A stretch of DNA of 44,875 bases from a virus (IMGVR_UViG_3300017917_001609:1-44875), one strand, 5' to 3'; shown: positions 1-44,875, counted from the first letter of the stretch. Notes: generated by a model from the sequence alone, not told the origin. Numbers and translations: made by a program.

Positions 1-57
1 AATACATAGCCCATAATTCGCATTATAGACTTTGCAAAGCTAATTTGTTGATGTTTT

Positions 58-909
58 TTAGGATCTGGATGATTCATGATTGTTTAAAATGTTTGTTACG
101 TGTTCTACTACTTGTTCCCAAGTTACTGGTCCATTTTCGTCTGCGTACTTAACTGGATCTTTTCTTCCAAGTTTCAAGAATGCTTCTACTCTCTCTACTG
201 AAGATGCTGATTTGTAATCTGAATACCATTCGTAGTTAGGTCCTCCAGGTACCATTCCTGTAAATACAGCAATTGGCTTGTATGAAGTATTAGTTCTACT
301 ATACACATCATCAAAGTCAATATGAAGGATATCACAGCATTTTGCTCCATCTTCTAGTATTCCATACTTATCTGTCTGTAAGTAAGGCGTATACAGAGAT
401 ACCCTTTCAGAACCCCAGTTACCTGATTTAAATGCTTCAAAGTCTGCATCTCTAAATTCCTGTCTGCAGTCTGGATAGATTTCGTGGTCGCCAGCATGCA
501 CGCCTAAAGCAATTGCACAACTGGTATTTTTTTGCTCAGCAATAGATAATGCAACTGCTTGAATGATTGAACTAAAGATTTTATTTCTGTTAGGTACAAC
601 CGTTGCTTTCATATTCTCCTCTGCATAGTGGCCTTCTGGAACTTCTGCTCCACCTGTCACAAGTGTTGAATTAAGTAGTTGAGCTAAACCATCAAGCCTG
701 ATTACCTGATATCTGATTGCAGGGTAATCTAAAGGGACTAATTGTTGATTTAAATACCGAACTAGTGAACTAGCTCTTTCGAGTTCTACTGAGTGTTTTT
801 GACCGTAGTCAAAGGATAATGCTGTTACTTCGTAGCCGTCAGCAAGTAGACGAAGTAATAGTGTCGAAGAGTCCATCCCTCCGCTGAGTGATAAAACACA
901 ATGTTTCAT
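58..909 (-). CDS. queC: QueC-like 7-cyano-7-deazaguanine (preQ0) synthase homologue lacking zinc cysteines
   Basis: QueC converts 7-carboxy-7-deazaguanine to preQ0 using ATP and ammonia; phages use preQ0-type bases to modify their DNA or feed the queuosine pathway. The N-terminal PP-loop SGGMDSS (residues 9-15) and the following FDYGQKH are typical. I chose the ATG at 909 over an upstream one at 927 because it gives a 4-base ATGA overlap with the HNH gene and puts the PP-loop at the usual distance. The C-terminal zinc site of the family (Cys-Tyr, then CxxCxxC before RxxAF) is altered: the aligned positions read Ser209, Asp231, Ser234 and Ser237 before Arg240. It may be a structurally stabilised zinc-free QueC or a QueC-like enzyme with another substrate. 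Family assignment is firm, activity uncertain. Confidence 0.88.
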   Translation of the reverse strand: MKHCVLSLSGGMDSSTLLLRLLADGYEVTALSFDYGQKHSVELERASSLVRYLNQQLVPLDYPAIRYQVIRLDGLAQLLNSTLVTGGAEVPEGHYAEENMKATVVPNRNKIFSSIIQAVALSIAEQKNTSCAIALGVHAGDHEIYPDCRQEFRDADFEAFKSGNWGSERVSLYTPYLQTDKYGILEDGAKCCDILHIDFDDVYSRTNTSYKPIAVFTGMVPGGPNYEWYSDYKSASSVERVEAFLKLGRKDPVKYADENGPVTWEQVVEHVTNILNNHESSRS

Positions 910-1349
910 ATTGTTTTTAATAACCATTTATTAATATCGAATGTAGTATTTTTTTCTAGGAAGTGCAACTCCGAATGACAGTTTCTACATAGTCGAATGC
1001 ATTTTTTTAATTCTCTCTCCAACTGTGTCCTTGTCCATCGGTTAGTTGCTCCGATTGTTATAGTTTTTTCTGATGGATCTATGTGATGAAAATCAATTAC
1101 ATAGTGTCTTGATTCTCCACATTTCACACATCCCTTACTTCTTTCTTCTTGTAGGTAGTTTTTATTATTTGCAACTCTTTTTTTATCGTAAGCTTTCCAC
1201 TGTTCTTTTCCTTCTGCTTTTCGCCAAGACTTAGTTCTTTCTTTAATGCAAAATTTACAACGTGAAGTGGTTGTTAGTTCAGTTGCTTTCTTCCTTTCAT
1301 AGAATTCAGAAGCGGGTTTTTCTAGTTTACAGCAAGTACAAATTGGCAT
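906..1349 (-). CDS. HNH endonuclease with N-terminal zinc ribbon
   Basis: This is a probable free-standing homing or nicking endonuclease of 147 residues. An N-terminal CxxC (CTCC) and a second CxxC (CKFC) form a zinc ribbon. The HNH core follows as GCVKCG, then IDFHHIDP, then CRNCHSELH, which supplies the catalytic histidine and the structural zinc cysteines. It overlaps queC by four bases, so the two are translationally coupled. Upstream there is a perfect inverted repeat and a TATTTATA box. Such genes are mobile and usually sit beside conserved genes. Target unknown. Confidence 0.85.
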   Translation of the reverse strand: MPICTCCKLEKPASEFYERKKATELTTTSRCKFCIKERTKSWRKAEGKEQWKAYDKKRVANNKNYLQEERSKGCVKCGESRHYVIDFHHIDPSEKTITIGATNRWTRTQLERELKKCIRLCRNCHSELHFLEKNTTFDINKWLLKTI

Positions 1350-1383
1350 GGGGTATATTCTTTATCTATTATAAATATACCCC
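1350..1383. repeat. Perfect 9-bp inverted repeat upstream of HNH gene
   Basis: GGGGTATAT at 1350-1358 pairs with ATATACCCC at 1375-1383 across a 16-base spacer that contains the TATTTATA box. The arm nearest the gene abuts the HNH ATG at 1349, so in RNA the hairpin would occlude the start. It could be an operator or a translation-blocking hairpin. Confidence 0.6.
1370..1379 (-). promoter_or_regulatory. TATATTTATA box (putative late promoter) before HNH gene
   Basis: The minus strand reads TATATTTATA, 20 bases upstream of the HNH start. It matches the box found before tail and lysis genes in this window and has no TTG at the -33 position. Confidence 0.45.
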
Positions 1384-1393
1384 AATTCAATTT

Positions 1394-1750
1394 TTAGAAT
1401 GTTACTGAATAGATTGTTCTAATAGATAGATCAGACATTTCATACTCAGCTAAGTCTTTATCTCTAGCTACTTGAAAGTCTACTGACTGTCCGTTTTTAG
1501 TTTCTACCCAAAGTTCTTTAATGAACTCGGTCTTAGTAATTTTTTCGTTTTCGTCTCTTGTTACTTTAAAAACTGCTACTTTGTTTTGCATAATTGTGTT
1601 TGTTGGTAATAATGTTGTTGTTGATGTTAGTGTACTAGAACTTGCTATAGTTCCAGAAGTAAGTTTGTAATAAGAAATTTCACCAAAGTTTGGCATATAA
1701 ACATTAGCTGTTCCTGTTACTAGACTACCGTAAGTATTATGTGGCTCCAT
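1394..1750 (-). CDS. Hypothetical protein, 118 aa
   Basis: I do not recognise the family. The first half is rich in Ser and Thr (a TSGTIASSSTLTSTTT stretch); the second half is charged and mixed alpha/beta in character. There is no signal peptide or membrane segment. It starts one base after the stop of the 1752-2024 gene, so it is in the same operon and probably translationally coupled to it. Coding is supported by the tight packing and by the shared strand. Confidence 0.65.
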   Translation of the reverse strand: MEPHNTYGSLVTGTANVYMPNFGEISYYKLTSGTIASSSTLTSTTTLLPTNTIMQNKVAVFKVTRDENEKITKTEFIKELWVETKNGQSVDFQVARDKDLAEYEMSDLSIRTIYSVTF

Positions 1751-1751
1751 A

Positions 1752-2024
1752 TTAAAATTTATTTGCTAGGTTAATTATAAATTGTTCTTCTTCTAATGTA
1801 AGGTAAATTCTTTTAGAATGCAACTTAGCTAAAGCATTTTTATAAGTTTCATCCTGAAGGTTGTCCTCTCCCGCTTGTGCAATATACCCAGGCATGTATC
1901 CATCTTCTGTTAAACATTTTGCCAGTTGCTTTTTTTCTCCTCTTGAACACTCGTAATAAAAATCTTCAACGTCGACATCAATGTCAACATCTACTTCTAC
2001 TCCCCATTGTGATACTCTTGCCAT
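1752..2024 (-). CDS. Hypothetical acidic protein, 90 aa
   Basis: An acidic protein with a VDVDIDVDVED run near residues 10-21 and no recognisable domain. A good Shine-Dalgarno (AAAAGGAG) precedes the ATG. That site lies inside the last codons of the small membrane ORF at 2026-2184, whose stop is one base from this ATG, so the two are translationally linked. Function unknown. Confidence 0.65.
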   Translation of the reverse strand: MARVSQWGVEVDVDIDVDVEDFYYECSRGEKKQLAKCLTEDGYMPGYIAQAGEDNLQDETYKNALAKLHSKRIYLTLEEEQFIINLANKF

Positions 2025-2025
2025 A

Positions 2026-2184
2026 TTAATTTTTCTCCTTTTCTAACATTGTTAAAAGCACTATCAACAAAGTAATGTGCGTGGTTAAAGAGGTACTGCA
2101 TCCAGTGATGAAAGTACTGATAGCTGCTGCTAAATTAAAGCCGATTGCCAGACCTACTAGTCTGTTCTTATTTACTGTGCTCAT
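2026..2184 (-). CDS. Small membrane protein, 52 aa
   Basis: A short reading frame begins MSTVNKNRLVGLAIGF and ends MLEKEKN. It holds two hydrophobic stretches (about residues 9-28 and 36-46) and a C-terminal charged tail, so it is probably a membrane hairpin. Its ATG overlaps the stop of the 2181-2408 gene as ATGA, it is preceded by AAAAAGGAG, and its stop is one base from the next ATG. Exact fit between two genes with good ribosome sites at both ends argues that it is real. Function unknown; holin-like size but no specific evidence. Confidence 0.7.
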   Translation of the reverse strand: MSTVNKNRLVGLAIGFNLAAAISTFITGCSTSLTTHITLLIVLLTMLEKEKN

Positions 2185-2408
2185 AAGTATAATTCTCCTT
2201 TTTGGTTGTTATTAGATTGTCCGGCTGAGAAGTAACCTTTCAGCCAATTCTCCGGGTACATTTGAATCCAGCCTCTATAGACTGTATTGCTTACATATTT
2301 TCTATCTGTTGGTATTCCATCGGCCATTGCAGCGTTGTGAACTTGTTTCCCTAGTTCCGAACCTGCTGCTTTGCCTAGATAGTCGTAAAGTGATAAAAAT
2401 TTTTCCAT
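2181..2408 (-). CDS. Hypothetical protein, 75 aa
   Basis: A small soluble protein (MEKFLSLYDYLGKAAG...) with several aromatic residues and a polar Asn/Gln-rich C terminus. I do not recognise it. Its stop codon overlaps the start of the 52-residue membrane ORF by four bases, which places it in a coupled operon with the genes at 2026 and 1752. Confidence 0.65.
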   Translation of the reverse strand: MEKFLSLYDYLGKAAGSELGKQVHNAAMADGIPTDRKYVSNTVYRGWIQMYPENWLKGYFSAGQSNNNQKGELYL

Positions 2409-2432
2409 ACCTTATTTTTATTATACCTAAAG

Positions 2433-2642
2433 TTACGAACTTTTTTTCTTCTTAACAACTTTTTTCTTCTTTTCTTTTAAAGAATCTAAAAATTCTTTTG
2501 TGTAGGTATGCTCTACTCTAAACGGTCCGTAAGCAGATTTACTCTTATCGTAATGCCAGATTGAGACAGTCCCGTCATCGCTAACATACTCCCGGGTAAA
2601 TTTCTGCAGAGGCTCGGTTTGAGTTTTAGGAATGTAAGCCAT
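2433..2642 (-). CDS. Hypothetical basic protein with Lys-rich tail, 69 aa
   Basis: A short protein whose last 15 residues are almost all lysine (KEKKKKVVKKKKSS), preceded by a WHYDKSKSAYGPFRVEHTY segment with a beta-rich look. The tail suggests nucleic-acid or membrane-surface binding, but no family is recognised. It is packed two bases from the gene at 2645. Confidence 0.6.
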   Translation of the reverse strand: MAYIPKTQTEPLQKFTREYVSDDGTVSIWHYDKSKSAYGPFRVEHTYTKEFLDSLKEKKKKVVKKKKSS

Positions 2643-2644
2643 TG

Positions 2645-2863
2645 TTAGATAGGCATTTCAGGGTCAATAACATACTGCTGTTCTGCATTTAATTTTTCAT
2701 AGAACTGCCCTTTGGCAATCTTATAAATTTCATCAATGCCGTCAATGTTGTGATTCTTTGCCAGGTGTAAAATGATATCCTGATTCATGGAAGCATCAAC
2801 AGAAGCTACTACCTTACCTTCTGGGGTTAGTTTTTCGATTGTTATTTTAAATTGGTTGTTCAT
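2645..2863 (-). CDS. Hypothetical protein, 72 aa
   Basis: I prefer the start MNNQFKITIEK at 2863 over an upstream ATG at 2893, because the upstream version adds only an out-of-character MIMMNILRIK stretch. The chosen start overlaps the 3' end of the 2847-3164 gene by 17 bases. The protein looks alpha/beta, soluble and without a known motif. Function unknown. Confidence 0.6.
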   Translation of the reverse strand: MNNQFKITIEKLTPEGKVVASVDASMNQDIILHLAKNHNIDGIDEIYKIAKGQFYEKLNAEQQYVIDPEMPI

Positions 2864-3164
2864 TTTTATCCTTAATATATTCATCATAATCACTAAACTT
2901 AAGACCCCACTGTAATCCTGCCCACATCATCTCTCTTTCGGCCGTCTTAGCGGAGAGTCTTAAGTTTTTCATGAGGTATTTTTTACCCCATAACTTCCAG
3001 TCCTCAGATTGTTGTACAGTCATAGTCCATTGCTGAAACCAGTTGTCTTGTCTGTCTTTAATGTCTTCGTAGGTAACCTGGTGACCGGCAATGATGAACA
3101 TTTGATTGATTAGATCAACGACTGCTTTGTCCCATTTCTGTTCTCTGGTTAAACGTTTGGTCAT
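2847..3164 (-). CDS. Hypothetical protein, 105 aa
   Basis: A Trp-rich, mostly helical soluble protein (WFQQWTMTVQQSEDWKLWGKKYL) with no recognised catalytic motif. It lies between the RNA ligase gene and a run of small unknown genes and is probably cotranscribed with the ligase. Function unknown. Confidence 0.65.
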   Translation of the reverse strand: MTKRLTREQKWDKAVVDLINQMFIIAGHQVTYEDIKDRQDNWFQQWTMTVQQSEDWKLWGKKYLMKNLRLSAKTAEREMMWAGLQWGLKFSDYDEYIKDKNEQPI

Positions 3165-3178
3165 TGTTAATTTTATTC

Positions 3179-4312
3179 TTAGTGTGAATCTCCTACGTTG
3201 TGTTTTTCTCCGTAGATTAAATAGTCTGGATTGATCACTTTGGCTACTTTATGTCTGTTACCATCAATTGCTTTAATAACAATTCCTTCATGAGGTACTT
3301 TAGTACCTTCAATTTTATCAAAGGTATATTTAGTAAGTAAATCCTCAGACCAATTAGTAATAGATAAAATTGGAACATAATCAAGACCTAACAAACCATG
3401 AATTTTAAAACTATCTACATTTGATTGATATTCACCATTAATAGTAACATCAAATCCTGCATATTCAATTTCTTTCAAACCATAGTCATAATTCTTTTGA
3501 ATACCAGGACCATAAATTTCTCCATAGATTACAATACCTGACCCAATATCAAGACTATGTCTACCTGATTTAAATACTTCCCATAATCTTTCTCTAATTT
3601 TATATTTTTCAGCAATAGTTTTCCAAACATCAGTATCGTAAAAACCTTGTGAATCAGATCCTTTTTCTACGTTATGTGAACCGTAAACATATTCATACTC
3701 AACCCATTTGTCCCCAAAGAAACGTTTTACTTTATCCCATAAGTTAAGTTTGCGTTTTTTACAAATTCCAAACCGGGCATTAGTACCATGAATCTTACGA
3801 GTTATTTCTACTTCGTCTGTTTCTGTAAACATACCTTGAACATTCTTGATGTTTGGAAACTTGTAGTAAATACCAAAGTTAGGATTTTGATGGTATTTCA
3901 TTTTACGACCTGATGCTAACTGTACTTGAACTGCAGGTGGTTCGTATTTGTAGATTTTTAATACATCCATCATATCCTCACCTTCATCCCATTTAGTGTT
4001 AGCATAACCAGTTGCTTTAGCAGCCATACTTATAGGAATAATTAAACACTCGGAATATACTCCACGTAACTTAACTGTGCGTACACGTTGACCTTTACGT
4101 AAGTAATTGGTTACATTCATTGCATCTGATAATTCTTGAGGAATAACAGCATCAGTAGTTGCTACTACAACTAAATCACGGTGAGTATATTCTCCTTTTT
4201 TTACAATACAATTCCAACCTCCAATTACTGCTAATTCAATATTGTCGGCTCCTTCAATTGGTTTTACTTCCCCAATACGGGCAACATAGCATACACTGTT
4301 TTGATTTTCCAT
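3179..4312 (-). CDS. RNA ligase, Rnl5 (DraRnl)-like with N-terminal OB domain
   Basis: ATP-dependent polynucleotide ligase of the RNA-repair type. The nucleotidyltransferase core shows motif I KIHGTN with the AMP-accepting Lys173, motif III VIYGEIYG (261-268), motif IIIa AGFDV (285-289), motif IV EGIVIKA (342-348) and motif V around KVAKVIN (355-361). Residues 1-120 resemble the OB-fold domain that precedes the catalytic domain in the Deinococcus-type Rnl5 ligases, and the 377-residue length fits. With a kinase-like ATPase and two phosphoesterases nearby, a role in repairing nicked RNA such as tRNA cut by host defence is plausible but inferred. Confidence 0.85.
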   Translation of the reverse strand: MENQNSVCYVARIGEVKPIEGADNIELAVIGGWNCIVKKGEYTHRDLVVVATTDAVIPQELSDAMNVTNYLRKGQRVRTVKLRGVYSECLIIPISMAAKATGYANTKWDEGEDMMDVLKIYKYEPPAVQVQLASGRKMKYHQNPNFGIYYKFPNIKNVQGMFTETDEVEITRKIHGTNARFGICKKRKLNLWDKVKRFFGDKWVEYEYVYGSHNVEKGSDSQGFYDTDVWKTIAEKYKIRERLWEVFKSGRHSLDIGSGIVIYGEIYGPGIQKNYDYGLKEIEYAGFDVTINGEYQSNVDSFKIHGLLGLDYVPILSITNWSEDLLTKYTFDKIEGTKVPHEGIVIKAIDGNRHKVAKVINPDYLIYGEKHNVGDSH

Positions 4313-4320
4313 TTTACTAA

Positions 4321-4557
4321 TTAATTAATATTTTCTTGATATTCTCTTTTATTCTTATGTTGAGTTCTCATTGTTTCTCCCTTGTTTGTAAAGTAGTGAT
4401 ACCGGCCACCATCGCTAAAGCGGTATACCTTAACACCATCTTTTTCAAATAAGAATTCAACTCTAAAACCATTACCTTCTGTTGATGTTTCTTGCGGGTC
4501 CTTATAACAACTAGACATTAACATCACTATCATTAAAACAAATACTATTTTTTTCAT
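4321..4557 (-). CDS. Small phage lipoprotein (DUF4884-like), 78 aa
   Basis: The start at MKKIVFVLMIVML (4557) is chosen because it begins a textbook lipoprotein signal peptide ending in the lipobox LMSSC; a longer in-frame version from 4638 has no sensible N terminus. The mature part (VEFLFEKDGVKVYRFSDGGRYHYFTNKG) resembles small lipoproteins common in Bacteroidota phages and prophages. The expected location is the cell envelope. The ATG is preceded by AAAAGTT, the leader sequence seen before many genes here. Confidence 0.75.
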   Translation of the reverse strand: MKKIVFVLMIVMLMSSCYKDPQETSTEGNGFRVEFLFEKDGVKVYRFSDGGRYHYFTNKGETMRTQHKNKREYQENIN

Positions 4558-4576
4558 AACTTTTATTTTCTGTTTT

Positions 4577-5389
4577 TTATTTGTTAAAAAGATCATTAGT
4601 ACTAGTTTCTTGCTTCTTCTCCTCTGTAGGTTTAACAAACCCTGCAGACATTAGTTCTACGAGGTCGTCTTTGTGTTTCTTTTGGTTATTAAGTGCATAT
4701 CTCATCTTAGCTTCAAGTATTGTAAACAAAGGAGAAACCTTGTATTTAAAGCCTCTGTATTCAATATACTCATAACGCTGCTTTGGATCAATTTTATAAT
4801 CTACTTTAACACCGTCGTATAAGAAAGTTTCATCAAAGTCATTCCCTGATGCTTTTGCATCTAATTGTTGTACCACATCTTCTTCCCCTTCTGGGTCTTC
4901 AACTAAGATAAAATAAGGGCTTATTAAATCTAGATCTGAGTTTCCTTTGTCTATCCAGCGGCTTAGGCGTGCTCCGTGTAAAAATAATCCAGCAGAACCC
5001 CCTACATGGAACATTGGGTATCTTTCTTGAATTTCTTTTAGTGTGTCTAATTGTAGATTTTGTTCCATTGTTTTTGTGTTTTTCTCAAGACTAGCCAGCA
5101 TAAGATCATGCTTTGTCAACTCTCTAAGTATTCTGAAAGATGTTGTTATTGACTTATCAGAATCGTCTGTGAATGCTCCAAGTACCTGTATTTCACAGAA
5201 GCGGTTTTCTCCGTACTTATTGGTGTAGTGGTTGTAAACATCCTCTAGTTTATTACAGTAATGATACCCATCACCGGTACACAACTTCGGTGTTTTTAAT
5301 TCTACGTTCTTACTGTAGATTTCTCCTACTTGAAATTGCTCTCCTCGGCATTTCAAGTCTTTATCGAATCCTTTGTATGCTAATTTCAT
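4577..5389 (-). CDS. DUF7666-like domain fused to a nucleotidyltransferase-like domain
   Basis: Two parts are visible. Residues 1-75 (YKGFDKDLKCRGEQFQVG ... PKLC ... GYHYC) match the DUF7666 pattern common in phage and bacterial proteins. Residues about 120-245 look like a minimal nucleotidyltransferase of the MNT/AbiEii type: FHVGGSAGLFLHG followed by SDLDLI, then VKVDYKID as the possible third acidic strand. Such enzymes transfer nucleotides to RNA or protein. The fusion and its place between RNA-repair genes suggest RNA or tRNA modification or an anti-defence role, but this is inference. Confidence 0.65.
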   Translation of the reverse strand: MKLAYKGFDKDLKCRGEQFQVGEIYSKNVELKTPKLCTGDGYHYCNKLEDVYNHYTNKYGENRFCEIQVLGAFTDDSDKSITTSFRILRELTKHDLMLASLEKNTKTMEQNLQLDTLKEIQERYPMFHVGGSAGLFLHGARLSRWIDKGNSDLDLISPYFILVEDPEGEEDVVQQLDAKASGNDFDETFLYDGVKVDYKIDPKQRYEYIEYRGFKYKVSPLFTILEAKMRYALNNQKKHKDDLVELMSAGFVKPTEEKKQETSTNDLFNK

Positions 5390-5394
5390 AACTT

Positions 5395-5610
5395 TTATTT
5401 TCTGTTTTTCTTTCTAGCTTTTTTAGCTGCTTTACTTTTGTTTCTTGCCTTAACTTGTTTTTTAGTCATTGGACCTTTTATAGGTGTTGAACCGTAAGTT
5501 GTTTCGCTCCAGTCTAATGATTCATATGCTTGTTTCATAGCTTCATCATAAGAACCACCTGCCATCATTGCAGCTAGAGGTAGTACTGTCTCTTTATTTA
5601 ATTTTACCAT
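5395..5610 (-). CDS. Hypothetical basic protein, 71 aa
   Basis: The N-terminal half is neutral and helical (LPLAAMMAGGSYDEAMKQAYESL). The C-terminal 25 residues are strongly basic (KKQVKARNKSKAAKKARKKNRK), which suggests nucleic-acid binding. It is the first gene after a clear TTG-N20-TATCTTTA promoter and may head the transcript of the DUF7666 and lipoprotein genes. Function unknown. Confidence 0.65.
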   Translation of the reverse strand: MVKLNKETVLPLAAMMAGGSYDEAMKQAYESLDWSETTYGSTPIKGPMTKKQVKARNKSKAAKKARKKNRK

Positions 5611-5630
5611 AACTTTTTATTTCTATACTC

Positions 5631-5661
5631 TAAAGATACGAAGAAAGACTCACAAAAGCAA
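5631..5661 (-). promoter_or_regulatory. Promoter TTG-N20-TATCTTTA for 5395-5610 operon
   Basis: On the minus strand TTG (5661-5659), 20 bases, then TATCTTTA (5638-5631), 20 bases before the ATG. The TTG lies inside the terminator hairpin at 5644-5667. Confidence 0.75.
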
Positions 5662-5667
5662 GCCTTT
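5644..5667 (-). terminator. Terminator-like hairpin after Nampt-like gene, overlapping a promoter
   Basis: In RNA a 10-bp stem with G-U pairs (AAAGGCUUGC with GUGAGUCUUU) closes a UUUU loop. The U tract is short, so termination may be weak. It supplies the -33 TTG of the next promoter. Confidence 0.55.
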
Positions 5668-5688
5668 CCTCATAAATGTTTTTAATTT

Positions 5689-7212
5689 TTATTTCAAACG
5701 ATTTCTAATTTCGTCTAGGGTAGTTCTGTATACTACATTACCATTATGGTAAATAGTTTGTAATTCACCTGTATTCTCAGTTTTCCAATTACAACGGTCA
5801 TACAATTCATAACCGCCATCAACTTCACTTTTAAATACAGCTAATAATCCTGTAGCAGATTTCTTAGTTCCATCATCAGTGATTGGATCTTTGAAGATTT
5901 CTCTACCTACTGTTTTAAACCCAAGTATACCGTCTTTGTCTGGCACATTTCCTAAACCATCAAGTTCCAATACCTCTACATAAGTTGCTTTCATTGCAAA
6001 TCCAAATGTATCTCTAGTATTATATTGGTAAGTAAATGAACCAATACCTAATACTACGTTAGTTGAAGCAAATCCTTTAGCTTCTAAACGTTTACAGATC
6101 TCATCTGCTCTATCAATAGTAATTGAATCACCGTAAATAGCTCCAATATGACTATCAAGGACTTTATAACCTTGTTCGTTTACTGTTCCACCAAATACAT
6201 CCCAAAGCAATTCGATAACACCTTTCCATTCAGGTTTCATTGTGATATCCTTTGTCCACATTGAGTTTGCTGTGTTTAATCCACATAAAATATCAGCCGG
6301 ATCACCTGAGTCAGGACGAATAACCAATTTACCATCACGAGCCATAATTTCTTCTTTCAAAGTAACTACATGCTCGGTACATACTTTCCATAAGTCCCAA
6401 GTATCAGATACAACTGATAAAATACCTGTTGGATAAGTTTCTAACAATCTACGGAATGTATCAACTTCATCTTCCTTACCACCAGCACACATTACACTAT
6501 GTTCAGTAGCGTTTACAGAACCACATACCATTCCTTCAGCATTATAATACTTTCTAGCACCATAAATAGTAGGTAATGAATCTGATCCTAAGAATGAAGT
6601 TAAGTGACCTAAACCTGAACTAATAACAGCTTCGGCTGAATCCATACCTCTCATTGAGAAGTCATGACCTTGCCAATCAATAAACCATGCTCGTTCAGCA
6701 TCTGTTTTCTCCATCCACTTAGTTAATACTTTTCTATATTGATGAGCAATAGTAGCAGATGTCATTGGCTTCCACAACAAGTTAGACAAGATAGTCTCTA
6801 AATAATTTGTAACCCAATAAAAATCAGGTACAGTGTTGTAGATAGTTAATACAGGAACTTTCATTGGTACTTTAGTACCCTCAGGCAATGCTTTAACACA
6901 AATAGGCAAATAACCTAAATCATGCAATGCTTCAAAGTGAGATACATCATAATCAGTACCTAAGTACATAGACAACTCACGTTTCATCTCTCCGCACACC
7001 TCATCTTTAGGTCTACTAAAGAAGTCGTTTTGAAATGCTTCATGTAGTTGCTGCATTACCATTTGCGTACCAAACACAACTACTTCATTACATCCTTTAG
7101 GAGCGTATTTATTTGAACGTGGTGTAAAATTTGAATAAACCAACGTGGTTCCCTTTGGGTATTGTTGGTGGTGGCCTGTTTTGTAACCGTCTGTTAATAA
7201 TAATGGGTTCAT
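5689..7212 (-). CDS. Nicotinamide phosphoribosyltransferase (Nampt)-like; probable NARP1 Namat
   Basis: A full-length (507 aa) Nampt-family enzyme. Recognised elements are LLTDGYKTGHHQQYP (5-19), the active-site HDFSMRG (183-189), ATEHS with the catalytic-type His (235-239), RPDSGDP (299-305) and GDSI near residue 366. Nampt couples nicotinamide to PRPP. In the phage NARP1 pathway its homologue Namat instead couples nicotinamide to ADP-ribose pyrophosphate, rebuilding NAD+ after host defence enzymes destroy it. The adjacent Prs-like gene upstream makes the NARP1 reading the best one. It has its own promoter at 7233-7263. A conventional Nampt salvage role remains possible. Confidence 0.93.
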   Translation of the reverse strand: MNPLLLTDGYKTGHHQQYPKGTTLVYSNFTPRSNKYAPKGCNEVVVFGTQMVMQQLHEAFQNDFFSRPKDEVCGEMKRELSMYLGTDYDVSHFEALHDLGYLPICVKALPEGTKVPMKVPVLTIYNTVPDFYWVTNYLETILSNLLWKPMTSATIAHQYRKVLTKWMEKTDAERAWFIDWQGHDFSMRGMDSAEAVISSGLGHLTSFLGSDSLPTIYGARKYYNAEGMVCGSVNATEHSVMCAGGKEDEVDTFRRLLETYPTGILSVVSDTWDLWKVCTEHVVTLKEEIMARDGKLVIRPDSGDPADILCGLNTANSMWTKDITMKPEWKGVIELLWDVFGGTVNEQGYKVLDSHIGAIYGDSITIDRADEICKRLEAKGFASTNVVLGIGSFTYQYNTRDTFGFAMKATYVEVLELDGLGNVPDKDGILGFKTVGREIFKDPITDDGTKKSATGLLAVFKSEVDGGYELYDRCNWKTENTGELQTIYHNGNVVYRTTLDEIRNRLK

Positions 7213-7232
7213 ATTTTATTTTTTTTATAACC

Positions 7233-7263
7233 TAAATATACGAATATTTTTTTGAAAAACCAA
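7233..7263 (-). promoter_or_regulatory. Promoter TTTG-N20-TATATTTA for Nampt-like gene
   Basis: On the minus strand TTTG ends at 7261, followed by 20 bases and TATATTTA (7240-7233), 20 bases before the ATG at 7212. Confidence 0.72.
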
Positions 7264-7270
7264 ATTTCTT

Positions 7271-8137
7271 TTAAAATATACTAATTTGTTTTACTAATTC
7301 GTTATCAATATCTTTATATGAGTTAGTGGTATAAATACATTCAAACCACTTACCTAACTCATCAAAACCAGCACTAAAAATACCATGAGTAACAACTAAA
7401 TAAAGTTTAGCATTTGGTCTTTGATTTTGAATTGCTTTAGCTAATTCAATAAATGTTCTACCACCATCACAAATATCATCTATGATAACATATTTTAATT
7501 CTTCATCAGTTGTACTAACAGGTAAATTAGGAACCTCAGTATGTAAAATTTGTCCTGTTTTTAAATCTCTAACTTTAGTAGCTGTAGCAACATTGTCGAT
7601 ATTAAATTTCTGAGCTACATCAAATACTTTCTTATATGCTCCAGCATCAGGACTTACCAAACATACACTATTTTTAGCTCCGTTAGTTCCGTAATATCCC
7701 TTATTATCAATTTGGGTTAAAGCTTGTTTAGCTAAATAAAAGTTTGAATGCTTAACGTAATTGTTTAGACATGCCTCTAATACATCTGAGTGTGGATCCA
7801 ATACTTCAACAGTTGCAAAATCTAATGAATTAATGATAGGACAAATTACTTCCTTTAAGTAATTAACACCACCCAAACCAAACTTTCTATCTGAACGTGA
7901 ACCTAAAAAGTAAGGTACATAAAGATGAATTGGTTTAGTTGTAATGTTTCTAAGTGCTTTAGTTGCACAAATTAAAATTTCTAAATCCAGAAATGAATTT
8001 AATCTTGTTGCAATTCTAATATCATCTGTAATATTAAAAAAACCTGCTAAATCAACTGATTGTTGTCCATCAGGAAACTTATTGATTTTGTATTTAATGT
8101 ATGATTTTTCTTGGTTTACTAAATTTAAATGTAACAT
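7271..8137 (-). CDS. Ribose-phosphate pyrophosphokinase (Prs)-like; probable NARP1 Adps
   Basis: A 288-residue PRPP-synthetase relative. It keeps the ATP-loop-like segment VPYFLGSRSDRK (74-85), LDPHSD (113-118), VSPDAGAYKK (161-170) and the phosphoribosyl loop VIIDDICDGGRT (217-228); the last has GGR where true Prs usually has TAGT or TGGT. In NARP1 the homologue Adps pyrophosphorylates ADP-ribose rather than ribose 5-phosphate. Pairing with the Nampt-like gene 58 bases downstream supports that function. Each gene has its own promoter. Substrate choice cannot be proven from sequence alone. Confidence 0.9.
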   Translation of the reverse strand: MLHLNLVNQEKSYIKYKINKFPDGQQSVDLAGFFNITDDIRIATRLNSFLDLEILICATKALRNITTKPIHLYVPYFLGSRSDRKFGLGGVNYLKEVICPIINSLDFATVEVLDPHSDVLEACLNNYVKHSNFYLAKQALTQIDNKGYYGTNGAKNSVCLVSPDAGAYKKVFDVAQKFNIDNVATATKVRDLKTGQILHTEVPNLPVSTTDEELKYVIIDDICDGGRTFIELAKAIQNQRPNAKLYLVVTHGIFSAGFDELGKWFECIYTTNSYKDIDNELVKQISIF

Positions 8138-8148
8138 ATTTTTTTATT

Positions 8149-8178
8149 TAAAGATACGAACTTAAAGTGAGACTTCAA
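8149..8178 (-). promoter_or_regulatory. Promoter TTTG-N19-TATCTTTA for Prs-like gene
   Basis: TTTG ends at 8176 on the minus strand, with a 19-base spacer and TATCTTTA (8156-8149) 11 bases before the ATG at 8137. The upstream element lies in the 3' end of the kinase-like gene. Confidence 0.7.
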
Positions 8179-8557
8179 ACCTTTTTTTCATTTTTTCTAA
8201 AGTTTCTTCTGGTACATTATGTTCATTAATGCCTTCATGTCTATTCTCTACTATCAAGGAGTGAACTCTATAACCATACTGCTCGGCTAGTTTATAATAA
8301 TATTCCATTTCCCACTCCTGGGTGAATGTATTCGATACAATAATGGTTTCAAATCCGCCTGGGTTCATCCAGTCTTCAACTACATCATGACACCGGTTAT
8401 GTGCATCTTTTAGTCTGCTTGCATCAAATTTATACTCGCCGTCTTTCATAAAGAACATATCTGCTTCTATATGACCAGCACCGGCATGTGATATTAATCG
8501 GGCAAATGTTGATTTACCTGAACCTGGTAGTCCTCTTAGTAATATTAGTTCTTTCAT
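8162..8557 (-). CDS. P-loop ATPase, polynucleotide-kinase-like (AAA_33/N4BP2-like)
   Basis: A 131-residue protein with the Walker A GLPGSGKST (9-17), an early Asp-containing segment EADMFF (32-37) and an arginine-containing lid region; it fits the small 5'-kinase/zeta-toxin-like P-loop group. Substrate is likely a nucleic-acid end or nucleotide. Its start overlaps the stop of the 8554-8955 gene as ATGA, and that gene likewise overlaps the phosphoesterase at 8952, making a three-gene coupled operon. With the RNA ligase, it could provide the kinase step of RNA healing. Confidence 0.78.
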   Translation of the reverse strand: MKELILLRGLPGSGKSTFARLISHAGAGHIEADMFFMKDGEYKFDASRLKDAHNRCHDVVEDWMNPGGFETIIVSNTFTQEWEMEYYYKLAEQYGYRVHSLIVENRHEGINEHNVPEETLEKMKKRFEVSL

Positions 8558-8955
8558 TTTTCTTTTACTATTTCAATTAATTTTTTAAGACAAGCAAGTT
8601 CTGCTTCTTCGTAGGTTTGATATACCCATTCACCAGCAGGTGCATCAGGATGTGATGTTAAGTATTCATCAAATATCCCTGTGTAGTTATATAAAGACCA
8701 GTTGTAACCCCACTTATGATCATGCTGTGAGCATTCTCTATCAATGCTATAATGTATATCGTAGTTCTCTCTAAAGAATCTAAATGCTTGTGAGTAGGTT
8801 GGTGCTGAGCAACAAGCGTATGTAAAATCTTCTTCTATGTATTCAGAGTCATAATGTAATCCGTCATGTGCATACCAAGCAAAATAATCATTTTGTGGGT
8901 ATCCAAGTTGCTTTAACTCAAATGCTTCTTGGTATGGTGTAAATTCTTTATTCAT
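8554..8955 (-). CDS. Conserved phage hypothetical protein, 133 aa
   Basis: A Tyr- and Glu-rich soluble protein with FTPYQEAFELKQLGYPQNDYFAWY at the start, a SAPTYSQAFRFFREN segment in the middle and TYEEAELACLKKLIEIVKEK at the end. This arrangement recurs in hypothetical proteins of Bacteroidota phages, from memory; no enzymatic motif is evident. ATGA overlaps on both sides couple it to the metallophosphoesterase and kinase-like genes. Function unknown. Confidence 0.72.
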   Translation of the reverse strand: MNKEFTPYQEAFELKQLGYPQNDYFAWYAHDGLHYDSEYIEEDFTYACCSAPTYSQAFRFFRENYDIHYSIDRECSQHDHKWGYNWSLYNYTGIFDEYLTSHPDAPAGEWVYQTYEEAELACLKKLIEIVKEK

Positions 8956-9608
8956 AGTCTGCGCTCATGGTGGTCTTTAGGTAATGCTAATTTTTTAATT
9001 GGTTGATCTTTAAGAGTAAAATACACCTGATTCAAACTAGTAGGCTCTAAACGACTGCCGTCTACACCTACATCCATTGCTTTACCTTCAGCAATTCTTT
9101 GGTGTGGGGGTAAATGAACATGACCATGTAAATGCATCACTCCTTCATTCATTTTATTCCAACTAGCGATTGGGTAGTGCATTAAAACAAAGTTAAACTT
9201 ATCCATTCTACCTTTAGCAAATTCGGAAGGACGTCTAACATCCAATTCAACATAGTGGTTAACAGATGCAAACAAATCCTGAACATTGTCTTTGTTGTTT
9301 GCAATATGGTGATCATGATTACCGAGTATTAAGTGAATATTCTTACAGTTAACCCTGTTTCTGAATTCAGCAATCTTTTCAAATCCACCAAATGACCAAT
9401 CACCTAAATGAAATAAAATATCATTTTCACCTACACTTTGATTAATCCAAAATACTAATTCATCATTCATTCTATCTAATGAACTGAATTTACGAGTCAC
9501 ACTCTCAGCATCAGTCCACTTAGTAGTTGCACTGCAAATATTACTATGACCGTAGTGAGTGTCGCTGGTAAAAAATAATCTTTGTCCTTTGTCTAAAACA
9601 ATTTTCAT
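8952..9608 (-). CDS. Calcineurin-like metallophosphoesterase
   Basis: All metal-ligand motifs of the superfamily are present in order: SDTHYGH, HLGDW, LGNHDHH, MHYP and HGHVH. At 218 residues it matches the small stand-alone phage phosphoesterases. Substrates could be phosphodiesters in RNA ends, cyclic nucleotides or nucleotide second messengers; nothing in the sequence decides this. It heads a coupled three-gene operon that includes the kinase-like ATPase, driven by the promoter at 9628-9658. A role in RNA end-healing or in degrading host signalling nucleotides is inference. Confidence 0.9.
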   Translation of the reverse strand: MKIVLDKGQRLFFTSDTHYGHSNICSATTKWTDAESVTRKFSSLDRMNDELVFWINQSVGENDILFHLGDWSFGGFEKIAEFRNRVNCKNIHLILGNHDHHIANNKDNVQDLFASVNHYVELDVRRPSEFAKGRMDKFNFVLMHYPIASWNKMNEGVMHLHGHVHLPPHQRIAEGKAMDVGVDGSRLEPTSLNQVYFTLKDQPIKKLALPKDHHERRL

Positions 9609-9627
9609 AACTTTTATTTCTATATTA

Positions 9628-9658
9628 TAAAGATACGAATTATTTTGCTAAAAAGCAA
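9628..9658 (-). promoter_or_regulatory. Promoter TTG-N20-TATCTTTA for phosphoesterase operon
   Basis: TTG at 9658-9656, a 20-base spacer and TATCTTTA at 9635-9628. The TTG forms part of a small hairpin (TTGCT/AGCAA). Confidence 0.75.
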
Positions 9659-9659
9659 C

Positions 9660-10082
9660 TCAGTCCCAAAAACTTTCTATTCTCTCATTTAAAATATAAA
9701 ACAATAAACGTCTTGCTTTGGTATGCTGTGCTTGACATTTATGCATCATTTTATTATCCATAGGCGTACTATCATAGTATTCCTGGTAGTAGTCTTCGTT
9801 TTGTAGTTTGTCAATTAGCCTAACACAGGTCATTATTAACTCAGCATCACGCTCGGCACTTTCATGAGAACCATGTTTACGTAGATAGCTGGCTTGTTTC
9901 TTTAATTTAAACTGCAGTGCTTTAAGAGTGAAATCATAATCCCAATCTCGGTCTTTCCAGACTAAGGGAAACCAAACCCATAAGTTTTTAATGCCTGTCC
10001 AAATTCGTCTATGTAGATGCTTTACATCCCATATAAACCACCTGTAGAGTTTCCAGTACCATTGATTATATTCGTTGTTCAT
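9660..10082 (-). CDS. Hypothetical phage protein, 140 aa
   Basis: An aromatic, tryptophan-rich N terminus (NQWYWKLYRWFIWDVKHLHRRIW) is followed by PLVWKDRDWDYDF and a helical region. The WKDRDWDY segment recalls a hypothetical family seen in many unrelated phages, but no function is known to me. It has its own promoter and sits upstream of the phosphoesterase operon. Confidence 0.72.
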   Translation of the reverse strand: MNNEYNQWYWKLYRWFIWDVKHLHRRIWTGIKNLWVWFPLVWKDRDWDYDFTLKALQFKLKKQASYLRKHGSHESAERDAELIMTCVRLIDKLQNEDYYQEYYDSTPMDNKMMHKCQAQHTKARRLLFYILNERIESFWD

Positions 10083-10101
10083 AACTTTTATTTCTATACT
10101 C

Positions 10102-10132
10102 TAAAGATACGAAAAAAGGCTCACATAAGCAA
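10102..10132 (-). promoter_or_regulatory. Promoter TTG-N20-TATCTTTA for 9660-10082
   Basis: TTG at 10132-10130 is inside the terminator stem at 10114-10139; TATCTTTA is at 10109-10102, 19 bases before the ATG. Confidence 0.78.
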
Positions 10133-10139
10133 GCCTTTT
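10114..10139 (-). terminator. Intrinsic terminator with embedded -33 element
   Basis: The RNA forms an 11-bp stem (AAAAGGCUUGC with GUGAGCCUUUU) around UUAU and continues into a U run. It follows the SPFH operon and the gene at 10163. Confidence 0.75.
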
Positions 10140-10162
10140 CTCATAAATGTTTTTTTAATTTT

Positions 10163-10441
10163 TTACATGTCTAATAGCTTACGCCATTTCTTTTGTACTT
10201 CATATGTGTCACCACATACATAAGCATTGATTTCATTCATTGCTGTAACTACATCTTCAAAAGCAATTGCTTTACATCCTACTCTTACAACACATCCTCT
10301 ACTTAAAAATTGAATACTGATTTCATAATCTCTTAACAATTCTGATTTAGATGGTCTGTACTCTTTTTCTTCTGGTGTTGGTTGGCAAGTTTCTACTTGA
10401 TTTTCCATAAGCATTGCTTCTGATCTTAATTCGTCTCTCAT
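10163..10441 (-). CDS. Hypothetical protein, 92 aa
   Basis: A charged N-terminal third (EKEYRPSKSELLRDYEI) precedes a likely alpha/beta domain (FLSRGCVVRVGCKAIAFEDVVTAMNEINAYV). It begins eight bases after the SPFH gene and is followed by a terminator, so it is the last gene of that transcript. An internal Met at residue 12 is an alternative start. Function unknown. Confidence 0.65.
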   Translation of the reverse strand: MRDELRSEAMLMENQVETCQPTPEEKEYRPSKSELLRDYEISIQFLSRGCVVRVGCKAIAFEDVVTAMNEINAYVCGDTYEVQKKWRKLLDM

Positions 10442-10449
10442 ATTAGTTA

Positions 10450-11301
10450 TTATTTATTAATTCCGTAAAATGTATTGCTACCTTGACCTAACATTGTACT
10501 TGGCAATTCACCATTCCATTTTTCAACCCACATTTGTTGTAATAACAAAGGAGTTAATGTTGTTTGTCTTAAACGATTTGATTCAGCTTCAGCTTTAGCA
10601 CTTGTTAACATTGCTTGTGCACTTCCTTCTGCTTCTGCAATTTTAATTTTAGCTTGTGCTTCTGCTGTTTTAACTTGGTTTTCAGCAGTTAATGCCAACT
10701 GTACTGCGTTGTTCTTAGCTTCAATTGCTCGTTTAAATGTTTCTGGGTAAACTAAATTTGAGTTTAATTGTGCTAATACAAATCCTTCTGGAAGTAAGTG
10801 TTTAATTAAATTCTGTCTAACTTTTAATTCAAACTGCTCTCTATTACTAATCAATTCATCTGCTGTATAACTATTGGCTACTACCCTAAATGCATCATAA
10901 ACTGCTGTTTTAATAAATCCTGATTCTAAAGACCCTAATGTAACTCTGTATTTTGTATAGATGTAAGGCACTTTTTCACGCTGTACTGAGTAGTTAATTA
11001 AAGGTGCTACATGAAATTCTGATCCGTCTTTTGAGTTGATTACAAAAGATTCATCAGCATCCGCTGCTTTAACATACTCCTTGTGTTGGATTGTGATTGG
11101 AAACTCAACAATCTTGGTTGTGAATCGGTTGTAGAATACAACACCCGATACTTCAGTCACGTTGTCTACTCCTTTACCTGTACCAATTAAATTTACTTTG
11201 ATGCCGACATTACCTGCATCGATGATCTCCCAACCAATAAGTGAGAAGAATGCAACCACTAATACTCCGAATGTGATTGCTAATTTTGAAACTGTGCTCA
11301 T
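10450..11301 (-). CDS. SPFH/Band 7 (prohibitin-like) membrane protein
   Basis: One N-terminal transmembrane segment (about residues 7-27) is followed by an SPFH domain (IIDAGNVGIKVNLIG through the YTADELISNREQF region near residues 25-170) and an Ala/Glu-rich coiled coil (AENQVKTAEAQAKIKIAEAEGSAQA), the classic prohibitin/stomatin layout. Such proteins oligomerise in membranes and scaffold proteases or lipid domains. Phage copies could protect the membrane during infection or interfere with host SPFH or FtsH complexes; that is inference. The two small membrane genes upstream are probably cotranscribed. Confidence 0.88.
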   Translation of the reverse strand: MSTVSKLAITFGVLVVAFFSLIGWEIIDAGNVGIKVNLIGTGKGVDNVTEVSGVVFYNRFTTKIVEFPITIQHKEYVKAADADESFVINSKDGSEFHVAPLINYSVQREKVPYIYTKYRVTLGSLESGFIKTAVYDAFRVVANSYTADELISNREQFELKVRQNLIKHLLPEGFVLAQLNSNLVYPETFKRAIEAKNNAVQLALTAENQVKTAEAQAKIKIAEAEGSAQAMLTSAKAEAESNRLRQTTLTPLLLQQMWVEKWNGELPSTMLGQGSNTFYGINK

Positions 11302-11310
11302 GCTTTTTTT

Positions 11311-11739
11311 TTATTTTTTTAAGTTTAATTTTTCTCTTTGTTTTAATTCAATGTTTTCTGGTTTTACTACCATCAGTTTCTTTACTGCTGCGTAATCCTT
11401 GCTAAAACGTCTGATGTACCCTACGTCGTAGCCAAAATCCTCCTCAATTTTTCTTTCACGAAATTCCTTAGCTAAAACTATTACTTTATATGGGAACCAA
11501 AAACATACTTCGTATCCGTCTCCTTTTATTAAAGTTCTGTCTATGTTAATATGCTTACCGTCCTCATGAACAATAATTGAACCGGGATTAGGATCGTTAA
11601 CTGCTTTTACAAGTAATTCTGTAATCAACCCGTCCTTAATAATGTTTTCTTTTTTTCCTCTCAGGTGCATATCAAACTGTATCATATAGCTAAATCCTAA
11701 GATTAGCGTGGTCATTATAAGTAAAATAAGTAGTATCAT
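11311..11739 (-). CDS. Membrane-anchored hypothetical protein, 142 aa
   Basis: A hydrophobic N terminus (MILLILLIMTTLILGFSYMIQF) anchors a soluble domain of about 115 residues with mixed charge and a basic C terminus (KQREKLNLKK). It overlaps the start of its neighbour at 11736 by four bases (ATGA) and lies just upstream of the SPFH gene, so the three may act together at the membrane. No family recognised. Confidence 0.7.
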   Translation of the reverse strand: MILLILLIMTTLILGFSYMIQFDMHLRGKKENIIKDGLITELLVKAVNDPNPGSIIVHEDGKHINIDRTLIKGDGYEVCFWFPYKVIVLAKEFRERKIEEDFGYDVGYIRRFSKDYAAVKKLMVVKPENIELKQREKLNLKK

Positions 11740-11951
11740 GACTTTAATTCCTGGATTGTCTTTTTAACTACTACAATGCTGAATATGTTTACTACAATTG
11801 TAGATACCATAAAAGCAATACCAACAAGCACTTCTATATCAGAAGAAGCATTCAATAGGCTTGTGATTCCTCTTAAAAGAACCATGTCAAGCCATGCCGA
11901 GAATGATACTACCATCACCGCGGCTGTTATTAGCGATAAACTTTTTAACAT
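11736..11951 (-). CDS. Small membrane protein, 71 aa, two TM segments
   Basis: Two hydrophobic segments (about residues 6-27 and 42-63) joined by a short polar loop with a Lys/Gln/Glu C terminus. It is the first gene after the promoter at 11974-12004 and is coupled to the 11311 gene by an ATGA overlap. No family recognised. Confidence 0.7.
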   Translation of the reverse strand: MLKSLSLITAAVMVVSFSAWLDMVLLRGITSLLNASSDIEVLVGIAFMVSTIVVNIFSIVVVKKTIQELKS

Positions 11952-11973
11952 AACTTTTTTCTTTTCTATACTC

Positions 11974-12004
11974 TAAAGATACGAACTTTAATCTAGAAAG
12001 GCAA
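11974..12004 (-). promoter_or_regulatory. Promoter TTG-N20-TATCTTTA for membrane/SPFH operon
   Basis: TTG at 12004-12002, 20-base spacer, TATCTTTA at 11981-11974, 22 bases before the ATG at 11951. The upstream element overlaps the 3' end of the second phosphoesterase gene. Confidence 0.78.
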
Positions 12005-12680
12005 CTGTATTTTTTTCTTTATTCCATTCTATAGACAAAGGCTTTTGAGCGTAAACATACTGCTCATTCAAGACTGCTGCATTGATAAAATGAGTGTCTC
12101 CATTAAAGATATACCCGTAACCTGTGTGTATATGACCACACACGTGAATCTTTGGCTTAACCTCTCTAATCCTTTCAGTTAATAGTTCACACCCTAGGTT
12201 ATCATACTGTCCAATCACGCAGTCTAAATAACCACAGGCCGGTGAATGAGTGACTAGGATATCAACATCCTGAGGGATTTGGTGCCATACCTGATCCAGC
12301 TGATCTCCATTTCTTGGAAGATTGAAGGCCCAGTTATGAAATTCTGGCTGCCAGGGTGACCCATAAACCCGTACTGTGGATTGATAATCATCCTCTATTA
12401 ATTCTAAATTATCCTGAAGGTAGGTTACACCGCTATAAAAATACAGTAACTTCTTACACATTTCAGGATCATCTTGGAAGCCCCAGTCGTGGTTACCGGC
12501 AACAAAAATTTTATGAGTGTAGTTATCCAGGCCATTAAACCATTTTAAAAACTCCTGAATTTCATGTTTGTATCCTCTTGAGGTTATATCCCCGGCATGA
12601 ATTAATAAATCACCGCCCGGTAGGTGTGAAGTTATTTGCTTGTGTTTATTATGCGTGTCTGAGATAAAAGTGATTTTCAT
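11988..12680 (-). CDS. Calcineurin-like metallophosphoesterase (MPPED-like)
   Basis: The start MKITFISDTH at 12680 is chosen because the SDTH motif must lie at the N terminus; an upstream ATG at 12719 adds a sequence derived from the terminator. Motifs in order are SDTHNKH, HAGDIT, AGNHDWG, VTHSPA and CGHIHTG. The GSPWQPEFHNWAF segment is typical of the MPPED/UPF0046-type branch, which differs from the phosphoesterase at 8952. Substrate unknown; members hydrolyse phosphodiesters including cyclic nucleotides. The ATG lies only eight bases from the -7 box. Confidence 0.9.
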   Translation of the reverse strand: MKITFISDTHNKHKQITSHLPGGDLLIHAGDITSRGYKHEIQEFLKWFNGLDNYTHKIFVAGNHDWGFQDDPEMCKKLLYFYSGVTYLQDNLELIEDDYQSTVRVYGSPWQPEFHNWAFNLPRNGDQLDQVWHQIPQDVDILVTHSPACGYLDCVIGQYDNLGCELLTERIREVKPKIHVCGHIHTGYGYIFNGDTHFINAAVLNEQYVYAQKPLSIEWNKEKNTVAFLD

Positions 12681-12688
12681 ACTTACTA

Positions 12689-12719
12689 TAAATATAATAA
12701 AAAAGGCCTGCAAAAGCAA
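12689..12719 (-). promoter_or_regulatory. Promoter TTG-N20-TATATTTA for MPPED-like gene
   Basis: TTG at 12719-12717 sits in the terminator stem; TATATTTA at 12696-12689 ends eight bases before the ATG, so the 5' leader must be very short. Confidence 0.75.
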
Positions 12720-12724
12720 GCCTT
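12703..12724 (-). terminator. Intrinsic terminator with embedded -33 element
   Basis: The RNA forms a 9-bp stem AAGGCUUGC/GCAGGCCUU with a UUUU loop followed by a U run, downstream of the 12746 gene. Confidence 0.78.
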
Positions 12725-12745
12725 CCTTTTAAAAATTATGTTTTT

Positions 12746-13585
12746 TTATTTTGTTCTAACTACTTTTTGGTTTTTACCGTTGCTGTAACGTACAATGTAT
12801 ACTTTGTCTGGTTCCATATAATCGACCTGTCTACCAAGCATATCGTAGTAACCTACTATTTTTAAATCTTCAGCTTTAACAATATTCTCTACAGCCATTG
12901 TTCCACCACAGTCAATAGTGACTTTCATTCCATAAAAAGTGTCTTGATTATTACATTTGTTAAAACACTGTGATATTACATAGTATCTTCCATTTTTAGG
13001 GTATGTATATTCAAACAACCTACCTTGTTTAAATGTATCTAAATCACCATCTTCAAAGCTGTATAATGCAAATATTTGACTGTCAGTAATAGAATCCCAT
13101 TCTGTTTTAGTTAAACCATCGAAAAATTTACCTGAATAAACATAGTAGTAATAATCATAACAAGTATCGGTTAATACAGTTGTTGCTTTAGTCATTTCAA
13201 ATATACTTCTATTACAAGCTGTTTTAGCCATATATGTTTTTACTTTATCAAAATACTGAATAGTGACTTCTCTCATGATTGCTGTGTCACATTTTAAACA
13301 GCTGTTCCAAACTTTTAAATACATTTTGTATTTACCTTTTTTGTTAAATTGAACTTCTGTTACACCTCTCCAGTCTTGTAAAGTATCAATTTTCTTAGTT
13401 TGAAAATCATAAACCATAAACATCCAACCTACACAAGAATCATCACCAATTCCTGCTCCGCTTACTTTCCATGAGTAATAATTCCTGTTGTTGTACTGTT
13501 GTAGTTTTAATGTGCTCCAATCACATTTTCCATAACCGGTGAGTGTTGATATCATCAACAACAAACCTAAAATATATTTTTTCAT
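12746..13585 (-). CDS. Secreted protein with T9SS-type C-terminal sorting-like domain, 279 aa
   Basis: A signal peptide (MKKYILGLLLMISTLTGYG) is followed by two PKD-like beta repeats. Each has paired cysteines and a KKGKYKMYLKVWN or KNGRYYVISQCFN core. The last 40 residues (KIVGYYDMLGRQVDYMEPDKVYIVRYSNGKNQKVV) match the type A T9SS sorting pattern: a DxLGR strand, then a Gly/Asn turn and KVV near the end. The host T9SS would export it and may anchor it on the surface. It belongs to the exported-protein island; function unknown. Confidence 0.75.
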   Translation of the reverse strand: MKKYILGLLLMISTLTGYGKCDWSTLKLQQYNNRNYYSWKVSGAGIGDDSCVGWMFMVYDFQTKKIDTLQDWRGVTEVQFNKKGKYKMYLKVWNSCLKCDTAIMREVTIQYFDKVKTYMAKTACNRSIFEMTKATTVLTDTCYDYYYYVYSGKFFDGLTKTEWDSITDSQIFALYSFEDGDLDTFKQGRLFEYTYPKNGRYYVISQCFNKCNNQDTFYGMKVTIDCGGTMAVENIVKAEDLKIVGYYDMLGRQVDYMEPDKVYIVRYSNGKNQKVVRTK

Positions 13586-13587
13586 TT

Positions 13588-13782
13588 TTAATTTTTAAAT
13601 ATTGTTATTATAAGTGCTGCAATCACTGCTAAGGCTAGAGGAATCCAGATAGGAGAAAAAACTCCCCACCATGACCACTTAGCTACTTCTCCGATTCCGG
13701 CAAGTTTCATTACTATAAAACAAAGAGTCAACCATCCTAGTAAACCCATGCCTGCTGTTGTTTGCTGTTTATTATCTGCCAT
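13588..13782 (-). CDS. Small membrane protein (transmembrane Fragile-X-F-like), 64 aa
   Basis: Two hydrophobic segments (about residues 12-28 and 42-62) are separated by a Trp-rich turn (AKWSWWGVFSPIWIP). The WLTLCFIVMKL...WSWWGVFSPIW pattern recalls the small phage proteins annotated as transmembrane Fragile-X-F proteins. It overlaps the 13772 gene by 11 bases and ends two bases before the 12746 gene starts. Role unknown. Confidence 0.72.
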   Translation of the reverse strand: MADNKQQTTAGMGLLGWLTLCFIVMKLAGIGEVAKWSWWGVFSPIWIPLALAVIAALIITIFKN

Positions 13783-14125
13783 AAAATGTATTATAAAACC
13801 AATTATTCACATTTCTTTTTGCTCTACTAATCTTCAGAGTAAATTTACTTCTCAAACATCTGAATTCATACAAGTGTGGTTTTTCTTTCAAGCTCCTATT
13901 ATAGGCTTTGATAGCTTTGCCGAACTGCTTTCTATAACGTTCAAACATTAAAAAGAAAAATTGTCTTTGCTGCATGTTTTCAAAGATCCATTTACCGCCT
14001 TTGTAGGTTGCAATATGAGACTCTTGAGTACTTTCGTGCTTACTATAGACATGAAAGCAATCTAATTCGGTTCTAAAAACAAGACATTCAGTCTCTGTAA
14101 TTGAGTAAGAAAATATATTTGTCAT
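13772..14125 (-). CDS. Hypothetical protein, 117 aa
   Basis: A soluble protein with a beta-like N-terminal half (SYSITETECLVFRTELDCFHVYSK) and a basic, aromatic helical half (QQRQFFFLMFERYRKQFGKAIKAYNR). I recognise no family. It is preceded by a 45-codon ORF and the AAAAGTT leader before ATG. A promoter match lies inside that small ORF. Confidence 0.65.
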   Translation of the reverse strand: MTNIFSYSITETECLVFRTELDCFHVYSKHESTQESHIATYKGGKWIFENMQQRQFFFLMFERYRKQFGKAIKAYNRSLKEKPHLYEFRCLRSKFTLKISRAKRNVNNWFYNTFYGR

Positions 14126-14130
14126 AACTT

Positions 14131-14268
14131 TTATTTGTTTCTTTTTAATTTATACTTAATATACGAAATTCCTGGCAGACTAGCAACTCCGGCTGCTAGG
14201 AAAGTAAAAATATTTGGATGCCAATGCTCCCCGCACATCCCTAATGTATGCTTAACTACCTCTAACAT
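14131..14268 (-). CDS. Small membrane protein, 45 aa
   Basis: A short frame starts MLEVVKHTLGMCGEHWHPN, carries one hydrophobic segment (IFTFLAAGVASLPGISYI, residues 20-37) and ends in a basic tail. It follows a perfect TTG-N20-TATCTTTA promoter only four bases from the ATG and fills the space before the 13772 gene. The CGEHWHP cluster could bind a metal. Similar tiny proteins occur in other phages, from memory. The near-zero leader implies leaderless translation. Confidence 0.65.
   Translation of the reverse strand: MLEVVKHTLGMCGEHWHPNIFTFLAAGVASLPGISYIKYKLKRNK
14156..14186 (-). promoter_or_regulatory. Promoter TTG-N20-TATATTAA for 13772-14125
   Basis: TTG at 14186-14184, 20-base spacer, TATATTAA at 14163-14156, inside the 3' half of the 45-codon ORF. 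Confidence 0.55.
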
Positions 14269-14272
14269 GATC

Positions 14273-14303
14273 TAAAGATACGAACTTTAATTTTAAAAAG
14301 CAA
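14273..14303 (-). promoter_or_regulatory. Promoter TTG-N20-TATCTTTA, four bases from ATG
   Basis: TTG at 14303-14301, a 20-base spacer and TATCTTTA at 14280-14273. Only four bases separate the box from the ATG at 14268. Confidence 0.75.
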
Positions 14304-14306
14304 CTA

Positions 14307-15416
14307 TTAGTAGATTTTACCTTCCGGATCTCTCCTGTACTTTCTGGTGATTTCTTCTATTTTGGATCTCTTACCCCAGTCTGAAAGGTGTCTATCGTTT
14401 TGAACTGTGTTTATTTCAGCCTGCATGGGATTGATTGGTTCCTGCCCGGTATAAACTTTATAAGGTTCCTCATCTTCTATCTTCCAGTCTTCCTCCGGCA
14501 TATCTTCCACCATCTGGTTTAAAGCCTGATCTGTGGCATGATCTTCGTCAAATTCGTTGATTTGATCTTGTAGGTCATCATAAGCAGAAACAACATTCCT
14601 CATATCCTCAACTTTTTCTTCTAAAGGATATTCAATCTCAGGTTCATTCTTCCGTTTAAAAGCAAAGTTAGCTGCAATAACTAAAGCAATAGCCAGTGGA
14701 TCAAATACAAAAATAATAACTAGTAAGAACCAGTTGATAATTTTCTCCATAGGATATCCAGTAAGACCTGATAAGTATTTTAACGGACCTAATTCAGAAG
14801 ACGCTGTTGAGTTTGTTTTAACCTGAAGTATTTTATTCTCAATAGAGAAGATTGAATCATTCACAACATCAAGTTTACTAGAAAGTTTTTCATCTGATTT
14901 AGATGCTGATTCTATTTGTTTGTAACTTGCAGCATTTGATCTAACAACTAGATTCCCTCTGCTGTCTGTGTATTGATTGGTTGAACTTTTAGATAAAGTA
15001 CCTCGTAGTTCAGACAAAGATTGCTTTTCTTTCAAAAGATTATCCCTTGTGTCTTGAAATAATTTCTTCTTAGTCTCTAAAGCAGCAATCTGCTGAGTGG
15101 TGACCTGGTCTTTATTTGCAGTCTCCTGATAAGCTGATGATAGAAATCCGTAAATTCCGGCTGAGGTTATTAAGATTAACACAAAGGCTGCAATGGTTAG
15201 ATAGGTTCTCAGCACCTTATTCAGACTGTCCCAGTATTGATAAAGTAAAGATGCAATCACTAGCTTAGACACTTCCAAGGATCCTGCCATGATTCCAACT
15301 GCAAATGCTGCGCCGGCAAATAATTTCATCAAACCAGACACAGAATAAAAACCGGCAGAAGCAGAGACTGCTAAAGCCGATAATGCTATAATGTAAGGAA
15401 ATAGTTTTTTACCCAT
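14307..15416 (-). CDS. Multi-pass membrane protein with central coiled coil, 369 aa
   Basis: Three N-terminal membrane segments (about residues 5-25, 31-55, 73-95) precede a long coiled coil (about 105-200, KKKLFQDTRDNLLKEKQSLSEL...). A fourth membrane segment (about 226-250) and an acidic cytoplasmic tail follow. The tail has EEDW and RKYRRDPEGK near the end. The layout resembles DUF4407-like membrane proteins, but I am not certain. It has its own promoter-terminator unit and lies beside the lysis genes, so an envelope role is likely. Confidence 0.75.
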   Translation of the reverse strand: MGKKLFPYIIALSALAVSASAGFYSVSGLMKLFAGAAFAVGIMAGSLEVSKLVIASLLYQYWDSLNKVLRTYLTIAAFVLILITSAGIYGFLSSAYQETANKDQVTTQQIAALETKKKLFQDTRDNLLKEKQSLSELRGTLSKSSTNQYTDSRGNLVVRSNAASYKQIESASKSDEKLSSKLDVVNDSIFSIENKILQVKTNSTASSELGPLKYLSGLTGYPMEKIINWFLLVIIFVFDPLAIALVIAANFAFKRKNEPEIEYPLEEKVEDMRNVVSAYDDLQDQINEFDEDHATDQALNQMVEDMPEEDWKIEDEEPYKVYTGQEPINPMQAEINTVQNDRHLSDWGKRSKIEEITRKYRRDPEGKIY

Positions 15417-15420
15417 AAGT

Positions 15421-15451
15421 TAAATATAGGTAGTAAAATAAAAAAAGGCAA
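15421..15451 (-). promoter_or_regulatory. Promoter TTG-N20-TATATTTA for coiled-coil membrane protein
   Basis: TTG at 15451-15449 is inside the 3' arm of the upstream terminator; TATATTTA is at 15428-15421, four bases before the ATG at 15416. Confidence 0.75.
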
Positions 15452-15466
15452 GTTAATTCTTGCCTT
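15445..15466 (-). terminator. Intrinsic terminator overlapping the holin-family stop codon
   Basis: A perfect 8-bp stem AAGGCAAG/CUUGCCUU around AAUUAA is followed by seven U residues. The loop contains the TAA stop of the 15453 gene. Confidence 0.82.
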
Positions 15467-15866
15467 CGTTTGATTTATGTTTATCTATCTTTTTAAGTAT
15501 TTCCGTGACTAATTCATTTTTTATGAATCCTGCGTCGGCAGCATTCTTTAAGGAACTAATTAACTGAAAGACTATCAACGGCATTAATATTGTCTCTGAA
15601 AGCCAGGAGGTGCCTTTAAACCCTTGCTCCACCATAAGTAGAACTGTTAACGTTATTACCCAAGCCACCAAGGTTTTTAATACCCTAATTGCTTTGTAGG
15701 TTTTAAACCCTTCTCGTTTTATCCCGGCAATGATTCCAAAAAAACCATCCATAAAGATCACAGCAACAATTGCCAGATATTGATCGGCATTATCCATAGC
15801 TAAATTTAGAAAATAACTGCAGACAAAAGAAAGGGCTGCTGTGGTTGCGAATATAGTGGTTTTCAT
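15453..15866 (-). CDS. Holin-family-like membrane protein, 137 aa
   Basis: I prefer the start MKTTIFATTAALSF at 15866, which avoids a 17-base overlap with the upstream gene; an ATG at 15896 is the alternative. Three to four hydrophobic segments and the MDGFFGIIAGIKREGFKTYKAIRVLKTLVAWV segment are typical of phage holin-4-like proteins. The charged tail (KKIDKHKSNEGKN) would face the cytoplasm. Its position two genes downstream of the endolysin supports a role in lysis, although the 17104 gene is a second candidate. Confidence 0.72.
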   Translation of the reverse strand: MKTTIFATTAALSFVCSYFLNLAMDNADQYLAIVAVIFMDGFFGIIAGIKREGFKTYKAIRVLKTLVAWVITLTVLLMVEQGFKGTSWLSETILMPLIVFQLISSLKNAADAGFIKNELVTEILKKIDKHKSNEGKN

Positions 15867-15879
15867 TTTTATTATTAGT

Positions 15880-16257
15880 TTATCCAATATGGTCATCTAA
15901 ATGATCAGGGATTCCATCTCCGTCCACATCTGCAATTTCACCATACCCTAATGCTTTCATAAAATTAGCAACTCGGTCTTTTAAGTCCCCATCACTATCA
16001 GCAAACCAATCTTCTTTAATAACATCATGGCTTAGTAATACTGTGATGGCTGTATAAAGAGTATCTACATCATCCACAAGATAAATATCCGGGGTGTGGA
16101 AATCTAAACTGAATGCATAGTCGTCTATTTGAGGTATTTTTAGTAGGTCGTCTATCTTACCTATTTTCTTTTCTGAAGGTACTTTACCTCCAAATTTATG
16201 GAAGTATTCACCTACGTAGATATACCCCTGCTTTTCTTTTAATTGAAACTCGCTCAT
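15880..16257 (-). CDS. Hypothetical protein with C-terminal Ca-binding-type repeat, 125 aa
   Basis: A mostly acidic soluble protein. The C terminus ADVDGDGIPDHLDDHIG is a clear thrombospondin-3-like calcium loop (DxDGDGxPDxxD), and an upstream DSDGDLKD is another acidic turn. There is no signal peptide. It lies one base after the endolysin gene and is surely cotranscribed, so a lysis-accessory or virion role is possible. No family recognised. Confidence 0.68.
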   Translation of the reverse strand: MSEFQLKEKQGYIYVGEYFHKFGGKVPSEKKIGKIDDLLKIPQIDDYAFSLDFHTPDIYLVDDVDTLYTAITVLLSHDVIKEDWFADSDGDLKDRVANFMKALGYGEIADVDGDGIPDHLDDHIG

Positions 16258-16258
16258 C

Positions 16259-17104
16259 TTATTTTAATAAATTATAATATTCGTTGAAATGCTTGATTCT
16301 ATCAGGTAATCCAATTGTACCGCCATTTACTCTTTTGGTAACTGCTGTAACTGTTCCTTGATCTGCTCCCCTATCACAAATAGTCCAAAGTCCGTTCTTG
16401 TTAAAGAACCAGGCTGCTGATGCTAAAGCATATTTAGTTGATACTAAATCCGGATTAGCTAAAATATCCTCAGGGACTGTCTTATCAAATGCCGTGTAGT
16501 TATCTTTACCGGTTAATTGAATGTAGCCTCTTCCTCTGAATTTGTATCCATCACCTGTAGCTTCTGCTCCATTGCCCATTCTGCCTCCGTAGACTCTGTT
16601 AGCAATTTTTTGAGGCTGTTTAGCGTATTGTTCTGCTAAAGCAGGAGTAAAGTATTTTGGAAAAATACCTAATAGTCCTTTTGAACTGTAAAATAAATTT
16701 TCACTAGTTGATTTAAACTGCCCTGATTCATGACCGGCCTGTGCAAGGAAATGAGCCAGACGTAGAATATTTGTAATATTAAACTTAGCTGCCGTATCCG
16801 GAATTGCTGCTATTACAGAATCAGGAACATGTCCTTTTAATTTATCCAATTTGAACGGAGAAACTAAGATTGTAGTTTGAGCAGGTACTGTAGCCACAGC
16901 TGGAACAGCTACTGTAGGAGTGATTCCCATAATCTTATTCCAGGTTCCATCACCAACAATACCGTCTGCGGTCAAGCCGTTGGCTGCTTGAAATGCTTTA
17001 ACTGCTGCTTCTGTCTTAGGTCCGAAAGTGCCAATAGCCTCTACACCTAATTTAACCTGTAATTTTTTAACGTCTTCTCCGACGTCACCTTTTTTTAATA
17101 ACAT
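16259..17104 (-). CDS. Endolysin: PG_binding_1 domain plus GH19 muramidase/chitinase-like domain
   Basis: Residues 1-60 form a peptidoglycan-binding repeat (KGDVGEDVKKLQVKLG, FGPKTEAAVKAFQ, DGIVGDGTWNKI). An Ala/Pro/Val linker (62-80) leads to a GH19 catalytic domain (about 86-281). The catalytic glutamates are probably Glu126 in AGHESGQF and Glu135 in STSENL, with the later KFRGRGYIQLTGKDNY signature. It degrades the peptidoglycan sugar backbone at lysis. Its first base is shared with the stop of the holin-like gene upstream (TAATG). Confidence 0.93.
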   Translation of the reverse strand: MLLKKGDVGEDVKKLQVKLGVEAIGTFGPKTEAAVKAFQAANGLTADGIVGDGTWNKIMGITPTVAVPAVATVPAQTTILVSPFKLDKLKGHVPDSVIAAIPDTAAKFNITNILRLAHFLAQAGHESGQFKSTSENLFYSSKGLLGIFPKYFTPALAEQYAKQPQKIANRVYGGRMGNGAEATGDGYKFRGRGYIQLTGKDNYTAFDKTVPEDILANPDLVSTKYALASAAWFFNKNGLWTICDRGADQGTVTAVTKRVNGGTIGLPDRIKHFNEYYNLLK

Positions 17105-17361
17105 TATCCCTCTGAATTATCGTTTTTGTCTTTCTTTGAATTAATAAATTTATCCACTGATGCTATTCCAAATGCTCCTAAAACTAAAACCATAAATCCA
17201 TCAAAGATGAATTGGTTGAGGGTTAATTCTCTTCCCATCCATCCAGTGATTAAATCCACAAGGAGGGCAAGGACTAACATTAAGAATGCAATAAACCCTA
17301 CTACTGATTTTTCATTAATAGTGTTGTTGTCATCAAATAATTTTTTTAAAAAGTCTTTCAT
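17104..17361 (-). CDS. Holin-like protein, 85 aa, two TM segments
   Basis: A small membrane protein with a charged N terminus (MKDFLKKLFDDNN), two hydrophobic helices (about 21-40 and 54-72) and a charged C terminus (INSKKDKNDNSEG), the layout of class II holins. It directly precedes and overlaps the endolysin gene. Holin function is inferred from topology and place. Confidence 0.75.
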   Translation of the reverse strand: MKDFLKKLFDDNNTINEKSVVGFIAFLMLVLALLVDLITGWMGRELTLNQFIFDGFMVLVLGAFGIASVDKFINSKKDKNDNSEG

Positions 17362-17371
17362 AGTCTATAAA

Positions 17372-17818
17372 TTAAAATTGTTTTGTTGTTTTTGTTAAAG
17401 CTTCTTGCAACGCTTTTGAAAAAGCTTTTCTGTTAAGAGGAACTTCTCCATTCTCAACATCTAAGAACATAGCAAAGATGAAAGTTTTTCTTTCTCCTTT
17501 ACCCTTAAAACAACCCGAACCTATGCAGATAGTAGTTTCAACTATGTAGTCTTTTCTTAACCACTGCAGTCCTATGATATTAACTAGTTGCTGAGGAGAG
17601 TAGATGCTATCAATTGATACTTGAACATCAAATCCTTCTCCTGAGTCTTGAGGGGTGTATCCTTTTTCAATTAATAACTCCTCCACATTCTCTTTTATTC
17701 CAAAAGTAACATCTCTGCCGTCAATGGTTTGAATCTGCTGATGATTACTAACATGCACTTTGACAAAAGTCGGTGCCGGTTGTAAAGCAAATAAAATAGC
17801 AGGTAGAATGTTTAGCAT
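17372..17818 (-). CDS. Exported hypothetical protein, 148 aa
   Basis: A short hydrophobic N terminus (MLNILPAILFALQPAPT) is a plausible signal peptide. The mature part has a periplasmic alpha/beta look (FDVQVSIDSIYSPQQLVNIIGLQW ... KAFSKALQEALTKTTKQF) reminiscent of small lipoprotein-like periplasmic domains, and one CIGSGC pair. The late-type box is only three bases from the ATG. It lies next to the lectin-dockerin gene and may belong to the same export system. Function unknown. Confidence 0.65.
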   Translation of the reverse strand: MLNILPAILFALQPAPTFVKVHVSNHQQIQTIDGRDVTFGIKENVEELLIEKGYTPQDSGEGFDVQVSIDSIYSPQQLVNIIGLQWLRKDYIVETTICIGSGCFKGKGERKTFIFAMFLDVENGEVPLNRKAFSKALQEALTKTTKQF

Positions 17819-17821
17819 GTT

Positions 17822-17829
17822 TATAAATA
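17822..17829 (-). promoter_or_regulatory. TATTTATA late-type box, 3 bases from ATG
   Basis: The minus strand reads AATATTTATAAACATG; the box overlaps the end of the lectin gene. There is no TTG at -33. Confidence 0.55.
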
Positions 17830-18813
17830 TTAATAAGAAACAGATCCAGCGTATCCTGGTGCAATAATATAAAGGTTTAATGAACCTCCTGAGGTTAAGG
17901 TGGAAGTGGTGTATGTTGATACTCCTGGGTAGGTTGTTCTTACATTAACTGTGGTTGCTTTTATAGAATTGTACTGAGAGGCTGTAAAAATCCTAACATC
18001 CGGGGCTATTCTCCATTTAGAGAATATACCTGCTTTTCTTGCTGCAATATAATACTTATCTGAAACTGTTATTAACCCATCATCATTGACATCAAACATG
18101 TGATAAGAAAGTCCGTTCTTTGTTACTTTATTTAATACTATATTAGAGACTGCTTGTATGTCTGAATTGGTGTATGCTTGTATTCTTGTAGGGGCATTTA
18201 TTTCAATGTAATATTCCTTTGAAGGATCGTAAGCTTCCGAGATAGAATAATAACCATTTGAATTTGTATAAATTGTTTTGTAGAGAGTCCAAGAAGAAGT
18301 AGTAACTAGATATTCGAATTCTAATACGTAGGGCAGTGCTTGATTATTGGGTAAATCATTCCACCTGCCGTTGGAAACAAACTGGACATAATCTTCATTC
18401 CCTGCGTTATTTGGTTCTCCTGAATTCCAGTTAGAGTAAGAATAAGCTTCTCCTGTTACCCATTTCCAGGTTCCTTCTGTTACTTCATCTGTTAATCCAA
18501 TCCATCCTGAAGGCCATAAATTATAAATAAAGGTCTGCTCTGCTGCTGAAGTGATTGTAACTAAGTGACCTCCCATATTAGAACAGTTTGTTCTAGCGGT
18601 AGTCCAAATTGCAGTACCTGTAGAACGATAGTATGAGTGTCCATTATAATTTTGCTGATTGGTAAATCCTGTAATAGTCTGATTTGTTCTTCTATAAAGT
18701 TTTATAGGAACATTCCCAGCTCCTGAACCATTAGCATTATAAAGATACCCTGAGTAGTTAAATTGGCCAAATGCTGAATTGGTTATTAGTAATATAAGTA
18801 TCAACCATCTCAT
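17830..18813 (-). CDS. Exported C-type lectin domain protein with dockerin-like module, 327 aa
   Basis: A signal peptide (MRWLILILLITNSAFG) leads into a CNA-B-like beta sandwich (SGYLYNANGSGAGNVPIKLY, from residue 21). It is interrupted by a C-type lectin domain (about 57-168, with WIGLTDE, the EPN sugar-binding triplet 133-135 and WND 151-153) and resumes at SSWTLYKTIYTNSNGYYSI. A dockerin-like EF-hand follows (FDVNDDGLITVSD, 240-252), then a small beta domain (DVRIFTASQYNSI). The part after the lectin matches the T9SS protein at 21607. Probably a surface adhesin or decoy exported by the host; there is no T9SS tail of its own. ATGA overlap with the beta-barrel gene. Confidence 0.85.
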   Translation of the reverse strand: MRWLILILLITNSAFGQFNYSGYLYNANGSGAGNVPIKLYRRTNQTITGFTNQQNYNGHSYYRSTGTAIWTTARTNCSNMGGHLVTITSAAEQTFIYNLWPSGWIGLTDEVTEGTWKWVTGEAYSYSNWNSGEPNNAGNEDYVQFVSNGRWNDLPNNQALPYVLEFEYLVTTSSWTLYKTIYTNSNGYYSISEAYDPSKEYYIEINAPTRIQAYTNSDIQAVSNIVLNKVTKNGLSYHMFDVNDDGLITVSDKYYIAARKAGIFSKWRIAPDVRIFTASQYNSIKATTVNVRTTYPGVSTYTTSTLTSGGSLNLYIIAPGYAGSVSY

Positions 18814-20252
18814 AATTTTAATTTAGCTCCTATTAAGATTTGGTAATTTAAAACATCCTGACCGGCGATATAAGTTCCTCCTCCTGTTAAACCTACACCG
18901 AAAGTCTTTGTCATCTTATAAGTTAAGTTTAAAAAAGGAATAACAATTGGCTTTGCTTTAAAAAAAGTCTCTGTGTAGTATTTCTGATAAGGTGAATAAA
19001 TTCCGGCAGCAATGATTGTAGCATCTAAAGACTTTCCAATTTTTCCTTTATACATACAGCCTATAATTGCAATAGTTGATATTAGTTCTTCACCGAACAT
19101 CTGCCCGTATGTTCCTGCCACTCCGTAAAGTGCTGTAAAATTCTTTAATGAATTAACTCTGACAAATAATGCATTCCCGGTTGTTGATTGTGGCATCAAA
19201 CCTACTCCGGCTGAAACAATGTTAATATGCTTGTTTCCTTTTTGGTTAGTTCCAATCCAGGATTTAATTCCAGATACGTTCCCAATCCTGGCTCCTACCA
19301 TGTAATCTGCCGAAAAGCCGATAGAAGCTGTTCCGTCTCCTTTAACTCTAGTAAAGGACATAGTTGCTCTTGCATCCTGTGCTTTATCGGCGGCAGTTTG
19401 TATACCTACAATATCCCCCGTGAGTAAAATAGCCGGCTTTTGAGTTTCTGTTTTTGCTTTTGAGGCTGCCTTAGCTGTGTTGTTAGATTGTGTCTTTTGT
19501 GTTTCGGTTTTCTGCTCTTCTACTTTTTGCTCGTTCGGTTTTTCCGTCTCTGTTTTCTCCGACGTTGTCCCTCCCTTGCCTCCTGAAGAGCTATTCCCCC
19601 CGCTACTAGAAGTAGAGGAAGAATTACCTGATGAATTAGAACCATTGTTTACTTCTCCTTGTTTTGTTTCTGTGGACCCTTGTCCGGTGGTCTCACCATT
19701 AGAACCGCTAGAATTAGAGGACCCACTGCTACTCCCAGTATTAGGACCGTCTGTAGAATTACTTGTGTTATTTCCATCAGTCTTCTCCGGGTTATCAGGT
19801 GATTTTCCATTCTTATTAGATTTAACTTCAACACTTCCTGAACCTGTAGATGTTGTACTCCCTACACTTGTTCCAACTCCTCCGGATACTCCACTAGTTA
19901 CTGAGGATAAATCCAGGCTCACCAGGCTTGTTACATTAGTAATAATGTTAGAAACTTGGTTGGTTGAGGTGGTGGTGGTTGTAGTAGTGAATACACCCTG
20001 GCAAGGAGAAGTGGATTTATACTTATTATAAATATCATTCATCCAAATCTCAAAGGTTCCGTTATTTAATTCAAGGTATGTAAATGCTCTAACTTGTCCG
20101 TAGTATGAGATTACAATAGGAGCAGACATATCTGCTGTGATAAACTTAGTAGTATGTGTACAGGGGTCTATGTACGAATAAAGAAAGGACTGCCCTTTTA
20201 CAGACAGTCCGATTATTAAAAAAAAGAATAATATTTTAGTTTTTAAAGACAC
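18810..20252 (-). CDS. Outer-membrane beta-barrel-like protein with long Ser/Gly/Thr/Asn linker, 480 aa
   Basis: A signal peptide (KILFFFLIIGLSVKG) leads to a small N-terminal domain (to about residue 85). A low-complexity segment rich in T, S, G and N (about 88-250) and an EKTETEKPNEQ-type charged part come next. The C-terminal 210 residues alternate as in an outer-membrane barrel and end LIGAKLKL. The frame begins with GTG, overlapping the CsgG-like gene by 17 bases; no ATG is available nearby. Neighbouring exported proteins suggest a cell-surface role such as superinfection exclusion or export, which is inference. Confidence 0.72.
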   Translation of the reverse strand: MSLKTKILFFFLIIGLSVKGQSFLYSYIDPCTHTTKFITADMSAPIVISYYGQVRAFTYLELNNGTFEIWMNDIYNKYKSTSPCQGVFTTTTTTTSTNQVSNIITNVTSLVSLDLSSVTSGVSGGVGTSVGSTTSTGSGSVEVKSNKNGKSPDNPEKTDGNNTSNSTDGPNTGSSSGSSNSSGSNGETTGQGSTETKQGEVNNGSNSSGNSSSTSSSGGNSSSGGKGGTTSEKTETEKPNEQKVEEQKTETQKTQSNNTAKAASKAKTETQKPAILLTGDIVGIQTAADKAQDARATMSFTRVKGDGTASIGFSADYMVGARIGNVSGIKSWIGTNQKGNKHINIVSAGVGLMPQSTTGNALFVRVNSLKNFTALYGVAGTYGQMFGEELISTIAIIGCMYKGKIGKSLDATIIAAGIYSPYQKYYTETFFKAKPIVIPFLNLTYKMTKTFGVGLTGGGTYIAGQDVLNYQILIGAKLKL

Positions 20253-20922
20253 CGGCTTTGATTAAGTTTTCGATTACTTTGGTTGTTGCAGTCTCTAAAG
20301 ACTTTCTAGTTGCTTTACCTACCGTACTTTGAGAAAACTTCATATCAAGAGATTTCATAAATGATTCCCCGGTCTTAGTTGCTTCACCTTCTCCTGAACC
20401 GATATAGATCTGCCCGGTCATTGCATCAACAAATCTTACTTGCAGGCGAATGAATGTTGTAACCACAACCTTGCCTTTTGCACCAGAGACAGACTCGTCT
20501 TCATCAACAGCGAAATCAGCCACAGAGACGTAAACAAAATAACGAGCAGCTTTAATTTTACCTTTCCCATCAATTGGTTCTTCAAAGACTCCTTTTTTAG
20601 AAGCTTTAAATTGAGTAACCATTCGTTCTTTAATTTCTTGTTTTTCTTCTGTAAATATAAATCTATTTGTTTCATCTAAATAATCCAATACTGATTCAGC
20701 AAATCCTAATCCAACATTTTTTTCTTGTAAGCTAGGATACAAAGCTAAAACTTTAGTTAAGTCAACATTAATTACCTGGACTGTTTTCTTAATAGAATCA
20801 GTGTAATTAGATACTGATGAAATACTTTTAGTTTCAATTACATCCTTTTCAGTTGTGGTCTTCATAGAACCACAAGCAACTAAAATTACTAGTAAAAAAG
20901 AAATCAGAATGTTTTTTACCAT
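20236..20922 (-). CDS. CsgG-like lipoprotein
   Basis: A lipoprotein signal (MVKNILISFLLVILVACGS) precedes a domain with the CsgG family pattern: YFVYVSVADFAV, VRFVDAMTGQIYIGSGEGEA, then the C-terminal helix GKATRKSLETATTKVIENLIKAGV. CsgG forms an outer-membrane pore that secretes curli subunits, and homologues recur in phages. It sits upstream of the beta-barrel and lectin genes with coupled overlaps. Whether it exports or merely senses envelope state is unknown. The DVIETKSISSV linker is unlike canonical CsgG, so a distant relative is more likely. Confidence 0.78.
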   Translation of the reverse strand: MVKNILISFLLVILVACGSMKTTTEKDVIETKSISSVSNYTDSIKKTVQVINVDLTKVLALYPSLQEKNVGLGFAESVLDYLDETNRFIFTEEKQEIKERMVTQFKASKKGVFEEPIDGKGKIKAARYFVYVSVADFAVDEDESVSGAKGKVVVTTFIRLQVRFVDAMTGQIYIGSGEGEATKTGESFMKSLDMKFSQSTVGKATRKSLETATTKVIENLIKAGVFKN

Positions 20923-21239
20923 GGTGATTCTTCTTCTTTTGGTTTAGCAGGCTCTGCTTTAGCTGGTGCTGGGGAGGCTGCAGGAACTGATTTTTCCTTA
21001 ATAATAACTGTGTTAGTACCACCTGAAGCTTGCTGCTTTTGTTGGTTCTCATTACTGTTAGTAATGTTGATAACAGGAGCAGGAGCAGTTACTGCTTGAG
21101 GAGCTGCATCTTTTGATTCATCACCACCACCTAAGTGAGTGGCAAACCATGCACCACCGGCAGTTACCGCAGTGGTAATAGCTCCGATGATGGCTTTTTT
21201 AACAGCGGACATTCCGCTTTCTTCTTTTTCTTCTGACAT
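20916..21239 (-). CDS. Membrane-anchored protein with Ala/Pro-rich tail, 107 aa
   Basis: A short acidic N terminus (MSEEKEESGMSAVKK) is followed by a TM segment (AIIGAITTAVTAGGAWFA). The rest is low complexity, rich in Ala, Pro, Asn and Gln (APAPVINITNSNENQQKQQA), and ends EEESPW. It looks like a periplasm-spanning anchor, comparable in plan to spanins or TonB-like stalks but without their motifs. It overlaps the CsgG-like gene by seven bases. Function unknown. Confidence 0.68.
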   Translation of the reverse strand: MSEEKEESGMSAVKKAIIGAITTAVTAGGAWFATHLGGGDESKDAAPQAVTAPAPVINITNSNENQQKQQASGGTNTVIIKEKSVPAASPAPAKAEPAKPKEEESPW

Positions 21240-21243
21240 AATA

Positions 21244-21603
21244 TTAACCTTCTAATGTGCTTGATAATGATTGACCGTCTTCTTCATCCACTTTCTGAAT
21301 TAGCATTTTATCTCTATCCTCAGAATTGAACCAGTAGTCAACTACTTTGTTTAAGTTACCCACAAATGCACCTAGTAGAATAAGTAACATTTCTTTCCAT
21401 GATTCTTGAATCTCAATTCCAAAAAATACTGCTGAGTTGATCCCGGCAATGATGAAGAAAAACAAGAATAATACAATGCCGGTGATTTTCCAGCGATTGT
21501 TCTGCATCTGTTGTAACATATAGTAGAAACGATTCTTATCGTCTACTTGAACGAATTCAGGTTTCCCTCCGACTACGTTCTTAATTGTTTCTTTGATTCC
21601 CAT
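21244..21603 (-). CDS. Two-TM membrane protein, holin-like, 119 aa
   Basis: A soluble N-terminal part (about 1-37), two hydrophobic helices (about 41-60 and 70-88) and a cytoplasmic charged tail (FNSEDRDKMLIQKVDEEDGQ). The WKEMLLILLGAFVGNLNKVVDYWF segment is common in small phage membrane proteins. It may be an additional holin-type or scaffold membrane protein of the exported-protein island. A late-type box is 12 bases upstream. Confidence 0.7.
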   Translation of the reverse strand: MGIKETIKNVVGGKPEFVQVDDKNRFYYMLQQMQNNRWKITGIVLFLFFFIIAGINSAVFFGIEIQESWKEMLLILLGAFVGNLNKVVDYWFNSEDRDKMLIQKVDEEDGQSLSSTLEG

Positions 21604-21606
21604 AGT

Positions 21607-23499
21607 TTATTTGTTTATAAATATTTTGTGTGTTTTAGAAGTTGTGCTAGTCTGAAGAGAAAGCATATACATTCCATTCTGTAGTGTGTTTAGTCTAACT
21701 AAGTATTTATAGTCTCCAGCAGGCATTTTCTGATTTAGTATTTCTAATACTTTTCTTCCTATCATGTCTGTAACGTTAAGATCAACATCAGAGTCTACTT
21801 GCACTTTAAATTCTACTACTGCTTCTCCTTGGTTTGGATTTGGGTAAACAATTAATTTTTCTAATCCTTTAATAATAACACCCTGTGGTGCTCTTCTAAC
21901 TTCTACAATACCCATGGTAGGAGTAATATTCATATCCCTTGCATCATTACCTCCTACAAATTTAGGTCCGGTCCAAACTGCTGCTGTACCCCATTCATCC
22001 TGTGGCTTCTTAGCAATAAACTGTAGAGTCATTACTGCCTCACCATCATTTAATAACTGATCACCTTTTAAGTCAGCTGAACCAAATGCTACTACTCCAT
22101 TAGAAGGGTTTGTAAAAGAAGTCCAGTTCATCATCTTTTCTGTTAAATCAATCTTAGCAAAAGTCAATAATGAAGTATCATATTTTAATTCTATTTGGAA
22201 TGCTCCTAATTGCTTACCTCCGGTTAAAACTTTGATAGGAACATTAACTAAGTTACCTTCGTCAACCTTAATTTTAGGCATATTGATTTCAATAGTCTCA
22301 AATACATTGTCGTAAGCAACTGTGTTGTCAATAATGTAGTTCTTAGCATTAACTGGGTTTGTTATTTTGATTGGGGTTAAACGAGCCATTTTAAATCCGG
22401 TTCCGTTTGCATCACCTTTAACGTTTACATAATAGGTAATAGAGTCTTTTCCATCAACATAGTAGTAGAAGTTAGTTAAACCAGCAATTGTGCTTGTGTA
22501 GTTAGTACCTGAACCATTAATAGTATTATACTCTGCTACTGTGAAGAATTTAACATCACTCTGAGAATTAGGCCATGCAGTGAATCTACCGGCAAGTCTT
22601 CCGTAAACTGAATAAACGTCTGCGATTGTTACATTACCATCTGCTCCGTTAACATCCATTGAGTAGAAATCAAATCCTTTAGGTGTATACTGTCCTAGTA
22701 CTGTCTGGTTGATTTTCTGTGCATCAGCGGTTGAGAATACAGAACCAGGAGTCATTGTATCACCCTTAACTGCCATTCTAACATCCCAGTATGTTGTATC
22801 AATATTCTTGAAGAATACTACATGGCCTAAGTTGTTTGTTTTTTGAGTCAAAGCAGTAGTCCAGGTAGTAGATCCTTTTGCTCTTTTTTCTAAACTAACC
22901 CATAGATTCTTAGCATTAGTTCCGGTAGTGTTTATAAATTTACCAGCAAATCTAAGCATCTTCTGATTAAAACGACCACCGTAAGAATAAACTACCAGAG
23001 TCGTATCGTTACCTTGGTTGGTGGAAGCCAGATTGGGAAAGCTAGACACCCCACTCACTTTCAAGCTTCTGATGCTATCTAAACTATTCCAAACTGCTTC
23101 TGAGGCATGAGTGAAAGTTAAATCAAATGTAGCTCCGTTAGCATAATTGAATGCTGCATTAGTACCTGTATAAACAACAGTAACAGTTAAATGCCCGTTT
23201 GTATTATCATCTACATACTGTAAATACTGGTCTGTGGTTGAAATTTTTAAAGAAGGTACAACCGCCGTAAAAGCAGTCTTATCGTAGAATAATCTGAATT
23301 GCATACCTGTAATTTTCTTACCTGTGGAGGTATTATGAAAATACAAAGGAGCAACAGTCTGTCCTACTGTGTTTGTTGCTACATGATATCCGGAGTCAAT
23401 TACTACCCAATGTCCGGTTCCTGGTGACGTGGCTGCTGATTGTGCAGATGCTCCAATGGCCGCAATGGCTGTTAGGAGTAAGAATATTAATTTTTTCAT
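21607..23499 (-). CDS. Exported cohesin/dockerin-like protein with T9SS sorting domain, 630 aa
   Basis: Start chosen at MKKLIFLLLTA (23499), giving an ATGA overlap with the metallopeptidase gene. After the signal peptide there is an N-terminal cohesin-like beta domain (about 40-135) and a CNA-B-like domain (about 180-245). A dockerin-like EF-hand follows (MDVNGADGNVTIAD, about 281-294), with the RLAGRF helix and a small beta domain. A clear cohesin domain (about 406-500, IELKYDTSLLTF) precedes a textbook type A T9SS sorting domain (VYPNPNQGE...DMIGRKV...NGMYML...KIFINK). The host T9SS would display it. Cohesin and dockerin in one protein suggest self-assembly with the lectin protein. Phage examples are rare. 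Confidence 0.88.
   Translation of the reverse strand: MKKLIFLLLTAIAAIGASAQSAATSPGTGHWVVIDSGYHVATNTVGQTVAPLYFHNTSTGKKITGMQFRLFYDKTAFTAVVPSLKISTTDQYLQYVDDNTNGHLTVTVVYTGTNAAFNYANGATFDLTFTHASEAVWNSLDSIRSLKVSGVSSFPNLASTNQGNDTTLVVYSYGGRFNQKMLRFAGKFINTTGTNAKNLWVSLEKRAKGSTTWTTALTQKTNNLGHVVFFKNIDTTYWDVRMAVKGDTMTPGSVFSTADAQKINQTVLGQYTPKGFDFYSMDVNGADGNVTIADVYSVYGRLAGRFTAWPNSQSDVKFFTVAEYNTINGSGTNYTSTIAGLTNFYYYVDGKDSITYYVNVKGDANGTGFKMARLTPIKITNPVNAKNYIIDNTVAYDNVFETIEINMPKIKVDEGNLVNVPIKVLTGGKQLGAFQIELKYDTSLLTFAKIDLTEKMMNWTSFTNPSNGVVAFGSADLKGDQLLNDGEAVMTLQFIAKKPQDEWGTAAVWTGPKFVGGNDARDMNITPTMGIVEVRRAPQGVIIKGLEKLIVYPNPNQGEAVVEFKVQVDSDVDLNVTDMIGRKVLEILNQKMPAGDYKYLVRLNTLQNGMYMLSLQTSTTSKTHKIFINK
21616..21623 (-). 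promoter_or_regulatory. TATTTATA late-type box before 21244-21603
   Basis: The minus strand reads AATATTTATAAAC 12 bases before the ATG. The box overlaps the end of the T9SS-protein gene, whose last codons encode IFINK. Confidence 0.45.
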
Positions 23500-23954
23500 T
23501 TTGTGTTCCAAAGTTTTATTTGTTCTCTTGTGTGGGCTAGAAGATCCGGCTCAACATACGGCAACAATTCTAAAAACTTTAACTCATGCCTATAACATGC
23601 ATATTCCTCTTCATACCCCCTTAACATGGGACCATACCTTAGGAACTTTAAATGATAACTTTCATGAACCAGGGCTGCAGCTATATTATTGATTGAATTA
23701 AGCTTGATATCCTGGGTTGATATTACTATAACGCCTTTATCTCCTATTAAATTATTTGATGAATAATCTTCATTCCAAAATTCTACCTCCTGGGTTACTT
23801 TGTAAAGAATTGCATAGTGGTAAGGGGATGTTTTTTTGATAAGATTGATAGCTGAATAGACGATTGAATCCCAACCATCACCTGCTTTATGAACATTGAT
23901 TTGTGAAAACAGATTGAATGGTAGTAGAAACAATAGAAAAAACAACTTTTTCAT
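23496..23954 (-). CDS. Secreted zinc metallopeptidase-like protein (HExxH), 152 aa
   Basis: A signal peptide (MKKLFFLLFLLPFNLFSQ) precedes a domain with LVHESYHLKF, an HExxH zinc site, followed by GYEEEYACYRHELKFLE, in which a Glu could be the third ligand. That spacing is typical of small gluzincin-type peptidases. It is probably periplasmic and could process envelope or phage-encoded exported proteins. The late-type box is four bases upstream, and a terminator lies before it. Substrate unknown. Confidence 0.75.
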   Translation of the reverse strand: MKKLFFLLFLLPFNLFSQINVHKAGDGWDSIVYSAINLIKKTSPYHYAILYKVTQEVEFWNEDYSSNNLIGDKGVIVISTQDIKLNSINNIAAALVHESYHLKFLRYGPMLRGYEEEYACYRHELKFLELLPYVEPDLLAHTREQIKLWNTK

Positions 23955-23958
23955 CTTC

Positions 23959-23968
23959 TATAAATATA
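23959..23968 (-). promoter_or_regulatory. TATATTTATA late-type box before exported-protein operon
   Basis: The box is four bases from the ATG at 23954, immediately after a terminator. No TTG lies 20 bases upstream. Confidence 0.55.
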
Positions 23969-23972
23969 AAAA

Positions 23973-23992
23973 AGCCTAGCATCAGCTAGGCT
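23973..23992 (-). terminator. Intrinsic terminator after the ribonucleotide reductase gene
   Basis: A perfect 8-bp stem (AGCCTAGC with GCTAGGCT) around a 4-base loop, followed by a run of T on the minus strand. Confidence 0.82.
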
Positions 23993-24019
23993 CTTTCTAA
24001 ATTATTTTTAATTATTTTC

Positions 24020-25876
24020 TCAACGTACTTCACAGGAATTCCCAGAACAAGCTAATTCTCCTGATAAGTCTGTTTCGTCAGCATACTCAATTACTTTAGT
24101 TAAATCCAATTCTGTTAAAGTCTTCATTAACCTATCGTACTCTTCTTTAGAACAATCAGTAAAAGGAGCTTGAACGTAGGTATGACCGTCATAAGGTAAG
24201 ACTGAAAGACCGTTGTAAAATTTTCTGTTTGTCCAAAACCATTCTCCAACTGTATCCCATTCATCTTCTTTGATTGAGATTGTAGCAGAAACGTTATGGG
24301 TATTATTTCCTTTTCTATGCCCAGGTTTGATCCATTCCTTTGTTACTCTTTTTACTCTTTCTAAAAGATCAAAAGGAGATTCGGTTCTTAAGATTGCTCC
24401 TTCTGGTGCTTTTTGAGGTACTGTAATGATTGCAGTATCATGAGGACGGAATTCATCATCTTCTAATAATTCCGGATGGTGAATTGCAAGGTAGGTGTAT
24501 ACTGCTTCATTCTTACCTACTCTCACTCTACGTAAGTAGTAGTCGTTATGCCAGGCATGAATTCCTGAAGAGGTACCAAGTGTTAATGAGGTTGTCCCTG
24601 CAGGTTTAACCGTAGTACATCTTGCGGCACTATTGATTCCTAAAATACCAGCAACCCTTTCATTTTCTTGTTTTACAATCTCTGCTGCCTCAGACATATC
24701 ATAATTTAGAACTGCTCCTGATCCAATACCGGTCATTGATACTCCGATCAAGGCTTCTTTCTCTGTGGTGCGTTTCCAAACTTCTCTTAAGTAGTGGAAG
24801 TCAGAATAACCTGCCTGTAGAGTTCCTACAAAGGCTGCTGCTTTAACTCTGTTATTAAAATCTTCTTGAGACTCAATATCAGAGACATTTACTTCACATA
24901 AGTTACAGAATTGGAAAGGACGTAAAGCAATCTCACAGCAAGGATTGGTTCCCCACTCTAAGTTGTTTGTAAAGTAGATTCCTGGTTCTCCTGCTCCTGA
25001 ATTTTCAATTCTCTTCCAGATATCAAGGAATTGTTCTTTTTCGGTTGTTGCTCTTAAAAGAACTGCGGAGTTGTTTGCTCTACCGCGCTGAGGGTTCAAT
25101 TCCCACCATGCACCTGATTTGCAAGCAATCATCTCATCATCATCAGCAGAGAATAAAGAAATTAAAGCTGCTCTTCTGATTCCACCTGCTAATACTGCAT
25201 CGGCAATATGACAAACCATATCATGAACTTCAATAGTGGTTAAACGCTCTCCGTCATTTTTAGCCTCGAGCATACCCTGTAATTTTGCAAGACATTCTCT
25301 CAAAGGAGCCGGTCCGGGTGCTTTACCACCTGCAGTAACCAATCTTGCACCTTTTGGTCTGATATCCGAAAAATCAAAGTGGATTGTGGAAGTTCCTCTA
25401 AAATAAGACTTCATTAAGACTTTAACTGCATCAGCCCATCCTTCAATTGAATCTCCAATTAAGAATCTTTTAATTCTATTTGGGTTTGGTTTTCTGATCT
25501 CAGGTAATTTTTCAATATGCTCATATTGTACTGAGTATCCTACTCCGGTTCCTCCTAAAAGTAAGAACATCACCTCACCAAATGCTCTCCAATCATCAAT
25601 TGGTAAAAAAGCACAGTTGTAAATACGGGCAGGATTTACCTCAATAGGACGTCCGGCAAATTGCATTGAGCGCATTGAAGGTAAAATCTTTTTATCATAA
25701 ACGTACTTGTAAGCTGCCTCAATCTCCTCAGCAAGTTGAGGGTATTTCTTTTGGTGCATTTCTTTGTTTCTTGAAACTAACTCTTGCCATGTTTCTCTTC
25801 GATTCAACTCGGGTCTGTACTTAGCGTATTTCATGAATACGGTAACATCAGAGAGTATTTTTTGACTAATATCCAT
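24020..25876 (-). CDS. nrdJ: Adenosylcobalamin-dependent (class II) ribonucleotide reductase, monomeric RTPR-like
   Basis: The enzyme reduces ribonucleotides to deoxyribonucleotides for phage DNA synthesis, using B12. The GGTGVGYSVQ nucleotide site (108-117) resembles the monomeric Lactobacillus-type enzyme. Cys88 in YNCAFLP and Cys324 form the reducible pair; the thiyl Cys313 in NPCCEI lies 11 residues before Cys324, as in RTPR, with Glu315 following. The C-terminal shuttle pair CSGNSC (610 and 615) has the RTPR spacing. Family members usually read NPCGE; here the glycine is cysteine. The length of 618 residues is on the short side. No NrdA/B-type partner is seen. Confidence 0.93.
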   Translation of the reverse strand: MDISQKILSDVTVFMKYAKYRPELNRRETWQELVSRNKEMHQKKYPQLAEEIEAAYKYVYDKKILPSMRSMQFAGRPIEVNPARIYNCAFLPIDDWRAFGEVMFLLLGGTGVGYSVQYEHIEKLPEIRKPNPNRIKRFLIGDSIEGWADAVKVLMKSYFRGTSTIHFDFSDIRPKGARLVTAGGKAPGPAPLRECLAKLQGMLEAKNDGERLTTIEVHDMVCHIADAVLAGGIRRAALISLFSADDDEMIACKSGAWWELNPQRGRANNSAVLLRATTEKEQFLDIWKRIENSGAGEPGIYFTNNLEWGTNPCCEIALRPFQFCNLCEVNVSDIESQEDFNNRVKAAAFVGTLQAGYSDFHYLREVWKRTTEKEALIGVSMTGIGSGAVLNYDMSEAAEIVKQENERVAGILGINSAARCTTVKPAGTTSLTLGTSSGIHAWHNDYYLRRVRVGKNEAVYTYLAIHHPELLEDDEFRPHDTAIITVPQKAPEGAILRTESPFDLLERVKRVTKEWIKPGHRKGNNTHNVSATISIKEDEWDTVGEWFWTNRKFYNGLSVLPYDGHTYVQAPFTDCSKEEYDRLMKTLTELDLTKVIEYADETDLSGELACSGNSCEVR

Positions 25877-25936
25877 TGTTATAATTCTTATTGTATTTGA
25901 TAAGTATCTAGTTTTTGTTAAAAATTCCTTGTTTTT

Positions 25937-27307
25937 TTAAGAAAAATTGGAAAGTTGTGCAAATTTCTTAGCGAGTTCACGTTTATCAAATGAATCAACT
26001 TGTGAGAAGGAAGTAGGTGTGTTAGAAGTAGAATCTTCGTAGGTAGGCATATCTTCTGTTAATTCAATATGCCCGTTGTTTGTATCAATCTTAGCTCCGT
26101 AGGTCATACCATCCATCCCGTATCTATTCTTCATAATATGAACTCGGCCTGTTCCATGAACTTTGTCTTCCTTCTTTCTGGATAGAGATAAACAAAAGTC
26201 TGCAACCATGATTTTATCATATGAACCTGCTGCTTTATCTCCTTCAATAATATCATCCTTTGCTCCCATTCTATTAACCTGAGAAGGTGAAAGTACAGTT
26301 ACTTTAAATTCTTTAGCAAGTCCTTTACAGCTTACATACAGATCATCAATCTCATCTTTACGTTCTGAGAATTTCTTAGAAGGTGCTCTTAGGTAGTCAA
26401 TATAGTCAATAATAACCATATCAGGTTTTACTTCAGCATCTATACACTTTTGAAGATGGGCTTTCAAGGTTGACACAGTGGCTGCCTTAGGAGGATATTC
26501 TTTTACTATCAACTTACCGGCCAGGCCTTCAACTATGCGCTCAACCTCGTCTCTGTGGTGTTGAATTTCTTCAATAGAGTGTCCGGTGAAGTAGCAGTCA
26601 AATCGTTTACCTACATAGTCTTGACCTAATTCTAGAGAATAGTAAACTACGTTGTATCCCATCTTAACTGCATGAGCTGCGATGGCAACCATCATCCAAG
26701 ATTTACCTCCTCCTGGGTTACCGAAAACAATACCTAAATCACCTGGTCCAAAGCCTCCCTGGGTTAATTGGTTTAACATAGGCCAAGGAGTAGGAATAGT
26801 AGGACGATAATCCTCCCTATAACGAGTTTCGATGTCTTTGTTGTATTCGTGACCAATATTCCTATCCTGTCCGGCCTTTAACGCGTTATCAATCAAGTGG
26901 CGAATGTTATCATAGTCTCCTGAATTGAGTAAATCAACTGATGAAAGTAATGCTGTCTTTAATTGTTGGTTCTTACAGAATGCTGTAAATTCTTCTTCTA
27001 CGTACTGAAGTTCGTCATCCGAATGTCTGTATGCTTCTTTTAACTGCTCAATAATAGAAGTTCTAAGAACATCATTATCTAGCTTTTTCACTTCCACTTT
27101 GAGGGTGTCCATGGAAATGACTGTGTGGTATCTGTGCCAATACCTTAAAATTTCATTTATGATCCATTTGTGAGCTGGGTTTGGAAAATGCTCATCCGAA
27201 AGGATGTCATAAATATTCTGTACAAATTCTTTTCTTGTTAATAATGCTCCGATTGTCTTGACTTGAAACGCCGGGCCGTAATCGGTAAGTACTTTTAATG
27301 ATGCCAT
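25937..27307 (-). CDS. Replicative DNA helicase, DnaB/gp41-like
   Basis: A hexameric 5'-3' helicase that unwinds the fork. The C-terminal RecA-fold has Walker A GNPGGGKS (196-203), a YYSLELGQD motif near 222-230 and Walker B DMVIIDYIDYL (296-306), plus SQVNRMGAKDD with the sensor/arginine region. The N-terminal third resembles the DnaB N domain. It is preceded by a promoter inside the end of the exonuclease gene. At 456 residues the length is typical. Confidence 0.9.
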   Translation of the reverse strand: MASLKVLTDYGPAFQVKTIGALLTRKEFVQNIYDILSDEHFPNPAHKWIINEILRYWHRYHTVISMDTLKVEVKKLDNDVLRTSIIEQLKEAYRHSDDELQYVEEEFTAFCKNQQLKTALLSSVDLLNSGDYDNIRHLIDNALKAGQDRNIGHEYNKDIETRYREDYRPTIPTPWPMLNQLTQGGFGPGDLGIVFGNPGGGKSWMMVAIAAHAVKMGYNVVYYSLELGQDYVGKRFDCYFTGHSIEEIQHHRDEVERIVEGLAGKLIVKEYPPKAATVSTLKAHLQKCIDAEVKPDMVIIDYIDYLRAPSKKFSERKDEIDDLYVSCKGLAKEFKVTVLSPSQVNRMGAKDDIIEGDKAAGSYDKIMVADFCLSLSRKKEDKVHGTGRVHIMKNRYGMDGMTYGAKIDTNNGHIELTEDMPTYEDSTSNTPTSFSQVDSFDKRELAKKFAQLSNFS

Positions 27308-27335
27308 ATAACTTTTTTCTATAACTTATTTTATT

Positions 27336-27366
27336 CTAATATACGAACTTTATTTATGTTTAGCAA
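27336..27366 (-). promoter_or_regulatory. Promoter TTG-N20-TATATTAG for helicase gene
   Basis: TTG at 27366-27364, 20-base spacer, TATATTAG at 27343-27336. It overlaps the last codons of the exonuclease gene. Confidence 0.7.
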
Positions 27367-28390
27367 GCTTGAAGAAAATATCTGCTGCCCAATAATCGAT
27401 ATTTTTAATAAAATGCCCGATTCCGTCCAGCTCATAAAGTTCCAGGAACTGCTTTTTGTAAAAATCATTATTCTCTTCTGCGACCAAACCGTTGATATAA
27501 GCAATTTGTCTATCATCCAGGATTGGATTTTTTAAGTCCATTAACTTATAGTGGTTAATTAGATTATTACGTCTGAATAAAATCTGAGGGTATACTTTAT
27601 GCTTGGAAAGATTATCCTCTGCATGCTGGAAGATATCATCCAAAGTCATTGGAACAGTCATGATATCTGGGAATAATTTTAAAAGTGTCTTAGGGCCTAG
27701 TCCTTTTACTCCTTCAATTTTATCTGATTGGTCTCCAAGCATGGTCTTATAGATAATAAAATTATCCGGGTGAATTAAGAATTCCTTCTTAACATCCTTC
27801 GGTCCATAAAATACTTTTGTAACCGGACGGTACAGAGTAACTTTCTCATTCACAAGCTGTAGGTAATCCTTATCTGAGGATACAATCACAACCTCGGAAT
27901 TAAACTGAGTAGGTAACTGCCTGGACATATAAGCAATCATATCATCTGCTTCTGCTTTATCAATCATACCAACCTTAACTGGAAGGCATTGTAGGTAGTG
28001 AATAAAGCGGGTGATTTGACTCACCTTAGCATCATTTTCATCTTCAATGTCATCAAAAGCATCCCAGTTTGTTATTCTGGTTATTCCTCGGTTTGATTTA
28101 TATTCAGGAAGTAAGTTTTTTCTATTTGTTGAAGATCCTACTCCGTCAAAGATTACATACACCCCAGTCGGGTTACATAACTGAATTAAGGATCCTAAGG
28201 ATCTAAGAGAGCCTGCCAGTCCTCCGATATGTGCTCCATCCTTATTAACCATGTTGATGGTTGCAAAGTTTCTAAAGAATAAGTTTAATGCATCAATAAT
28301 TAAAACCCGGGAATGAAAATTTTCATCTACCGGTGCTGTATTTTCTTCTTGCTTGATATTATTCAGCAAGGCTTTATAATCTACTGCCAT
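27350..28390 (-). CDS. 5'-3' exonuclease / flap endonuclease (T4 RNase H-like)
   Basis: The ATG at 28390 (MAVDYKALLNN) is chosen; a longer frame to 28426 would translate the terminator. Motifs are LIIDALNLFFRN, YVIFDG, EADDMIAY, VVIVSSDKDYLQL and the H3TH-type GDQSDKIEGVKGLGPKTLLKLF, so both acidic metal clusters and the DNA-binding helix-three-turn-helix are present. It removes RNA primers and flaps at the fork. The ATG lies five bases from its -7 box. Cotranscription with the helicase is likely. Confidence 0.9.
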   Translation of the reverse strand: MAVDYKALLNNIKQEENTAPVDENFHSRVLIIDALNLFFRNFATINMVNKDGAHIGGLAGSLRSLGSLIQLCNPTGVYVIFDGVGSSTNRKNLLPEYKSNRGITRITNWDAFDDIEDENDAKVSQITRFIHYLQCLPVKVGMIDKAEADDMIAYMSRQLPTQFNSEVVIVSSDKDYLQLVNEKVTLYRPVTKVFYGPKDVKKEFLIHPDNFIIYKTMLGDQSDKIEGVKGLGPKTLLKLFPDIMTVPMTLDDIFQHAEDNLSKHKVYPQILFRRNNLINHYKLMDLKNPILDDRQIAYINGLVAEENNDFYKKQFLELYELDGIGHFIKNIDYWAADIFFKLAKHK

Positions 28391-28395
28391 GACTA

Positions 28396-28426
28396 TAAAG
28401 ATACGAAAAAAGCCCCTGCAAGGCAA
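28396..28426 (-). promoter_or_regulatory. Promoter TTG-N20-TATCTTTA embedded in terminator
   Basis: TTG at 28426-28424 is in the 5' arm of the terminator; TATCTTTA at 28403-28396 lies five bases before the ATG at 28390. Confidence 0.8.
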
Positions 28427-28431
28427 GGGCT
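28411..28431 (-). terminator. Intrinsic terminator, copy 1 of a repeated element
   Basis: The 21-base sequence AGCCCTTGCCTTGCAGGGGCT forms a 9-bp stem with a CUU loop followed by a U run. The same sequence occurs at 29165-29185 and, truncated, at 29563-29578. Confidence 0.85.
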
Positions 28432-28460
28432 CTTATAAAGTTTATTTTTTTAAAATTTTA

Positions 28461-29120
28461 TTATTGCTCAGAAGCAGATTGTACTAAATCATTCCACGCA
28501 TCAATTCTATTTAGTATGTTGAGTGTGTCTTGTTTATCCATATCAATAAGTTGATTAACTATTGTTAAAATATCATTACTTACATTAAATGAATCCATGG
28601 ACTCCCCATCAACAGCAAATTGTACTAAATCATACCATTCATCCATCGACTCCAAAGTAGCTAAAGCCCGTTCACCTGCATCACCCATATCTGTAAGTTG
28701 ATTTATTACTGCTTGAATGTCGTTACTAGCGTCGAAGGAATCCATTTCTTCATTTAACATTCTTGAATGCTTACGTTCTGAGATTTCTCCGCTTTCTAAC
28801 TTAGAAACTTGCGGTAAGTCTAAAATATAATCTATATCATCTTGAGATACTCCAGCTTCTTCAGCCATACTTACAATATCAGACTGAGTGTATTGATCTA
28901 AGTCTCCTTGGTCTTCCCATGTTTCAAATATAGAATCCCAATCTGTTAATTCAGCTGCAAACGGATCTTCTACTCCTGCTGACCATACCATCTCGGCAAC
29001 CTCTTTTGCAAAATTATCAAATCCCTTATCTCCTGTTGGGGTGAAACTTTCTTTAATCATTCTTGAGTTAGTAGTAGCCTTGTTCTCTACTAAATACTTT
29101 CTTAAGTCAAAATTATCCAT
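28461..29120 (-). CDS. Acidic protein with shared N-terminal leader and internal repeat, 219 aa
   Basis: The first 22 residues (MDNFDLRKYLVENKATTNSR...) are nearly identical to those of the next protein at 29195. The rest is acidic and helical. Two tandem repeats of about 46 residues are visible (MDSFDASNDIQAVINQLTDMG... and MDSFNVSNDILTIVNQLIDMD..., each ending in (E/A)W(Y/N)DLVQ). The gene has both an early-type promoter and a late-type box. The leader recalls the capsid-targeting peptides of T4 internal proteins, so packaging into the head is a hypothesis. The body is not recognised. Confidence 0.75.
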   Translation of the reverse strand: MDNFDLRKYLVENKATTNSRMIKESFTPTGDKGFDNFAKEVAEMVWSAGVEDPFAAELTDWDSIFETWEDQGDLDQYTQSDIVSMAEEAGVSQDDIDYILDLPQVSKLESGEISERKHSRMLNEEMDSFDASNDIQAVINQLTDMGDAGERALATLESMDEWYDLVQFAVDGESMDSFNVSNDILTIVNQLIDMDKQDTLNILNRIDAWNDLVQSASEQ

Positions 29121-29136
29121 GTTTTAATTGTTTAGT

Positions 29137-29146
29137 TATAAATATA
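29137..29146 (-). promoter_or_regulatory. TATATTTATA late-type box before 28461-29120
   Basis: Lies 16 bases before the ATG and four bases downstream of the -7 element of the early-type promoter at 29150-29180, giving a tandem arrangement. Confidence 0.55.
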
Positions 29147-29149
29147 CCC

Positions 29150-29180
29150 TAAAGATAATAAAAAAGCCCCTGCAAGGCAA
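29150..29180 (-). promoter_or_regulatory. Promoter TTG-N20-TATCTTTA for 28461-29120
   Basis: TTG at 29180-29178 is within the repeated terminator; TATCTTTA at 29157-29150. Confidence 0.78.
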
Positions 29181-29185
29181 GGGCT
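29165..29185 (-). terminator. Intrinsic terminator, copy 2 of the repeated element
   Basis: Identical 21-base hairpin to 28411-28431, followed by T6 on the minus strand; it ends the 29195 transcript. Confidence 0.85.
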
Positions 29186-29194
29186 CTTCTGTTT

Positions 29195-29524
29195 TTATTT
29201 TTTTATGTATTTGACTATATCGTCTTCTTCTGCCTCATTACCTTCATTATCGTAGTAGTGTGTATACGCTTCCTCTCCATACTCACCATCTTCCCAATCA
29301 TACTCTTGTCCGGAAACACCATACCCATCAGGGTATTTATCAATAAAGATAACAATATTACCTTCCATATCTTCCCCGCCTTTTTCAAAAGTTTTTCCAT
29401 TAGGAAATTCAACCTTCTTAACTCTTTTTGGTTTTACTGCAGGAACCCAGTTTTCTTCAATCATTCTTGAGTTAGTAGTAACCTTGTTCTCTACTAAATA
29501 CTTTCTTAAATCAAAATTATCCAT
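29195..29524 (-). CDS. Small acidic protein with shared N-terminal leader, 109 aa
   Basis: The start at 29524 (MDNFDLRKYLVENKVTTNSR) is chosen by alignment with the 28461 protein; the longer frame to 29578 is terminator sequence read through. After the leader come WVPAVKPKRVKKVEFPNGKTF, a beta-rich acidic domain and EEDDIVKYIKK. The duplication of leader, terminator and promoter with the neighbouring gene suggests a gene-unit duplication whose downstream parts diverged. Function unknown; possible head-targeted protein. Confidence 0.72.
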   Translation of the reverse strand: MDNFDLRKYLVENKVTTNSRMIEENWVPAVKPKRVKKVEFPNGKTFEKGGEDMEGNIVIFIDKYPDGYGVSGQEYDWEDGEYGEEAYTHYYDNEGNEAEEDDIVKYIKK

Positions 29525-29534
29525 AGTTATATAG

Positions 29535-29544
29535 TATAAATATA
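29535..29544 (-). promoter_or_regulatory. TATATTTATA late-type box before 29195-29524
   Basis: Lies 10 bases before the ATG and just downstream of the early-type promoter, repeating the tandem layout of its neighbour. Confidence 0.55.
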
Positions 29545-29547
29545 ATC

Positions 29548-29578
29548 TAAAGATACAAAAAAAGCCCCTGCAAGGCAA
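29548..29578 (-). promoter_or_regulatory. Promoter TTG-N20-TATCTTTA for 29195-29524
   Basis: TTG at 29578-29576 directly follows the HNH stop codon; TATCTTTA at 29555-29548. Confidence 0.75.
29563..29578 (-). terminator. Truncated terminator copy 3, cut at HNH gene boundary
   Basis: Sixteen of the 21 bases of the repeated hairpin are present; the outer bases of the 5' arm are replaced by the HNH stop codon from 29579. The stem can no longer form fully, but the -33 TTG is kept. Confidence 0.7.
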
Positions 29579-30235
29579 CTACATTCTCAACAATTCCCCT
29601 CGTTTTAATCTTCCGTAAAGTCCAGTCATTGATATTCCTAAAGCTTCTATTGCTTGTGTTTGAGAAGCATAATGGTTGCCTGTAACTGGATCTAATATTG
29701 TTTTTCCTTTTAAACGCTTACCCTGCTTTGCTTCTGAAAGTTTCTTATTATGTTCCGGGGTTCTTTCGTAATGGTAGCTTCCATTAGCTTTCCGGGTTTC
29801 AATTCCTTTCTGGATTGCTTCTGAGCTCCTGTTATAAGTACCTGCTGCTTTTCTGGTTGCTGTTCGTTTCTCTAAGGCTTCTTTTGATTTAGGAACTCCT
29901 TTGATAGTCTGAATGTAATCTTGTTTGGTTCTTTGGTAAACCCTAGCAGATACTTTATACCGATTTTCCTTTGTTGCATTAACTAATGCCCATAGTGCTT
30001 TTTTAAGTTTCTGATTATCTGGATAGATTTCACATAGTAATAAATGTGCAATGAAGTGCTCCTTAGCTGTTAGCAAAACTAAATTAGAATGGTGCTTCCA
30101 TTCATGATTTTTTCCTGTACCTCCTAATGCTCTAGGTTTTATATGATGCACTTCGTAATAGGTCTGTTTTCCTTTAGTACGGACTTCTTGCCTGGCCCGG
30201 TCTATTAATTGATTGTATATTTTTTTGTAGTCCAT
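29579..30235 (-). CDS. HNH homing endonuclease with NUMOD-type repeats
   Basis: The N-terminal HNH core is visible as YYEVHHIKPRALGGTG, HSNLVLLTAKEHFIAHLLL. The centre carries NUMOD3-like repeats (SKEALEKRTATRKAAGTYNRS, SSEAIQKGIETRKANGSYHY, TPEHNKKLSEAKQGKR) and the C terminus a helix-turn-helix-like IEALGISMTGLYGRLKRGEL. This is a mobile free-standing endonuclease between uvsX and an unrelated small gene. Its stop codon cuts a terminator repeat, and its ATG follows a hairpin with a U run. It has probably inserted here by homing. Confidence 0.92.
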   Translation of the reverse strand: MDYKKIYNQLIDRARQEVRTKGKQTYYEVHHIKPRALGGTGKNHEWKHHSNLVLLTAKEHFIAHLLLCEIYPDNQKLKKALWALVNATKENRYKVSARVYQRTKQDYIQTIKGVPKSKEALEKRTATRKAAGTYNRSSEAIQKGIETRKANGSYHYERTPEHNKKLSEAKQGKRLKGKTILDPVTGNHYASQTQAIEALGISMTGLYGRLKRGELLRM

Positions 30236-30240
30236 AAAAA

Positions 30241-30283
30241 AACTCTTGGCTTTCAGGGTCGAGGGCCTTACTCACCAAGAGTT
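30241..30283 (-). terminator. Hairpin with U run directly before the HNH start
   Basis: The arms AACTCTTGG (30283-30275) and CCAAGAGTT (30249-30241) form a 9-bp stem with a 25-base loop, followed by five U residues and then ATG at 30235. It can terminate transcription leaving uvsX, or occlude the HNH start codon. Confidence 0.65.
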
Positions 30284-30317
30284 CTAATAAGTTCGAATTA
30301 GTAAGTGTAGCCTCGAC
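30258..30317 (-). promoter_or_regulatory. Second stem forming a possible pseudoknot upstream of HNH gene
   Basis: GTCGAGG from 30317-30311 (minus strand) can pair with CCTCGAC from 30264-30258, which lies in the loop of the hairpin at 30241-30283. The crossing stems define an H-type pseudoknot. Confidence 0.45.
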
Positions 30318-30325
30318 TCTACTAT

Positions 30326-30333
30326 TATAAATA
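30326..30333 (-). promoter_or_regulatory. TATTTATA late-type box between uvsX and HNH gene
   Basis: The minus strand reads CTATTTATAATAG, a near-palindrome, 90 bases before the HNH start and upstream of the structured region. Confidence 0.4.
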
Positions 30334-30357
30334 GTAAAGAAGTTGCTTTTTTACATA

Positions 30358-31434
30358 CTATTCTGGTTCTCGTTCAAAAAAATCCGGTCCTGTGTTCTCT
30401 GCATTCTCTTCCACTACTGTGAAATCCCCTCCACCTAAAATGGCTGACCATTCTTTAGCGTGAGCATCCTTGTAACTTTTCAGGTCCTTTTCTGTGTCGT
30501 TGATAAAACCATGCGGTGTCATGATAATCTTACCACGGGTTGTAATTCCGTTGATGTGGTTTTTGTCAATTTGTAGGTTTGTTCTTTTAGCAAATTCAAC
30601 TTGTTTACCGTCTTTGATTGCCTTAATCTTAGAAGTTCCAGCATTCATAATGTTTCCGAACGTAACAACAAATGTTGCGTCGTACCACATAGTCTTTCCT
30701 CCTTTGTTTTCCAGTCTAGGCTGGCCCATAGGTGATTCTGGTTTTTGAGTCCATACTTTATTTACCACTACTAGGGTGTTTGTAAACGGCATAGATTCTT
30801 TTCTTGACATAACAATCCTCTGATTTACCAAATTACCAAACTGGGTAGACATTGCCCCTGCATTCCATTCTGCATTATTCTTGTTAGAACGTACTGAAAG
30901 TTCACAAGGTACTGAACCGATTGAATCCCATAAGAATAACAAATCATACGGTAGATTGCCTTTCTTCTGTTCATCAATTAGGTCTAGAATGAATCCAGCA
31001 ACATCCTCAATAGTGTTTAGAGTTTCTCTATCCACGTAAATGAATTGACCGCTGTAGTCGGTAACTTCTCCGGTTGTTTCATCAACGGATTGTTCTACCT
31101 GAAGACCCATCTGCATGGCATGCTCCCAGTTCCATTTCATCTCAGTGATGATAAAGACTGGAAGTACTCCTGCTTTCTGTGCAGAGACTGCTGCTTCTAA
31201 CAAGGCAGTAGTCTTTCCTGTATCAGAATGCCCTCTTAGCATTACTATGTGACCCATAGGGATGCCCGGGATGGAAGTTACTTCTTGGAAAGCCTCTGAT
31301 AAAGGAATCCATTTTTGGTCTTTAAATTTTACGTTGCTTTTTAGAAGCTTCTTCTCCTTAAACTTATCTAAAGAGAATCCCTTCTTAAGTTCGGCAGACA
31401 CGGCTTCTGTTAATGATGCGCTTTTCTTTGCCAT
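30358..31434 (-). CDS. uvsX: UvsX/RecA-family recombinase
   Basis: The ATPase forms a filament on single-stranded DNA and drives strand exchange and recombination-dependent replication. Walker A reads GHSDTGKT (68-75), Walker B LLFLWDSIGSVP, and the DNA-binding loop region AMSTQFGNLVNQRIV follows. The 358-residue length and lack of a RecA C-terminal extension fit T4 UvsX. It sits eight bases after the SSB gene in one transcript, the usual partner arrangement. The acidic C terminus (GPDFFEREPE) may regulate filament loading. Confidence 0.92.
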   Translation of the reverse strand: MAKKSASLTEAVSAELKKGFSLDKFKEKKLLKSNVKFKDQKWIPLSEAFQEVTSIPGIPMGHIVMLRGHSDTGKTTALLEAAVSAQKAGVLPVFIITEMKWNWEHAMQMGLQVEQSVDETTGEVTDYSGQFIYVDRETLNTIEDVAGFILDLIDEQKKGNLPYDLLFLWDSIGSVPCELSVRSNKNNAEWNAGAMSTQFGNLVNQRIVMSRKESMPFTNTLVVVNKVWTQKPESPMGQPRLENKGGKTMWYDATFVVTFGNIMNAGTSKIKAIKDGKQVEFAKRTNLQIDKNHINGITTRGKIIMTPHGFINDTEKDLKSYKDAHAKEWSAILGGGDFTVVEENAENTGPDFFEREPE

Positions 31435-31441
31435 AACTTAA

Positions 31442-32305
31442 TTAGAAAGGTAAATCGTTGTCGTCGTCTGAGAATAAAGAATCAAATTTGTCTGCTTTAG
31501 ATTCTACTTTCTTTCCTTGACTTTCTAAGGTGAAAGGACTGGCAGATTTCTTCCAAGGTGCTTCTACTACAGGTGCCGGAGTTTGAGGAGCATCATCAAA
31601 GCTTACAGCAGGTTCAGATGAGATTGTTCCTTCTTCTTCCTCAGGTGCAAGCCAGCGTTGAAGCAATGCTTTCATGTCATCAAAAGACATTCTAGAGAAT
31701 GCTTTCAAAGGATCTGGTTGTTCTGAAAGTAATTTGTTTAACAAGGTTTGATCTTCTGTCAAAGGAGTTTGTGCAGTTCTGGCACGTACTGTGGTTTTGT
31801 TAAAACCAGTTCCAGTCGTTTCTTTACCTACAGTGGTTAAGTTTAAATCACGGCCGGTAACAATATCAGTATAGTCTCCGATATCCTCATCTTCAACCAT
31901 TGATAAAAGTTCCATGTAGATTTCTTTACCAAAACCCCATAATTTAACTCCTTCAGCTTCTTCACCTCTAACAATGATAGGTACAAATACCCTCATCTTA
32001 GGATCAAGCTTACGAGCCAGGCTCCAACTTTCTTTGTCTTTTAAAGAACGTAATTCCTTTGCAAATTCTACAATAGGATCCTTCTCACCCCAGTTGGTTG
32101 GAGAAATTACTGGGTTCTTGTCAATTCCATAATGGAAAAACAATTCTGAGAATGGGTTTGATTTGTTGTACGCTGAAGGTACAATGCGGATTGTTTGCTT
32201 GCCCACGGCAGGTTTCCAGAAGACATTCTTACGTGCCTCTCCAGAAGGACGGCTGTTCTGAGTTTGTAGAGCTGCTAATTTCGCTCTGATTGAATTAATA
32301 TCCAT
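31442..32305 (-). CDS. Single-stranded DNA-binding protein, gp32-like
   Basis: Covers ssDNA and organises replication proteins. The N terminus (MDINSIRAKLAAL) precedes an OB-fold core with FWKPAVGKQTIRIVPS and LFFHYGI, and with KLWGFGKEIYMELLSM, common to T4 gp32-like proteins of marine and Bacteroidota phages. The C-terminal 60 residues are low complexity and acidic, ending FDSLFSDDDNDLPF, the protein-docking tail. It heads the uvsX transcript from the promoter at 32325-32355. Confidence 0.85.
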   Translation of the reverse strand: MDINSIRAKLAALQTQNSRPSGEARKNVFWKPAVGKQTIRIVPSAYNKSNPFSELFFHYGIDKNPVISPTNWGEKDPIVEFAKELRSLKDKESWSLARKLDPKMRVFVPIIVRGEEAEGVKLWGFGKEIYMELLSMVEDEDIGDYTDIVTGRDLNLTTVGKETTGTGFNKTTVRARTAQTPLTEDQTLLNKLLSEQPDPLKAFSRMSFDDMKALLQRWLAPEEEEGTISSEPAVSFDDAPQTPAPVVEAPWKKSASPFTLESQGKKVESKADKFDSLFSDDDNDLPF

Positions 32306-32324
32306 TTTTTATAACTTATTTTGA

Positions 32325-32355
32325 GTAATTTACGAAACTTGTTGTAAGGAGGCAA
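32325..32355 (-). promoter_or_regulatory. Promoter TTG-N20-TAAATTAC for SSB-uvsX
   Basis: TTG at 32355-32353, 20-base spacer, TAAATTAC at 32332-32325, 19 bases before the ATG. The -7 element deviates from TATCTTTA. Confidence 0.6.
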
Positions 32356-32356
32356 C

Positions 32357-32830
32357 TTATAATTCAACAATCTGATAGATTTTAGTCTTCAGAAGTTTAA
32401 GATCACCTTGCTGGGTTAGCATGACAGTGTTTTTATAATGTTGCCAGTCTATTCTGAAGTTTGTATCTACTACCCCGTTGTTTAAGCTCTTGATCAACTC
32501 GTTCAACGCATTAATCGTATATAGAGAATTTGACTCCTTTTTGCGGTGAACCAGAATTGTATTTTCTGGAATGTTATTAATGTTTGGTTGATCTACATTG
32601 TAAGTACATACGTACTCGTCATTGCTTTTAATATGCAAAACAAATATTTTATTATATAAGATTGTGTATTGACTAGAAATATCCTCAATAAAGGAATCTA
32701 CTCCATCCAACGGCACAAAAGTACAAAATAGTTTATTATTTAACGCCATGCTCATCTCTACTAAAGGATCGCTGTCGTATCCTCTAGTATAAATATCAAA
32801 GGGATTGTAAAGAGTTGTAATCTGATCCAT
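32357..32830 (-). CDS. Hypothetical protein overlapping polymerase, 157 aa
   Basis: An alpha/beta soluble protein (FCTFVPLDGVDSFIEDISSQYTILYNKIFVLHIKSND ... SLYTINALNELIKSLNNGVVDTNF) with no motif I recognise. It begins 35 bases inside the polymerase gene and is cotranscribed with it, so a polymerase accessory role is possible. Not identifiable as clamp or exonuclease from sequence. Confidence 0.7.
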   Translation of the reverse strand: MDQITTLYNPFDIYTRGYDSDPLVEMSMALNNKLFCTFVPLDGVDSFIEDISSQYTILYNKIFVLHIKSNDEYVCTYNVDQPNINNIPENTILVHRKKESNSLYTINALNELIKSLNNGVVDTNFRIDWQHYKNTVMLTQQGDLKLLKTKIYQIVEL

Positions 32831-34079
32831 AACTTGTTTTTATCTTTAAATTTGCTTGTTTAAATACGTTTAAAATTTCTCTAATCTTTTCTTTATCTTC
32901 TTTGGCTGTGTCTATTAAGAATGCATCGTAAGTATAAAGTACTAACTTACTCTTACATCCATTTAGAATATAATGAATATTCTTCAGAAGTGCAACATTA
33001 TTATAAGTTTCCCAGTGTTGAATTATGTAATTAAATAATTTCTGAGGATTCATGTTCTGCAATTCACTCTCCTTAAATACCTTCCCGGTTTCTTGAACTG
33101 TGTATTTACCTTTGTTACTAAACTCTGTCCAGATCTTATGAATTAACCGAGTAGTTAACTGAAAGAATTCAAAATCCTTGTATTGATCAAAGACATTCCC
33201 GTAGAGCTGCTTGAAGACTAAGTTCTTAGCCTCAGTTCGGTCCATTCCATACTGATTAGCAAAATCCTCATAAATATCCCCGGTTGGTGATTCATACCCA
33301 ACCATCTGTGAAATTAAAGTAGGGTGATAAGCCGTTAAATCAATTTCAAGTAGAAAATCATTTCTTGGAATAAAAACCGATCTTGCTCCGGAGTCTTTAG
33401 GTAAGGCTGCGAAGTTTAGGTTATTGAATGTATTGGAAGGACGGCCGGTGGTTGTATTTAAGTTATACTGAGTAAAAATATAAGGATTATAGAGGGATAA
33501 AAAGGGTCTCTTAAGTTCAAAGTATCTTTCGAATGCACTATTAACCTTTACCCCGTTCTTTTCTATAAACCAAAATACATTAGAAAGATCATCATGATAC
33601 TGATTGGGTTGATATTTATGAATTATAGGTAAGTACTGATCAAAGATAGATTCACATTCTTCAAAATGCTTTACTATTGGAATAACCATTCCTAAATCGT
33701 CACTATCGTAGTATTTTTGGGAATAGTAATTATGAGCATAGGTATGCTTTTTAAGTTCCACATACTGAAATAAATTTAAATCAAATGTATTTTCTCCAAA
33801 GTGCACATAATTAAATGCTTTTTTATCTGGGGTGTAGATTTTATCTAAAGTTCTAAGTAACTCCCTTACCTGGTTGTAATCAAACAGAAGTGCTTCCGGA
33901 TGGTGGAAGTTAATCAGAAAGCCTCTTTCCTTATTTAAGCCTCTTAAATATAAACTTATGGGAGTATAAATACCCGGATGTATCTCAGCATGTCTATGAA
34001 TAGGGAGTGCAAAGACTTCCTTACCTAGTTCATACTTTAAATCATCAAACTGCTCTTGTGTTTCTACTAACCAAAACAT
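32796..34079 (-). CDS. Family A DNA polymerase, compact form
   Basis: The polymerase core is present: TTTGRPSN (209-216), motif A LLEIDLTAYHPTLIS with Asp247, motif B RTEAKNLVFKQLYG (281-294) and motif C LYTYDAFLI with Asp385 in place of the usual HDE. The N-terminal 200 residues look like a degenerate 3'-5' exonuclease fold (FALPI...HPGIYTPISLYL), but I see no DxE catalytic motif. At 427 residues it is shorter than Pol I Klenow. It is the likely replicative polymerase, unlike T4 with its family B enzyme. The promoter lies at 34090-34120. Confidence 0.88.
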   Translation of the reverse strand: MFWLVETQEQFDDLKYELGKEVFALPIHRHAEIHPGIYTPISLYLRGLNKERGFLINFHHPEALLFDYNQVRELLRTLDKIYTPDKKAFNYVHFGENTFDLNLFQYVELKKHTYAHNYYSQKYYDSDDLGMVIPIVKHFEECESIFDQYLPIIHKYQPNQYHDDLSNVFWFIEKNGVKVNSAFERYFELKRPFLSLYNPYIFTQYNLNTTTGRPSNTFNNLNFAALPKDSGARSVFIPRNDFLLEIDLTAYHPTLISQMVGYESPTGDIYEDFANQYGMDRTEAKNLVFKQLYGNVFDQYKDFEFFQLTTRLIHKIWTEFSNKGKYTVQETGKVFKESELQNMNPQKLFNYIIQHWETYNNVALLKNIHYILNGCKSKLVLYTYDAFLIDTAKEDKEKIREILNVFKQANLKIKTSYGSDYNSLQSL

Positions 34080-34089
34080 AACCTTTACT

Positions 34090-34120
34090 TAAAGATAAGA
34101 AAGATTAGTTAAGGAACCAA
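34090..34120 (-). promoter_or_regulatory. Promoter TTG-N20-TATCTTTA for polymerase gene
   Basis: TTG at 34120-34118, 20-base spacer, TATCTTTA at 34097-34090, 10 bases before the ATG at 34079. It marks the border between tail and replication modules. Confidence 0.75.
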
Positions 34121-34124
34121 CTTA

Positions 34125-34745
34125 TCAGGCAAATTCTCTAAAATTTGTAATGTATTCAGAGAAGCCGTACAACTTTAATCTTTGTTCAGTCAGTAGTACA
34201 ATATTCCGGTTTATGATTATAATGTTACTTAAACTAGTTCCTCCGGTAGTCCACGGAAGTGTGAATGGTAAATAAGCCGGCCAATTATAACGGTTGTTTT
34301 TACTTTCTAAATTATCGTACATCTGCTTATCAACCTCAATGTAAGTATTGCTGTTTACTCTCTTGACAAAGTATCTAATAAAAGAAGGGTAAGATGGTGT
34401 TGGCTGAATATAATAAGGTTCTAATAGAGTGGTAGGCGGGTATTCAATTCCTTTCTGCAGTCTTATATTATCATAGTAAAGTTTGGAAGTTTCAAACCCG
34501 TATAATGCAAATACTGAAGTTGGTGAAGGATTGTAGATTTGTTCCTCTGAATCAGTGCTGTTTGCTATATTCTGAGCGAAGATTAATTCTCTAGGAACTC
34601 CGTCTGTTGTGTTTTTACCTGTGAATACTCTCCCGTCTGCAAGAGTGTGGTAATAGCCTTGGTAAAACTGATTAGAGTCTTTGTATACTAATTCGTCTCC
34701 GTTAGTATATTGATCTGGTATTATTTTGGTTTTTGGAAAATACAT
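34125..34745 (-). CDS. Putative virion structural protein, 206 aa
   Basis: The start MYFPKTKIIPDQYTNGDELVY at 34745 is chosen because it shares one base with the upstream stop (TAATG); the longer frame to 34805 merely reads the previous gene out of frame. GYYHTLADGRVFTGKN is typical of minor tail or neck proteins of myovirus-like phages, from memory. The rest is aromatic and beta-rich. It is the last gene of the tail module. Confidence 0.7.
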   Translation of the reverse strand: MYFPKTKIIPDQYTNGDELVYKDSNQFYQGYYHTLADGRVFTGKNTTDGVPRELIFAQNIANSTDSEEQIYNPSPTSVFALYGFETSKLYYDNIRLQKGIEYPPTTLLEPYYIQPTPSYPSFIRYFVKRVNSNTYIEVDKQMYDNLESKNNRYNWPAYLPFTLPWTTGGTSLSNIIIINRNIVLLTEQRLKLYGFSEYITNFREFA

Positions 34746-35494
34746 TATACGGCTACTCCTACTAATCCTGCTATTTTTTGACCTCCTTGGTTGATTAGCG
34801 ACCAAGCACCGCTCCCTCTTGATGGTCCTTTACCTAAAATTCCTACACTGTTTATTCTAGCGCTAATAAATACTTTTAGTAAGTCATCAGATGTTTTCTT
34901 ACCTGAGTTGTAAGCTGTAACTACTCTATTAGCAAATCCTTGAAACCATCCCGGTCCATTCCAGGTTGCATACACGAAATTAAATTTTAACCTACCGTCT
35001 TTGTTTATAAGGTCTAGAACTTGCTGTCCATTTTTTAGAGTTAGTAAGTATTGTTTTATGTAACTGTTATACATCGGCTCCATCATCTGCACGGCTAGGT
35101 TTAGTAATTCAGTCTGTAAAGGATCTGGTGGAATATAATTCCATCTCCATTTTTTAGTCTTTTGAGCTTCTCCAATCTTATTCCAGAATTGAACTCCGGC
35201 AGCACTTGTGTTAATAGTACCTCCCTGTTTTCTGTCTATTCCAAACATCGTCTCTCCGGATGTACTATATCTTGAATCCCCTGTTCCATGGTACTGTGGA
35301 TTAAAATAACCTCCTTCTAAGTTACCAATAACTAATTTAGTTACTTCTGCAAAGGTAGTAATATCTTTTGTAATTTTACCGGCTACTATTCTATAGGAAG
35401 CTTCATCAGAAAATTCATAACTACCCTGTGTTAGGTTTGTACTAGCTACCGGTTCAAATTTTTCAGTTAAATAATAACTACCTGATAAGTTCAT
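34745..35494 (-). CDS. Putative virion-associated lysozyme (GH108-like), 249 aa
   Basis: The segment LVIGNLEGGYFNPQYHG...SGETMFGIDRKQGG matches the GH108 signature in which the Glu of EGGY is catalytic and the SGETxxGI turn follows. The second half (QTELLNLAVQMMEPMYNSYIKQYLL) fits the helical peptidoglycan-hydrolase C domain. Placed among baseplate genes, it probably pierces peptidoglycan during DNA entry, as T4 gp5 does, and is distinct from the GH19 endolysin. The late-type box is four bases from the ATG. Confidence 0.75.
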   Translation of the reverse strand: MNLSGSYYLTEKFEPVASTNLTQGSYEFSDEASYRIVAGKITKDITTFAEVTKLVIGNLEGGYFNPQYHGTGDSRYSTSGETMFGIDRKQGGTINTSAAGVQFWNKIGEAQKTKKWRWNYIPPDPLQTELLNLAVQMMEPMYNSYIKQYLLTLKNGQQVLDLINKDGRLKFNFVYATWNGPGWFQGFANRVVTAYNSGKKTSDDLLKVFISARINSVGILGKGPSRGSGAWSLINQGGQKIAGLVGVAV

Positions 35495-35498
35495 CTTT

Positions 35499-35508
35499 TA
35501 TAAATATA
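35499..35508 (-). promoter_or_regulatory. TATATTTATA late-type box before virion lysozyme gene
   Basis: Four bases upstream of the ATG at 35494; no TTG lies about 20 bases further upstream. Confidence 0.6.
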
Positions 35509-35528
35509 AAATAGTGTAAATAGTAGCT

Positions 35529-37043
35529 TTACCTATTGAATAACGTCTGGCTGAAAGGGACTACTGGGGTTGTGGTCGGTTGTGTTAACGGATTAATATT
35601 TAAAGGATTTGGGATAGGTTTTGGCTGTGGTACATTTTGTAAGACAGGAGGGGTAGCTGTTGCTGCTGGTTTTGGAGATTCAGGAGCTGGTAGGCTTTTT
35701 GCTTCGTAGGTATCCTTTAAAGCTATAATGGCAGATAATTTAGTTATCCACATTCCGTTATTACTAACTTCATGACTAACTCCGGTTATTACGAAATCAA
35801 AATTATCCTTGTATATATAAGGAAGCACATCACCTGAAATCGTAAATCTCTGGAATATTTTTATTCCGCTTATTCCTGCCAGGCTTAAATCTAATTTAAC
35901 CGGTATAAAGCTTGTAGAAGTTTGTCCGGTGTTTGTATAAGCACCTAGAAGTGATTTATAAAAATCTGCACAGATATTCTCTAGGTTTAGTTTGTCTGTC
36001 GATTTAAAAGTTATTTTTTGATCTCCTTCTTTTTGATTTGCAATGAAGGTTATATAAGCTTCTCTAGTGCTGTTATACTTTGTACTTCTTTCTTTTTCAG
36101 TTTTTGCGAATAAATCAGCATCTGTTTTACTAGTTTCTCCCGGTGCTGATTTTTCAACGTAGAGTCTATCAATAAGTCCTTTGTTCATTAAACTAAAAGA
36201 AGTAGCTTCTACTCCTGGCTTATTTCCGTTTGCTTGAGCTCCGATTGAAATTGCAGAAGCTAAATCCGGGGTTATGCTGCTCTGTGCAGAAATTCCAGTC
36301 ACGAAACTGCCTAAACCTTGTGCTTTTATTGTAGTGATTCTAGAACCTTCTATATTTGCCAAGCCTTTAATTCTTTTCTGGTTATAATCAACAATAGTTA
36401 ATGTATTTAAATCATCGTCAATAATAACTTGAAAATCATTAATACTCCCTAAAGCTTTCCCTACTTCATCGCAGATAGCTTGTAGTAATTTACGAACTCC
36501 TACGGCAGTATCTGCAGCATCGGCTTGTTTGGTCATTTGTTCGGCTACAAACCCAGCGTTTAGATAAATATAATTTATATTACCTATCTGAGGGTAGGTT
36601 TTGTAAACCTTATCTGTTGGATTATCTTGTGTGTACTTATCATTAATTGTATTAATTTTATCCCCTAATTGTGCCTGTCTATTTGTTATATAATCCGGTT
36701 TACTTTTTGAACTATTAAAATAAGTGAAAGGTTGAAATGTATAAACTCCACTCTGGTCAAATGCACCGTCACTGTTTGGAATATAATTGTTGTACAAGTA
36801 ACATTTTAAAAGATTAAACGAGACTGATGTTGAGTATGCGAAGAATGGTTTATCTGATTCCCAGTCGATCTTTATAATTGATTTACCGTCTGATTTTATA
36901 TTTACTTGTTCTTCTAAAAACTTTAAAAGTACTTGAAAGGAAATATATAATTCACCGCCTCCATCACTATACTGTAGTATGTTTGCACCTCTATAATACT
37001 CACTCTTAGTGACTGTGTCTATAAATACTGTGTATTCTCCCAT
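35529..37043 (-). CDS. Baseplate hub-like structural protein, part 2, 504 aa
   Basis: A large beta-rich virion protein with YISFQVLLKFLEEQ early, an LQAICDEVGKALGSINDFQVIIDDD segment and a terminal FVITGVSHEVSNNGMWITKLSAI region resembling hub or gp27-like domains. The C-terminal 60 residues are a Pro-rich tail (PKPAATATPPVLQNVPQPKPIPNP). It starts three bases after the 37047 gene, and in some related phages, from memory, the equivalents form one long polypeptide. Confidence 0.7.
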   Translation of the reverse strand: MGEYTVFIDTVTKSEYYRGANILQYSDGGGELYISFQVLLKFLEEQVNIKSDGKSIIKIDWESDKPFFAYSTSVSFNLLKCYLYNNYIPNSDGAFDQSGVYTFQPFTYFNSSKSKPDYITNRQAQLGDKINTINDKYTQDNPTDKVYKTYPQIGNINYIYLNAGFVAEQMTKQADAADTAVGVRKLLQAICDEVGKALGSINDFQVIIDDDLNTLTIVDYNQKRIKGLANIEGSRITTIKAQGLGSFVTGISAQSSITPDLASAISIGAQANGNKPGVEATSFSLMNKGLIDRLYVEKSAPGETSKTDADLFAKTEKERSTKYNSTREAYITFIANQKEGDQKITFKSTDKLNLENICADFYKSLLGAYTNTGQTSTSFIPVKLDLSLAGISGIKIFQRFTISGDVLPYIYKDNFDFVITGVSHEVSNNGMWITKLSAIIALKDTYEAKSLPAPESPKPAATATPPVLQNVPQPKPIPNPLNINPLTQPTTTPVVPFSQTLFNR

Positions 37044-37046
37044 ACG

Positions 37047-38576
37047 TTAAAAATCAGGTCCTTTTCCTGGTCCATAAGCACCGCCGAAGAATATTGATTG
37101 TAGTGCAGTATCCCAGGCATTATCTATTGTCGATCCGCTATATTTAACTCCTTCAAGTATGAATTTCCCTTCAGGATCTAAATGTCCTGTCTCTAAAGCT
37201 CTAATAAGGTTTACTAACGGATACTTGTTTCTATTAAGAAAATCTAACTGTGCAGTACCGTTTTCATCTTCGGCAGCTTTTAAATTTTTAAAATATTCTT
37301 CAAGTTTATTAACTTTAGTTTCATATTCAGTAACAGTCTCTCTCACCGTTGTGTTTGAAACTATTTCATCTGCTCTCCCTAAGCTAGTAACCCCCTCTCC
37401 AAGTATAGGATCCCAGTTAAAACTCTTTGCAAGCTCTACCCATTCTGGATTGTTTCCTATTGGGTTAGGACCGTCCCATAAAGCTTGTAGTCTTCTAAAT
37501 TTTACCAGAGGTTCTCTTAGTTTCTCAAATAACGGTAAGTATTTAGTTTTAACTATATTAACTAGGGGTGTACTCTTCTCTACATTATCAGCGACCGCTA
37601 CTACTTTTTTAGTCTCCTCACTTCCAAATTTAGCAAGTAAGCCTTTAAAGACTTCATCGTACATTTCATAAAATAATTTATTAACTTTTGAAACTTCTTT
37701 ATTAACAACAATATTAACAATATTCTGAATGCTTCCTGAGGTTTCTACTTGTAATGAAATAGTTCCGGCTGAACCTGCTAGGTTAGCTTTTAGAGAATCT
37801 ATAATATCACCAACAGAAATTAAATCAAGTTTAATATCAAAGCTTAAATCTTCATTTAAATTCCAAGAGTAGTTAGAAACTCTAGCCAGCATTCCATCGT
37901 AATTACAAGCTGTGTTTTCCTTATTTTCTTTTAATCTACTTTGTATTGTCTCAGGGTCTATATTATCATCGCTTTTGTAAAGTAAGTTCGGTATACTGTA
38001 GGCTCGGGTCTGTTGAATTTCTCCTTCGTTATCAAACCAGACTGTATTACCCCATTCCAAAACTACCGTATACCCTAGACGTAAATAAATAGCTTCTAAT
38101 GCTTCAAATTGTGATCTACTATAACATTTAATACTTACTTGAGCTTGTCTTAAAGATCCATTATTTTTATAGGCACTACTAATTCCCGTAATGCCCGGAG
38201 GTGGTTTTAAGCCCTGGTCTGTGCTTGTTAGAAAGCCATAGGCATTATTAACCCCGTACCCTACCCCGCCTTTTAAAGGTTCTAAAACAGCAGAATTGCT
38301 TCCGGTAGCAAAACTAGAAACCCCGTTCCATAAAACTAAATTTCTTGCTAGAGCTGTTCCCGCTACTTCGTTTACCGAAGTGTTTAAATTACTTGCTAGA
38401 GTTTTTGCTCTATCTGGTTCAATCTTTACTCCGGAAGTAAGTCTTACCCAGGCTGTGTTTGAATTAAATACAACCAAGTCTTCAGGAGCTTTCTGAGTTT
38501 TTGCAAGTTTAGCTTGCCTGACATTAATTTGTTTGTCTACATAGCTATCAAAAGGTAATCCTAATATCTTAGCCAT
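37047..38576 (-). CDS. Baseplate hub-like structural protein, part 1, 509 aa
   Basis: The middle contains SQFEALEAIYLRLGYTVVLEWGNTVW and MLARVSNYSWNLNEDLSFDIKLDLISVGDIIDSL, patterns that recur in large tail proteins of Bacteroidota myoviruses and suggest a hub or tail-tube-end function. A later region is helical (SKVNKLFYEMYDEVFKGLLAKF). It overlaps the LysM-like wedge gene by eight bases. T4 gp27 equivalence is a guess. Confidence 0.7.
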   Translation of the reverse strand: MAKILGLPFDSYVDKQINVRQAKLAKTQKAPEDLVVFNSNTAWVRLTSGVKIEPDRAKTLASNLNTSVNEVAGTALARNLVLWNGVSSFATGSNSAVLEPLKGGVGYGVNNAYGFLTSTDQGLKPPPGITGISSAYKNNGSLRQAQVSIKCYSRSQFEALEAIYLRLGYTVVLEWGNTVWFDNEGEIQQTRAYSIPNLLYKSDDNIDPETIQSRLKENKENTACNYDGMLARVSNYSWNLNEDLSFDIKLDLISVGDIIDSLKANLAGSAGTISLQVETSGSIQNIVNIVVNKEVSKVNKLFYEMYDEVFKGLLAKFGSEETKKVVAVADNVEKSTPLVNIVKTKYLPLFEKLREPLVKFRRLQALWDGPNPIGNNPEWVELAKSFNWDPILGEGVTSLGRADEIVSNTTVRETVTEYETKVNKLEEYFKNLKAAEDENGTAQLDFLNRNKYPLVNLIRALETGHLDPEGKFILEGVKYSGSTIDNAWDTALQSIFFGGAYGPGKGPDF

Positions 38577-38871
38577 TATTTATATCATTAAAACTAGTTA
38601 ATACTCTATCTAACGGAAAAGGGATACGTAATTGAACTCCCGGAACTGTGTAAAGTAAGTTATAAGCAATCTGAGGATTAGCTGCTGCAATGACCCAGTG
38701 TAAGGTAGAATCTCCGTAAAATTGATATGCTAGATTATCTAACCTATCTCCTGCTACTGGGTAGGTGTAAATATCATCTTCCCCGTACGGTATTTCTGGA
38801 TACCTGGTTAGGCCCTGATATTGAATCCCGGTTGAAGTTTTATATAAAGGTGCATCTGAATATCGGTTCAT
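38569..38871 (-). CDS. LysM-like baseplate wedge protein (gp53-like), 100 aa
   Basis: The core YTYPVAGDRLDNLAYQFYGDSTLHWVIAAANP...VPGVQLRIP is a LysM-like module as found in T4 gp53 and other tail proteins X. The N-terminal YPEIPYGEDDIY is a short extension. It lies between the tube-cap-like protein and the hub, as expected for a baseplate component. Confidence 0.78.
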   Translation of the reverse strand: MNRYSDAPLYKTSTGIQYQGLTRYPEIPYGEDDIYTYPVAGDRLDNLAYQFYGDSTLHWVIAAANPQIAYNLLYTVPGVQLRIPFPLDRVLTSFNDINNG

Positions 38872-38872
38872 G

Positions 38873-41080
38873 TTATCTACTCTTAGGTTTTACAACTTTA
38901 GGCGGCGTATCTTGCTTCTTCGCTGGTTTTACTGCTTGACTATTTGCTGCCATCATTGCGTCTAAATCTCTTAAAGGACCAACTTCAACTTTAGTCTTCT
39001 TAGCTGCTGCAGCTTTCCCGGCTTTAAAAAGTTCTCCGGTCGCAAACGGCTGTAAATTAGTTGCATTTATATAATCTGTTCCTTGTGAAGATCCTGAGCT
39101 GAAGGAGAAAGTGCCGGTCTTTGCATCATACTTGTTATTAAATTGATATGTTTTATTGTTTATACCTGGTCTTTCTGTATCCGTATTGTCTAGATAGGTA
39201 TTTGTAGCTCTTGCTGGGGTAATTAGTGCTGTTGATTTTTTATTACCAACCTGAGGTACAAAATCATGAATTGGAGTAAAGGAAACATTTACATCAAATA
39301 ATTTTGGAGTTTCCATTGTTCCTGTATCTACCCCACCTTCTGGTTCTGTTAATGCAATTTCCCAAGATGCTTCTTCTGGTATATTGTAAGTTAGGCTTGA
39401 AATAAAACCAGGCACAATATACAAATAATCTCCAATAGTTAACCTTACTAAGTTTCCTTTCATGTACCCGTTGGAATAATCTGGTGCTAGAGAAGAAGCA
39501 AGGTATTGTAGTTTTTGGTAGATTGACTTCATTTCGGCTCTTGATTGAGGGTGTACTTTAAAAGAAAAGCTAATATCCCTAGAAAAGCCAGTATAATTGT
39601 AAAAATTTTCTCCTCTACCTATGTACCTGATTGAGTTCCAGTCTGCTTTAAAGTTATCATTTATAGCTCCTAAAAATGCTCTAAAATGAACAAAGGTTGA
39701 AAAATTCGGATCAGCATTATCTATAACTTCAAATCTAAATTTTACTAAGTCTCTAGTTAATACGTCTGGGTCTAGTACAATATTATCGTAATACAGAGGT
39801 AGTATATTAATTCTATCTACCGTATCATTATCGTAGCTTGTAAGCTGTGTTCTGTTTCTTGTTCTTTTACCCGGGTTTCCTAAACCTACTCTCTGCTCTC
39901 TGTTGATTCTATTAGACTGGTAGTTAAAAGAAATTAACCCTAGTTGTGTTGGTATGTCTTTATTAGTCTTAAGTATTTCTTGTCTAAAGTCAGCTATACT
40001 ACCTAAACTTGTATTCCCTACTGCTCCAATTGCTGTTCTAGCAACTAATTGCTGCTGGGTGAAAGTATAAGTTCCCGTACCTACCGTGTTAGCAGGGTTC
40101 ATTGTTGGGAAAGAATTTGCAGGTCCTAAAAAATATACACTGTTTTGTCCTAAGAAATTAAGACTGTTAGTGTCTGTATTACCTGTATCGATTTGAATAT
40201 ACCCTAAATCACCTGCTTTATTAGAGACCCCTAAAGATCCTGTATAGTTTATTTTAGTATTTAAATTTACAGCAGTGTTTGCATAACCTAGAGATTTTTT
40301 TGTCTGGGTCTCAATATTACCTCCGTATACTCTATCAGAAGCAAATCCGATATTAGTCTGCCCTGACAGTTTTACATTAGGTCCCCCTAAGTAACTCATC
40401 ACAGCCTGACTATTAAAACCTGAAGCTGGTGTTGGCACTAGCCCAAGTTTAAAACCTTCTGTTAAAGCTGTTGCTAATTCGGTAGTATCTTTAAAGCCGT
40501 TTATTTTAGACTTATATAGGATTGTTAACCTATTTGTATTCTCATCTTTATGATCATTTTTGTAGATGTAATCATATTTCTGAGTTGGGTCAAAGATTGG
40601 GAATAAACCCTGCTTTTCTATATGTAATCCTGTTCCGGCAGCACCAACCTGGGCAAGTGTCATCAAAGGATTATACAATCCTGAGATTGGGGTTGCTCTG
40701 TTGGGTCTTCCTGGTACTATTGGATTCTGTAAAGAAAGTAATTCTTGTTTGGCTACAAAAAGTAAACCTTCAGTAGTTAGTAAGAATTTTCCTATTCTTT
40801 CTAAATCATCTACCCTATCATTAAGAGCATTCTTAGGATCTCTTAATAAGAAATCTGGAAATGGTGCATTAGGATCTGAATTAACTCCTGGTAGTGGTTG
40901 TTGAATGAAAGGCTGTCCACTACTACCTCCACCCGGTCTATCATTACCAAATTTTAAGCTTCTTTGATTAAAAGGAGTTTCCAAAGCATTAACCGGCCCG
41001 GCTTTTGTTTTGTATTTTGCCTGGTATGGATTATCCTTATAAAAGGATGATAGGTCGGTTAATAAATCCTTTAGTGCCAT
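38873..41080 (-). CDS. Large tail/baseplate protein, tube-cap (gp48/54)-like, 735 aa
   Basis: A Pro/Gly-rich N-terminal 100 residues lead to a long beta-rich region. The recognisable part is near residues 430-590: KFRFEVIDNADPNFSTFVHFRAFLGAINDNF, YIGRGENFYNYTGFSRDISFSFKVHP and MKGNLVRLTIGDYLYIVPGFISSL, typical of proteins that cap or initiate the tail tube. The C terminus is basic (KKTKVEVG, KPKSR). Position next to the wedge and hub genes supports this. Exact T4 counterpart is unsure. Confidence 0.72.
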   Translation of the reverse strand: MALKDLLTDLSSFYKDNPYQAKYKTKAGPVNALETPFNQRSLKFGNDRPGGGSSGQPFIQQPLPGVNSDPNAPFPDFLLRDPKNALNDRVDDLERIGKFLLTTEGLLFVAKQELLSLQNPIVPGRPNRATPISGLYNPLMTLAQVGAAGTGLHIEKQGLFPIFDPTQKYDYIYKNDHKDENTNRLTILYKSKINGFKDTTELATALTEGFKLGLVPTPASGFNSQAVMSYLGGPNVKLSGQTNIGFASDRVYGGNIETQTKKSLGYANTAVNLNTKINYTGSLGVSNKAGDLGYIQIDTGNTDTNSLNFLGQNSVYFLGPANSFPTMNPANTVGTGTYTFTQQQLVARTAIGAVGNTSLGSIADFRQEILKTNKDIPTQLGLISFNYQSNRINREQRVGLGNPGKRTRNRTQLTSYDNDTVDRINILPLYYDNIVLDPDVLTRDLVKFRFEVIDNADPNFSTFVHFRAFLGAINDNFKADWNSIRYIGRGENFYNYTGFSRDISFSFKVHPQSRAEMKSIYQKLQYLASSLAPDYSNGYMKGNLVRLTIGDYLYIVPGFISSLTYNIPEEASWEIALTEPEGGVDTGTMETPKLFDVNVSFTPIHDFVPQVGNKKSTALITPARATNTYLDNTDTERPGINNKTYQFNNKYDAKTGTFSFSSGSSQGTDYINATNLQPFATGELFKAGKAAAAKKTKVEVGPLRDLDAMMAANSQAVKPAKKQDTPPKVVKPKSR

Positions 41081-41367
41081 TAAGGGTAGGTTGTTCCTTT
41101 TTCTGGATTTTTGTATTTGCTTGGTGTTTTACCGTTTAGGTCTAGTACAGAGGGCTGCGGTAATACGTTATTCATTCCATCATTGTATTGATTGAAGGCT
41201 GTATTAACTGCACTAACACTTGCACCGTCTAAAGAATAACCAGGTGTTCCTGCTAGATCGGCATGCATTTTAGAAGCCTGTGTAGCTAAAGGATTTACAG
41301 CTGGTGTTGCTCCGTCGTATGGTGTGTAGACTGAGCCTTTGTTAAGAAGTATATCTTGTATTCCCAT
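41080..41367 (-). CDS. Small virion protein, 95 aa
   Basis: A short Pro/Asn/Gly-rich protein (LLNKGSVYTPYDGATPAVNPLATQ ... TPSKYKNPEKGTTYP) with little predicted core, sharing its last base with the next gene (TAATG). Small proteins of this kind lie after the tape measure in several Bacteroidota phages. Function unknown; presumably structural. Confidence 0.7.
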   Translation of the reverse strand: MGIQDILLNKGSVYTPYDGATPAVNPLATQASKMHADLAGTPGYSLDGASVSAVNTAFNQYNDGMNNVLPQPSVLDLNGKTPSKYKNPEKGTTYP

Positions 41368-41380
41368 GGTATTATTTAAT

Positions 41381-41388
41381 TATAAATA
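41381..41388 (-). promoter_or_regulatory. TATTTATA late-type box before 41080-41367
   Basis: The minus strand reads AATATTTATAATT, 13 bases before the ATG. No TTG at -33. Confidence 0.5.
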
Positions 41389-41397
41389 TTTGTAAGT

Positions 41398-43806
41398 TTA
41401 AATAGGTGCGCTATAGTCCACTGCACCGCCGAAAGTCTTAGATCCCCTACCCACTCCGTAATCTTGTCTTGCATTGGCATTGCCGATTGCAGCACCGTTT
41501 AGATTAAGGTTTATCTGGGTATTCGCAGGTGCTATGCTTATCTCACTCTTGACTGGTTGTGATTGTGTTGTTTGTGCTTGTGGTCTTATAGAACCCTTAG
41601 GTCCTGATATCATATCGTTAACATTGATTGGATTGGTTGTTGCAATAATGTTATCGTTATCGTTTAGTTTGTAAGCTCCTTCAGGTGCAAGTAAGGTTCT
41701 TTTTCCATATCCTGATCCTCCTTGTCCTGGTGAGAATAAGTCACCTGCATTTATTGCAGCTGTTAATGTAGCTATAAGTCCTATAGCTCCAGCAATACCC
41801 GCAATCCAACCAACTGCCGGAACTGCTGATGCGCTTTGCACTACTGATGCTCCCGCGTTTGCAATGTTGGCTGTTGCTGCTTGTTTAGCCTTAGTTCCAA
41901 AAAGTCCCATTGCTGCAGCAGACATAGCTATTGATGTTATTAACCTAGTAGTTATTGTTGTTGCGATTAATCCTACAATGGTATAAATACCTTGCATACT
42001 TGTTAAGAAAGACCCAATCGGACCTGCTACAAAATCACCAAAAGTAGCAGATAATTTATCTGTAGCTGCTTGGAATTTGTCTTGTACAGACAATGCTTCC
42101 ACTCTCTTCCTTAAATCTTCATCAGCAATATTAGCAATTTCTTGTTCTGTCTTACCTCTATATTCCTGCTTGAACAACATCTCAGATAATTCATTCGAAC
42201 TCATACCTAAAGATTTAGCATAAGCTTCTTGTTGAACTGCAGTCATGTTAGTGAAATCGCTAAATGTTCCTATTTGAGAATTTAGTTCATCCATTAGCTT
42301 TGACTGTTGATTTGTTAAGGCATAATAACGAGCTTGTTCTAAGTTGATCTGTTTACCGGTTAGTAATTCAGCTGCTAATTCATTTTCGATAGAGGATTGG
42401 AAGTCTAGAAGTCCTGAGGATACTTTTCCTAAAGTCTCCATACTAATTCCTAAAGCTTTTGATTTTGCTACTGCCTCTGTTAAAGCCTGGGTAGATCCTC
42501 TAAATTGAACTAATGTATATGCAGATGCTTTTCCAACTTCTGCTAGAACTGCTTTTTGATTTATTTGTGTTTTATATTGCTGTGAAACTTGATGAGTTGT
42601 TCTCAGCTGTGATTTATAAACTTCGTCAGAATCTTTTCCAAATGCTGCATATTGTGCTTGTAAGCCTCCTGCTTCTTGTTCTGTCAAGCCAACAAGTTTA
42701 TTCAATCTTGCAAAAGTGTTTGCTGATTCTGTTGTCACTTTACCTACCGATCCTAACTTCTCCTGTAGTACTCCAAAGCTCTTAGTCATATCTCGACTAG
42801 TGATAAACATATCATCTAGGCTTAATGCAGCAGCAGAGAATTGTGCATTTAGTAGTAAAGCTTCTCCTTTTGAAATAGTTAGGTTTTTCTGAAGCTCAGT
42901 GGTTGATTTATCCGAGCTTAGGAAGCTTTTTACTAAAGCGGTTACTCCCATAGTAATTAAGGTTAATGGGTCTTTTAAATCCGCAAGTAAACCTTTACCA
43001 GTTTCTTTCGCAATCGCTTTTAGAGTCTGCATCTTCGTAGGAAGTTGTTTTCCTGCGTCCGCAGCTTCTTTCATCTCCTTAGTTACCTTCTGTAAAGCTT
43101 TAGCAGAAGCATTCCCCAGTCCTGGTATTTTTCCTATAAGGTTTGAAAGCTTTCCAGCAACTCCAAGTTTCTCATCTATTTCATCTAGTAGTTCTTTTTC
43201 TTTTTCTCGTTCTAGATTTTGATTTTTTAATTCATCAGAAACTAATTTAGTGTATAGTAATTGCCTCTCTAAAGGATCTAATAATTCAGTTCTACGTTCA
43301 ACTTCTTTTTCAACAGCTGCTAGTTGCTCTTTCAGACCTGTTAACTTAGCCTGATTAAGTTGTTCACCTTGTTCTACTTTTTTTAGCTCTTCCTCTATTT
43401 CTTTTACCAGGTTGTTTTGAAGTTGAACTGCTCTGGAGGTTTTATCTACTTGTTTTTTACGTTCTTCTGTAATGGAGTTTTCTAATCCACGTATTGTTAA
43501 GTTTGCTTTAGCTATTAAATCGTTGTTTTTTGAAATTTCTTTTGTTTTCTGTACAACCGAGTTTAGTTCTGTATTTTGATCCTTAATAGCTTTTTGAAGT
43601 TTCTTATTTATATCTAAAGTGTCAGATTCTCTCTGTGAGAGTCTGGTCTGAATACCTAAAGCTTCTTTTAGAGATTCTAAGTAAGCAGTAGACACAGAAT
43701 AACCTTCTTCTTGAATTTTTAAACGTTGTTCAAGTAAGTTATTTTGCTGTCTTAGTAGGTTGTTTTCCTCTGCTAATTTCTTAGGATCTTGATTATTATC
43801 AGCCAT
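41398..43806 (-). CDS. Tail tape measure protein, 802 aa
   Basis: The first 220 residues are a charged coiled coil (NLLRQQNNLLEQRLKIQEEG, KEIEEELKKVEQGEQ). A central helical region follows, then hydrophobic membrane-active stretches (GPIGSFLTSMQGIYTIVGLIATTI near 595-620; AVPAVGWIAGIAGAIGLIATLTAAI near 660-690) and a polar, beta-like tail ending GGAVDYSAPI. This is the usual tape-measure layout. Length sets the tail tube; 802 residues would suggest a tail of about 120 nm by the rough 1.5 angstrom per residue rule. The late-type box lies four bases before the ATG. Confidence 0.87.
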   Translation of the reverse strand: MADNNQDPKKLAEENNLLRQQNNLLEQRLKIQEEGYSVSTAYLESLKEALGIQTRLSQRESDTLDINKKLQKAIKDQNTELNSVVQKTKEISKNNDLIAKANLTIRGLENSITEERKKQVDKTSRAVQLQNNLVKEIEEELKKVEQGEQLNQAKLTGLKEQLAAVEKEVERRTELLDPLERQLLYTKLVSDELKNQNLEREKEKELLDEIDEKLGVAGKLSNLIGKIPGLGNASAKALQKVTKEMKEAADAGKQLPTKMQTLKAIAKETGKGLLADLKDPLTLITMGVTALVKSFLSSDKSTTELQKNLTISKGEALLLNAQFSAAALSLDDMFITSRDMTKSFGVLQEKLGSVGKVTTESANTFARLNKLVGLTEQEAGGLQAQYAAFGKDSDEVYKSQLRTTHQVSQQYKTQINQKAVLAEVGKASAYTLVQFRGSTQALTEAVAKSKALGISMETLGKVSSGLLDFQSSIENELAAELLTGKQINLEQARYYALTNQQSKLMDELNSQIGTFSDFTNMTAVQQEAYAKSLGMSSNELSEMLFKQEYRGKTEQEIANIADEDLRKRVEALSVQDKFQAATDKLSATFGDFVAGPIGSFLTSMQGIYTIVGLIATTITTRLITSIAMSAAAMGLFGTKAKQAATANIANAGASVVQSASAVPAVGWIAGIAGAIGLIATLTAAINAGDLFSPGQGGSGYGKRTLLAPEGAYKLNDNDNIIATTNPINVNDMISGPKGSIRPQAQTTQSQPVKSEISIAPANTQINLNLNGAAIGNANARQDYGVGRGSKTFGGAVDYSAPI

Positions 43807-43810
43807 ATAT

Positions 43811-43818
43811 TATAAATA
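43811..43818 (-). promoter_or_regulatory. TATTTATA late-type box before tape measure gene
   Basis: Four bases upstream of the ATG at 43806, right after a terminator; no -33 TTG. Confidence 0.6.
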
Positions 43819-43823
43819 TGAAA

Positions 43824-43845
43824 AGGCACCGGTTTTACGATGCCT
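43824..43845 (-). terminator. Intrinsic terminator between chaperone and tape measure genes
   Basis: An 8-bp stem (AGGCAUCG with CGGUGCCU, one G-U pair) around UAAAAC is followed by UUUU. The first two bases overlap the stop of the 43844 frame. Confidence 0.72.
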
Positions 43846-44149
43846 ATCCGTTGTATGCTGTTTTTTTACCTTTCGCGTAATCCGGTACTTGGACGGTACC
43901 TGATTTAATTTTAGAAGCTAACTCTTCTGGTGATTCTTGTTTGTTTTGTTTATCGTAATATTCTTTTATTTGATGAAAAATATATTTCCTCAAATGAATA
44001 GGGAGTTCATAAATTTCTCCGAAAGAATATCCACCATTACCATGAAAGACTATTTGATGTATTTGATCAAAAATATGTCTTCTATGCTCAGAAGTCAGGC
44101 CAAAAAAAGCTAACAGTAATTGGGAGTGTGATGTCCTCCTCAACACCAC
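43844..44149 (-). CDS. Tail chaperone second frame (gp51-like), probably made only by frameshift
   Basis: The frame encodes RHIFDQIHQIVFHGNGGYSFGEIYELPIHLRKYIFHQIKEYY, a small helical protein like T4-type gp51 or the second part of tail chaperones. It overlaps the end of the gp26-like gene by 62 bases and contains no ATG anywhere; the only start is a GTG at 44149. The overlap holds a T7 run on the minus strand where both frames read Phe-Phe. A +1 (or -2) slip would join residue 240 of the upstream protein to GLTSEHRR, making a fusion of about 325 residues, in the manner of lambda G/GT. The real 5' boundary is therefore uncertain. Confidence 0.72.
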   Translation of the reverse strand: MVLRRTSHSQLLLAFFGLTSEHRRHIFDQIHQIVFHGNGGYSFGEIYELPIHLRKYIFHQIKEYYDKQNKQESPEELASKIKSGTVQVPDYAKGKKTAYNG

Positions 44150-44822
44150 CTACGTCAACAGTAACATTTAAATCAATGTCTGGTTGAACTTTCTTAACAT
44201 ATTCACGTAATGCTTTTGAATCTCTTGCAAGTAATCCATTATCAACAAAGCTTCTGATTGCTCCAGGTTCTCTATTACCTTCTACAGAAGTAATCATGAA
44301 TTTCAATCTTGTTGACAATTCTGGATTTAAATTTTTGTCGATTTTCTTTAGACCTTCTAATTCTTTTCTCACTTTCTCCTCATCACCCACAGTCATTACT
44401 TTGAAAGTAATCTTGGTTTTTGTGAAAGGCAGTTCATAGTTAAATTCATTAACATGAGGAGTGATTAAAGATTCGTCAAAAGGTTTATCTTCTAAAGTTG
44501 TTAAATCAATAATATGCTTTTGTCCACCGTAGCTAAATTCATAATCCTTACCGTAACCTAAGATACGGGCAGCAATCATTACTGCATTTTGATCTCCGGT
44601 AACTAAGTCGCTGTAATTTACTTTTGATACAATCAAAGACTGTAGTAGTTTGTCAATTACAATTCCTTTCTGGATGTAGTTTTGATTTGTTAGAATGTCT
44701 TCCTCTTTTGCGGTCATGTACTTCATTTCAAGTTTACCGCTGGCAAGTGGAGAATCTTTAGGGTAAAGTAATCCTTTAGAAGGAAGATCAATAACCTCGG
44801 TTGGGAATTTAAAGTCTGTCAT
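44088..44822 (-). CDS. T4-like baseplate protein gp26 family (tape-measure chaperone), 244 aa
   Basis: The N terminus (EVIDLPSKGLLYPKDSPLASGKLEMKYMTAKEEDILTNQNYI) and the IAARILGYGKDYEF segment are hallmarks of the T4 baseplate protein family of gp26. In related phages this gene precedes a small gp51-like protein and the tape measure, as here. The C terminus reads ITLPITVSFFWPDF, with the Phe codons forming the T7 slip site. It is the first gene of the visible tail operon. Confidence 0.85.
   Translation of the reverse strand: MTDFKFPTEVIDLPSKGLLYPKDSPLASGKLEMKYMTAKEEDILTNQNYIQKGIVIDKLLQSLIVSKVNYSDLVTGDQNAVMIAARILGYGKDYEFSYGGQKHIIDLTTLEDKPFDESLITPHVNEFNYELPFTKTKITFKVMTVGDEEKVRKELEGLKKIDKNLNPELSTRLKFMITSVEGNREPGAIRSFVDNGLLARDSKALREYVKKVQPDIDLNVTVDVGGVEEDITLPITVSFFWPDF
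44102..44108 (-). promoter_or_regulatory. T7 slippery run: candidate programmed frameshift site
   Basis: On the minus strand AGC TTT TTT TGG in the gp26 frame becomes GCT TTT TTT GGC in the gp51 frame. A tRNA-Phe on UUU can re-pair perfectly after a +1 or -2 slip. A GAGGAGGAC stretch lies about 26 bases upstream. Confidence 0.6.
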
Positions 44823-44848
44823 ATACTGGTTTGTTGTAACTATTCTAT

Positions 44849-44858
44849 TATAAATATA
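44849..44858 (-). promoter_or_regulatory. TATATTTATA late-type box before gp26-like gene
   Basis: Lies 26 bases before the ATG at 44822; the window ends too soon to judge a full -33 region. Confidence 0.5.
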
Positions 44859-44875
44859 TAAGAAATACGTTTTAT

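Follow-up and report, generated by a model that had tools for sequence, protein, structure and literature searches.

The locus considered here raises the question of why a virus should carry a tightly packed run of genes for exported proteins in which cohesin, dockerin-like and lectin domains are found together with a T9SS sorting domain. The window, i.e. the whole stretch of DNA that was analysed, is a virus record of 44 875 bases, and the genes near the run (encoding a DnaB helicase, an exonuclease, a UvsX-like recombinase, a ribonucleotide reductase, an RNA ligase and Nampt) are of the kinds that large tailed phages carry. On balance, we consider it probable that the run places a T9SS-displayed cohesin scaffold on the surface of the infected Bacteroidota cell and that this scaffold carries exchangeable, dockerin-tagged ligand-binding proteins.

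Gene order and domain content of the cassette

The seven co-directional, coupled open reading frames originally reported between 17830 and 23954 were all recovered on the minus strand, overlapping or separated by gaps of a few bases. Transcription runs in the order p10, p9, p8b, p8, p7, p6, p5, p4, a holin-like gene and an endolysin gene, and no terminator-like site was found on the cassette strand before the lysis genes. Export or membrane signals had been noticed in six of the seven genes, but all seven carry one. Signal-peptide-like starts, scored by a simple hydropathy rule rather than by a dedicated predictor, occur in 63–98% of the members of the cassette families except p8, compared with 7% of 1645 other open reading frames. 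The features are as follows.

23968–23997, minus strand: strong terminator-like hairpin (13-pair stem and T run) lying between p10 and the ribonucleotide reductase gene
23496–23954, minus strand: p10, exported protein with an HExxH motif
21607–23499, minus strand: p9, scaffold of 630 amino acids (Pfam, TIGR04183, 42-member alignment A5, AlphaFold2 model and Foldseek)
22984–23415, minus strand: N-terminal cohesin-like domain of p9 (cross-matches of the cohN and cohC profiles; β-sandwich in the model)
22573–22956, minus strand: β-sandwich and dockerin-like module of p9 (first repeat degenerate, a single canonical loop of the form DxNxD..D)
21928–22290, minus strand: C-terminal cohesin of p9 (PF00963, Foldseek)
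21616–21849, minus strand: T9SS type A C-terminal sorting domain of p9 (PF18962)
21244–21603, minus strand: p8b, membrane protein of 119 amino acids with hydrophobic segments, variable member (open reading frame)
20916–21239, minus strand: p8, core, inner-membrane-anchored protein with a Pro/Gln/Asn-rich tail (homologue comparison)
20236–20922, minus strand: p7, core, CsgG-superfamily (ABD-like) protein (alignment A6, hhalign)
18810–20252, minus strand: p6, core, with a C-terminal outer-membrane barrel at about 18819–19433 (AlphaFold2, Foldseek)
17830–18813, minus strand: p5, passenger with a signal peptide, a C-type lectin and a β-sandwich/dockerin-like module as its tag
18325–18609, minus strand: C-type lectin domain of p5 (PF00059, E = 2e-17)
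17842–18300, minus strand: β-sandwich and dockerin-like module of p5 (the same module as in the scaffold)
17372–17818, minus strand: p4, core, small exported CsgG/ABD-like protein, just outside the span first reported
16259–17361, minus strand: lysis genes (holin-like protein of 85 amino acids and GH19-type endolysin; PHROG endolysin, 1e-69), not core

The start of p9 is better set at 23499 (MKK...), and the protein begins with a signal peptide, continues with a first cohesin, a β-sandwich with the dockerin-like module and a second cohesin, and ends in the sorting domain of T9SS type A. The cohesin and the full sorting domain that had been read from the sequence were both confirmed, the former by a match of residues 408–528 to PF00963 (E = 5e-13; 49.8 bits against a Pfam cut-off of 24.1) and the latter by PF18962 (E = 8e-12; 45.8 bits) and by TIGR04183 of NCBIfam (E = 1e-9), which is present in 41 of 42 orthologues. 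With a signal-peptide-like start (by the simple hydropathy rule) in 93% of its family, p9 thus has the features of T9SS type A cargo. The AlphaFold2 model (mean pLDDT 73) contains two cohesin-type sandwiches, a third sandwich followed by helices (residues 257–267 and 292–302) and the C-terminal sorting domain, and solved cohesins are among its top Foldseek matches (E from 5e-7 to 1e-5, TM up to 0.71, 130–147 columns). The N-terminal domain is a second cohesin, and in some of the related phages it scores over the cut-off that Pfam sets for cohesins.

The dockerin-like EF-hand that had been predicted is recognizable in the family, but the window's own copy lies below the Pfam threshold, with no match to Dockerin_1 (PF00404). 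This profile is matched by 17 of 55 homologous modules (best 3.6e-7), and the scaffold-family profile matches the solved ScaB dockerin (PDB entry 4uyp_B; E = 0.0019) over exactly the dockerin-like stretch of p9; a module-only profile (A9) gave weak EF-hand-type matches only when compared with the PDB. In the aligned sequences the first repeat is degenerate, in place of the two canonical F-hand repeats of a type I dockerin, and the second calcium loop is strictly canonical in 131 of 186 modules. From its sequence, the module of p9 and p5 is best described as divergent and dockerin-like, with a single canonical loop.

In p5, a C-type lectin, as initially assigned, is inserted into the scaffold-type module, and its calcium–sugar motifs E133-P134-N135 and W151-N152-D153 are invariant among 31 homologues (alignment A10), as in C-type lectins. 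Given these invariant EPN and WND motifs, p5 is predicted, by analogy with the family, to bind mannose-type sugars in a calcium-dependent manner. The passengers have a signal peptide and no T9SS tag of their own.

The remaining core proteins are distributed over the cell envelope. A single hydrophobic segment is found in p8, and its C-terminal Trp is kept in 137 of 138 homologues. For p7, described at first as a CsgG-like lipoprotein, membership of the broad PF03783 superfamily holds (hhalign probability 93.5, E = 2e-7 against host PF03783 proteins), whereas comparison with three flavobacterial curli-type CsgG proteins gave a probability of 0.4, and a role as a curli-type secretion pore was ruled out for lack of similarity to that subfamily; p7 is a lipoprotein in the clade of the window but not in the other clade. 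Profile comparison relates p4 to p7 (hhalign probability 96, E = 5e-9), and no similarity between the two was found by single-sequence phmmer; because profile comparison alone detects it, we regard the kinship as likely rather than certain, p4 then being a second, periplasmic protein of the p7 kind. The predicted outer-membrane barrel was recovered in p6, in which an N-terminal domain with two invariant Cys residues and a Ser/Gly/Asn-rich linker are followed by 12 long antiparallel strands reaching residue 478 of 480 in an AlphaFold2 model of modest confidence (pLDDT about 60–84). Its top Foldseek matches in the PDB are nearly all outer-membrane β-barrels (KdgM, NanC, TamA, FapF and autotransporters), and a signal-peptide-like start is present in 98% of the family. 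The HExxH motif first noted in p10 is retained in 94 of 94 homologues.

Conservation of the platform and exchange of the passenger

The scaffold, p8, p7, p6, p4 and one passenger form a core set that was present in 39 of 39 IMG/VR loci located through p7 alone, with 6 kb taken on both sides, and in 44 of 44 loci anchored on the scaffold. The cohesin, the module, p8, p6 and p4 lie on the same strand in all 39 of the former (the T9SS tail in 38), and p8, p7, p6 and p4 accompany the scaffold in all 44 of the latter. A chance neighbourhood is ruled out by this co-occurrence, and the original prediction, which had staked itself on domain matches and on the genes being found together in related phages, survives that check. 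Three gene orders prevail (122, 27 and 23 loci). The variable members are p10, which adjoins 42 of the 44 scaffold-anchored cassettes, p8b, which is near 17 of the 39 p7-anchored cassettes, and the lysis genes. Among relatives anchored on the helicase, p7 is missing in four of 14 records, several of them fragments.

Matches to the cassette occur in hundreds of IMG/VR contigs, and among 50 697 phage records homologues of p5, p6, p7 and p9 were found only in the isolates of immuto, a lytic phage of Flavobacterium (MW353175-7), genes 13–19 of which are the orthologous cassette. There, the scaffold is divided over two genes, the passenger comes first and p10 is missing; gene 15 scores over the PF00963 cut-off, and the lectin, cohesin and T9SS domains are recognizable, two of them having already been annotated. 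No functional description of genes 13–19 was found. Searches of the same records with the second cohesin or the T9SS tail alone returned nothing at E < 0.1, though immuto has both; a single-sequence search is too weak for such short domains, and the absence of matches among these records therefore means little. A bacterial or prophage origin was ruled out: a scan of 84 980 genomes for p7 gave three MAG contigs, apparently of phage sequence, and the module was found in none of 201 Flavobacteriaceae genomes, being present in phage-like contigs of two MAGs. The cassette is therefore to be assigned to phages of which host genomes bear few marks. The T9SS protein SprA is encoded in 40 of 41 sampled Flavobacteriaceae genomes.

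These data bear on whether the module binds cohesin at all. It could instead be a structural stalk, a β-sandwich with a helical pair, in which case the proteins would be exported separately, the scaffold as one T9SS cargo and the lectin as another surface or periplasmic protein. The divergence of the module, with its degenerate first calcium loop and a second loop that is canonical in only part of the family, and the presence of the module in the scaffold itself agree with such a stalk. We nevertheless consider it unlikely, as profile comparisons do give dockerin matches (4uyp_B and, for part of the modules, Dockerin_1), cohesin and dockerin-like modules occur together in every complete locus and, although the immuto clade encodes the cohesin/T9SS protein apart from the module proteins, these separate genes are still kept together.

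The same comparison weighs against an envelope-breaking lysis cassette, in which p8, the lipoprotein p7 and the barrel p6 would disrupt the outer membrane late in infection in the manner of spanins. In the window the cassette is indeed continued, without a change of strand, by a holin-like gene and an endolysin gene, and p8 and p7 are an overlapping pair of an inner-membrane protein and a lipoprotein. However, an endolysin-type gene is near just 22 of the 39 p7-anchored and 17 of the 44 scaffold-anchored cassettes, and the immuto cassette adjoins replication and nucleotide genes rather than an endolysin. That the p7 of one clade lacks lipoprotein character further weakens the spanin analogy, and neither the T9SS-tagged cohesin scaffold nor the swapping of ligand-binding domains would be explained, making this account quite improbable.

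The displayed scaffold that we favour is also supported by the behaviour of the passenger. Each locus encodes one module-bearing protein without a cohesin, never more or fewer, in 39 of 39 p7-anchored and 44 of 44 scaffold-anchored IMG/VR loci. When such proteins were pooled, 143 of 206 contained the lectin, in some cases with a Laminin_G_3 insert, and the others were divided among four types (GEVED, PA14 and two unassigned β-domain types), all in the same slot. A tree built from 96 scaffolds shows at least 24 changes of passenger type. The closest relative of the window has a scaffold of 98% identity and a GEVED passenger; the two DNAs are 96–97% identical on either flank, and the stretch that does not align, 17831–18799, is the p5 gene. 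In a further pair of contigs (L005 and L007) the alignment again breaks exactly at the p5 gene. Metagenome contigs may be chimeric, yet the same swap junction recurs in independent contigs. One phage record outside the locus counts, L227, contains two adjacent passengers.

The modules were also compared across exchanges. Where the lectin, PA14 and one β type are exchanged, module identity is about 0.7 at scaffold distances below 0.25 and 0.41 at distances above 0.4, whereas GEVED and the second β type (beta2) bring their own module, with only about 0.33 identity to those of other passengers. Over pairs with differing passengers, module distance follows scaffold distance (Mantel rho 0.40; none of 500 permutations was as high). 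This tracking may reflect modules that must fit their scaffold, as would be expected of binding partners, although linked inheritance would give the same pattern.

With at least five exchangeable passengers, lectin binding is therefore not the fixed function of the cassette, and the exchange of passengers on a retained platform implies that the bound target is under changing selection. By analogy with receptor-binding proteins, we infer that the ligand varies, and the function of the cassette could differ between phages. The lectin-bearing cohesin–dockerin assembly using the host T9SS that was first proposed is thus supported in its idea by the domains and their co-occurrence, but the lectin is only one of the passengers.

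Proposed working on the infected cell

In the proposed mechanism, p9 would be exported by Sec, cross the outer membrane through the host T9SS by means of its sorting domain and remain on the cell surface. The passenger, here the putative calcium-dependent C-type lectin, whose EPN motif is of the mannose type, would dock through its dockerin-like tag onto the cohesins of p9. An envelope-spanning helper set, comprising p8 in the inner membrane, p7 and p4 in the periplasm and the p6 barrel in the outer membrane, may carry, position or hold the dockerin proteins, which are without a T9SS tag. Late in infection, the passenger would bind glycans or proteins on the surface of the host or of neighbouring cells. 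The most likely benefits are the masking of receptors against competitor phages (superinfection exclusion) and cell cohesion, between which the present evidence does not separate.

Two other uses of the same proteins were weighed. Capture of host-derived or environmental glycans, with the lectin or PA14 and the p6 barrel feeding them to the infected cell as a small SusCD system or an enzyme-less cellulosome, would suit the cohesin–dockerin pairing, the carbohydrate-binding-type domains and the resemblance of the p6 fold to the oligosaccharide porins KdgM and NanC. That resemblance is weak and general (E about 1e-3, 6–9% identity), the scanned cassette proteins include no TonB-dependent transporter and no glycoside hydrolase apart from the neighbouring endolysin, and a lytic cycle leaves little time for uptake, so that glycan capture is very unlikely. 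It is equally doubtful that the proteins act on virions, or as adhesive complexes freed at lysis (for particle adhesion or as decoys), rather than on the living cell: their frequent swaps do resemble the exchange of receptor-binding proteins in tail fibres, and in the window they have a late position beside lysis genes, but signal peptides and the T9SS tag direct them away from the cytoplasm, where virions are assembled, and the immuto cassette has replication and nucleotide genes as its neighbours.

Relation to described systems

The displayed scaffold has partial precedents among phages. In Cryophage, a Bacteroidetes phage, genes with a T9SS type A tag are highly variable between near-identical phages, one of them containing PA14, and hijacking of the T9SS for superinfection exclusion or competition was proposed by the authors (PMC7468147). 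Variable phage-encoded cargo with a T9SS type A sorting domain, including PA14, is common to both systems, but in Cryophage each cargo has its own tag, whereas here a constant tagged cohesin scaffold is combined with untagged dockerin passengers and conserved envelope genes; neither `cohesin' nor `lectin' is found in the text of the Cryophage paper. In crAss-like phages, a T9SS sorting domain is found with BACON repeats, and thus likewise on a presumed carbohydrate-binding phage protein; the part of that report drawn on here describes no cohesin, dockerin or conserved cassette (PMC6949934). No report of a phage cohesin–dockerin system was found in the open-access literature searched. The claim that no phage system of this composition had been described is therefore narrowed: variable T9SS cargo has been published (PMC7468147), and only the cohesin–dockerin architecture appears to be undescribed. 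The cassette is best called a putative T9SS cargo hijack combined with a cohesin–dockerin plug-in.

With cellulosomes and non-cellulosomal cohesin–dockerin systems the cassette shares a cohesin scaffold that is predicted to be surface-anchored, a dockerin-like module on exchangeable cargo and a β-sandwich preceding this module; it differs in being phage-encoded, in its predicted anchoring by the T9SS, in its divergent one-loop dockerin-like module and in carrying binding domains rather than enzymes, since the dockerin-bearing glycoside hydrolases of cellulosomes have no counterpart among the scanned passengers (lectin, GEVED, PA14, LamG-type or unassigned), in which no hydrolase domain was found. 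It is possible, although we propose it tentatively, that the phages possess a cellulosome-like platform in the fuller sense, consisting of a T9SS-exported scaffold with a dedicated helper complex of p8, p7/p4 and p6 that is re-equipped by swaps of tagged proteins. Curli export is similar in using a CsgG-superfamily protein for exported proteins with an outer-membrane step, but p7 is by sequence shorter than, and unlike, flavobacterial curli CsgG, and no match to CsgE or CsgF was found among the Pfam-scanned cassette proteins.

If the displayed scaffold is correct, these phages would install a modular surface platform and update its plug, rather than merely adding one surface protein. The plug would be exchanged much as tail-fibre tips are, except that the site is the infected cell and not the virion. 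How a phage remodels the surface of its host could then be tested directly in culture with immuto and Flavobacterium sp. LMO8, and the cassette would provide a natural cohesin–dockerin display system for Bacteroidota. Among deposited sequences, a protein from an uncultured phage (UniProt A0A6J5M064) is an orthologue of p9 and is named by its sorting domain only.

Terminal tryptophan of p8

A C-terminal tryptophan is kept in 137 of the 138 unique homologues of p8, the small inner-membrane protein of the cassette (window 20916-21239, minus strand), with family members ending, for example, in DPW, ESW or SPW. Such consistent retention suggests that a partner recognises p8 through a signal at its C-terminus.

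Cassette variation among relatives

In the 156,904-base phage record L227, two consecutive dockerin-tagged passengers, one of the beta-domain type and one lectin, are encoded at positions 14588-16864. The scaffold homologue in locus L343 (record G225, positions 9065-10888) has a reading that crosses two TAA stops, and possibly represents either the two-gene form found in the lytic Flavobacterium phage immuto or a broken gene. In L257, the nearest relative of the window, about 670 additional bases (locus 2747-3420) separate the scaffold gene from that of p8b. At about 20 loci, a NUC1-type endonuclease with a signal peptide adjoins the cassette or is located within it, as exemplified by locus L001:

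L001 9935-10513, signal-peptide-bearing NUC1-type endonuclease; homologues flank several cassettes

Host CsgG and window genes outside the cassette

The host curli-type CsgG proteins at L168, L169 and L170 in Flavobacteriaceae genomes, unlike that of E. coli, carry a long C-terminal extension, which looks like an outer-membrane barrel. Elsewhere in the window, the protein encoded after the endolysin (15880-16257) has an EF-hand or thrombospondin-3-like motif (DVDGDGIPDHLDDHIG) at its C-terminal end. Two phage-encoded enzymes are

5689-7212, nicotinamide phosphoribosyl transferase
3179-4312, RNA ligase

and, by analogy with other large phages, their presence is suggestive of NAD-related and RNA repair roles.
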